In this document: piece by piece, positions 1-28,499 of the stretch
How the letters are laid out: each line of letters starts with the position of its first letter
How positions within the stretch are numbered: position 1 is the stretch's first letter
IMG/VR virus record: IMGVR_UViG_3300044655_001778
Location: 1 to 28,499 of that record
DNA: 28,499 nt
Source: a virus
Strand: one strand, 5' to 3'
The notes under the pieces: model-generated
Databases searched by the model: none
What the model was told of the DNA's origin: nothing
Seen by the model: the letters and a program-made list of their open reading frames with translations, nothing else
Position numbers and translations under genes: made by a program

Positions 1-193
1 AACTCAAGTTGGCATCACGCAAGTTGGCAGCACGCAAGTTGGCATAACTCAAGTTGGCATCACGCAAGTTGGCATAACTCAAGTCGGTTTTTGCTTTTAT
101 TGCAAATTCAACTGTTATCCTTATCGAGTTGTTTTCTTGTTCATGAGAAAACAATACTTCGTTAGTTATTTTGTGCTTTATTTCTATTTTCAT
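1..193 (-). CDS. Pentapeptide-repeat protein, N-terminal part (runs off the left edge)
   Basis: An open frame starts at ATG 193-191 on the minus strand and continues past base 1. The first 37 or so residues are non-repetitive (starting MKIEIKHKITNEVLF). After that the frame reads in five-residue units of the type A-N-L-x-x (for example SYANLRDANLSYANLR), which is the pentapeptide-repeat signature. At DNA level this appears as 15-base tandem units containing CAAGTTGGCA on the plus strand. Such repeats fold as a right-handed quadrilateral beta helix. Phages often carry short pentapeptide proteins with this kind of leader, but their role is rarely known. GAGATAA just upstream of the ATG may serve as ribosome binding site. 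The family is clear; the function and the C terminus cannot be seen. Confidence 0.85.
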   Translation of the reverse strand, partial: MKIEIKHKITNEVLFSHEQENNSIRITVEFAIKAKTDLSYANLRDANLSYANLRAANLRDANLS

Positions 194-241
194 TGTTATC
201 TCGTTAAAAAGACCTTGACCAAAGCCATGGTTTGAGCTTTC

Positions 242-363
242 AATGCTGACGACTGGTTGGAATCGAACCAACGCAATACACCGTCACAACGGGGCTTTAG
301 GTAGCTACAACTAAGAACCCACCGACAGCAGCTCTCCCAACTGAAGCTACAATCGCCAGCATT
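242..363 (-). tRNA. tRNA-like element with extended acceptor stem and abnormal anticodon region
   Basis: Read on the minus strand, the core lies at 356 to 248. The acceptor stem GCGATTG pairs with CAGTCGT. The D arm is GCTT-CAGTTGGGA-GAGC with the usual A14, G18, G19 and A21. The T arm GTTGG-TTCGATT-CCAAC is perfect. Between the D and T arms lie 58 bases instead of the usual 23 to about 40, and no clean 5-bp anticodon stem with a 7-base loop is found. The best anticodon stem is GCTGT with ACGGT, enclosing about 40 bases. The acceptor helix continues outward for seven more pairs (AATGCTG with CAGCATT), and no CCA is encoded. It is either a degenerate or interrupted tRNA or a tRNA mimic. The amino acid cannot be assigned. 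Confidence 0.45.
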
Positions 364-384
364 CAAACCTCAAAGAGCAATCAG

Positions 385-531
385 CTACCTGAATCTGTTA
401 TTAAAAACAAAACAGGCTTTATCAAATTGAGCATCGTAAGTACGCGATTCATGGCAAATATCAATAAACGCTCTTAGTTCTGCTTGACTCATGGTTTCAA
501 ATTTTGTTTGTCTTTTTGTTTTCGCTTTCAT
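385..531 (-). CDS. Small hypothetical protein (48 aa)
   Basis: The frame runs from ATG 531-529 to TAG 387-385 and is too short for usual ORF cut-offs. The product begins MKAKTKRQTKFETM and contains a polar, mixed-charge region (SQAELRAFIDICHESRTYDA) ending in CFVFNNRFR. An internal ATG at 492 (MSQAEL) is an alternative start. It lies just downstream of the terminator of the repressor gene and upstream of the tRNA-like element on the same strand. The ribosome binding site is weak (GGA about 9 bases before the ATG). No domain is recognised. The natural-looking composition and lack of competing frames support a gene, but only moderately. Confidence 0.5.
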   Translation of the reverse strand: MKAKTKRQTKFETMSQAELRAFIDICHESRTYDAQFDKACFVFNNRFR

Positions 532-542
532 TTTTATTGTCC

Positions 543-569
543 AAAAAGACCGGCTAAACGTCAGCCGGT
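543..569 (-). terminator. Rho-independent terminator of the repressor transcript
   Basis: On the minus strand ACCGGCT and AGCCGGT form a 7-bp stem with a 7-base loop, followed by CTTTTT. It lies about 110 bases past the stop of the repressor gene and before the small protein at 385-531. It should therefore end leftward transcription from the immunity region. Confidence 0.75.
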
Positions 570-677
570 TTGAGTTAGGAGTTTCACATCACAAAGCAGC
601 TTGCTTTGTTGGGTGTAATATTAGCATTATGCGAATAATTTGCAATAGGCAAAAGCAAATAAATTTTACAAAAAAAC

Positions 678-992
678 TCAATCACAGATTAAACCGATGA
701 TTTCCTTAAGTATTTTTTTTTGCTCATCCGTTAGGGTTGGTTCTTTTTTTTGTGATGCTGTAGGCGTTTTATCACCTTTTCCGGTAGCCAACCACTCTAC
801 ACCCACTTCTAAAAGCAAACAAATTTCAATTAGCTTTTCAGTGCTGGGCATTTTTAAGCCATTCAGCCACTCACTAAGAGTGGGTGCTGATACACCAAGG
901 CTTTTGGCCCATACAGCCTGCATACGTTCGCCAGGCCATTTATCAAGCAGTGATACCCGTAGTCTAAAAGAAAACTCTCTCTTTATGTCCAC
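678..992 (-). CDS. XRE-family transcriptional repressor (short, CI-like)
   Basis: A helix-turn-helix DNA-binding protein of 104 residues if started at GTG 992-990. The HTH covers roughly residues 20-65 (MQAVWAKSLGVSAPTLSEWLNG, given here in parts: MQAVWAKSLGV and SAPTLSEWLNG). The C terminus is a short Lys/Glu-rich tail; there is no S24 peptidase domain, so RecA-stimulated self-cleavage is not expected. An upstream in-frame ATG at 1076 would add 28 residues, but that stretch crosses both promoters and the operator region and overlaps the divergent gene start. GTG 992 sits exactly six bases after a good -10 (TATACT, 1004-999), so the mRNA would be leaderless, as for lambda cI made from PRM. 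Its position back-to-back with a Cro-like gene supports the repressor role. Confidence 0.8.
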   Translation of the reverse strand: MDIKREFSFRLRVSLLDKWPGERMQAVWAKSLGVSAPTLSEWLNGLKMPSTEKLIEICLLLEVGVEWLATGKGDKTPTASQKKEPTLTDEQKKILKEIIGLICD

Positions 993-998
993 GCTTGA

Positions 999-1027
999 AG
1001 TATAGGCGTTAATAACTTTGCAATCAG
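999..1027 (-). promoter_or_regulatory. Leftward repressor promoter (PRM-like)
   Basis: The -10 box TATACT is at 1004-999. The -35 at 17-bp spacing (CTGATT, 1027-1022) is poor, as in promoters that need activation by their own repressor. A start about seven bases downstream falls on the GTG codon at 992. A palindrome (1017-1031) covers the -35 position. Confidence 0.55.
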
Positions 1028-1055
1028 CAAATATTTTGTTGCTACAATGTTTGTA
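1017..1055. promoter_or_regulatory. Candidate operators of the phage switch
   Basis: Two near-perfect inverted repeats lie between the divergent promoters: TTTGC-AATCA-GCAAA at 1017-1031 and TACAA-TGT-TTGTA at 1043-1055. A third, shorter one, TTGT-TGCT-ACAA, is at 1036-1047. The first covers the leftward -35; the second and third cover the -35 and spacer of the rightward promoter. Their placement suits binding by the XRE repressor and the Cro-like protein. Which arm sequence belongs to which protein cannot be told. Confidence 0.5.
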
Positions 1056-1067
1056 ATCGACTAATAT
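1039..1067 (+). promoter_or_regulatory. Rightward early promoter (PR-like)
   Basis: TTGCTA (1039-1044), a 17-bp spacer and TAATAT (1062-1067) form a sigma70-type promoter. The expected start lies at or within a few bases of ATG 1075, so the Cro-like mRNA is nearly or fully leaderless. An overlapping extended -10 (TGCTACAAT, 1040-1048) is an alternative. Confidence 0.6.
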
Positions 1068-1074
1068 AGTGCCC

Positions 1075-1263
1075 ATGAAAAAGCTCCTAGAATACAGATT
1101 GGCTCATAAACTTAACCAAAGGCAAATGGCTGCATTTATTGGCTTTTCTCCCGTCACTTATCACGAGTGGGAAAAAGGCAAAAAAAGGATGAGCCGAACT
1201 GCTGCTTTGGTTGTTGCTGAAAAAACGGGTTTATCCCGCGATTATTTAATTTTTGGCGATTAG
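1075..1263 (+). CDS. Cro-like HTH regulator (62 aa)
   Basis: A small DNA-binding protein that consists almost entirely of an XRE/Cro-type helix-turn-helix: MKKLLEYRLAHKLNQRQMAA, then FIGFSPVTYHEWEKGKKRMS, ending LSRDYLIFGD. It is transcribed divergently from the XRE repressor and is the first gene of the rightward transcript, the classical position of Cro. A GTG at 1069 would add two residues. ATG 1075 is preferred because the -10 at 1062-1067 places the mRNA start there and there is no Shine-Dalgarno sequence. It would compete with the repressor for the operators at 1017-1055 and so favour the lytic route; that role is inferred from position. Confidence 0.75.
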   Translation: MKKLLEYRLAHKLNQRQMAAFIGFSPVTYHEWEKGKKRMSRTAALVVAEKTGLSRDYLIFGD

Positions 1264-1299
1264 TCATGCTGCCAACATGCATCAATCAGTTTAAAGCCG

Positions 1300-1350
1300 C
1301 TTGCAGACCGGCTAAGTCTGCGCTCTCGTTAGTTAGGACAGGGGAAACCC
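1300..1350 (+). promoter_or_regulatory. Possible nut-like antitermination element
   Basis: Downstream of the Cro-like gene lie a GCAGAC/GTCTGC hairpin (1304-1322), a boxA-like CGCTCTCGT (1321-1329), and 11 bases later a hairpin GGG-GAAA-CCC (1341-1350) with a GNRA tetraloop, the loop class seen in lambdoid boxB. A strong terminator follows at once. The order cro, boxA, boxB-like hairpin, terminator copies lambda cro-nutR-tR1. The boxA match is only partial, and no N-like arginine-rich protein was found in the window. Confidence 0.35.
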
Positions 1351-1355
1351 AACTA

Positions 1356-1401
1356 GCCCACGTTTGCATTGCGGAATCGCGGTGGCGTGGGCGTTTTTTT
1401 T
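1356..1401 (+). terminator. Strong Rho-independent terminator (tR1-like position)
   Basis: GCCCACG (1356-1362) pairs with CGTGGGC (1386-1392). Between them a second hairpin CATTGCG-GAAT-CGCGGTG can form, and eight T residues follow (1394-1401). It stands between the Cro-like gene and the RHH gene, only 10 bases before the latter's ATG, so it must be read through for early expression. Confidence 0.75.
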
Positions 1402-1411
1402 GGGTGGCGGC

Positions 1412-1615
1412 ATGAACGCTATTTGCGAGCTGAAAGCCAAGGTTACGGAACAGACTCATGATGATTTCCTTGTTGCGGCTCGTCATCTTGGATTCTCCAC
1501 GCGATCAGAGTTTTTGAGATACATCGTAGAGCGTGAGCTTTACGGTATTTCGGCACAGTTACAGATTACGAGAATACCTGGTGCTTATACAGGGCAGGAT
1601 TCTCAAAAAGTTTGA
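1412..1615 (+). CDS. Ribbon-helix-helix (CopG/Arc-type) protein, 67 aa
   Basis: The protein begins MNAICELKAKVTEQTHDDF. A beta strand (ELKAKVTEQ) is followed by two helices (HDDFLVAARHLGF and TRSEFLRYIVERELYG), which is the RHH fold of small dimeric DNA-binding proteins. The last 20 residues look disordered. The frame is open upstream to a possible start at 1364, but that stretch is the terminator hairpin and its T tract, so ATG 1412 is chosen. It stands where lambda has cII, directly after a terminator, and could be a second early regulator. Two other RHH proteins in the window (10413-10595, 11243-11458) are related to each other but not obviously to this one. Confidence 0.65.
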   Translation: MNAICELKAKVTEQTHDDFLVAARHLGFSTRSEFLRYIVERELYGISAQLQITRIPGAYTGQDSQKV

Positions 1616-2037
1616 CCCTGTTTTGTGTGCGTTAGCGTACAGACAGGCATGAAGTAATGGAAACACGCAATAAGCGGACATAGCCAGAGACAGACCCTGA
1701 AAGGCCGGAGTAATTACCGGGTGAATTGGCAAGACGGCAGGAACTTAGCGCGAAACAAAGCTAGGCCGTTTTGAAACCATAGAAGCGGGGAAGGTTGATT
1801 GTACTGGTTACAAAGTAGGCAGGCGTGGGGTAGTTAATGGTTATCTCTTAACTCCCGAACGATGATTGATAAAAGCAAATTAGCCATTAGGCGAGCTGTA
1901 AAACTGAAGGTTGTTAGTAGCATCAACGGTCACAGCGGATTATCACATAAAAAGCCAGGAGGCCCAAGTAACCAACAAAACCGCTTCGGGTGCAATTTGC
2001 GCCTTGGGTAAGTTATACCCTGAAAACTGAGGTTTAC
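1616..2037 (+). ncRNA. Hairpin-rich region without a convincing gene; candidate structured RNA or long leader
   Basis: About 420 bases carry no good coding frame on either strand. Many helices are predicted: CCTGT...ACAGG enclosing TGTGCG-TTAG-CGTACA (1617-1647); CCGG...CCGG; ACGGC...GCCGT enclosing TAGC...GCTA; GGG-T-AGTTAA...TTAACT-CCC; GTTG...CAAC; CCCAAG...CTTGGG with inner hairpins; and GGGTA-AGTTA-TACCC just before the ribosome binding site of the next gene. This density of nested stems resembles a folded RNA more than spacer. It could be a trans-acting RNA, a regulatory leader for the replication operon, or a replication origin. It matches no RNA family I can name with confidence. Confidence 0.4.
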
Positions 2038-2304
2038 ATGAGAATTGATATGAATGTCCCTTTCCAAGACAAGGACGAAGCAAAGGCTCTTGGTGCTAGA
2101 TGGGATGGCTTCAAAAGGTGCTGGTTTATAGTCGATCAGGAAGATTTGAACCCATTCATTAAATGGTTTCCTGAGTATTTAACCCGCCCATACAACAACA
2201 ATCCTGGACAGGGAAAAAAGAAGAAAAAGAAAAAAAGCAATACAAGTCAATACGGTTTGAAAGACATACACAAACAAAGTGTTAAGCATTTCAAAACAAT
2301 TTAA
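2038..2304 (+). CDS. DUF5710-domain protein (88 aa)
   Basis: The N-terminal 50 residues show the DUF5710 pattern: MRIDMNVPFQDKDEAKALGA, then RWDGFKRCWFI, then an acidic stretch and FIKWFPEYL. In larger proteins this domain accompanies primases, DNA methylases and conjugation proteins; alone its function is unknown. The C-terminal 35 residues are very basic, with a run of lysines (GKKKKKKKS), which suggests nucleic-acid contact. Start chosen at ATG 2038 because TGAGGT lies five bases upstream; an earlier in-frame start at 1990 falls within the hairpin region. It is the first gene of the replication operon and precedes the helicase. Confidence 0.75.
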   Translation: MRIDMNVPFQDKDEAKALGARWDGFKRCWFIVDQEDLNPFIKWFPEYLTRPYNNNPGQGKKKKKKKSNTSQYGLKDIHKQSVKHFKTI

Positions 2305-2310
2305 ATAAAA

Positions 2311-2345
2311 AAGCCGGTCATTCCCGCGAAGAAAGTAACCGGCTT
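2311..2345. terminator. Hairpin between DUF5710 and helicase genes
   Basis: AAGCCGGT (2311-2318) and ACCGGCTT (2338-2345) form an 8-bp stem. On the minus strand a T-rich run (complement of 2303-2312) follows, so it can terminate leftward transcripts. On the plus strand no T tract follows; there it may act as a pause or processing site. Confidence 0.45.
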
Positions 2346-2370
2346 AGTGTTCAACGAACGAGGTGATTAT

Positions 2371-3846
2371 ATGACGGAACTAAGTTTAAGGCCATATCAG
2401 ATAACGCAAAACAATGCGATACGCCAATCCTTTGGGAAGGGTAATCGCAGAATCATAAGCTGTATTGCTACCGGATCAGGCAAAAGTGCAATGCTTGCCG
2501 ATTTAACAAAAAATATGCTTGATAAATCGCCTATCGCAAGGGTTTTGATAGTGTTGCCGCGTAGATCGTTGGTTATGCAGTTGTCAGAATCATTTAGCGG
2601 ATGGGGCATTAATCACGGAATTATTATGGCAGGGATAAAGCCGGTTAATTTGCCAAGAGTGCAGATAGCAAGCATTGACACATATTTGAGCAGGCTTAGC
2701 AGTAGTTACATCGAATTGTTTAACGCCGATATGTTAATTATTGATGAAATGCATCTTCAATTTACAGCAAAAAAACTGGAATTGTTTAGCAATTACCCGT
2801 TAGTAATCGGATTTTCTGCAACACCTATTGCACCAAAAAAGCAAAGCTTAGGCATTTTTTATCATGACATCGTGGAAACCATCACGATGCAACAATTGAT
2901 GGATCAAGGATTTTTAACGCCGTTGAAGTGCTACGCAAAACCTGGAATTGATCTATCAGGCTTGAAAACTGATGCAGATGGCGACTATAGGGAATCACAA
3001 CTAGGCGACGTAATGGATAAGCCGCAATTAGTGGGCGACATATACGCCAACTGGAAGCGTTTAGCAGCCGGAAAACCAACAGTGATATTCGCATCAAGCC
3101 AAGCACATGCGCGGCATTTATGCGAAGAATTCAACGGCCATGGGTGGAGGTTCCACTATGTCGATTGCAACTATTCAGATGACGAAAGACAGGGGATTTT
3201 CGATGAAGTTAGAACAGGAAAAGCGATTGGGATTGTTAATGTTGGGATTGTCAGCGTCGGTATTGATATTCCTAATCTCGAATGTGTGGTTCTTGCACGA
3301 CCCACAAAACTTATTAGCGTGTATTTGCAATGTGTTGGGCGCGTTACTCGTCTTGCTACTGGTAAACAAAGCGGAATCGTTATTGACCACGCTGGAATCA
3401 TCGAAAAAATAGGCTTACCCACAGATGCTTTTGAATGGTCACTTGACGGAAAAGAATCCGTCGAAGAGCGGGCCAGGAAAAAGAAAGAAGATCGCAAGGG
3501 ACCAAAAGAGCTAGTTTGCAAAAAATGCGAAACCGTTTTTAAAAGCCGTCGATCATGCCCTGCTTGCGGATTTGAGATTATCCCAAAAGGCGACGCAATC
3601 CCCGTACACCAAGCCGAGCTGCAAGAGGTCAAAAAAGTACCAAGCATAGAAAAAGAAGATTGGTATCAACAGATGCTAGGTTGGTGCAGACGTACCGGCA
3701 AGCGTGACGGCGTGGCTTTTTATGCCTATCAGGCGAAATTCGGCGTACAGCCAGCCTGGAAGAAGGTAGCAAAAGAGCCTACGTCCGACGTTGTCAACTA
3801 CATGAAGCACAGACAGATTGCTTATGCAAAAGGACGTGCAGCATGA
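2371..3846 (+). CDS. Superfamily 2 DEAD/DEAH-type helicase
   Basis: An ATP-dependent nucleic-acid helicase of 491 residues, probably the replicative or origin-opening helicase of the phage. Motifs in order: Q-like RPYQ near the N terminus, Walker A ATGSGKS (about 33-39), motif II DEMH (about 125-128), motif III SATP (149-152), motif VI QCVGRVTR (320-327). A four-cysteine zinc site (C383, C386, C396, C399) follows the helicase core. The C-terminal 80 residues are a separate region seen in phage helicases of this kind. Start at ATG 2371 is set by GAGGTGA six bases upstream; GTG 2347 is unlikely. It overlaps the primase gene by ATGA, so the two are probably translationally coupled. Confidence 0.92.
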   Translation: MTELSLRPYQITQNNAIRQSFGKGNRRIISCIATGSGKSAMLADLTKNMLDKSPIARVLIVLPRRSLVMQLSESFSGWGINHGIIMAGIKPVNLPRVQIASIDTYLSRLSSSYIELFNADMLIIDEMHLQFTAKKLELFSNYPLVIGFSATPIAPKKQSLGIFYHDIVETITMQQLMDQGFLTPLKCYAKPGIDLSGLKTDADGDYRESQLGDVMDKPQLVGDIYANWKRLAAGKPTVIFASSQAHARHLCEEFNGHGWRFHYVDCNYSDDERQGIFDEVRTGKAIGIVNVGIVSVGIDIPNLECVVLARPTKLISVYLQCVGRVTRLATGKQSGIVIDHAGIIEKIGLPTDAFEWSLDGKESVEERARKKKEDRKGPKELVCKKCETVFKSRRSCPACGFEIIPKGDAIPVHQAELQEVKKVPSIEKEDWYQQMLGWCRRTGKRDGVAFYAYQAKFGVQPAWKKVAKEPTSDVVNYMKHRQIAYAKGRAA

Positions 3847-4805
3847 TCGCATTAGTAGACATCCATCAGCAATGCTCAGGCCGTTGGAGTGGCGTTTTGA
3901 CCGCTATAGGACTGCCAAGACAAGCGTTTACAGGAAAGCACGGTGATTGCCTTGTCTGCGGTGACGATCGCAAGAATGCCCGCTGGAACCCAAAGAAAGA
4001 ATACTGGGTGTGTTCAAAGTGCGGCGTTACTCAGGCCATGGAATTAGCCCTTAAATTTACCGGCGAATCATTCAGACAAACAGCAGCCCGTATTCGTGGC
4101 GAGAGAATAGAAACCATGGAACCCATTAAACGAGAATATGACTATGAAAAAAATAAAACCAGATTACAAGCAATTCACAAAACATTATCAAGACTTACTG
4201 AACAATCGTTGGCCTTTGCCTACTTTACAGAGCGCGGCATTTCGGTTCTGCCAGAAAAGAATTGTCACGAAAGCACAGGCGTTCCTTATTACCAGGACGG
4301 AGCAAAACAAGGGGCATTCCCCGCGTTATGTTCATCTTTCAGAAACATCAGCGGCGAGATTTGCAGTTATCACGTTACCTATTTATCAGACGATTGCAAA
4401 ACAAAAAGAGCCATTGAATCGCCAAAAAAAATACTTCCATCACTATTCCCGCTTGCCGGTTGTTCTATCCAACTGTTTGAGCCAAAAGCCGGAGTTTTAG
4501 GGATAGCGGAAGGCATAGAAACAGCGCTTGCTGTGCATCAACTTGAAGGCTTGCCGATGTGGGCGGCTGGCAATGCGGTTTTGATGGAAGCCTTGCAGGT
4601 TCCTGAGTCAGTAAATGAGGTTTGGATTTACGCTGATAACGATGCGAGTTTCACCGGCCAAAAAGCGGCTTACACCCTAGCCAATAGATTAAAGCGCGAA
4701 GGGAAAAAGGTTTTTGTTGAGATTCCGAAGGAGGTCGGAACCGATTTTTTGGACGAATTAAACCGCGAACGCTCCGAGACAGAAGCCCGGAGACAGCCGA
4801 CGTGA
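3843..4805 (+). CDS. DNA primase with zinc-binding and Toprim domains
   Basis: Synthesises RNA primers for phage replication. An N-terminal zinc ribbon is formed by C36, C39, C57 and C60 (CLVCG and CSKCG). A linker of about 150 residues leads to a Toprim domain, with catalytic Glu in EGIETALA (about 223) and the acidic YADND motif (about 263-267). The protein ends soon after Toprim (320 residues) and has no helicase domain of its own, unlike T7 gp4 or P4 alpha. The overlapping upstream SF2 helicase presumably supplies that activity. The ATGA overlap at each end marks it as part of a compact operon. Confidence 0.9.
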   Translation: MIALVDIHQQCSGRWSGVLTAIGLPRQAFTGKHGDCLVCGDDRKNARWNPKKEYWVCSKCGVTQAMELALKFTGESFRQTAARIRGERIETMEPIKREYDYEKNKTRLQAIHKTLSRLTEQSLAFAYFTERGISVLPEKNCHESTGVPYYQDGAKQGAFPALCSSFRNISGEICSYHVTYLSDDCKTKRAIESPKKILPSLFPLAGCSIQLFEPKAGVLGIAEGIETALAVHQLEGLPMWAAGNAVLMEALQVPESVNEVWIYADNDASFTGQKAAYTLANRLKREGKKVFVEIPKEVGTDFLDELNRERSETEARRQPT

Positions 4806-4939
4806 TGAATATATTGAAATCAGCGTTTGGGCCATTGCCGTTTATGCATATCGAAATCGATGGAGAAGTGATTGTTAGCGTTGACAGAAGGGAAGCCGGT
4901 AAACCGTACTGGGACGGATGTTTGAGGCTAACACGATGA
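4805..4939 (+). CDS. Small hypothetical protein (44 aa)
   Basis: Starts at ATG 4805, overlapping the primase stop (TGATG), and ends at TGA 4937-4939, overlapping the next start. The sequence begins MNILKSAFGPLPFMHIEI and ends WDGCLRLTR; it alternates hydrophobic and charged residues like a small beta-sheet protein. Overlaps at both ends fit the coupling pattern of this operon, which is the main reason to call it. No family is recognised. Confidence 0.6.
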   Translation: MNILKSAFGPLPFMHIEIDGEVIVSVDRREAGKPYWDGCLRLTR

Positions 4940-5211
4940 TGCCTAAATTTGAAAATGTAATCCCAAAATGCGCAGATAAGGAGTCAGTGTATCTGTGGTT
5001 GGTTGCAGCGGATAGCACTTACCTTTATCCGCCAGCAGCCGGATTCTGCACAGATTGTCATCCTGCATATCAGGCAAGAATGATTAAAGATGGGCGTTGT
5101 GAAAATCCAGATGTACGTTTCATGGTTCAGAGGCAATCAATTTACGGCGTAATCCGTGACTTTACAGTGCCAAAGGGGAAAAGGGAAAAAGGAGTGGTTA
5201 TAGATGATTGA
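4936..5211 (+). CDS. Hypothetical protein with a Cys/His motif (91 aa)
   Basis: The central segment FCTDCHPAYQARMIKDGRC carries C-x2-C-H and a further Cys, suggesting a small metal site. Proteins with this C-T-D-C...YQARM...GRC pattern occur in several phage early operons without assigned function. Start taken at ATG 4936 (ATGA overlap with the preceding stop, GAGG eight bases upstream) rather than ATG 4918. The C terminus is basic (KGKREKG). It overlaps the PP-loop enzyme start by eight bases. Confidence 0.7.
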   Translation: MMPKFENVIPKCADKESVYLWLVAADSTYLYPPAAGFCTDCHPAYQARMIKDGRCENPDVRFMVQRQSIYGVIRDFTVPKGKREKGVVIDD

Positions 5212-6001
5212 TTTATCAGCATACGGCATTGAATGCACTGGAAGTGAAAAAATAACATCATTAATAAAATGTGTTGTTCCTTTATCCGGTGGCAAAGATT
5301 CGCAAGCGTCTTTGATGTTGGCATTACAAAAATTCAGTGCTGAAAATATCATTGCGCTGTTTTGCGATACAGGATTTGAGCATCCAGAAACATACGCGCA
5401 CGTTATAAAAACAGCAAATGAAAACAATGTTGTTTTAGTGACTTTATCAGCAGGCACTGTGCAAAGCGTTTGCACAAAGTACAAAAGATTTCCAGGTGGC
5501 GGCGCTAGGCATTGCACAGATGAACTAAAAATCAGACCGTCTAAGTATTTTTACAAAGAGCTTTCAAAAATCAACGGAGGCTTTGAGATTTGGTACGGCG
5601 TGAGAGTGCAAGAAAGCGCAGAGAGGGCGGCAAGATACAAATTTAAAGTAAGTGATGAATTGTATGCGCCTCATGACTATATGCCGAACAAGTACCCTAA
5701 ATATTTAGCTAAATCGAGTGTGAGTATTCGAATGCCGGTACTGGATTGGTCAAAATCCGAAGTATTGGAATTTTTGGAAGGTAAGCAAAATCCATTGTAT
5801 GCGGCTGGATTTGATCGTGTCGGTTGTTTTCCCTGTTTGGCGGCAGGGGAATCACATCAGATGAAAGCATTTTATTTTGATGAAACTGGGCGCAGGCATT
5901 ATGAAATTGCTGAGCAAATAGCAGTAATCGCAGGTAGAGACGTACTTCAATCAAAAAAATATAGAGGACAAGGTCCAGGGTGTGCTTTGTGTTCAATATG
6001 A
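5204..6001 (+). CDS. PAPS reductase-like PP-loop protein (adenosine nucleotide alpha hydrolase fold)
   Basis: A 265-residue member of the phosphoadenosine-phosphosulfate reductase/DndC-like group. The nucleotide-binding PP-loop is SGGKDS (28-33). FCDTGFEHPETY follows, as in ATP sulfurylase/PAPS reductase relatives, then RHCTDELKIRP (C104), which matches the C-T-x-x-L-K motif. Further cysteines occur as CFPC (208, 211) and CALC (260, 263). C104 with the CxxC pairs could hold an iron-sulfur cluster. Such enzymes in phages are often annotated as sulfate reductases, but a role in sulfur or adenylate chemistry on nucleic acid is equally possible. No dnd/ssp partner genes are nearby; it sits among replication and recombination genes. 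Confidence 0.85.
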   Translation: MIDLSAYGIECTGSEKITSLIKCVVPLSGGKDSQASLMLALQKFSAENIIALFCDTGFEHPETYAHVIKTANENNVVLVTLSAGTVQSVCTKYKRFPGGGARHCTDELKIRPSKYFYKELSKINGGFEIWYGVRVQESAERAARYKFKVSDELYAPHDYMPNKYPKYLAKSSVSIRMPVLDWSKSEVLEFLEGKQNPLYAAGFDRVGCFPCLAAGESHQMKAFYFDETGRRHYEIAEQIAVIAGRDVLQSKKYRGQGPGCALCSI

Positions 6002-6435
6002 AGCAACTATACAAAATAGATAGCCCAAAATCTAAAGACTACATGCTTTTGCAGCTTCAAGCGCTGAGCCTTGAGCCTGTTATGTGTGTTGAGGTTAAAC
6101 CGTTTCAAAAGATACGCACAGGCGACCAAAACCGGCTGATGTGGGCGTCTTTGATGGGTGACTTTGCAGAGCAAGCATTCGTAGAAGGTCGGCTATGGTC
6201 GCAAGCGGTGTGGCATGAAATGCTGAAAACCCACTTTTTGCCAGAGCAAGCAACGCCAGGCATCACGACAGCAGACTATAAAAAATGGCTGGAAATGCCT
6301 GATGGCAGTTTAAAAATGGTCGGCAGCACGACAAAACTCACAACAAAAGGCATGAGTGATTATTTGGAACAGTGTTACGCCTACGGGTGTGATTTGGGCG
6401 TTATGTTTACAGCCAACCCAAGGGGGATGATGTGA
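5998..6435 (+). CDS. ninB: NinB/Orf-type recombination protein
   Basis: At 145 residues it matches the length of lambda NinB (Orf), a RecFOR-like mediator that binds single-stranded DNA and SSB and helps load recombinase. Diagnostic features are the KIRTGDQNRLMWASL segment (RTGDQN-R-MWA), the W-H-E-M-L-K helix, and the C-terminal STTKLTTKGMSDYLEQCYAY region, where the family has S-T-t-L-s...F-x-d-y-m-e. Start at ATG 5998 overlaps the previous stop (ATGA). Its place next to a YbcO-like protein, a PD-(D/E)XK protein and SSB resembles the nin region of lambdoid phages. Confidence 0.9.
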   Translation: MKQLYKIDSPKSKDYMLLQLQALSLEPVMCVEVKPFQKIRTGDQNRLMWASLMGDFAEQAFVEGRLWSQAVWHEMLKTHFLPEQATPGITTADYKKWLEMPDGSLKMVGSTTKLTTKGMSDYLEQCYAYGCDLGVMFTANPRGMM

Positions 6436-6716
6436 GCAAAATAACCAAATCAGCGCATGGAGAGCAATGCCAAATCAGAATACCAGGCGTATGTAATCAC
6501 AATTCTGAAACGACTGTTTTTTGTCACTACCGGCTTAATACAGGCATAGGCATTAAACCAACCGATTTACAAGGTGCTTACGGTTGCTCAGATTGTCATA
6601 GCGAAGTAGACAGGCGCACTACTAAGCATGATATTGATTTTGTGAGGCTGTGCTTTGCTGAGGGGGTTTTTAGGACTCAGGCGATATTGATGCAAAAAGG
6701 ATTGGTGAAAATATGA
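6432..6716 (+). CDS. DUF1364/YbcO-like zinc nuclease
   Basis: A 94-residue protein starting with GTG 6432 (GTGA overlap; GGGGG about six bases upstream). It has the DUF1364 layout: a basic start, CQIRIPGVC (C13, C21), a histidine (FCHYRL, H32), and a distal YGCSDCHSEVDRR (C52, C55, H56, D60). This Cys/His set forms a zinc-bound beta-beta-alpha HNH-like nuclease fold, as in YbcO of the DLP12 prophage. It probably acts on branched or single-stranded intermediates together with NinB. The next gene overlaps by four bases. Confidence 0.85.
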   Translation: MSKITKSAHGEQCQIRIPGVCNHNSETTVFCHYRLNTGIGIKPTDLQGAYGCSDCHSEVDRRTTKHDIDFVRLCFAEGVFRTQAILMQKGLVKI

Positions 6717-7036
6717 AATATAGAAATACCAAGACCGAAATTGATGGAATAAAGTTTGACTCTAAAAAAGAGGCTGAACGATACAGATTATTAAAACATT
6801 GGCAAGATTCAAAAGTAATCTGTGATTTACAAACACAAGTTAAATATCAATTAATACCGAATCAATATATTGACGGAGAATTAGTAGAAAGAGCAGTAAA
6901 ATATATTGCTGATTTCGTATATAGACATTATGGAATTATTGTCGTTGAAGATGTAAAAGGAATGAAAACTAGGGATTACATAATTAAAAGGAAATTAATG
7001 CTAGATAAGTACAATATTAGGATTAAGGAAATATAA
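6713..7036 (+). CDS. DUF1064 protein (PD-(D/E)XK nuclease-like)
   Basis: A 107-residue protein with the DUF1064 pattern: GIKFDSKKEAERY near the N terminus, YIADFVY (D67) and VVEDVKG (E79, K82). These are the acidic and lysine residues of a PD-(D/E)XK endonuclease core (E20...D67...E79-x-K). Such proteins are common in phage early regions and are thought to resolve branched DNA, although the activity of this family is not well established. ATGA overlap with the previous gene. Confidence 0.8.
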   Translation: MKYRNTKTEIDGIKFDSKKEAERYRLLKHWQDSKVICDLQTQVKYQLIPNQYIDGELVERAVKYIADFVYRHYGIIVVEDVKGMKTRDYIIKRKLMLDKYNIRIKEI

Positions 7037-7213
7037 ATGACAATATATCGCTGTACTTACAATGGATGCAATAAAGAAACAGATCAGAAAGGCCAGCGAT
7101 GCAGGCATGGCCGGTCAATGGTTGAAATGCGGAAGGTTGTAGCCGTACCGGGATCAATGACTTATTCATTGACTGGTAAGTGCTCCTATAAATCGAGTCA
7201 TGTGAGTGAATAA
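7037..7213 (+). CDS. Small cysteine-rich hypothetical protein (58 aa)
   Basis: Begins MTIYRCTYNGCNKETDQKGQ immediately after the preceding stop. Cys residues in YRCTYNGC and in QRCRHG suggest a small zinc-bound finger of the C-x4-C...C-x-H type; a fourth Cys (GKCSY) is further on. The C-terminal half is not recognisable. The intergenic distances are zero bases on both sides, so translation is coupled to its neighbours. No function can be assigned. Confidence 0.6.
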   Translation: MTIYRCTYNGCNKETDQKGQRCRHGRSMVEMRKVVAVPGSMTYSLTGKCSYKSSHVSE

Positions 7214-7453
7214 ATGAAACCATCCGATATTCAAGTAGGGAAAACTTACGTTAATAAGGGCGCTGGGAAAACAACTAGAACAGTTTCGGCCATTGGGGAT
7301 GCTTTTAAGCCGGATATTTACTGGAACGCGACAGGTAAAAACCCGCGTGAAAATGACACAGGGGTTCTGTATCAACAGGGCGACAAAAAAAGAAAGCTGT
7401 ATTTATCAAGCTTTGCCGCATGGTGCGGTAGAGAAGTAGAACAAGGGGAATAA
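7214..7453 (+). CDS. Conserved phage hypothetical protein (79 aa)
   Basis: Starts MKPSDIQVGKTYVNKGAGKT right after the preceding stop. The opening IQVGKTYVNKG...RTV pattern, with alternating strand-like segments and a VLYQQGDKKRKLYLSSFAAW end, is typical of small SH3- or beta-barrel-like phage proteins that deal with nucleic acids. That structural guess is inference. It abuts SSB without spacing. Confidence 0.6.
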   Translation: MKPSDIQVGKTYVNKGAGKTTRTVSAIGDAFKPDIYWNATGKNPRENDTGVLYQQGDKKRKLYLSSFAAWCGREVEQGE

Positions 7454-7870
7454 ATGAGCAATGTTTTCAATGCAGTATGCACATGCACAAGAGATGCGGA
7501 AGTTCGCTATCTGCAATCAGGCGGAGCCGTTTTGAATGTCAACGTGGCTAATAATCAAGGTTTCGGTGACAAGCAGAAAACCATGTTTATTCGAGTCGCA
7601 TTATTCGGTAAACGAGCAGAAGGGCAGTTAAAAGATTATCTGGTAAAAGGTCAGCAGGTTTTTGTATCGGGTGAATTGTCGGTTAATGAGTATCAAGCAC
7701 AAGACGGCACAACAAAAACAAACCTGGAACTCAATGCAAATATTATTGATTTAGTGGGTAAAAAATCCGGTACTGAGCAAAAACAAGAAAATCATGCTCA
7801 GTATAGTGAGCAAAACAGCAGGAAGTATCAAACACAAAATGTTGAAGAATTCGATGACATCCCATTTTAG
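7454..7870 (+). CDS. ssb: Single-stranded DNA-binding protein
   Basis: A 138-residue SSB. It has an OB fold (MSNVFNAVCTCTRDAEVRYL...NVNVANN...KTMFIRVALFGKRAE...LVKGQQVFVSGELSVNEY, spread over about residues 1-105), a Gln/Asn-rich linker, and the acidic tip DDIPF that recruits DNA-metabolism partners. Within this operon it would coat single strands during replication and act with NinB in recombination. Start follows the previous stop directly; a purine-rich AGAACAAGGGG precedes the ATG. Confidence 0.95.
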   Translation: MSNVFNAVCTCTRDAEVRYLQSGGAVLNVNVANNQGFGDKQKTMFIRVALFGKRAEGQLKDYLVKGQQVFVSGELSVNEYQAQDGTTKTNLELNANIIDLVGKKSGTEQKQENHAQYSEQNSRKYQTQNVEEFDDIPF

Positions 7871-7878
7871 GAGGCACT

Positions 7879-7971
7879 ATGAAGCATGAAGTCTATTTTT
7901 GGTGCATCGAGGCTTATGTCGAATTGTTCATTATTTTAAGTCTGTGCTTTTTAGCGTCATTGCCATGCTGA
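7879..7971 (+). CDS. Micro-membrane protein (30 aa)
   Basis: A very short frame with an excellent ribosome binding site (AGGAGG, five bases before ATG 7879). It starts MKHEVYFWCIEAY and then has a single hydrophobic helix VELFIILSLCFLASLPC. The stop overlaps the start of the next small membrane protein by seven bases. The strong Shine-Dalgarno and the coupling argue that it is real. Function unknown; a membrane-acting or inhibitory peptide is possible. Confidence 0.5.
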   Translation: MKHEVYFWCIEAYVELFIILSLCFLASLPC

Positions 7972-8111
7972 TTTTGCGCATAATGTTTGCCATGTTTGCT
8001 GCAACCTGGATTATATCAATCGGGGTAATCCGGGGATGCTGGGCGGTATTTAACGAGGTTTGCAAAATGGTTGACGAGTTGATTAACCGGATATTTGAGG
8101 GGCTGGTGTGA
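7965..8111 (+). CDS. Small membrane protein (48 aa)
   Basis: Starts at ATG 7965 inside the end of the preceding gene: MLILRIMFAMFAATWIISIG, then VIRGCWAVF and an amphipathic C terminus (NEVCKMVDELINRIFEGLV). One strong transmembrane helix (about 3-22) is followed by a cytoplasmic or membrane-surface helix. A GTG at 7899 would extend the frame upstream without a ribosome binding site. Resembles small phage inner-membrane proteins; a holin role is not supported because a better holin candidate lies at 21329. Confidence 0.55.
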   Translation: MLILRIMFAMFAATWIISIGVIRGCWAVFNEVCKMVDELINRIFEGLV

Positions 8112-8296
8112 TGATGAAATGTTATGCCACTGAAATACATATTTATGAAGATGATTTAAGTCTTATGGCGATTGTGTCTGGATATGATGAATGCAGCGCC
8201 AAAATTGAAATTAAAAGCGAGTTGCACACAAAAGAAAGCTGGCAAGAGTTGTCGGCGGCTATTGGTGAGGCAATAGATAGATTGGAGCTTCAATAG
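8111..8296 (+). CDS. Hypothetical protein (61 aa)
   Basis: Starts at ATG 8111, sharing bases with the previous stop (TGATG), and begins MMKCYATEIHIYEDDLSLMA. The predicted pattern is two or three beta strands, then a helix (SWQELSAAIGEAIDRLEL). It is acidic overall. No family is recognised. Its stop overlaps the next start by one base, consistent with a coupled operon gene. Confidence 0.55.
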   Translation: MMKCYATEIHIYEDDLSLMAIVSGYDECSAKIEIKSELHTKESWQELSAAIGEAIDRLELQ

Positions 8297-8508
8297 TGTC
8301 TAACATCGGCGAAATATACGAGCAGGATATAGAGTGGCTACTGTCTAAAATGCCGAATGCCACAGAATCAGAACAAGACGATTTTGCTGAGCGTGTGGCG
8401 GTTATGGTCATTGATGGCAAACTGGATCAAGACCGAGCCAGGATGCTGGCATTTAAGCGCCTAGAACTGAAAAGTGGGGTAATGGGTAAATGTTTTTCCC
8501 TCCAATAA
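8296..8508 (+). CDS. Hypothetical protein (70 aa)
   Basis: Starts with GTG 8296 after GGAG. The product begins MSNIGEIYEQDIEWLLSKM and is mainly helical and acidic, with a conserved-looking VMVIDGKLDQDRARMLAFKR segment. It resembles small helical proteins of unknown role often found upstream of DUF6378-type genes in phage operons; that association is from memory and not certain. The stop lies 35 bases before the preferred start of the next gene. Confidence 0.55.
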   Translation: MSNIGEIYEQDIEWLLSKMPNATESEQDDFAERVAVMVIDGKLDQDRARMLAFKRLELKSGVMGKCFSLQ

Positions 8509-8543
8509 ACTTGTGGACAGCACCAAAAAAACTAGGGTATTAC

Positions 8544-9008
8544 ATGACAAATCATATTTGGGTTTGGGGTGATGATGTGGAAGCAGAGGCTAAAAAAAGC
8601 GATGAAAGCATTCAGGCAATTAGTAAAAGTTGCTATGGACAATACAGCAGCGCAAAAAATGCACTGTGTGGTTATTGTCCGTTAATTGTTGGGTGTATGA
8701 GTGAGGACAAAATGATGTCAGAGAGAATGAAAGCAATGAGCGAGGCAAAGCCAAAAATTGAAGATACACTGAAAGAGCGTGGCAATAGGTATGGCGAATT
8801 TAAAAGCCATGCGTTAATAACTCAGAATATAAAATCTGCAATGTACGTTGGCGGCTGGCATGATTTAAATTCATCGCAGAAAGAAGCGCTGGAAATGATT
8901 GCTCACAAAATCGGTAGAATCATCAATGGCGATTCTAATTACTCTGATAGCTGGCATGACATCGCTGGATATGCAAAGCTGGTCGAGGATCAGTTAAATG
9001 GTAAGTGA
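8544..9008 (+). CDS. DUF6378-domain protein
   Basis: The C-terminal 80 residues fit DUF6378: LKERGNRYGEF...ITQNIKSAM...LNSSQKEALEMIAHKIGRIINGD...SWHDIAGYAKLVEDQL. This helical domain, with E/D and H residues at regular spacing (KEALEMIAHKIGRI, WHDIAGYA), recalls the MazG/dUTPase-like all-alpha pyrophosphatase fold, so nucleotide cleanup is plausible but unproven. The N-terminal part has a Cys cluster (CYGQ...CGYC...GC) that may bind metal. ATG 8544 has AGGG six bases upstream and is preferred; ATG 8490 would add 18 residues and overlap the previous gene. Confidence 0.75.
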   Translation: MTNHIWVWGDDVEAEAKKSDESIQAISKSCYGQYSSAKNALCGYCPLIVGCMSEDKMMSERMKAMSEAKPKIEDTLKERGNRYGEFKSHALITQNIKSAMYVGGWHDLNSSQKEALEMIAHKIGRIINGDSNYSDSWHDIAGYAKLVEDQLNGK

Positions 9009-9462
9009 TCAACTGATAAAGCAAGTCAAGTTTGAAGAGGGTTTCATAGCCAAGCTATATTTATGCACAGGCGGAAAAAAGACGATAGGCTTTGGACACA
9101 ACTTAGAAGCCTGTCCACGGTTCAAAGGCGAAGTGATACCGGACAATATCAGTAAAGCATATGCTGAAGAGCTGCTGAGGTTTGATCTAACCCATGCACA
9201 AGATGCTTTATACCGCGAGTGGCACGGACTAGGCTTAATGACTGGCTCTAGACATGATGCGTGTGTACAGATGGCTTTTCAGTTGGGTATAGCGGGATTT
9301 ATGGGGTTCAAGAAAATGAGGCAGGCTTTAGTCATGTGTGACTGGCAAGAGGCGAGAAAACAAGCACTTTTAAGCAAGTGGGCGATGCATGATTCCCCAG
9401 CCAGAGCTAAGAGGGTGTCATTGCAATTTGTGACGGGTGAATATTATCAGGTTCCGTCTTGA
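8998..9462 (+). CDS. T4-type endolysin (GH24 lysozyme)
   Basis: Cleaves the glycan strands of peptidoglycan for host lysis. It has the phage lysozyme signature E-8aa-(D/C)-5aa-T: E14, C23 and T29 in FEEGFIAKLYLCTGGKKTIG, followed by FGHNLE. The middle catalytic residue is Cys rather than Asp, as in P1 Lyz and several other phage lysozymes. There is no signal peptide or N-terminal SAR helix, so export should need a holin. At 154 residues it is of normal length. It ends the early operon, overlapping the DUF6378 gene, and lies about 12 kb from the presumed holin. Confidence 0.9.
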   Translation: MVSDQLIKQVKFEEGFIAKLYLCTGGKKTIGFGHNLEACPRFKGEVIPDNISKAYAEELLRFDLTHAQDALYREWHGLGLMTGSRHDACVQMAFQLGIAGFMGFKKMRQALVMCDWQEARKQALLSKWAMHDSPARAKRVSLQFVTGEYYQVPS

Positions 9463-9596
9463 CAAAACCTAGGCTAACCAAGGTTAAGGGAGTGTGGCTT
9501 TGCCGGTGTGGGCGATATACCGGCAAAGGGTTTTCACATAAAACAGCGTTTATTGATTGGCGGCGTTACTTCGGTGCTGGTAATGCGCCAGGATAG
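9459..9596 (+). CDS. Small hypothetical protein (45 aa, TTG start)
   Basis: Starts at TTG 9459, overlapping the endolysin stop, and ends at TAG 9594-9596. The product reads KPRLTKVKGVWLCRCGRYTG then KGFSHKTAFIDWRRYFG. It has a CxC pair and is strongly basic. The V-x-G-V-W-x-C start followed by a G-x-G-x-[ST] stretch and a helix with W is reminiscent of short phage proteins of unknown role. Its 3' end overlaps the convergent DUF4942 gene by 31 bases, and a 10-bp hairpin lies within it. The rare start makes it only a moderate call. Confidence 0.45.
   Translation: MTKPRLTKVKGVWLCRCGRYTGKGFSHKTAFIDWRRYFGAGNAPG
9498..9535 (+). terminator. Hairpin at the end of the early operon
   Basis: CTTTGCCGGT (9498-9507) and ACCGGCAAAG (9519-9528) make a perfect 10-bp stem, followed by GGTTTT on the plus strand. 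The T run is short, so termination may be partial. The stem lies between the convergent early operon and minus-strand cluster and may serve both. Confidence 0.55.
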
Positions 9597-10363
9597 TTCC
9601 TAGCAATTACAAAATTCATTTGTTCGATCAAATCAGGGCGTTTAAATTCTATGTGCATGTTTTGGTTTTTGAACATCTTGACAGATACATAATCGTCTTG
9701 ATATGTTTTTTCACCTGTTTTTTGTGAATAAGCATCTATCCTCATAGGTAATGTTTTAGAGTGTTCTGGCTGTGGCTTTTTGTCGATGGTTAGCATTATC
9801 CTTTCTAAATCAACTAATTCATCACTAGCTCGGCCATAGTTGACAGCCATACCTTTATTCCAGTTGGGGCGACAACAGAAAGTTTTAACAATGCGTTTGC
9901 CAAACTTTTGCGGCTGATTAGTCTTGTAATCCCAAGATAGGTTTTTAAACAAGTTTATGATGCCTTGCTCAAAAATATCATCGCGTGAGTTAAGTAGTTC
10001 GGCAAAAGTGGCGGCAACTGATTCGACGGTTAAAGCGGGTGGATTCTCAAGATCTTTTCTGAATTTGGCTTTTGTAGCATGATCCATCACGTTGAACATG
10101 TTTGTTTTCTCCATCAGATAACCCCACATGGATTTATCGATGTTTTTTTCGATTTCAGGCATAGGGTTATGACGCAATTCAAGACCATCACGACTCGCAT
10201 AACTAAAGCCAAACAAATCGTAAAATTCTTTCATTTCTTTTTGTATCGCCAACAATTCATCCGTTGCGACTTTAGCTCGGTCTATAAACTGTTTGCGCAG
10301 GGTGACAAGTCTTTCAACATCGGTTGAAGTGATGAGTTCGTTATTTTCTGCTATTGTTGTCAT
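9566..10363 (-). CDS. DUF4942-domain protein
   Basis: A 265-residue protein. An N-terminal helical part (about 1-60) is followed by a region with WGYLMEKTNMFNVMDHATKA, FKNLSWDYKTNQP, and a C-terminal VKMFKNQNMHIEFKRPDLIE then NFVIARNYPGALP. The last segments match DUF4942, a domain common on plasmids, phages and genomic islands and sometimes fused to DNA methyltransferases. No methyltransferase motif is visible here. Function unknown. GGAG lies about nine bases before ATG 10363. It is the last gene of the minus cluster. Confidence 0.8.
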   Translation of the reverse strand: MTTIAENNELITSTDVERLVTLRKQFIDRAKVATDELLAIQKEMKEFYDLFGFSYASRDGLELRHNPMPEIEKNIDKSMWGYLMEKTNMFNVMDHATKAKFRKDLENPPALTVESVAATFAELLNSRDDIFEQGIINLFKNLSWDYKTNQPQKFGKRIVKTFCCRPNWNKGMAVNYGRASDELVDLERIMLTIDKKPQPEHSKTLPMRIDAYSQKTGEKTYQDDYVSVKMFKNQNMHIEFKRPDLIEQMNFVIARNYPGALPAPK

Positions 10364-10394
10364 ATCATTAACTCCAGTTTAGTTAGTGGTCATG

Positions 10395-10429
10395 GCCCCG
10401 GATAATTCGCAGTTATCGCGGGGCTTTTT
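10395..10429 (+). terminator. Plus-directed terminator inside the minus-strand cluster
   Basis: GCCCCG (10395-10400) pairs with CGGGGC (10419-10424), followed by TTTTT. Orientation is plus, opposite to the genes around it, and it overlaps the last codons of the RHH gene at 10413. It would stop early-operon transcripts that run past 9596 into the minus cluster. Confidence 0.65.
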
Positions 10430-10595
10430 CGTTTAAAGTGTTGATAATCCATTCTGTAAGCTTCAAGCCTTCAGATTGGGCCGCACGAACCCAAGATGCT
10501 TTGTCTTGAGGCTTACAGCGAGCATGTATATATGATTCTGCGCAGTCGTCCTTGGCCGCGTTACGTTTTCCGGTCATGCCGTGTTTTTTTTCCAT
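10413..10595 (-). CDS. RHH (Arc/MobA-like) DNA-binding protein, 60 aa
   Basis: Starts MEKKHGMTGKRNAAKDDCAE. The core is a strand (SYIHARCKPQ) and two helices (DKASWVRAAQSEGL and LTEWIINTLNEKA), which fits the ribbon-helix-helix family. Its second helix, GLKLTEWIINTLN, is nearly identical to GLKLSEWIINNLS of the protein at 11243-11458, so the two are paralogues. GGTGA stands four bases before ATG 10595. It may autoregulate the minus cluster, which is inference from fold and position. Confidence 0.75.
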   Translation of the reverse strand: MEKKHGMTGKRNAAKDDCAESYIHARCKPQDKASWVRAAQSEGLKLTEWIINTLNEKAPR

Positions 10596-10611
10596 AAATC
10601 ACCATGTTGTA

Positions 10612-10677
10612 ATATAATAAAAATTGTCAAGCCATGCTGAAAAGCACTGTAACCGCCTTCCTTGGCGGTGTGGCTTG
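10612..10677 (-). terminator. Branched hairpin structure after the J-domain gene
   Basis: CAAGCCA (10628-10634) pairs with TGGCTTG (10671-10677) and encloses two hairpins: TGCT-GAAA-AGCA (10635-10646) and ACCGCC-TTCCTT-GGCGGT (10652-10669). On the minus strand it starts five bases after the J-domain stop and is followed by ACAATTTTTATT, as expected of a terminator. The three-way branching is more elaborate than needed for termination. The perfect -35-like TTGACA at 10630-10625 overlaps its edge. Confidence 0.5.
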
Positions 10678-10681
10678 GCTT

Positions 10682-11176
10682 TTATGCTTCCAGCTTTTCG
10701 CGTTCTTTTCTTGATACTGTTACGCTGCCGTGAGTGTCGCGGATTTTTTCAATATCCCATGTTCCTCTATTTGTAGATTTCCATTCAGCAGGGCGAAAGT
10801 ACCACATTGATTTTTTAGATGCCCACCAAAAACCAGCGGCTTTTATTGCGTCCTTGTGTGGCTTAGTATTGCCAGATAACCAAACCCAGTTACCGCAAAC
10901 TTCAATAATCACGCCTTCCATGGCTAACGCAGAATTAATTGCATCATTTAGCTTGTCACCAAAAAAGAACTCCTCACCTGTTCCTTGTGTTTTGTCTGTA
11001 TCATCAGGTAAGCCTTTTAATGCATCATAAGCCACATTAACGGCTTTCATCATTTCCAGGCCAGCAGGGTTTCTATCGGGGTGATATTTTGCGCAGGCTG
11101 CGCGGTAGGCTTTTTTTAATGCTTCAGCAGTTAAAACTGTAAGCCCTAAAACATTCATTGCATCATTTTTTTTCAT
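10682..11176 (-). CDS. J-domain (DnaJ-like) co-chaperone protein
   Basis: The first 60 residues form a J domain: MNVLGL...LKKAYRAACAKYHPDRNPAG, with the HPD motif that stimulates DnaK/Hsp70 ATPase, and NVAYDALKG. The remaining 100 residues are not a normal DnaJ substrate domain. They include VCGNWVWLSGNTK, FWWASKKSMWYFRP and WDIEKIRDTHGS, a tryptophan-rich pattern seen in phage and plasmid J proteins. It could recruit host DnaK to a phage replication complex or to capsid assembly. Start at ATG 11176 (GGAGA seven bases upstream) instead of 11200. A strong promoter at 11226-11253 drives it. Confidence 0.85.
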   Translation of the reverse strand: MKKNDAMNVLGLTVLTAEALKKAYRAACAKYHPDRNPAGLEMMKAVNVAYDALKGLPDDTDKTQGTGEEFFFGDKLNDAINSALAMEGVIIEVCGNWVWLSGNTKPHKDAIKAAGFWWASKKSMWYFRPAEWKSTNRGTWDIEKIRDTHGSVTVSRKEREKLEA

Positions 11177-11225
11177 GGTCAATTCTCCAATTAGGTTCAA
11201 GGTTCCGCCTTGCCGGTATGGTTAA

Positions 11226-11253
11226 ATAATACTTTGTTATTTCTATTTGTCAA
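11226..11253 (-). promoter_or_regulatory. Strong sigma70 promoter for the J-domain gene
   Basis: On the minus strand, consensus TTGACA (11253-11248), a 16-bp spacer and TATTAT (11231-11226). It overlaps the end of the upstream RHH gene and yields a leader of roughly 45 bases ending in GGAGAA before ATG 11176. Confidence 0.75.
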
Positions 11254-11458
11254 CACAAATTGATAAATTATTTATAATCCACTCAGACAGCTTTAAGCCC
11301 TCTGCCTGAGCAGCTTGTATAAAGCCATCTTTCTGGCCTTTCGTGCATCGGAACTGCACTGTGCTATGCGCAGGTTGTTCACCACGCATAGCGTTTTTAT
11401 TGTTGCGTGGTGCGCCTGGTTTATTCATCTTCATTGAAGAATTTATGTTCGTTTTCAT
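11243..11458 (-). CDS. RHH (Arc/MobA-like) DNA-binding protein, up to 71 aa
   Basis: The core HSTVQFRCTKGQ is followed by KDGFIQAAQAEGL and KLSEWIINNLSI, the strand-helix-helix of RHH proteins. Paralogue of the protein at 10413-10595. The N-terminal 25 residues are basic and Asn/Pro-rich. The start is uncertain: ATG 11458 gives 71 residues, while internal ATGs at 11434 and 11428 (MNKPGAPR) would reduce the overlap with the upstream gene; none has an ideal ribosome binding site. Its 3' end carries the promoter of the J-domain gene, so product binding there could autoregulate the cluster. Confidence 0.7.
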   Translation of the reverse strand: MKTNINSSMKMNKPGAPRNNKNAMRGEQPAHSTVQFRCTKGQKDGFIQAAQAEGLKLSEWIINNLSICVDK

Positions 11459-11567
11459 CCATAAAAATAGTTGCCTCCCTTTTTGTTTTGAAAATTGCTA
11501 ACAGTCTGTCAGGCCCAAAAACTTGCCAAATAATTTTCCCGCATAATTCTAATTTTTGAATACTCAT
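11421..11567 (-). CDS. Small hypothetical protein (48 aa)
   Basis: Begins MSIQKLELCGKIIWQVFG; the middle reads PDRLLAIFKTKREATIFMDE, and the tail is acidic (HKFFNEDE). The pattern of two beta strands and a helix is that of a small alpha/beta protein. ATG 11567 has GGAGAG six bases upstream and is preferred to the longer start at 11609, which overlaps the preceding gene. Not assigned to a family. It lies second in the minus cluster. Confidence 0.6.
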   Translation of the reverse strand: MSIQKLELCGKIIWQVFGPDRLLAIFKTKREATIFMDENEHKFFNEDE

Positions 11568-11580
11568 GATTGCTCTCCGG

Positions 11581-11862
11581 TTAGTTGCACTCAACGACTT
11601 CGCCGCCAATTTTATTAGCGCAGTCTAGCGCCAATTCATAATCATCCCATTGTTGATTATGAAGGCGGCCAAAGACTTCAACTCCCCATTTGCAGGCAGC
11701 GTTTGCAGCAATATTAGCCGCCACTTTATCAGCACCTAATTGAGCTATGATAGTGTCTGACATCCTGTCAGATGACGAGGCTCTAGCTCTAGCTAAAGGG
11801 CTGTTTGGAGCTCCGACGCCATTGCCAACTGCGTCGTTAAAACTTTCTCTGATGTCTGCCAT
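11581..11862 (-). CDS. Hypothetical protein (93 aa)
   Basis: First gene of the minus cluster, beginning MADIRESFNDAVGNGVGAPN. A Ser/Ala/Arg-rich stretch (SPLARARASSSDRM) is followed by an alanine-rich helix (LGADKVAANIAANAACKWGV) and an acidic end. GGAGAACGAA precedes the ATG, and a promoter is visible upstream. The helical composition gives no clear function. Anti-host or regulatory roles are common for such first genes of inserted phage clusters, but nothing in the sequence proves this. Confidence 0.6.
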   Translation of the reverse strand: MADIRESFNDAVGNGVGAPNSPLARARASSSDRMSDTIIAQLGADKVAANIAANAACKWGVEVFGRLHNQQWDDYELALDCANKIGGEVVECN

Positions 11863-11894
11863 TTCGTTCTCCTTAGTTATTTTTGAATACGGCT

Positions 11895-11927
11895 ATAGTA
11901 TTTCACAGTTATAGTTGTTTGTCTATA
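11895..11927 (-). promoter_or_regulatory. Promoter and possible operator of the minus cluster
   Basis: On the minus strand, TAGACA (11925-11920), a 17-bp spacer and AATACT (11902-11897); TACTAT with 19-bp spacing is an alternative. An inverted repeat TATAG-N8-CTATA (11910-11927) covers the -35 and could bind a regulator such as one of the RHH proteins of the cluster. Confidence 0.5.
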
Positions 11928-11972
11928 CAATCAATTAAAGAAGTGTGATGGGATTAGCAAAACAGACAGGGC

Positions 11973-12000
11973 TTGACTTGTTGCATTAGTATGTGATAAT
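11973..12000 (+). promoter_or_regulatory. Late promoter in front of the packaging genes
   Basis: TTGACT (11973-11978), a 16-bp spacer and GATAAT (11995-12000) with an upstream TG (TGTGATAAT, extended -10). The predicted start falls on or next to ATG 12007. It is divergent from the promoter of the minus cluster. Confidence 0.65.
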
Positions 12001-12006
12001 AGAATC

Positions 12007-12417
12007 ATGGAGAAAACACTTACATATCAAAGAGAAAGGTTTTGCCAGGCTATTGTTAGCGGGAAAAATCAATCAGATGCTTACAGGGAGGCTTATCCAA
12101 AATCGCTGAGCTGGAAGCCAGAAACAGTGTGGAATAACGCATCAAAGCTGATAGCAATTACCGAGGTAATAACTAGGATCGAATCGCTACGATCAGAATT
12201 GGCAAAACAGCAGCTATGGACGCGCGAAGATAGCGTTAAAACGCTAAAAGAAGTCATAAGCGATATAGAAGCCAGACCAAGCGATAAAACTGGAGCAGTA
12301 AAAGAGCTTAATGCGATGCACGGTTACAACGCGCCGATAGTCATAAAACACGAAGTCGAGTGGAATCAACAAGACGAAGAGCGGCTAAAGTTTTTACTGT
12401 CTAAAGCGGGATTATGA
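12007..12417 (+). CDS. terS: Terminase small subunit
   Basis: DNA-recognition subunit of the packaging motor, 136 residues. An N-terminal HTH-like region, YQRERFCQAIVSGKNQSDAY then REAYPKSLSW...ASKL, matches phage terminase small subunits (the F-C-x-x-[IV]-x-x-G-x-x-x-S-D-A-Y-R-x-A-[YF] motif). A central helical oligomerisation region and a charged C terminus that contacts TerL follow. It overlaps TerL by ATGA. No Shine-Dalgarno precedes the ATG, and the promoter -10 ends only six bases before it, so the mRNA appears leaderless. Confidence 0.88.
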   Translation: MEKTLTYQRERFCQAIVSGKNQSDAYREAYPKSLSWKPETVWNNASKLIAITEVITRIESLRSELAKQQLWTREDSVKTLKEVISDIEARPSDKTGAVKELNAMHGYNAPIVIKHEVEWNQQDEERLKFLLSKAGL

Positions 12418-13802
12418 TCGCTGAAAAAAGAGAACTGCTTGAAATGCTAGAGCGTAAAGCGCTTTACGACTCGCAGAATAAAATCAACAGCTACAAACCC
12501 TATCCGAAACAAATCGAATTCCATGCTGCCAGTGCGGCAAAATCAGAGCGTCTGCTAAGAGCTGGGAACCAAAACGGCAAGACCTTTGCCGGTGCGGCTG
12601 ATATGGCTTACCACCTCACGGGCTTATATCCTGAGTGGTGGACGGGTAGGCGATGGAATAGGCCGGTAATGGCCTGGGCCGGGTCAGATACGGGCGAGAC
12701 AACGCGCGATAATCCCCAACGGGCGCTATTTGGGATCGTTGGAGAGATTGGCACAGGCGCTATTCCAGCAAGACTCATTGAACATGCTCAACCAGCCAGG
12801 GGCGTATCTGGCTTGCTTGACTACGCAAAAATACAGCATGTAAGCGGCGGCGTTAGTACGATAAGACTCAAATATTACGAGCAAGGGCGGCAAAAGTGGC
12901 AAGGGCCACCTGTTGATGTGCTTTGGCTTGACGAAGAGCCGCCAGCGGACATATACAGCGAGGCTAAAGCTCGGACAATTGCAACGCGGGGTATTATCAG
13001 CGTTACGTTTACTCCACTGCTGGGTATGACTGATGTGGTTCGCGAGTTTTTGATGACTCCAAACGCTGAGCAGATCGACATTAATATGACTATCGACGAT
13101 GCGTTGCATATCCCCGCTGAAGAGCGGGCGCGAATTATTGCCAGCTTCCCTGCTCACGAACGGGAGGCAAGAACAAAAGGCGTTCCAATCCTGGGTAGTG
13201 GTCGTATATTTCCAGTGTCGGAAGAATCCATTACAGTTGAGCCGTTTACGCTGCCTAAGCACTTTGTACAAATTGCCGGTATTGATTTCGGATGGGATCA
13301 TCCCAGTGCAGCGGCTCGGATAGCGTGGGATAGAGACAGTGACATCATCTATGTAACGCACACTCACAGAGCTAGAGAGCAAACGCCAGTATTGTTTGCC
13401 GGTGCAGTGCGTCACTGGGGGGGCTGGTTGCCTTGGGCGTGGCCGCACGACGGACTACAGCACGACAAAGGCAGCGGCGATCAGCTTATGCAGCAATACA
13501 GGGCACAAGGGCTGAACATGTGCAACGAGCGAGCTACGTTTGATGATGGATCAAACGGCGTAGAGGCCGGGGTTATGGATATGCTAGACAGGATGCAAAC
13601 AGGCAGACTCAAGGTTTTTTCGACGCTTACAGACTGGTTCGACGAGTTCAGGCTGTATCATCGCAAGGACGGTAAGATTGTAAAAGAAGCAGATGATTTA
13701 TTGTCAGCGACTCGTTATGCCATCATGATGAAGCGCTATGCGACAAGGGATAGCGGATCATGGTCGTCAAATCTGAATTATCCCGATTTAGGCTATCGTT
13801 AA
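12414..13802 (+). CDS. terL: Terminase large subunit (packaging ATPase and nuclease)
   Basis: Drives DNA into the prohead and cuts the concatemer. The 462-residue protein has a Walker A variant GNQNGKT (51-57, with the usual final K-T), Walker B VLWLDEE (169-175), the coupling-motif-like SVTFTPLLG (about 196-204), and a C-terminal RNase H-like nuclease with D291 in AGIDFGWDHP and a late DD in EADDLLSATRY. Length and layout fit the Terminase_6-type family common in podoviruses. A headful or cohesive-end mechanism cannot be decided from this alone. Confidence 0.93.
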   Translation: MIAEKRELLEMLERKALYDSQNKINSYKPYPKQIEFHAASAAKSERLLRAGNQNGKTFAGAADMAYHLTGLYPEWWTGRRWNRPVMAWAGSDTGETTRDNPQRALFGIVGEIGTGAIPARLIEHAQPARGVSGLLDYAKIQHVSGGVSTIRLKYYEQGRQKWQGPPVDVLWLDEEPPADIYSEAKARTIATRGIISVTFTPLLGMTDVVREFLMTPNAEQIDINMTIDDALHIPAEERARIIASFPAHEREARTKGVPILGSGRIFPVSEESITVEPFTLPKHFVQIAGIDFGWDHPSAAARIAWDRDSDIIYVTHTHRAREQTPVLFAGAVRHWGGWLPWAWPHDGLQHDKGSGDQLMQQYRAQGLNMCNERATFDDGSNGVEAGVMDMLDRMQTGRLKVFSTLTDWFDEFRLYHRKDGKIVKEADDLLSATRYAIMMKRYATRDSGSWSSNLNYPDLGYR

Positions 13803-13807
13803 AATGC

Positions 13808-13840
13808 TTGACTTTCTAATTTTATGTTACGATATAACAT
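13808..13840 (+). promoter_or_regulatory. Promoter with overlapping palindrome before portal
   Basis: TTGACT (13808-13813) with GATATA at 17 bp or TATAAC (13833-13838) at 19 bp. The -10 lies in a perfect inverted repeat ATGTTA-CGATA-TAACAT (13824-13840), which may be an operator. A start near 13845 would put the first GTC-GAC hairpin at the very 5' end of the mRNA. Confidence 0.45.
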
Positions 13841-13846
13841 AACAAA

Positions 13847-13886
13847 TCGTCGGGAGACGAAGCGACAATTTACTGTCGGGAGACAG
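13847..13886 (+). repeat. Two copies of the GTC-GAC leader hairpin (portal)
   Basis: Copy 1 is TCGTC-GGGA-GACGA (13847-13860). Copy 2 is CTGTC-GGGA-GACAG (13873-13886), ending one base before ATG 13888 and carrying the Shine-Dalgarno GGGAG in its loop. Both are 5-bp stems with a GNRA-type loop. Related copies occur at 16354, 18374 and 26861. Confidence 0.7.
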
Positions 13887-13887
13887 A

Positions 13888-15921
13888 ATGGCAATGACCG
13901 AAGATCAGCTTAAAGCTCTAACGGATATGGAAATCCAGCAGGCGCTTGGCTACAGCAGCTCAGAACTCACTAAACAGCGCCAAAAAGCGCTTGAGTATTA
14001 TTATGCAAAGCCGGTTGGTGATCTAGCACCGTCGTCTATCGATGGTCGCTCTTCTGTTGTTGCTACGGATGTTCTGGACACCGTTGAATGGATGCTGCCA
14101 TCGTTGCTTAAGATGTTTGCAAGCGGTGATAAGGTGGTCGAGTTTGTAGCAAAGTCCGAAGCATACGAGGAACAAGCCGAACACGTGACAGAGTACATTG
14201 GAAATCATGTTTTCCATGTGCAAAATACAGGCTTCCAGGTATTACAGACTTGGTTTAAAGATGCGCTACTCTCGAAAAACGGCATTGTCAAAGTCTGGTG
14301 GGATATTAGACAGGACGAAGCCAGGGAAGAATACAACGGCCTAAGCGATATTGAGTTGTCTATCCTGCTTGATGATCAACACGTTGAACCGATTGAGCAT
14401 AGCGCTATTTTGGACGAGTCAACAGGCGCACAGCTTCACAACATCGCCGTTAAACGTGTTGTTGATAAAGGGTTTTGTCGGATTGAAAACGTTCCTCCTG
14501 AAGAGTTCATTATCTCGAAACGGGCCAAAACGTGCGACGACTCACCTTTTGTCGGCCATCGTTTCCAGCGATCAATCGGTCAGCTCAAAGAATCAGGCTA
14601 TAAAAACATCGATGCATTAAGCAGTGATGATGCTGTGATTGATTCATCCGAAACAACAACACGCAACATATACGACAACACGCAAGTCAACAACGATGGC
14701 GACAACGGCGATCCGTCAAGCCGAATTGTTTGGGTGACTGAGTGCTATCTAAAGGTTGATTATGATGGTGACGGCATACCAGAATATCGGAAAGTCGTTA
14801 GAGCTGGTAATCAAATACTTGAAAATGTCGAGGTAGACGGTCAGCCTTTTGTCTCGTTATGTCCAGTGCCAATCCCACATCAGTTTTTTGGTCTTTCTAT
14901 TGCTGATTTAGCGATGGAATCACAACGCACTAAAACATCACTCATGCGAGCCATGATTGATAACCTGTATCTGTCTGTCAACGGCAGAACATGGGCACTG
15001 GAAGGTCAGGTCAATTTAGACGACTTGCTAACAAGTCGCCCTGGTGGTGTTGTGCGTGTCAAGCAAGCCGGAGCAGTAGGATCCATCCAGGCAGGTGCAG
15101 GGGATTTGCAGGGCGCTATGGCTATGATGGATTATGTGGATCAAGCGAGAGAAAACCGCACAGGATTTACAAGATACAGTCAAGGTGGTGATGCAGACGC
15201 TCTGAATCAGACCGCGACCGGAATGAATATCATCACGAACCGTGCGGATTCTAGAATCGAATTGATAGCTAGAAATTTTGCTGAAACCGGCGTAAGACAG
15301 TTGTTTCTAAAAATGCTGGAATTGGTCAGCAAGTACCAAGACAAAGCAGAGCGTATTAAAGCGACAAAGGGTTGGATTGATATTGACCCTAGAGAATGGA
15401 AAAATCAATTTAATCTGACTGTGAATGTTGGTCTTGGAACTGGCAACAAAGAGCAAATCACACAAAAGCTCAATACGCTATGGCAAGCGATGCAATCAGC
15501 AGCACAGGCCGGAGTAGTGCAGCCAGTCAACATCTACAAGGCCGGTCTAAAACTAGCCGAAACACTTGGATTTCCAGAACCAGAACTGTTTTTTACCGAT
15601 CCGTCTCAATTGCCGCCAAAACAGCAACAAGAAGATCCACAAACATTTACAGCCAAGGCCATGGTTGCTATTGAACAGCAAAAAATGCAACTGGAAGAGC
15701 GAAAAACGGTTGCAAAAATTGCACAAGATGACCGCAAGATTGAGGCCGACATCGAACTAAAGCGCACAGAATTGGCTTTGAAATACGATGCCAAAAAAGA
15801 GCAAATGCTAAACGAATTAATAGGGGGTCAAGTTGTCGCAGGACAATCTAACACAGGAAGCGCAGGCGGCTATATCCCGCCAGCAGCAGGCGGAATGGAT
15901 TTTAGACCACCCGTTGTTTAA
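13888..15921 (+). CDS. Portal protein
   Basis: Forms the dodecameric DNA gate at the capsid vertex. At 677 residues it is the size of P22/SU10-type podovirus portals. Typical features are an N-terminal region with RSSVVATDVLDTVEWMLPSL and LKMFASGDKVVEF, then GIVKVWWD, VPPEEFIISKRA, the wing/stem regions with SLCPVPIPHQFFGLSIADL and TGFTRYSQGGDADALNQTAT, and a long C-terminal helix (about 580-650, rich in Q, K, E) suited to a barrel. GGGAG in the second leader hairpin serves as ribosome binding site. The gene end overlaps the next small gene by 89 bases. Confidence 0.9.
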   Translation: MAMTEDQLKALTDMEIQQALGYSSSELTKQRQKALEYYYAKPVGDLAPSSIDGRSSVVATDVLDTVEWMLPSLLKMFASGDKVVEFVAKSEAYEEQAEHVTEYIGNHVFHVQNTGFQVLQTWFKDALLSKNGIVKVWWDIRQDEAREEYNGLSDIELSILLDDQHVEPIEHSAILDESTGAQLHNIAVKRVVDKGFCRIENVPPEEFIISKRAKTCDDSPFVGHRFQRSIGQLKESGYKNIDALSSDDAVIDSSETTTRNIYDNTQVNNDGDNGDPSSRIVWVTECYLKVDYDGDGIPEYRKVVRAGNQILENVEVDGQPFVSLCPVPIPHQFFGLSIADLAMESQRTKTSLMRAMIDNLYLSVNGRTWALEGQVNLDDLLTSRPGGVVRVKQAGAVGSIQAGAGDLQGAMAMMDYVDQARENRTGFTRYSQGGDADALNQTATGMNIITNRADSRIELIARNFAETGVRQLFLKMLELVSKYQDKAERIKATKGWIDIDPREWKNQFNLTVNVGLGTGNKEQITQKLNTLWQAMQSAAQAGVVQPVNIYKAGLKLAETLGFPEPELFFTDPSQLPPKQQQEDPQTFTAKAMVAIEQQKMQLEERKTVAKIAQDDRKIEADIELKRTELALKYDAKKEQMLNELIGGQVVAGQSNTGSAGGYIPPAAGGMDFRPPVV

Positions 15922-16117
15922 AGAGGCTTTGCAAGAGCTTGAACAGCGATACTTTGAAAAGTGGATTAATCAACCGGATTTAACAAAAGAAGAACGGGAA
16001 GAAATATGGCGAATGGTAAAGGCAATGCAGCACCTCAAGGGGCTGATGAAAGAATACATAGCGAAGGGCCAGCAAGCATATCAAACATTAGCTTTGCTGA
16101 ACTCGCAGATTGGGTAA
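15833..16117 (+). CDS. Hypothetical helical protein next to portal (94 aa, TTG start)
   Basis: Starts at TTG 15833 after GGGGG and runs in another frame through the last 89 bases of the portal gene. The product has AISRQQQAEWILDHPLFKEA, then LEQRYFEKWINQPDLT and EIWRMVKAMQHLKGLMKEYI: a nearly all-helical, charged protein. Small helical proteins of this type (with a Q-A-E-x-I-L-x-H-P-L-F motif) lie next to portal or TerL in many podoviruses; their function is unknown, possibly assembly. Its second half is overlapped by the next gene. Confidence 0.65.
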   Translation: MSQDNLTQEAQAAISRQQQAEWILDHPLFKEALQELEQRYFEKWINQPDLTKEEREEIWRMVKAMQHLKGLMKEYIAKGQQAYQTLALLNSQIG

Positions 16118-16290
16118 AAGATGCCGAAGAGATTAACCCAAATATCAGGATAGTCGAGGTTTCAAGCTCGGATGCCGATACGCCAGAGTCTTTAGTCTTG
16201 CGGTTTTCTCATCCTGTTGTCGTGTCGGGGGTTGATGGTTACACGCTCAACACTGGCGCGTTTGTAGCGTTTGAAAAAGGTGATATATGA
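16006..16290 (+). CDS. Hypothetical protein overlapping its neighbour (94 aa)
   Basis: Starts at ATG 16006 (GGAAG upstream) inside the preceding gene, in a different frame, for an overlap of 112 bases. The part beyond the overlap is convincing protein: NISFAELADWVKDAEEINPN, VVEVSSS-like strands and HPVVVSGVDGYTLNTGAFVA. The predicted fold is a helix followed by beta strands. The N-terminal 40 residues have low complexity, and no later in-frame start was found. Function unknown; likely a minor virion or assembly factor by position. Confidence 0.6.
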   Translation: MANGKGNAAPQGADERIHSEGPASISNISFAELADWVKDAEEINPNIRIVEVSSSDADTPESLVLRFSHPVVVSGVDGYTLNTGAFVAFEKGDI

Positions 16291-16328
16291 AAGGCAAAGG
16301 TAAAGGCGGCGGCGGCAAAAAATGCTAG
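16287..16328 (+). CDS. Putative Gly/Lys micro-peptide (13 aa)
   Basis: ATG 16287 overlaps the previous stop (ATGA) and the frame ends at TAG 16326-16328, giving MKGKGKGGGGKKC. AAAAAGGTG upstream can act as ribosome binding site. Very short Lys/Gly peptides ending in KKC or KC occur near scaffold and capsid genes of several podoviruses, which is why it is listed. It could still be chance. Confidence 0.35.
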   Translation: MKGKGKGGGGKKC

Positions 16329-16353
16329 CCCGTTAAACGATTTTTTAACTCTA

Positions 16354-16368
16354 ATGTCGAGATGACAT
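16354..16368 (+). repeat. GTC-GAC leader hairpin (scaffold gene)
   Basis: ATGTC-GAGAT-GACAT, a 5-bp stem with a 5-base loop, ends 13 bases before ATG 16382; AAGG after it serves as ribosome binding site. Third copy of the motif also found at 13847, 13873, 18374 and 26861. Confidence 0.7.
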
Positions 16369-16381
16369 AAGGCAGAAAACA

Positions 16382-17320
16382 ATGGAATCAGAAGCTACCC
16401 AACCGGGCGCGGAGATTGAGCAAACGGAATCCGGCTCGACCGGAAACGATGACGCGGCGTTATTGTCCGCGTATTTGGCTGAACAAGAGCAAGGCCAGCA
16501 AGGTGAAGTAGACGACAACCCCGAACCTGCTCGGCAAGTTGAAGATGAAACACAAGCGGCTATTGATACATTTTTAGTCAAGATTGACGGTGAAGAAAAG
16601 CAAGTTACACGCGACGAGTTAATCGCTCACTACCAAAAAGGCGAAGCATCCAATAAGCGTTTTGAGGAAGCGGCGGCTATACGGCGTGAGGTTGAGCAAC
16701 GAGCCGCAGTGGTAGCGCAAGAACAAGCGCAACTCAATGAAGCTTTGACACACTATCAGCAACAATTGCAGGGATTGATGCAACAAAATCAACCCGATTG
16801 GCAACGGTTGCTAAACGAAAACCCGCATGAGTATTTGCGGCAAAAAGAACTGTACGAAGCAAGACAAGCGCAATTGCAGCAAGCACAGGCGGCGCAAGCC
16901 TACCTGCAACAGCAGCAAGAGGCCGCATTGTCAGAGCAGATGCAGGCTTATTTGCAACAAGAAAGTGCAAGACTATTACAGATATTGCCGGAATGGAAAG
17001 ACCAGGGGAAATTTCAGGCTGAAAGCAAAGCGATTGTTGATTACATGATTAATAGCGGCTATTCAGAACAGGAAGTCCAAAACCTGAATCAATCCAGAGC
17101 TGAAAATATTGTGTTGGTAAGAAAAGCGATGCTTTACGACCAATTGATAAAAAAAGCATCCGGTGCAACAAAGAAAGTCAGCAGTTTACCGCCAAGAGTA
17201 GAAAGGCCGGGTGTTGTCAGCAATGACTCGCAAGGCGGTCTACTCGACGCTAAAAACAGGCTAGCAAAAACAGGCTCGATTGATGACGCGACTCACGCAT
17301 TTAGCGCATTATTCGGGTAA
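16382..17320 (+). CDS. Capsid scaffolding/assembly protein
   Basis: A 312-residue, acidic, Gln- and Glu-rich protein lying directly before the major capsid gene, the standard position of scaffold. The N-terminal 70 residues are disordered and acidic (TESGSTGNDDAALLSAYLAE). A short ordered segment, FLVKIDGEEKQVTRDELIAHYQKG, is the hallmark of phage assembly proteins of this type. A long coiled coil rich in Q and A (about 95-200) follows, and the C-terminal part is basic. It would template the procapsid and then leave. No protease domain is visible. Confidence 0.82.
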   Translation: MESEATQPGAEIEQTESGSTGNDDAALLSAYLAEQEQGQQGEVDDNPEPARQVEDETQAAIDTFLVKIDGEEKQVTRDELIAHYQKGEASNKRFEEAAAIRREVEQRAAVVAQEQAQLNEALTHYQQQLQGLMQQNQPDWQRLLNENPHEYLRQKELYEARQAQLQQAQAAQAYLQQQQEAALSEQMQAYLQQESARLLQILPEWKDQGKFQAESKAIVDYMINSGYSEQEVQNLNQSRAENIVLVRKAMLYDQLIKKASGATKKVSSLPPRVERPGVVSNDSQGGLLDAKNRLAKTGSIDDATHAFSALFG

Positions 17321-17352
17321 TTAATGACATATAGACCTAAGCAGGTGACAAC

Positions 17353-18336
17353 ATGGCCGCTATAGCCAATACATACCAAACATTCCAAGCAAAGGGTATC
17401 CGCGAAGATTTGTCGGATATTATTTACAAAATTACCCCGACGAAAACCCCGTTTTTGTCGGCCATTCCAAAAGTGAAAGCGTCAAACACGTTTCACGAAT
17501 GGCAAACTCAAGATTTGGCGGCTGTTACGGCTAACGCTCAAATCGAGGGTGACGACGTTTCAACCTATACAGCAGCGACACCTACCGTAAGGCTTGGTAA
17601 CTACACCCAAATTTCAACCAAAAATGTGATCATTTCCGGCACAAACCAAGCTGTAAAGGCGGCTGGCAGAAACAACGAAATGAGTTATCAAATGTCGTTG
17701 AAATCAGCCGAAATCAAGCGCGATATGGAAGGGGCTCTATGTTCTGCGGCTAACGGTGTGGCCGGTGCTGTGTCGAATGCCACCACAACCGCAACCCATG
17801 CCGGGTCATCTTCTGCCGCGCGTTATTTGCGTGGTTTGGAAGGTTGGATTGCAACAAACGTCGATCTTGGCGCTTCCGGTGTTGCTCCTGTTTATACCAT
17901 GGGTTCATGGGCAGCACCGACAGACGGCACTCAACGCGCATTTACAGAAGCGCAGTTGAAAAACGTATTGCAAAAAGCTTATACAGAAGGCGGAGAACCT
18001 GATTTAATCATGGTTGGCCCTGGGCAAAAGCAAACCTTTTCAACCTTCACAGGTGGCAATACCAAGTTTGACAAATCCGAAGATAAAAGCATCACCGCTT
18101 CTGTTGACGTGTATGTGTCCGATTTCGGTACGCTGAAAGTAGTACCAAACCGCTTTCAACGCTCACGCACTGCATTTGTGCTAGAGACTGAAAAATGGGC
18201 ATTGGCGACTTTGCGGCCATTCGATACTGTTGACCTTGGTAAAACAGGTGACGCAGATAAAAAAATGATCGTGGTTGAATACACTCTGGAAGCACGTCAA
18301 GAGAAATCAAGCGGCGCGGTTAAAGACTTGTCTTAA
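17353..18336 (+). CDS. Major capsid protein, SU10 type (DUF5309)
   Basis: A 327-residue HK97-fold subunit of the SU10_MCP family. The diagnostic N-terminal pattern is present: NTYQTFQAKGIREDLSDIIY, KITPTKTPFLSAIPKV, FHEWQTQDL, then TQISTKNVIISGT and the SAEIKRDMEGAL helix. LIMVGPGQKQTFSTF and VDVYVSDFGTLKVVPNR are the P-domain and A-domain strands of such proteins. AGGTGA lies five bases upstream. A terminator follows the stop, which would limit downstream expression relative to capsid. Confidence 0.93.
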   Translation: MAAIANTYQTFQAKGIREDLSDIIYKITPTKTPFLSAIPKVKASNTFHEWQTQDLAAVTANAQIEGDDVSTYTAATPTVRLGNYTQISTKNVIISGTNQAVKAAGRNNEMSYQMSLKSAEIKRDMEGALCSAANGVAGAVSNATTTATHAGSSSAARYLRGLEGWIATNVDLGASGVAPVYTMGSWAAPTDGTQRAFTEAQLKNVLQKAYTEGGEPDLIMVGPGQKQTFSTFTGGNTKFDKSEDKSITASVDVYVSDFGTLKVVPNRFQRSRTAFVLETEKWALATLRPFDTVDLGKTGDADKKMIVVEYTLEARQEKSSGAVKDLS

Positions 18337-18344
18337 TCCTGGGT

Positions 18345-18371
18345 GGGGCGTGTAACAGCGCCCCTTTCTTT
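18345..18371 (+). terminator. Terminator after the capsid gene
   Basis: GGGGCG (18345-18350) and CGCCCC (18359-18364) form a stem with an 8-base loop, followed by TTTCTTT. It starts nine bases after the capsid stop. The tail gene leader hairpin follows immediately, so read-through or a fresh start must supply downstream genes. Confidence 0.7.
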
Positions 18372-18373
18372 AC

Positions 18374-18388
18374 ACGTCGAGAGGACGT
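18374..18388 (+). repeat. GTC-GAC leader hairpin (post-capsid gene)
   Basis: ACGTC-GAGAG-GACGT, a 5-bp stem, ends one base before ATG 18390 and contains the Shine-Dalgarno GAGAGG in its loop and first 3' stem base. Fourth copy of the motif. Confidence 0.7.
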
Positions 18389-18389
18389 T

Positions 18390-18683
18390 ATGGACGAAGC
18401 AATACAAATTCAGGCGGCTGGGGTATCGATTACAACCAGCGGCACATCAGCCAGTCAGGCCATACCCAATGACTCAAGCGGTAGAAAAGCGCGTTATGTG
18501 CGCGTGGCTTGTACAGCATTGGCGTTTATCAAGTTCGGTGCTTCCGGTGTAGCGGCAACATCAAGCAATATTCTAATCATGCCAGGTGAAGCTGAAATAT
18601 TCATCGTGAGCGGCAATACCCATATTGCAGCCATACAACAAGCGGCAGCAGGCGTAGTCAATGTTACGCCAATAGAGGCTTAA
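18390..18683 (+). CDS. Small virion-associated hypothetical protein (97 aa)
   Basis: The protein starts MDEAIQIQAAGVSITTSGTS and is almost all beta: KARYVRVACTALAFIKFG, SNILIMPGEAEIFIV, THIAAIQQAAAGVVNV. The pattern of strands ending in an I-A-x-I-Q-x-A-A-x-G-V-V-N motif recurs in small proteins that follow the capsid gene in podoviruses, possibly capsid decoration or head-completion proteins. That function is inferred from position only. It is preceded by a leader hairpin that holds its ribosome binding site. Confidence 0.65.
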   Translation: MDEAIQIQAAGVSITTSGTSASQAIPNDSSGRKARYVRVACTALAFIKFGASGVAATSSNILIMPGEAEIFIVSGNTHIAAIQQAAAGVVNVTPIEA

Positions 18684-18685
18684 TT

Positions 18686-18970
18686 ATGGACATGCAAACA
18701 CAGCACTACATACAGGATGATTTGTTAGTCGTCCAATCTATGCAAGATTGCCAGCCTATTTTAGACAGTTGCAAAGCACGAGCTGATGCAGGGGCCACAG
18801 GTAGCAAAGACGTTAAACACGCAGCGAGCTTTCCCATGGCTGTTATTGAGTCGTATTGCAACCGGCTAAACATCACTTTTCAAGAGTGGCTGCAAAACGA
18901 CAAACACATAAAATCCATGCTCAACGATAAAGACTTGAGCGGGTTTAGAATCTGGCAGGGGGCGGTATGA
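18686..18970 (+). CDS. Hypothetical structural-module protein (94 aa)
   Basis: The frame begins MDMQTQHYIQDDLLVVQSMQ; a helical middle includes DCQPILDSCKARA, then HAASFPMAVIESYCNRLNIT and FQEWLQNDKHIKSMLNDKDL, ending in FRIWQGAV. The I-E-x-Y-C-N-x-x-x-I-T-F...ML-N-D...FRIW pattern is familiar from podovirus structural modules, but I know of no demonstrated function. It overlaps the next gene by four bases (ATGA), as in a coupled pair. Confidence 0.65.
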   Translation: MDMQTQHYIQDDLLVVQSMQDCQPILDSCKARADAGATGSKDVKHAASFPMAVIESYCNRLNITFQEWLQNDKHIKSMLNDKDLSGFRIWQGAV

Positions 18971-19269
18971 GTTACGGTGTAGGTAGTTATGAATCTGTTG
19001 CTGATTTGCCGTTGGCTTCTAAAGTTGGAATTGCAGTAGCTCAGGTTGGCATAAATCTGTACACAAGTAATGGGATTAGTTGGAATGTGGGAGCGTTATC
19101 AAACATGGTTTATGGTGCCAATGGTTTGCTCAGTTGGACAGAGGATAATATAGACTACACAGCGACCTATAGCGGCGGCAATATTGCAACAGTAACCGGC
19201 GGCGGTGTTGTTAAAACATTTACCTATAGCGGCGGTAAATTATCTGGCGTGACTGTGGGAGCTGCATAA
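18967..19269 (+). CDS. Small beta-repeat protein before the tailspike (100 aa)
   Basis: Starts MSYGVGSYESVADLPLASKV. An N-terminal segment resembling fibre-tip modules (ADLPLASKVGIAVAQVGINLY, with one strand per 10 residues) is followed by two short related repeats, YTATYSGGNIATVTG and FTYSGGKLSGVTVG. It overlaps the tailspike by one base (TAATG). It may be a tail or tailspike accessory subunit; that is inferred from the repeats and position. Confidence 0.6.
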   Translation: MSYGVGSYESVADLPLASKVGIAVAQVGINLYTSNGISWNVGALSNMVYGANGLLSWTEDNIDYTATYSGGNIATVTGGGVVKTFTYSGGKLSGVTVGAA

Positions 19270-21332
19270 TGGCGACTAGATATGTAGACTGCACAGTTTC
19301 AGCAGGTGTGGGCACAAACACAGGCACAGGCACAGAATTAGACCCATGGACTAACGTAGCATCCGCTTACACAGCCGCGACGGCTGGCGATACGATTTTG
19401 TTAAAAACAACAAAATCAGCTCCGTTTATGGTTACTGCAAATATTTCGGACACGAAAGGCGTGATTTTTGAACCGTGGGGGTCGGATAAGATTTACATCG
19501 ACGGCACAAATATGTCTGGGTCGTATGTGTTTCGGTTAGAACATGCCAATTCAGCGGCTAGAAAATGCGATATTAGCAAAACCAAGGTTTCAACCTATGC
19601 ATTTCGGATTAATGCGAATATTGCAGACGGCGCAATGGCTGACAACTATGTGCACGATTGCGCGGGTGATGCATTACTGACAGCGGCGGGTATTACATCG
19701 ACAGTTATTCTGCGGCGAAATCATTTCACACGCTGCAACATTGGACACAGGATTGATGCCCTTGGCGTTGGCGGACAGGTGCATATTTATGATACGCGTG
19801 ACGAAAATCATGCGTTGTATAGTCGCTCTGACGGTGCAAATACAGTTGTCAAAACATTCAGGTTGTTGTCTGGCGGACACACGAACGTCAATTGGCTGAC
19901 ACAAAACGGCGCGTCAACAGAACACAACAATCCGATTTTAATAGGTGGCGGCAAATTAGTAGCTCGCGACGTACAACAAAACACAGGTACAGGTGTAGCG
20001 GCTATTAAAGGTGGCGTTGTCACGTATCCCGTGCTGGATTCGACACCGTTTAATCTTGGCTTTTCCAATTCTGGCGGCGGCTCAAACACGTTAGATGCGT
20101 TAGTTAAAGGGCCAGCGGGTGAATCAGCAAAAATATTTAACAAGCCACGTCGCGGCGGCATGGTTTGTTTTATCCGTGATGATGTTGAGGCGTATGTGAC
20201 CGGCGGGGTTTTTGCAGGTGAATTAAACTCTTGGCTTGATGCTCTTGAGGCTCGCAGTCTGCGCGGAACATACGCAAATACAACCCGCGAAGGCGATAAC
20301 CCCAACGCTATATCGCCTGCGCAATGGCTTGAAATTAAATCCGTCATCGATAGGGGGCACGACCTTGCAACGCACGGGCGGACTGGCTGCCACATGCGGC
20401 ACGGCGGCGGCAATGGATTAGCCGCGCAATACACAGGCGCAGCAACAACAGTGAGATTCGTTATAGCGGCGAATCGTTTGCAAACATTTCACAACGGTAG
20501 CGCAACGCCAACACTGAATTATGATCTGATGCAATCCGGCATGACCATTTCCGGCATTGTCGGGCTTTTAAACGCCAACAGTTATACGGCAACCATTGCA
20601 ACGCTAGATACGTCACCAGCTGATGCTGTTCCCGCTAGATGTTTAGCAGATGTTGATATAGCTAACATCAAAACAGCGTCTAATAATCTGATTATTGATG
20701 CCGATCGGCTGGTCGATTGGGAAGTGACTGGTGCTGCTGATGATATTTTTAATAATACTGGCTACAGACCGAAAACCCATGTTTGGAGTGCTGGTAGTGC
20801 GAATTCAACAATTGCTGCAAAAGTTCTCAGTCGTGCCGGGTTTTATGGCGCGCGACTTGGATCAACTGTTGTGGCAAACATTACTGACGTAATTTATAAA
20901 TTCCCGCTTGAAGAATCAGGATACAGTTCTGCGGAAATGTTTGGATTGCATACCAACTTTTTAAATCAATCAACTGACGCTATTTTGACTCGATCAGTGC
21001 AAGCACTGTGTCATTGGGCAATGTGGCATGGTGTTCCACTTGTCATATACGCCCACGAATACGCCGAGTTTTCACTGGCTAAGTGGGGCGTTTTATTTGA
21101 TGCGGTCAAATCAACGGGCATTGCAATTGGCACATATACAGAGGTTGCAAAATGGGCCAAAGATACGGCAGCAACCAGGCCAACGCTTGAGCAGCAATAT
21201 ATCAATGATGATGCCTGGGATCCTGCTCTGAATAAAAATTCTGTTTATTTTGATTGGGCCTATGGTGCTGGTGGTGCCGGTGGTAGTGGCTTGAAATATC
21301 AAGTCACACCTAACTTATCAATACCGCTATGA
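19269..21332 (+). CDS. Tailspike with beta-helix and polysaccharide deacetylase-like domain
   Basis: A 687-residue receptor-binding and sugar-modifying protein. Residues 1-270 read as a parallel beta helix: RYVDCTVSAG...GTELDPWTNVASAYTAATAGDTI, followed by many short strands. From about 300 comes a NodB-like deacetylase region: the motif MVCFIRDDVEAY (metal-binding Asp pair), THGRTGCHMRHG (histidines), THVWSAGSANSTIAAKVLSR, GFYGAR, and VIYAHEYAEFSLAKWGVLFD. The exact metal triad differs in spacing from classical NodB (D-H-H). It probably binds and deacetylates or degrades host capsule or O-antigen. Position after the capsid module and before lysis genes is unusual for a spike. Confidence 0.78.
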   Translation: MATRYVDCTVSAGVGTNTGTGTELDPWTNVASAYTAATAGDTILLKTTKSAPFMVTANISDTKGVIFEPWGSDKIYIDGTNMSGSYVFRLEHANSAARKCDISKTKVSTYAFRINANIADGAMADNYVHDCAGDALLTAAGITSTVILRRNHFTRCNIGHRIDALGVGGQVHIYDTRDENHALYSRSDGANTVVKTFRLLSGGHTNVNWLTQNGASTEHNNPILIGGGKLVARDVQQNTGTGVAAIKGGVVTYPVLDSTPFNLGFSNSGGGSNTLDALVKGPAGESAKIFNKPRRGGMVCFIRDDVEAYVTGGVFAGELNSWLDALEARSLRGTYANTTREGDNPNAISPAQWLEIKSVIDRGHDLATHGRTGCHMRHGGGNGLAAQYTGAATTVRFVIAANRLQTFHNGSATPTLNYDLMQSGMTISGIVGLLNANSYTATIATLDTSPADAVPARCLADVDIANIKTASNNLIIDADRLVDWEVTGAADDIFNNTGYRPKTHVWSAGSANSTIAAKVLSRAGFYGARLGSTVVANITDVIYKFPLEESGYSSAEMFGLHTNFLNQSTDAILTRSVQALCHWAMWHGVPLVIYAHEYAEFSLAKWGVLFDAVKSTGIAIGTYTEVAKWAKDTAATRPTLEQQYINDDAWDPALNKNSVYFDWAYGAGGAGGSGLKYQVTPNLSIPL

Positions 21333-21499
21333 AAATCCACTGGAATCAACCAAGCACCCTACGGGGTGCAATCTGGCTAGTTGTTGGTATTGCGGGATTA
21401 ATACAATCCTGGGGCAATATCTCAATGCAGGATTTAATGTATCTTGGCGCTACTGTTGCAGGTGGTATGGGTGTGATGTCTGATGATGCTAAAAACTAG
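21329..21499 (+). CDS. Putative holin (56 aa)
   Basis: Starts at ATG 21329 (ATGA overlap with the tailspike stop). MKIHWNQPSTLRGAIWLV precedes a first transmembrane helix (about 12-27, VGIAGLIQSW) and a second (about 35-51, LMYLGATVAGGMGVM); the end is charged (SDDAKN). The W-x-x-P-S-T-x-R-G start plus two helices and a G-rich second helix fits a family of short phage holins that make the lethal membrane lesion for endolysin release. The two following genes complete a lysis cassette. Confidence 0.7.
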   Translation: MKIHWNQPSTLRGAIWLVVGIAGLIQSWGNISMQDLMYLGATVAGGMGVMSDDAKN

Positions 21500-21569
21500 C
21501 TTACTGCTACTGCTTGCCGCATGTAGCCACATAGCCTACGAAGCTCACCCTGCAAAAGGAGAGAAATAG
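21486..21569 (+). CDS. Micro-lipoprotein, Rz1-like or lysis-type (27 aa)
   Basis: The frame encodes MLKTSLLLLLAACSHIAYEA plus HPAKGEK. A positively charged start, a Leu-rich signal and the lipobox LAAC are clear; signal peptidase II would leave a 15-residue outer-membrane lipopeptide starting CSHI. It resembles a minimal Rz1-type outer spanin or a colicin-lysis-type lipoprotein. It overlaps the holin stop, and its own stop overlaps the next start by one base. ATG 21483 would add one Met. Too short for usual gene callers, but context and lipobox support it. Confidence 0.65.
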   Translation: MLKTSLLLLLAACSHIAYEAHPAKGEK

Positions 21570-21781
21570 TGCCAACACAAGAGCAATGTACACAGCTTAG
21601 CGTCAAGCAAGCGCAGCACGAAGCAAGGATTGAGGCTATCTCAGAAAGGCTTGATGAGTTACTTGAAGAGGTAAAAGGGCTTAGAAAATGGCTTTCCACT
21701 TATGGAACGGTGGTCTTAATTATTGCCATTCTCGGCGAACGAGCCGTTCCTATTGTGACTAAAATATTTGGTGCTAGTTAA
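21569..21781 (+). CDS. Coiled-coil protein with C-terminal membrane anchor (70 aa, lysis cassette)
   Basis: Starts at GTG 21569 with AAGGAGAG seven bases upstream. Residues 8-45 form a coiled coil (QLSVKQAQHEARIEAISERL, DELLEEVKGLRKWL); residues about 45-62 are hydrophobic (YGTVVLIIAILGERAV), giving a tail-anchored protein. The arrangement resembles XhlA-like proteins that assist holins. A spanin partner would have the opposite order (membrane helix first). It completes the cassette holin, lipoprotein, coiled-coil protein. Confidence 0.65.
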   Translation: MPTQEQCTQLSVKQAQHEARIEAISERLDELLEEVKGLRKWLSTYGTVVLIIAILGERAVPIVTKIFGAS

Positions 21782-22386
21782 TGATTACTGACTTCTCAAG
21801 CCTGCAAACTGCGATTGCTGCATGGACTCATAGAACCGATTTAACTAGCGTTATACCTGATTTTATCGGCATGGCCGAAAAACGTATGCAGGTTGATCTG
21901 AAAGTTTCGGAACTTGAAAAAACAGGCACTATTACAACAACAAGCGGCAACAACACGGTTACGCTTCCCACTGATTTCAGCACATTAATAGCAGCATCGT
22001 TAGATTCTGGCGGGCAAACAATCACGCTTGATTCTATGCCTTTGCATATTTTGCTTAATCAATACGGCAATTCTTCGACGGGTACGCCTCATAGTTACGC
22101 GTTACTGAATAACAGCTTGGTTTTAGGGCCAACGCCAGCAGGCGCGCTAACAATTACTGTTAGATATGCCTCGAACATACCGGCGCTTAGCGTATCAAAT
22201 ACAACCAATGACGTGCTAACAAAATACCCTGATTTGTACCTAAATTGCTGTATGGTTTTTGCTGCGCTATTTTTGCAAGATGATGGGCTGTTACAACGCT
22301 ATGAAGCTGCTTATCAACAAGCCATTAATGCTATCAATAATGCTGAATGGAGCAGGCATTCACCGATGACGATAAAGGCGGCGTAA
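21781..22386 (+). CDS. Head-tail adaptor protein
   Basis: A 201-residue protein with an N-terminal helical region, LQTAIAAWTHRTDLTSVIPD then FIGMAEKRMQVDLKV, in which the pattern F-I-x-x-A-E-x-R-[LM]-x-x-D-L is the hallmark of podovirus adaptors that sit under the portal (SU10/gp4-like). A beta-rich middle (VTLPTDFSTLIAASLDSGGQ) and a C-terminal helix (YLNCCMVFAALFLQDDGLLQ, YEAAYQQAINAIN) follow. It starts one base after the lysis cassette stop and ends overlapping the nozzle gene. Confidence 0.82.
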   Translation: MITDFSSLQTAIAAWTHRTDLTSVIPDFIGMAEKRMQVDLKVSELEKTGTITTTSGNNTVTLPTDFSTLIAASLDSGGQTITLDSMPLHILLNQYGNSSTGTPHSYALLNNSLVLGPTPAGALTITVRYASNIPALSVSNTTNDVLTKYPDLYLNCCMVFAALFLQDDGLLQRYEAAYQQAINAINNAEWSRHSPMTIKAA

Positions 22387-23840
22387 TGTTGAAATTTTTA
22401 CCTGATTCTACACCTGATACGCCAAGCGCTTTGCTGTATGTCAATAACATGATACCTACCCACAGAGGCGGCTATAAAACAGCGCTTGGCGCTCAAGCAG
22501 TTGGCAGTTATCCGGCATTAAGTGCAGCGGCATTAGGCTCGATCAGTATAGAAAAGCTGGACGGTTCAAGGCGTTTATTTGTCGGCACTGATACAAAACT
22601 GTACGAGGGCGCAAGCAATACATGGACAGATAGAAGCAAGGCGGGGAACTATACAGCGGGCGTTAAAAAATGGCGTTTTAGCCAGTTTGGCAATGTTACG
22701 CTGGCGGCCAATGGCATTGATAAAATTCAGGTCAGCACGACCGGCGCATTTTCAGATATTACCAATGCACCTGTAGCCAAGATTGTTGAAAATGCATCGC
22801 CTTTGTTCGTAATGGCGCTTGATACGGCTGCGTATGGGGCTAATAGCTGGTATTGCTCAGGCATTGCCGATTATACCGACTGGACTCCAAGCGCGGCGAC
22901 TTCATGCGCCTATGGTACGCTGTTGGACACTCCAGGGGCCATCACTGGCGGAAAACAGTTAGGCGAAAATTTTGTTATCTATAAACGCAATGCTATCTAT
23001 TTAGGGTCATACGTTGCCCCTGATCCGGTAATTTGGGCATTTTCTCTATTACCTGGCCCGGTTGGGTGCGTTTCACATGAGGCTATTGTTAATGCTGGTG
23101 ATTATCACCTGTTCATAGGCGATGGGGATTTTTACCTATTCGACGGCACAAGACCACGGCCTATAGGCGATGGTATAAAAAAATGGTTCTTTGCTAATGC
23201 ACTAGCAAGCCGGTTAAAGGATATTCAAAGTTTCCATGATCCATTAGAGGGGGTGGCGTATTGGTTCTATGTGTCCAATGTGGGCACAGTTATAGATTCA
23301 TGGGTGGCTTACAACTATAAAACGAGTTCCTGGGGGGCTGGATCGTTGTCCGGTGTAGAGTCAGTGGTTAATTACTTGACCTCTGTTTTTACATCGGACG
23401 ACATGGACGCGACGATTAAGCCGTCTTACGGGTACACTCCGACAATAGGCGGTGGTACTCCTATTTATTCTGAGGCCATGCGAAGATTGTCTTATTTTGA
23501 TTCAAGTCACGCATTCAAGGAATTATCCGATGCTGATACGGCCGGCGGCGAACTGATGACGGCAGACTTAGGCGACGATTCGCAGCGCTTCAGTTTGCTG
23601 AAGCGAGTAACGCCTATTTATCATGATGCTCCTACCACAGCCACGTTAAGCGCTTATTCGAGGCCAACATTAGCGCCAATGCCAACCCCAGCAAGCCCCA
23701 CAGCGACAGCGACACAAAACGCACAAGGTCGATTTGACTTTATGACGGCTGGCCGGGTGCATCGGGTTAAATTGTCACTCACAGGTTATGCTGAAATAGC
23801 TAAGTTAAACCCAGTCATAACCCCGCAAGGACTTGAATAA
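22386..23840 (+). CDS. Tail nozzle / beta-propeller virion protein
   Basis: A 484-residue protein starting at ATG 22386 (TAATG overlap; the upstream in-frame ATG 22347 lies in the adaptor gene). The sequence has repeated beta blades: GSISIEKLDGSRRLFVGTDT, KLYEGASNTWTD, WRFSQFGNVTLAANG, ENFVIYKRNAIYLGSYVAPD, YHLFIGDGDFYLFDGTRPRP, and a C-terminal beta domain. These match the nozzle proteins of short-tailed phages (P22 gp10/SU10-like), which extend the adaptor ring and close the DNA channel. It lies between adaptor and fibre, as expected. Confidence 0.82.
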   Translation: MLKFLPDSTPDTPSALLYVNNMIPTHRGGYKTALGAQAVGSYPALSAAALGSISIEKLDGSRRLFVGTDTKLYEGASNTWTDRSKAGNYTAGVKKWRFSQFGNVTLAANGIDKIQVSTTGAFSDITNAPVAKIVENASPLFVMALDTAAYGANSWYCSGIADYTDWTPSAATSCAYGTLLDTPGAITGGKQLGENFVIYKRNAIYLGSYVAPDPVIWAFSLLPGPVGCVSHEAIVNAGDYHLFIGDGDFYLFDGTRPRPIGDGIKKWFFANALASRLKDIQSFHDPLEGVAYWFYVSNVGTVIDSWVAYNYKTSSWGAGSLSGVESVVNYLTSVFTSDDMDATIKPSYGYTPTIGGGTPIYSEAMRRLSYFDSSHAFKELSDADTAGGELMTADLGDDSQRFSLLKRVTPIYHDAPTTATLSAYSRPTLAPMPTPASPTATATQNAQGRFDFMTAGRVHRVKLSLTGYAEIAKLNPVITPQGLE

Positions 23841-25570
23841 TGGGCCAATACAGCATTCCTCCACTACCAACGCCAAACGCACCCGATTTCGGGAACAAGC
23901 TGCGACAGGCATTAAATCAGATATTCAGGACGATTAATCAATCTATCAACACCAGCCATACACAATTACAAACCAACATCGATAACTTGGGGGCGATTGT
24001 TGGCGGCACTGGTGCGGTTTCTACCTATTTTCAGACCACAGAACCAACTACTGCGGCTTCAGGCGATCTATGGTTCGATACGGACGACAATAAAAAGATT
24101 TATCGTTATAGCGGCACAGCGTGGGAACTGGCAAGGGATGAAGGAATTGTTGCTGCAATATCGGCGGCAAACAATGCAGCCAACGACGCAGCGGCGGCAA
24201 TTGCTATAGCAGATGGCAAGATTACATCTTACTATCAAACGGCTGCACCAACCGGGTTGACTGCGGCTGATGCAGGCGATTTATGGTTCGATACGGACGA
24301 CGGTAACAAACTTTACAGATGGAGTGGCGCGGCATGGAATGCGGTACAAGATGCTGCCATCAGTACGGCTATCACAGCGGCAAACACGGCGCAAACCACA
24401 GCAGACGGGAAGATTTACTCGTATTACCAAACCACAGAACCGACAGGGCTTGTGGCTGGTGATGTTGGCGATCTTTGGTTTGATACAGACGACGGCAATA
24501 AACTGTATCGCTGGACGGGGTCGGCATGGGCAGCGGTACAAGATGCCGGGATAGCGACGGCATACAGTGCAGCCAACACCGCACAAACCACAGCAAACAC
24601 CAAAATATTAACATTTTTCGATACCGTAACCCCTACAGCAACGGCTATAGGTGATCTTTGGTACAACTCTTCAACCAAGCTTTTTAAGCGGTGGGATGGT
24701 GCAAGCTGGGTCAATGTCTCTAACCTGATTAACGGAACATCGGAAATAGCGGACGATGCAGGGCTGGGAACTACGGCAACATGGGGCGGCGTATCTGGAT
24801 CGGGTAAACCAGCGGATTACGCCACAGTGGGCGCAGCGATTGACACTAATTTAGTCGGTCAATTTAATAGCTCAAATATTAATACATACTTTGTCAACAA
24901 CTCTATTCCCAGTGCAAAAATATTAGAGATAACAGCAGACAAAATAAAAACCGGCACACTGGGGGCTTCTGAGGTCTTAACGGTGGGCACAGCAGTAAGA
25001 AGCGGCACATCAATGACTGGCGCGGGGGCGGTTTTTGACGGAAACGGCGGCAAGTTCTCGATAGGCAATGCAGCAACTAATATAACTTTTGACGGTATAA
25101 ACCCGATTTATGTGAATGGCGATATTATTTCAACAAGCAACTTAAAGGCAAATGCTACATTTGAAAAATGGCGCGACAGTTATTCTGTCAACTCTAATAT
25201 CACAACAACATTTGACGCACTGATAACAACAAAATCACTAACAACAGCCAATATAAAAACTGGCACGCTGCAATGCGATATTTATTTGTATATTGACGAG
25301 TTAGCAGTAAACGGAAGCACGAACTTGATTCAGCTTTATGCTAATTTAAAGAGGAATGGCGCTTTTGTTAAATCAACAATGAGCGGAACAGTTTTTTTGC
25401 CGTCTTATACAACTAGCAGAGGTACATACTTATCTGTTTTGCATTTGGTGGAATATATTGATGTTACGACAGGCGACGCGGTTTCTATAGAAATAAAGGG
25501 GCAATGCGATCAAAACAATAAAGTATCTGTTGGCACTATGTATGCATTTTGCACATTGCAAAAAAAATAA
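23840..25570 (+). CDS. Tail fibre protein with internal repeats
   Basis: A 576-residue protein. An N-terminal region of about 60 residues (NKLRQALNQIFRTINQSINT...coiled coil) probably anchors it to the tail. Three full repeats and one partial repeat of 64-68 residues follow (63-295), each with a beta part ending in GDLWFDTDD...YRWSG.AW and a helical A-N-T-A-Q-T-T-like segment. A C-terminal head (about 440-576) carries beta strands and DKIKTGTLGASEV-type spacer motifs. It would recognise the host surface. Overlaps the nozzle gene by TAATG. Confidence 0.82.
   Translation: MGQYSIPPLPTPNAPDFGNKLRQALNQIFRTINQSINTSHTQLQTNIDNLGAIVGGTGAVSTYFQTTEPTTAASGDLWFDTDDNKKIYRYSGTAWELARDEGIVAAISAANNAANDAAAAIAIADGKITSYYQTAAPTGLTAADAGDLWFDTDDGNKLYRWSGAAWNAVQDAAISTAITAANTAQTTADGKIYSYYQTTEPTGLVAGDVGDLWFDTDDGNKLYRWTGSAWAAVQDAGIATAYSAANTAQTTANTKILTFFDTVTPTATAIGDLWYNSSTKLFKRWDGASWVNVSNLINGTSEIADDAGLGTTATWGGVSGSGKPADYATVGAAIDTNLVGQFNSSNINTYFVNNSIPSAKILEITADKIKTGTLGASEVLTVGTAVRSGTSMTGAGAVFDGNGGKFSIGNAATNITFDGINPIYVNGDIISTSNLKANATFEKWRDSYSVNSNITTTFDALITTKSLTTANIKTGTLQCDIYLYIDELAVNGSTNLIQLYANLKRNGAFVKSTMSGTVFLPSYTTSRGTYLSVLHLVEYIDVTTGDAVSIEIKGQCDQNNKVSVGTMYAFCTLQKK
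24026..24724 (+). repeat. Tandem fibre repeats (about 192-204 bp units)
   Basis: Units begin at 24026, 24230, 24422 and 24614; the last is truncated. The DNA is nearly identical in blocks such as GATTTATGGTTCGATACGGA and GGCAA(T/C)AAACT(G/T)TA(T/C), so the copies are recent or kept alike by recombination. Units 2 and 3 are exactly 192 bp; unit 1 is 204 bp; unit 4 has diverged. Confidence 0.85.
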
Positions 25571-25578
25571 CCCAAAAA

Positions 25579-25587
25579 TGCTACAAT
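25579..25587 (+). promoter_or_regulatory. Possible extended -10 promoter before the cupin-like gene
   Basis: TGCTACAAT matches TGn-TATAAT except one base in the -10 (TACAAT). A TTGCAA sits 20 bases upstream of the -10, not at ideal spacing. The 53-base gap between fibre stop and the next ATG is unusually long for this operon, which supports a local start. Confidence 0.4.
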
Positions 25588-25623
25588 ATAACGTATCAAA
25601 AACAAGGTATTGGATATTTGTTG

Positions 25624-26136
25624 ATGAGTAAAAAGCTTACTCGAAAGCAGCAAAAAGCAGCTCGGCAACTAGCTATTCAAAAATATCGAGTGCAGAAAAT
25701 CGAGGATTTTTTAATTGATAATGTCGATCCTGTTGAATGTCCGGTAGTCCATCACTTTACAGACAACGAACAGCCTGAAATGAATGTATGTTGTCGTGAG
25801 TTCATGGTTCCTAAGGGCACGATATTAACCGGCACGATTTATAAACTTGAGTGCTTTTGGGTGATGGTTAAAGGACGCATGAGATTGATTGAAGGCGATC
25901 ATACGCGAGAAATTGAAGCGCCTGTTTTGCTGAAAAACGTAGTGAATACCAAAAACTCAGGGTATGCATACGAAGATTGTTTATTCTACGGATTTACACC
26001 GAATCCCACTAATTCAAGGGATTTGCATGAAGTCATCAATACCTTTTCAGCGATTGATGCAAACGAAATACAAGGGATGCCAGGTAACAAGCAGCAAGCA
26101 AACTATGAAAGGAGATTGTTAAATGAGGCTCATTAA
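25624..26136 (+). CDS. Cupin-like hypothetical virion-region protein (170 aa)
   Basis: Taken from ATG 25624; the frame is open to 25549, but that part overlaps the fibre end and promoter. A basic N terminus (MSKKLTRKQQKAARQLAIQK, helical) is followed by a beta-rich core: CREFMVPKGTILTGTIYKLE, CFWVMVKGRMRLIEGD, IEAPVLLKNVVNTKNSGYAY, and EDCLFYGFTPNP. The G-T-I...V-x-x-G-x-[MI]-x-[LI]-x-x-G spacing resembles a cupin fold such as sugar-binding or regulatory domains. Proteins of this shape occur with tail fibre genes in podoviruses, but their function is unknown. Overlaps the next gene by 14 bases. Confidence 0.65.
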   Translation: MSKKLTRKQQKAARQLAIQKYRVQKIEDFLIDNVDPVECPVVHHFTDNEQPEMNVCCREFMVPKGTILTGTIYKLECFWVMVKGRMRLIEGDHTREIEAPVLLKNVVNTKNSGYAYEDCLFYGFTPNPTNSRDLHEVINTFSAIDANEIQGMPGNKQQANYERRLLNEAH

Positions 26137-26845
26137 AACGAATTTTAGGTTTTTTTGTTGGCTGTTAAGCGGCCTACCAATGCATTTTGCCGGTGTTTCA
26201 GCGGGGACAGCGGCGGCAGTGGCGGCGGCGGCGGCGGGAGTTGCTGGGGCAGTTACAAAGAACAAAGGCGCAAAGCAAATGGGGGCTGGTGGTAGCGAAT
26301 CGACAACACAAACCAGCGTAAAAACCCTGCCAAAGTGGCTTCTGAATGATGCCAAGGCTTACCTTGAACGACAATACAATCTAAGCAACAAGGATTATGA
26401 ATCCTATCCAGGCTTCTATCAGCAACTCGCAAAAGAAGGGCAGGCAGCACAGGCCGCACAAAATGATTTTTTTGGCAGCACGGCTTTTAGACCGGCACAG
26501 CAAGCAGAGCCGCAGCAATTCAGGAATATAAATGATCGTGCGTATAACCCGTTGACTGCAAAACCTGGGGAGGCTTTGCCGGTAGCGCTTCAAAATGACG
26601 CTTATAATCGGTTGATGAGGCAGCAAAGGGATAATCCAAACTTCACGCCTCAAGTGGTCGATCAGCGGCAATATGACGCAATGAAAAAGCAGTACGGAAA
26701 GCTTTTCACAGGCATGAAAGATAACTTTTTTGTGACTGATCCAAGCCAGTATGCACAAATGCTAAACGTACAGCGACCACAGCAACAAGGATTGTTTGAG
26801 CAGTACGGCGGCAATTTAAACGGTATCGGGTTTTTAGGTCGATAA
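26123..26845 (+). CDS. Putative internal virion / DNA ejection protein A (240 aa)
   Basis: Starts at ATG 26123 with GGAG seven bases upstream. The first 50 residues are very hydrophobic: FRFFCWLLSGLPMHFAGVSA, then an Ala/Gly run (GTAAAVAAAAAGVAGAV) from a GGC/GCG-rich DNA stretch (26200-26240). The remainder is hydrophilic, Gln/Asn-rich with many aromatic residues (LERQYNLSNKDYESYPGFYQ, YDAMKKQYGKLFTGMKDNFF). A membrane-inserting N terminus on a Q/N-rich soluble body is expected of proteins ejected into the cell envelope. It directly precedes a similar larger gene. Confidence 0.6.
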   Translation: MRLIKTNFRFFCWLLSGLPMHFAGVSAGTAAAVAAAAAGVAGAVTKNKGAKQMGAGGSESTTQTSVKTLPKWLLNDAKAYLERQYNLSNKDYESYPGFYQQLAKEGQAAQAAQNDFFGSTAFRPAQQAEPQQFRNINDRAYNPLTAKPGEALPVALQNDAYNRLMRQQRDNPNFTPQVVDQRQYDAMKKQYGKLFTGMKDNFFVTDPSQYAQMLNVQRPQQQGLFEQYGGNLNGIGFLGR

Positions 26846-26860
26846 TTACACGCTTTAACC

Positions 26861-26875
26861 GCGTCGTGATGACGC
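26861..26875 (+). repeat. GTC-GAC leader hairpin (ejection gene)
   Basis: GCGTC-GTGAT-GACGC, a 5-bp stem with a 5-base loop, ends 16 bases before ATG 26892; AGGAG (26879-26883) follows as ribosome binding site. Fifth copy of the motif. Confidence 0.7.
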
Positions 26876-26891
26876 TATAGGAGTGCCACAC

Positions 26892-28499
26892 ATGGCCGCT
26901 AATACAGCCAAGAAACAGGCAAAACAAGACCCCAGCGCCTACTACCAACAGGCTATTGCAGATGGCTTGTTGGATAATCAAGAAATTGCATTCTTGAAGC
27001 AGACAAAAGCCGGTAAAGGGTTAATCAATGCCGAAAAAAGCCGGTTAAATGATGAATTGTCTAAAGGCAATTATGGCGCTTTGAATCCCTACATCACGGC
27101 AGGCAAAACCGGATCGAATATGTTTAAGGGTGTGGATAAGCTGAATAGCGCCAATCTGCAAACCATTTTGCAAAGTGTCAACAAGGCCAACTCAGGCAAA
27201 ATTAACCCCGATTTAAGCCAGCTAGACCCGGCAACCCAAGGATTTTACGCCAACATGGCTAAAAGCCTTGGCTATGACAATCTGTTGAATGATCAATGGA
27301 AAGCTGAGCTTGGCGGAAAGAATATGTACCTGGGGGCTGATGGTAAGCTGCAAATGACTACAGCAGGCCAGAACGCTTATAAAACCGGCATTAATAGCGC
27401 TGGCAATCTAACCGACTATCAAAAGCAGTTTGTGTACGATAACTATGCAAACCAGTTTTATAACGCTGATGGCTCATTAAATGAAACCGGGCAAGGCAAG
27501 TTTAACGACTTCTGGCAAACTTCCGGCACAGCCGATAGAACGGCGGCACTGGATAAATTTAACCAGCAATACAACCCGATTTACAAGCCCACAACGCAAA
27601 CGGGAACAACGCCTACACAAGGCGGCGGCTCACCGACAGTAGCGCCTACAAATCAAAATCAGCTTAACGAGTGGTCATCTAATAACCTGATGGGCACTAC
27701 TCAAGCCCCGTTGTCACAGCAAAACATCGATGCTTTGAAATCCATGGAAAGCACAGCCAGGGAAAATATAGCAGGCGGTGACAAATACGGGGCTATCCGT
27801 AATCAGCTTATGGGCATGGTTAGCAATACCGAGAAAAACCCATTTATCGGCACAGCTAACCCTTATTTGCAGGCCGTCATTGACGCAGCAAACGAGGACA
27901 TTACCAAGAACTACAATAACAATGTGATGGCTTCCACCAATGCCACAATGGCAAGAAATAACGCCTTTGGCGGCTCAGCATGGCAGCAAGCACAGGATGA
28001 TAACGCGCATAGACTAGCCAAGGACTTAAGCACCAATACTGCTACTATGAGAATGCAGGACTACAACCAACAGGCGGGGTTGTGGCAGCAAGACCAAAAC
28101 AGACGCTTAAATGCAGCCGGTTTATATGGCAACTATGCCAACGATTCACGCTATAACGACGCTAATATGCTGATGGGTGTAGGTGATCAATACCGCAACT
28201 ATTCACAAGGTCTCATCAATGAGAACCTGAAAAACTGGCAAGATCAGCAGAACTGGGCGCAACAACAAAATGACCGATACGGCAACGCTATTAACATGCT
28301 AGCGCAATCCAACAACTCGACCACCACAACGGGCAGCGGCCAGAGTCAACAGACATTACCTGGGGCTGGTTGGGGCGGTGTGGCTGGGCAGGCTTTAGGT
28401 GCTGGATTGTCGGCTTACTCTATGTTTGGCGGTGGCGGTTTTGGTGGCGGTGGCAATACAGGGAGTATTAACCAAGGCAACGCCAGCTTAAACAACATG
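26892..28499 (+). CDS. Putative ejection/internal virion protein B (3' truncated by window edge)
   Basis: An uninterrupted frame from ATG 26892 to the last base, at least 536 residues. AGGAG lies eight bases upstream. The product begins MAANTAKKQAKQDPSAYYQQ, is rich in Asn, Gln, Ala and Tyr, and contains many helical segments (NPYLQAVIDAANEDITKNYN, ARNNAFGGSAWQQAQ). A Gln/Asn-rich late part leads to a glycine-rich tract (SAYSMFGGGGFGGGGN) near the edge. Such a composition with a glycine hinge is typical of internal or tail-tip proteins ejected with DNA. Exact family and C terminus unseen. Confidence 0.7.
   Translation, partial: MAANTAKKQAKQDPSAYYQQAIADGLLDNQEIAFLKQTKAGKGLINAEKSRLNDELSKGNYGALNPYITAGKTGSNMFKGVDKLNSANLQTILQSVNKANSGKINPDLSQLDPATQGFYANMAKSLGYDNLLNDQWKAELGGKNMYLGADGKLQMTTAGQNAYKTGINSAGNLTDYQKQFVYDNYANQFYNADGSLNETGQGKFNDFWQTSGTADRTAALDKFNQQYNPIYKPTTQTGTTPTQGGGSPTVAPTNQNQLNEWSSNNLMGTTQAPLSQQNIDALKSMESTARENIAGGDKYGAIRNQLMGMVSNTEKNPFIGTANPYLQAVIDAANEDITKNYNNNVMASTNATMARNNAFGGSAWQQAQDDNAHRLAKDLSTNTATMRMQDYNQQAGLWQQDQNRRLNAAGLYGNYANDSRYNDANMLMGVGDQYRNYSQGLINENLKNWQDQQNWAQQQNDRYGNAINMLAQSNNSTTTTGSGQSQQTLPGAGWGGVAGQALGAGLSAYSMFGGGGFGGGGNTGSINQGNASLNNM

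Follow-up and report, generated by a model that had tools for sequence, protein, structure and literature searches.

The stretch of DNA analysed here (the window) comprises 28,499 nt of IMG/VR record IMGVR_UViG_3300044655_001778 and is a fragment. On its + strand lie a portal gene (13888..15921; phrog_1216, E 5.5e-152), a scaffold gene (16382..17320; phrog_3927, E 2.2e-45), the major capsid gene (17353..18336; phrog_1328, E 4.3e-104), a post-capsid gene of 97 aa taken from the list of open reading frames (18390..18683), whose product matched no family in family searches, and a putative DNA-ejection gene (26892..28499; phrog_4287, E 1.2e-4, a weak match) that is truncated where the record ends. 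A sequence-only reading had described small hairpins in the leaders of the portal, scaffold, post-capsid and ejection genes, and these assignments agree with the phrog matches, weak in the case of the ejection gene, and with the position of the 97-aa gene after the capsid gene.

The five hairpins proved exact in position and sequence; all are intergenic, lie on the + (coding) strand and form five Watson-Crick pairs each. Two of them precede the portal gene. The first, TCGTC-GGGA-GACGA (13847..13860), has the portal ATG 27 nt downstream and predicted pair probabilities of 0.82-0.96, and the second, CTGTC-GGGA-GACAG (13873..13886), is followed by the ATG after 1 nt and is present in the MFE fold, with a pair probability of only 0.22 in longer context. 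The scaffold-leader hairpin, ATGTC-GAGAT-GACAT (16354..16368; predicted pair probabilities 0.91-0.99), adjoins the Shine-Dalgarno (SD) sequence AAGG. The post-capsid hairpin, ACGTC-GAGAG-GACGT (18374..18388; likewise 0.91-0.99), ends 1 nt before the ATG, and the ejection-gene hairpin, GCGTC-GTGAT-GACGC (26861..26875), has the SD AGGAG 4 nt downstream. As had been claimed, the SD is in two cases part of the hairpin itself, occupying the loop and 3' arm of the second portal hairpin (GGGAG) and of the post-capsid hairpin (GAGAGG).

Compared with shuffled and coding sequence, as that reading had suggested, the hairpins stand out: the pattern GTCGNGA(N0-2)GAC occurs five times in the 28.5 kb, always on the + strand, as against a mean of 0.18 in 100 dinucleotide shuffles, none of which (0/100) reached five, and it was found neither in coding sequence nor in the early region of the window, where that reading had noticed none. 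They occupy four of the seven late intergenic gaps of at least 30 nt. The 32-nt leader of the major capsid gene carries no hairpin in the window; L001-L006 do have one at this position. Behind the capsid gene of the window there is a terminator-like hairpin, with one copy of the hairpin directly after it; an overlap of terminator and antiterminator at 18345-18376 was considered and rejected, as it is present in the window but L002 is without it.

In relatives the element consists of a GNGA(N) loop on a short stem, 5'-..G-Y-N / N'-R-C.., and is placed 5' of, or overlapping, the SD of virion genes. Its common form is CYUAA-CGYN-GNGA-N'RCG-CYGGAG-AUG, the CYUAA flank being shared by the leaders compared and U/C-rich single-stranded stretches often preceding the hairpin; the spacing between hairpin and SD is most often 2 nt. 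The constancy of the inner three pairs that had been noted is true inside the window and does not extend to relatives, where the closing and middle pairs change with compensation: orthologous leaders show GTC/GAC, GCC/GGC, GCT/AGC and GCA/TGC, and what stays fixed is the G-N-G-A of the loop and the third, G-C pair. The closing pair is C-G, U-A or A-U and loops are of 4-5 nt. Canonical loops are GAGA, GCGA or GTGA, GGGA being found in 0/35 aligned sites, and every one of the 35 has G at loop position 3, which GNRA stability alone would not require. Pairing of the two pyrimidines before UAA with the SD dinucleotide GG is possible, again in 35/35 sites.

Orthologous scaffold leaders (L001-L006, L092, L097 and L098) carry hairpins similar to that of the window, and the post-capsid hairpin of L001-L006 and L012 reads TTGTC-GGGA-GACAA or CTGTC-GGGA-GACAC. 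Loss of pairing in close relatives, which would have spoken against the structure, was not seen; in orthologous capsid and post-capsid leaders the hairpin is either kept with swapped pairs or wholly missing. The window carries a looser variant of this wider element: its copies do not have the conserved flanking sequences and receive low scores from the canonical covariance model R1, which touches only the ejection-gene hairpin (10.4 bits, E 0.9), and three of them fit a 5-bp stem with a GNRA-like pentaloop, most elements being 4-bp tetraloop hairpins. The shared hairpin core, the position relative to genes and the existence of intermediate relatives suggest that the window copies belong to the same family.

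Covariation was assessed by scanning IMG/VR with the pattern TAACGNNGNGANNCGCTGGAG, in which flanks and loop are fixed and the two inner pairs are free. Both free pairs were Watson-Crick in 77 of 79 distinct sites, in seven pair combinations, whereas re-dealing the partners gave a mean of 19.3 paired sites and a maximum of 34; a start codon followed GGAG by 4-12 nt in 76/79. When sites were selected by flanks only, leaving stem and loop free, 106/114 formed four of four pairs, with GNGA(N) loops (shuffles: mean 34, maximum 48), and 35 of 40 sites were paired at loci fetched by capsid homology alone. Counting pairs over the core helix gave 98.6% paired with 28 double-change cells (0/500 shuffles), and hairpins with GNRA loops numbered 117 in leaders compared to 13 in shuffles. 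The proposal that these leaders are under selection for a hairpin is strongly borne out by the compensatory swaps, and that the element is a selected RNA structure is well supported. As pairs swap freely, orientation always follows the gene and spacing is kept relative to the SD, there is strong support for selection on RNA rather than DNA, and the DNA palindrome once offered as an alternative is disfavoured.

Many unrelated phages, most of them uncultured, carry the element. It stands upstream of capsid genes from at least three unrelated families (LUZ24-type, phrog_1328; phrog_371; phrog_283) and possibly from a fourth (phrog_6671/264), as well as of the genes for a major tail protein and for TerL, and wherever gene identity could be assigned it is restricted to virion and packaging genes. 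Its presence is all-or-none between phages: model R1 found 35 matches, some of them sites that had served to build it, in 0.54 Mb of element-bearing contigs but had no match in 0.50 Mb from relatives without the element and from four reference phages. The element was absent at the leaders inspected in LUZ24, Venkman, MW202481 and the Bradyrhizobium prophage OP596614. Approximately 670 sampled bacterial genomes yielded one non-pairing match in 369 and none in 299. A short-query BLAST of a phage collection returned no convincing site, and a scan of genome contigs returned distant relatives only. At gathering score, Rfam 15 matched neither the window nor the elements of seven relatives, with permissive scans giving chance-level scores only, and the open-access literature yielded no description of the element.

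Based on these data we lean towards the view that each hairpin is one copy of a cis-acting RNA module of leaders, a composite ribosome-binding site on virion genes, and the position of the element suggests that it probably controls their translation, at the step of initiation. The module would consist of a stem of 4-5 bp ending in G-Y-N and a GNGA, sometimes GNGAN, loop of the GNRA type; on the late mRNA, hairpin and SD at short and often fixed spacing would form the composite site, which something present in many hosts would recognise as a unit, so that translation would be set jointly for the capsid, scaffold, portal, tail and ejection cistrons. Since no phage gene tracks the element in the phages compared, we infer that the reader is probably not a phage factor, the candidates being an RNA-binding protein of the host and, at the mRNA exit, the 30S subunit. 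Ribosomes specialised by a phage bS21 were considered and rejected, PF01165 being absent from 15 records in which controls were fine. Coupling to an upstream stop codon was likewise rejected, as only in 17/101 cases does the UAA preceding the hairpin serve as stop codon of the upstream gene.

Stimulation or late-selective initiation appears a more likely effect than repression. Exposure of the SD by the hairpin finds no support in predicted accessibility: the predicted unpaired fraction of the SD is 0.37 with the element and 0.41 without it (p 0.06), not higher with it, and the predicted accessibility of the ribosome-binding region is slightly lower (p 7e-5). A plain unfolding enhancer is therefore not favoured and room is left for repression; the possible pairing of CY with the GG of the SD would also permit a reading in which the SD is sequestered.

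T4 gp43 and the coat proteins of ssRNA phages repress translation by way of operator hairpins, and it is possible, if rather unlikely, that here too a phage-encoded protein, for example a virion protein, binds the GNGA hairpin by the SD and represses virion cistrons. The overlap or adjacency of hairpin and SD and the capacity of CY to pair with it agree with such an operator, as do a loop and third pair fixed in sequence, which protein recognition would predict. However, several copies stand on different genes of one genome and the same element stands on unrelated virion modules. In addition, we compared 14 element-bearing podophages with three unrelated carriers of the element and with 12 relatives that are without it (incomplete contigs and shallow blastp, so that a small diverged protein may have been missed), and found no protein family in 14/14 of the first and 0/12 of the last, and no tracking family common to the three unrelated phages; the best candidate for a common phage factor, a NinB-like family (9/14 versus 2/12), was rejected, being in none of those three. 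A precedent is the operator of T4 gene 43 (DNA polymerase; PMC3014915), likewise a short hairpin on phage mRNA that lies near the ribosome-binding site and has a fixed loop sequence. That operator is single, autogenous, on one early gene, with a UAAC loop ~40 nt upstream, whereas the present element stands on many late virion genes, with a GNGA loop usually a few nt from the SD.

Slightly less probable still is a role in RNA processing or stability, by which the hairpin would mark or protect new cistron 5' ends after cleavage of late polycistronic mRNA. The hairpins are intercistronic, just upstream of the SD and often behind U/C-rich single-stranded stretches, one window copy directly follows the terminator-like hairpin behind the capsid gene, and T7 has RNase III sites that are likewise repeated hairpins just upstream of cistrons. 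Yet the T7 sites have long stems cut by RNase III and those of the element are of 4-5 bp, a 4-bp stem being too short for the enzyme; a stability cap would require neither the fixed loop GNGA nor a short distance to the SD, and there is no U tract of the terminator type.

Being small, located at SDs and conserved in their loop purines, the hairpins also recall CsrA/RsmA sites. CsrA needs GGA in the loop, which both portal hairpins of the window have (GGGA) and none of the 35 canonical sites does; a CsrA site was rejected on this ground, and csrA (PF02599) is absent from 15 element-bearing phage records in which controls worked, although a CsrA could be supplied by the host. The GNGAN loops of the window seem similar to the pentaloop of lambda-type boxB, a 15-nt hairpin with a 5-bp stem and a GNRA-like pentaloop that is bound by N peptide. 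Unlike boxB, which accompanies boxA in nut sites and affects the elongation of transcription, the element occurs several times in a virion operon, every copy being tied to an SD and most having a tetraloop; no N-like gene was noticed.

A DNA hairpin promoter of the type used by the virion RNA polymerase of phage N4 (~3500 aa), or another DNA palindrome, is very improbable. N4 promoters, too, are small hairpins that depend both on conserved bases and on formation of the hairpin (PMC4496689), and they share with the element fixed loop letters and variable pairs, but they are DNA hairpins before early genes, served by a giant virion polymerase, with 3-nt loops and a required, fixed G:C closing pair (PMC4496689). 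The element has loops of 4-5 nt closed by C-G, U-A or A-U and is locked to the SD rather than placed upstream of operons; the longest ORF is about 864 aa in the element-bearing podophages and G384/G385 and 1473 aa in G394. The PF00940 profile matched nothing in the phages searched, but as it missed the positive controls too, this result is uninformative. Least credible of all is chance, or functionless inheritance of duplicated leaders, for although similar copies do recur within one genome (GTCGGGAGAC several times in L005), pairing with swapped pairs in 77/79 sites already refutes it, no shuffle reached the five copies of the window and the element is conserved across unrelated phages.

Control of structural-gene expression in tailed phages is commonly attributed to promoters and SDs of the ordinary kind. 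We tentatively suggest, as a bolder idea that may well not hold, that the composite site represents a new class of phage leader RNA, a portable ribosome-binding module for virion genes of unrelated tailed phages that is read by the host translation machinery. If so, a GNGA hairpin in rigid connection with the SD would give virion mRNAs privileged or late-timed translation. Natural variants whose pairs compensate number in the dozens and form a ready test set, and the element would aid gene calling in such phages. Its occurrence before capsid, scaffold, portal, tail and ejection genes points to a common and so far unnoticed post-transcriptional layer of virion expression.

In the 28,499-base window, an early region with a repressor/cro-like pair near 678-1263 and, from 12,007 onward, a LUZ24-type virion module can be told apart, the latter running from the small and large terminase through portal (phrog_1216), scaffold (phrog_3927) and major capsid (phrog_1328) to the tail and ejection genes. 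The five hairpins of the form NNGTC-loop-GACNN that the sequence-only reading had described lie exactly where it placed them, each with five pairs. The pattern GTCGNGA(N0-2)GAC occurs at five window sites only, both strands scanned, and it withstood the shuffle check, as shuffled windows gave a mean of 0.18 and never reached five. Of the seven late intergenic gaps that reach 30 nt, four contain the hairpin, and the capsid leader is without it. At 18345-18376 the post-capsid leader also contains a hairpin resembling a terminator (GGGGCG..CGCCCC followed by TTTCTTT). Its loop, CGTGTAA, complements TTACACG at the base of the GNGA hairpin, which gives an alternative pairing of attenuator type that is not kept in the relative L002. 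At the early/late boundary, two similar small proteins with weak TacA1 and NikA-like matches (10413-10595 and 11243-11458, minus strand) are encoded to either side of a DnaJ-domain gene that runs the other way, and the record's left end (1-90) carries short, near-perfect direct repeats of the aactcaagttggcatcacgc type, resembling those of pentapeptide-repeat genes.

Relatives were gathered by capsid homology as at least 80 viral contigs, which are fragments with start codons assigned by rule. The group nearest to the window (L001-L006 and L012, joined later by L092-L098) has hairpins at the orthologous scaffold, capsid and post-capsid leaders, and here the claim that the inner three pairs never change fails, as the core is swapped with compensation. 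The capsid-leader core is GTC-GAGA-GAC in L002 and L004, GTC-GAAA-GAC in L003 and GCC-GAGA-GGC in L005 and L006, and the scaffold-leader hairpin of L001 reads TCGCC-GTGA-GGCGA. In the scaffold leaders of L002-L006 a second GNGA hairpin lies some 10 nt after the first (e.g. L002 3413-3426), being ACGCT-GAGA-AGCGT in L002, L005 and L006 and ACGCT-GTGA-AGCGT in L003 and L004. No copy was found in a further close group, L007-L010 and L013, of 81-83% capsid protein identity, whose leaders are short and AT-rich. Group I introns (Rfam RF00028) lie within the capsid region of L199 (7456-7808) and L203 (8860-9090).

Scans with more distant capsids gave a canonical form, CYUAA-CGYN-GNGA(N)-N'RCG-CYGGAG-(A-rich)-AUG, and all leaders collected contain 117 hairpins with a GNRA cap and 4 bp or more, versus 13 in dinucleotide shuffles. 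Orthologous capsid and post-capsid leaders carry either the whole hairpin or an unrelated leader, and their pairs vary (outer C-G, G-C or U-A; middle C-G or U-A; closing C-G, U-A or A-U). In A1, the alignment of 35 sites, the loop always has G, G and A at positions 1, 3 and 4, and the third pair is always G-C. As GNAA loops would be at least as stable as GNGA, the fixed third loop G points to specific recognition. The covariance model built from A1, R1, matches the window once and weakly, at the ejection-gene hairpin (10.4 bits, E 0.9, R1 E-values being rough). The window hairpins agree with the canonical form in their hairpin core, in the genes they precede and in lying near the Shine-Dalgarno (SD), and they lack its CYUAA and CYGGAG flanks; they are probably a looser sub-group of the element. 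A tandem pair of elements, 42 nt apart, precedes a 322-aa gene at 26345-26404 of the G394 contig (L331), whose IMG number resembles that of an isolate genome.

Pairing was also counted at sites chosen without regard to it. Sites chosen by flanks only formed all four pairs in 106 of 114 cases, some of these loci coming from a pattern scan in which some stem letters were fixed, against a mean of 34 when partners were re-dealt; for loci from capsid homology alone the count was 35 of 40. Two pattern scans of IMG/VR were counted over the matches listed. With the letters of the middle pair independent, 60 of 60 paired (42 C-G, 18 T-A); with both inner pairs free, 77 of 79 did so. These use seven pair combinations, and shuffles averaged 19 and reached 34 at most. 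Of the two sites that did not match, one has a G-U wobble, and a start codon lay 4-12 nt past GGAG in 76 of the 79. In the core helix of A1, 98.6% of cells are paired with 28 double changes, which no shuffle equals, and sliding the structure out of register collapses the pairing.

The element lies 5' of capsid genes from at least three unrelated families (phrog_1328, phrog_371 and phrog_283) and possibly a fourth (phrog_6671/264), and also before the genes of a major tail protein (phrog_584), of a further virion protein (phrog_1731) and of a large terminase, and before genes resembling those of tail fibres. Counts per genome are bimodal, mainly 3-6 or 0-1. R1 gave 35 matches (E up to 0.1, rough values) over 0.54 Mb of element-bearing contigs, a search that is partly circular because R1 was built from A1, and none in 0.50 Mb of element-free podophage relatives and four reference phages. 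The leaders inspected in LUZ24, Venkman, MW202481 and OP596614 are without the element. A host-wide element was rejected, with one match, which does not pair, among 369 genomes of a single class and none among 299 of a single order, samples outside which the true hosts possibly lie. Rfam gave no match, and no such element was described in the open-access literature searched.

Since pairs swap freely, orientation tracks the gene and spacing is set to the SD, the comparisons indicate that the element would act as an RNA structure; N4 promoters (PMC4496689) resemble it in shape only. Its nearest working analogues are the T4 translational operators (PMC3014915), and an operator bound by a phage protein is one rival reading; yet no family of phage genes is distributed as the element is, none occurs both in all the podophages and in the three unrelated phages with the element, and phage bS21 and CsrA are absent from the 15 records searched. 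An RNA-processing element is another rival. A stop-codon coupling signal can be dismissed, as the UAA ahead of the hairpin ends the upstream gene in only 17 of 101 cases and thus belongs to the element itself. The CY preceding this UAA can pair with the GG of the SD in 35 of 35 aligned sites, a pairing that yields no covariation because the SD cannot vary, and predicted SD accessibility does not rise with the element. On these grounds we favour the prediction that the element is a composite ribosome-binding module, which would be read by a host factor or by the 30S subunit.
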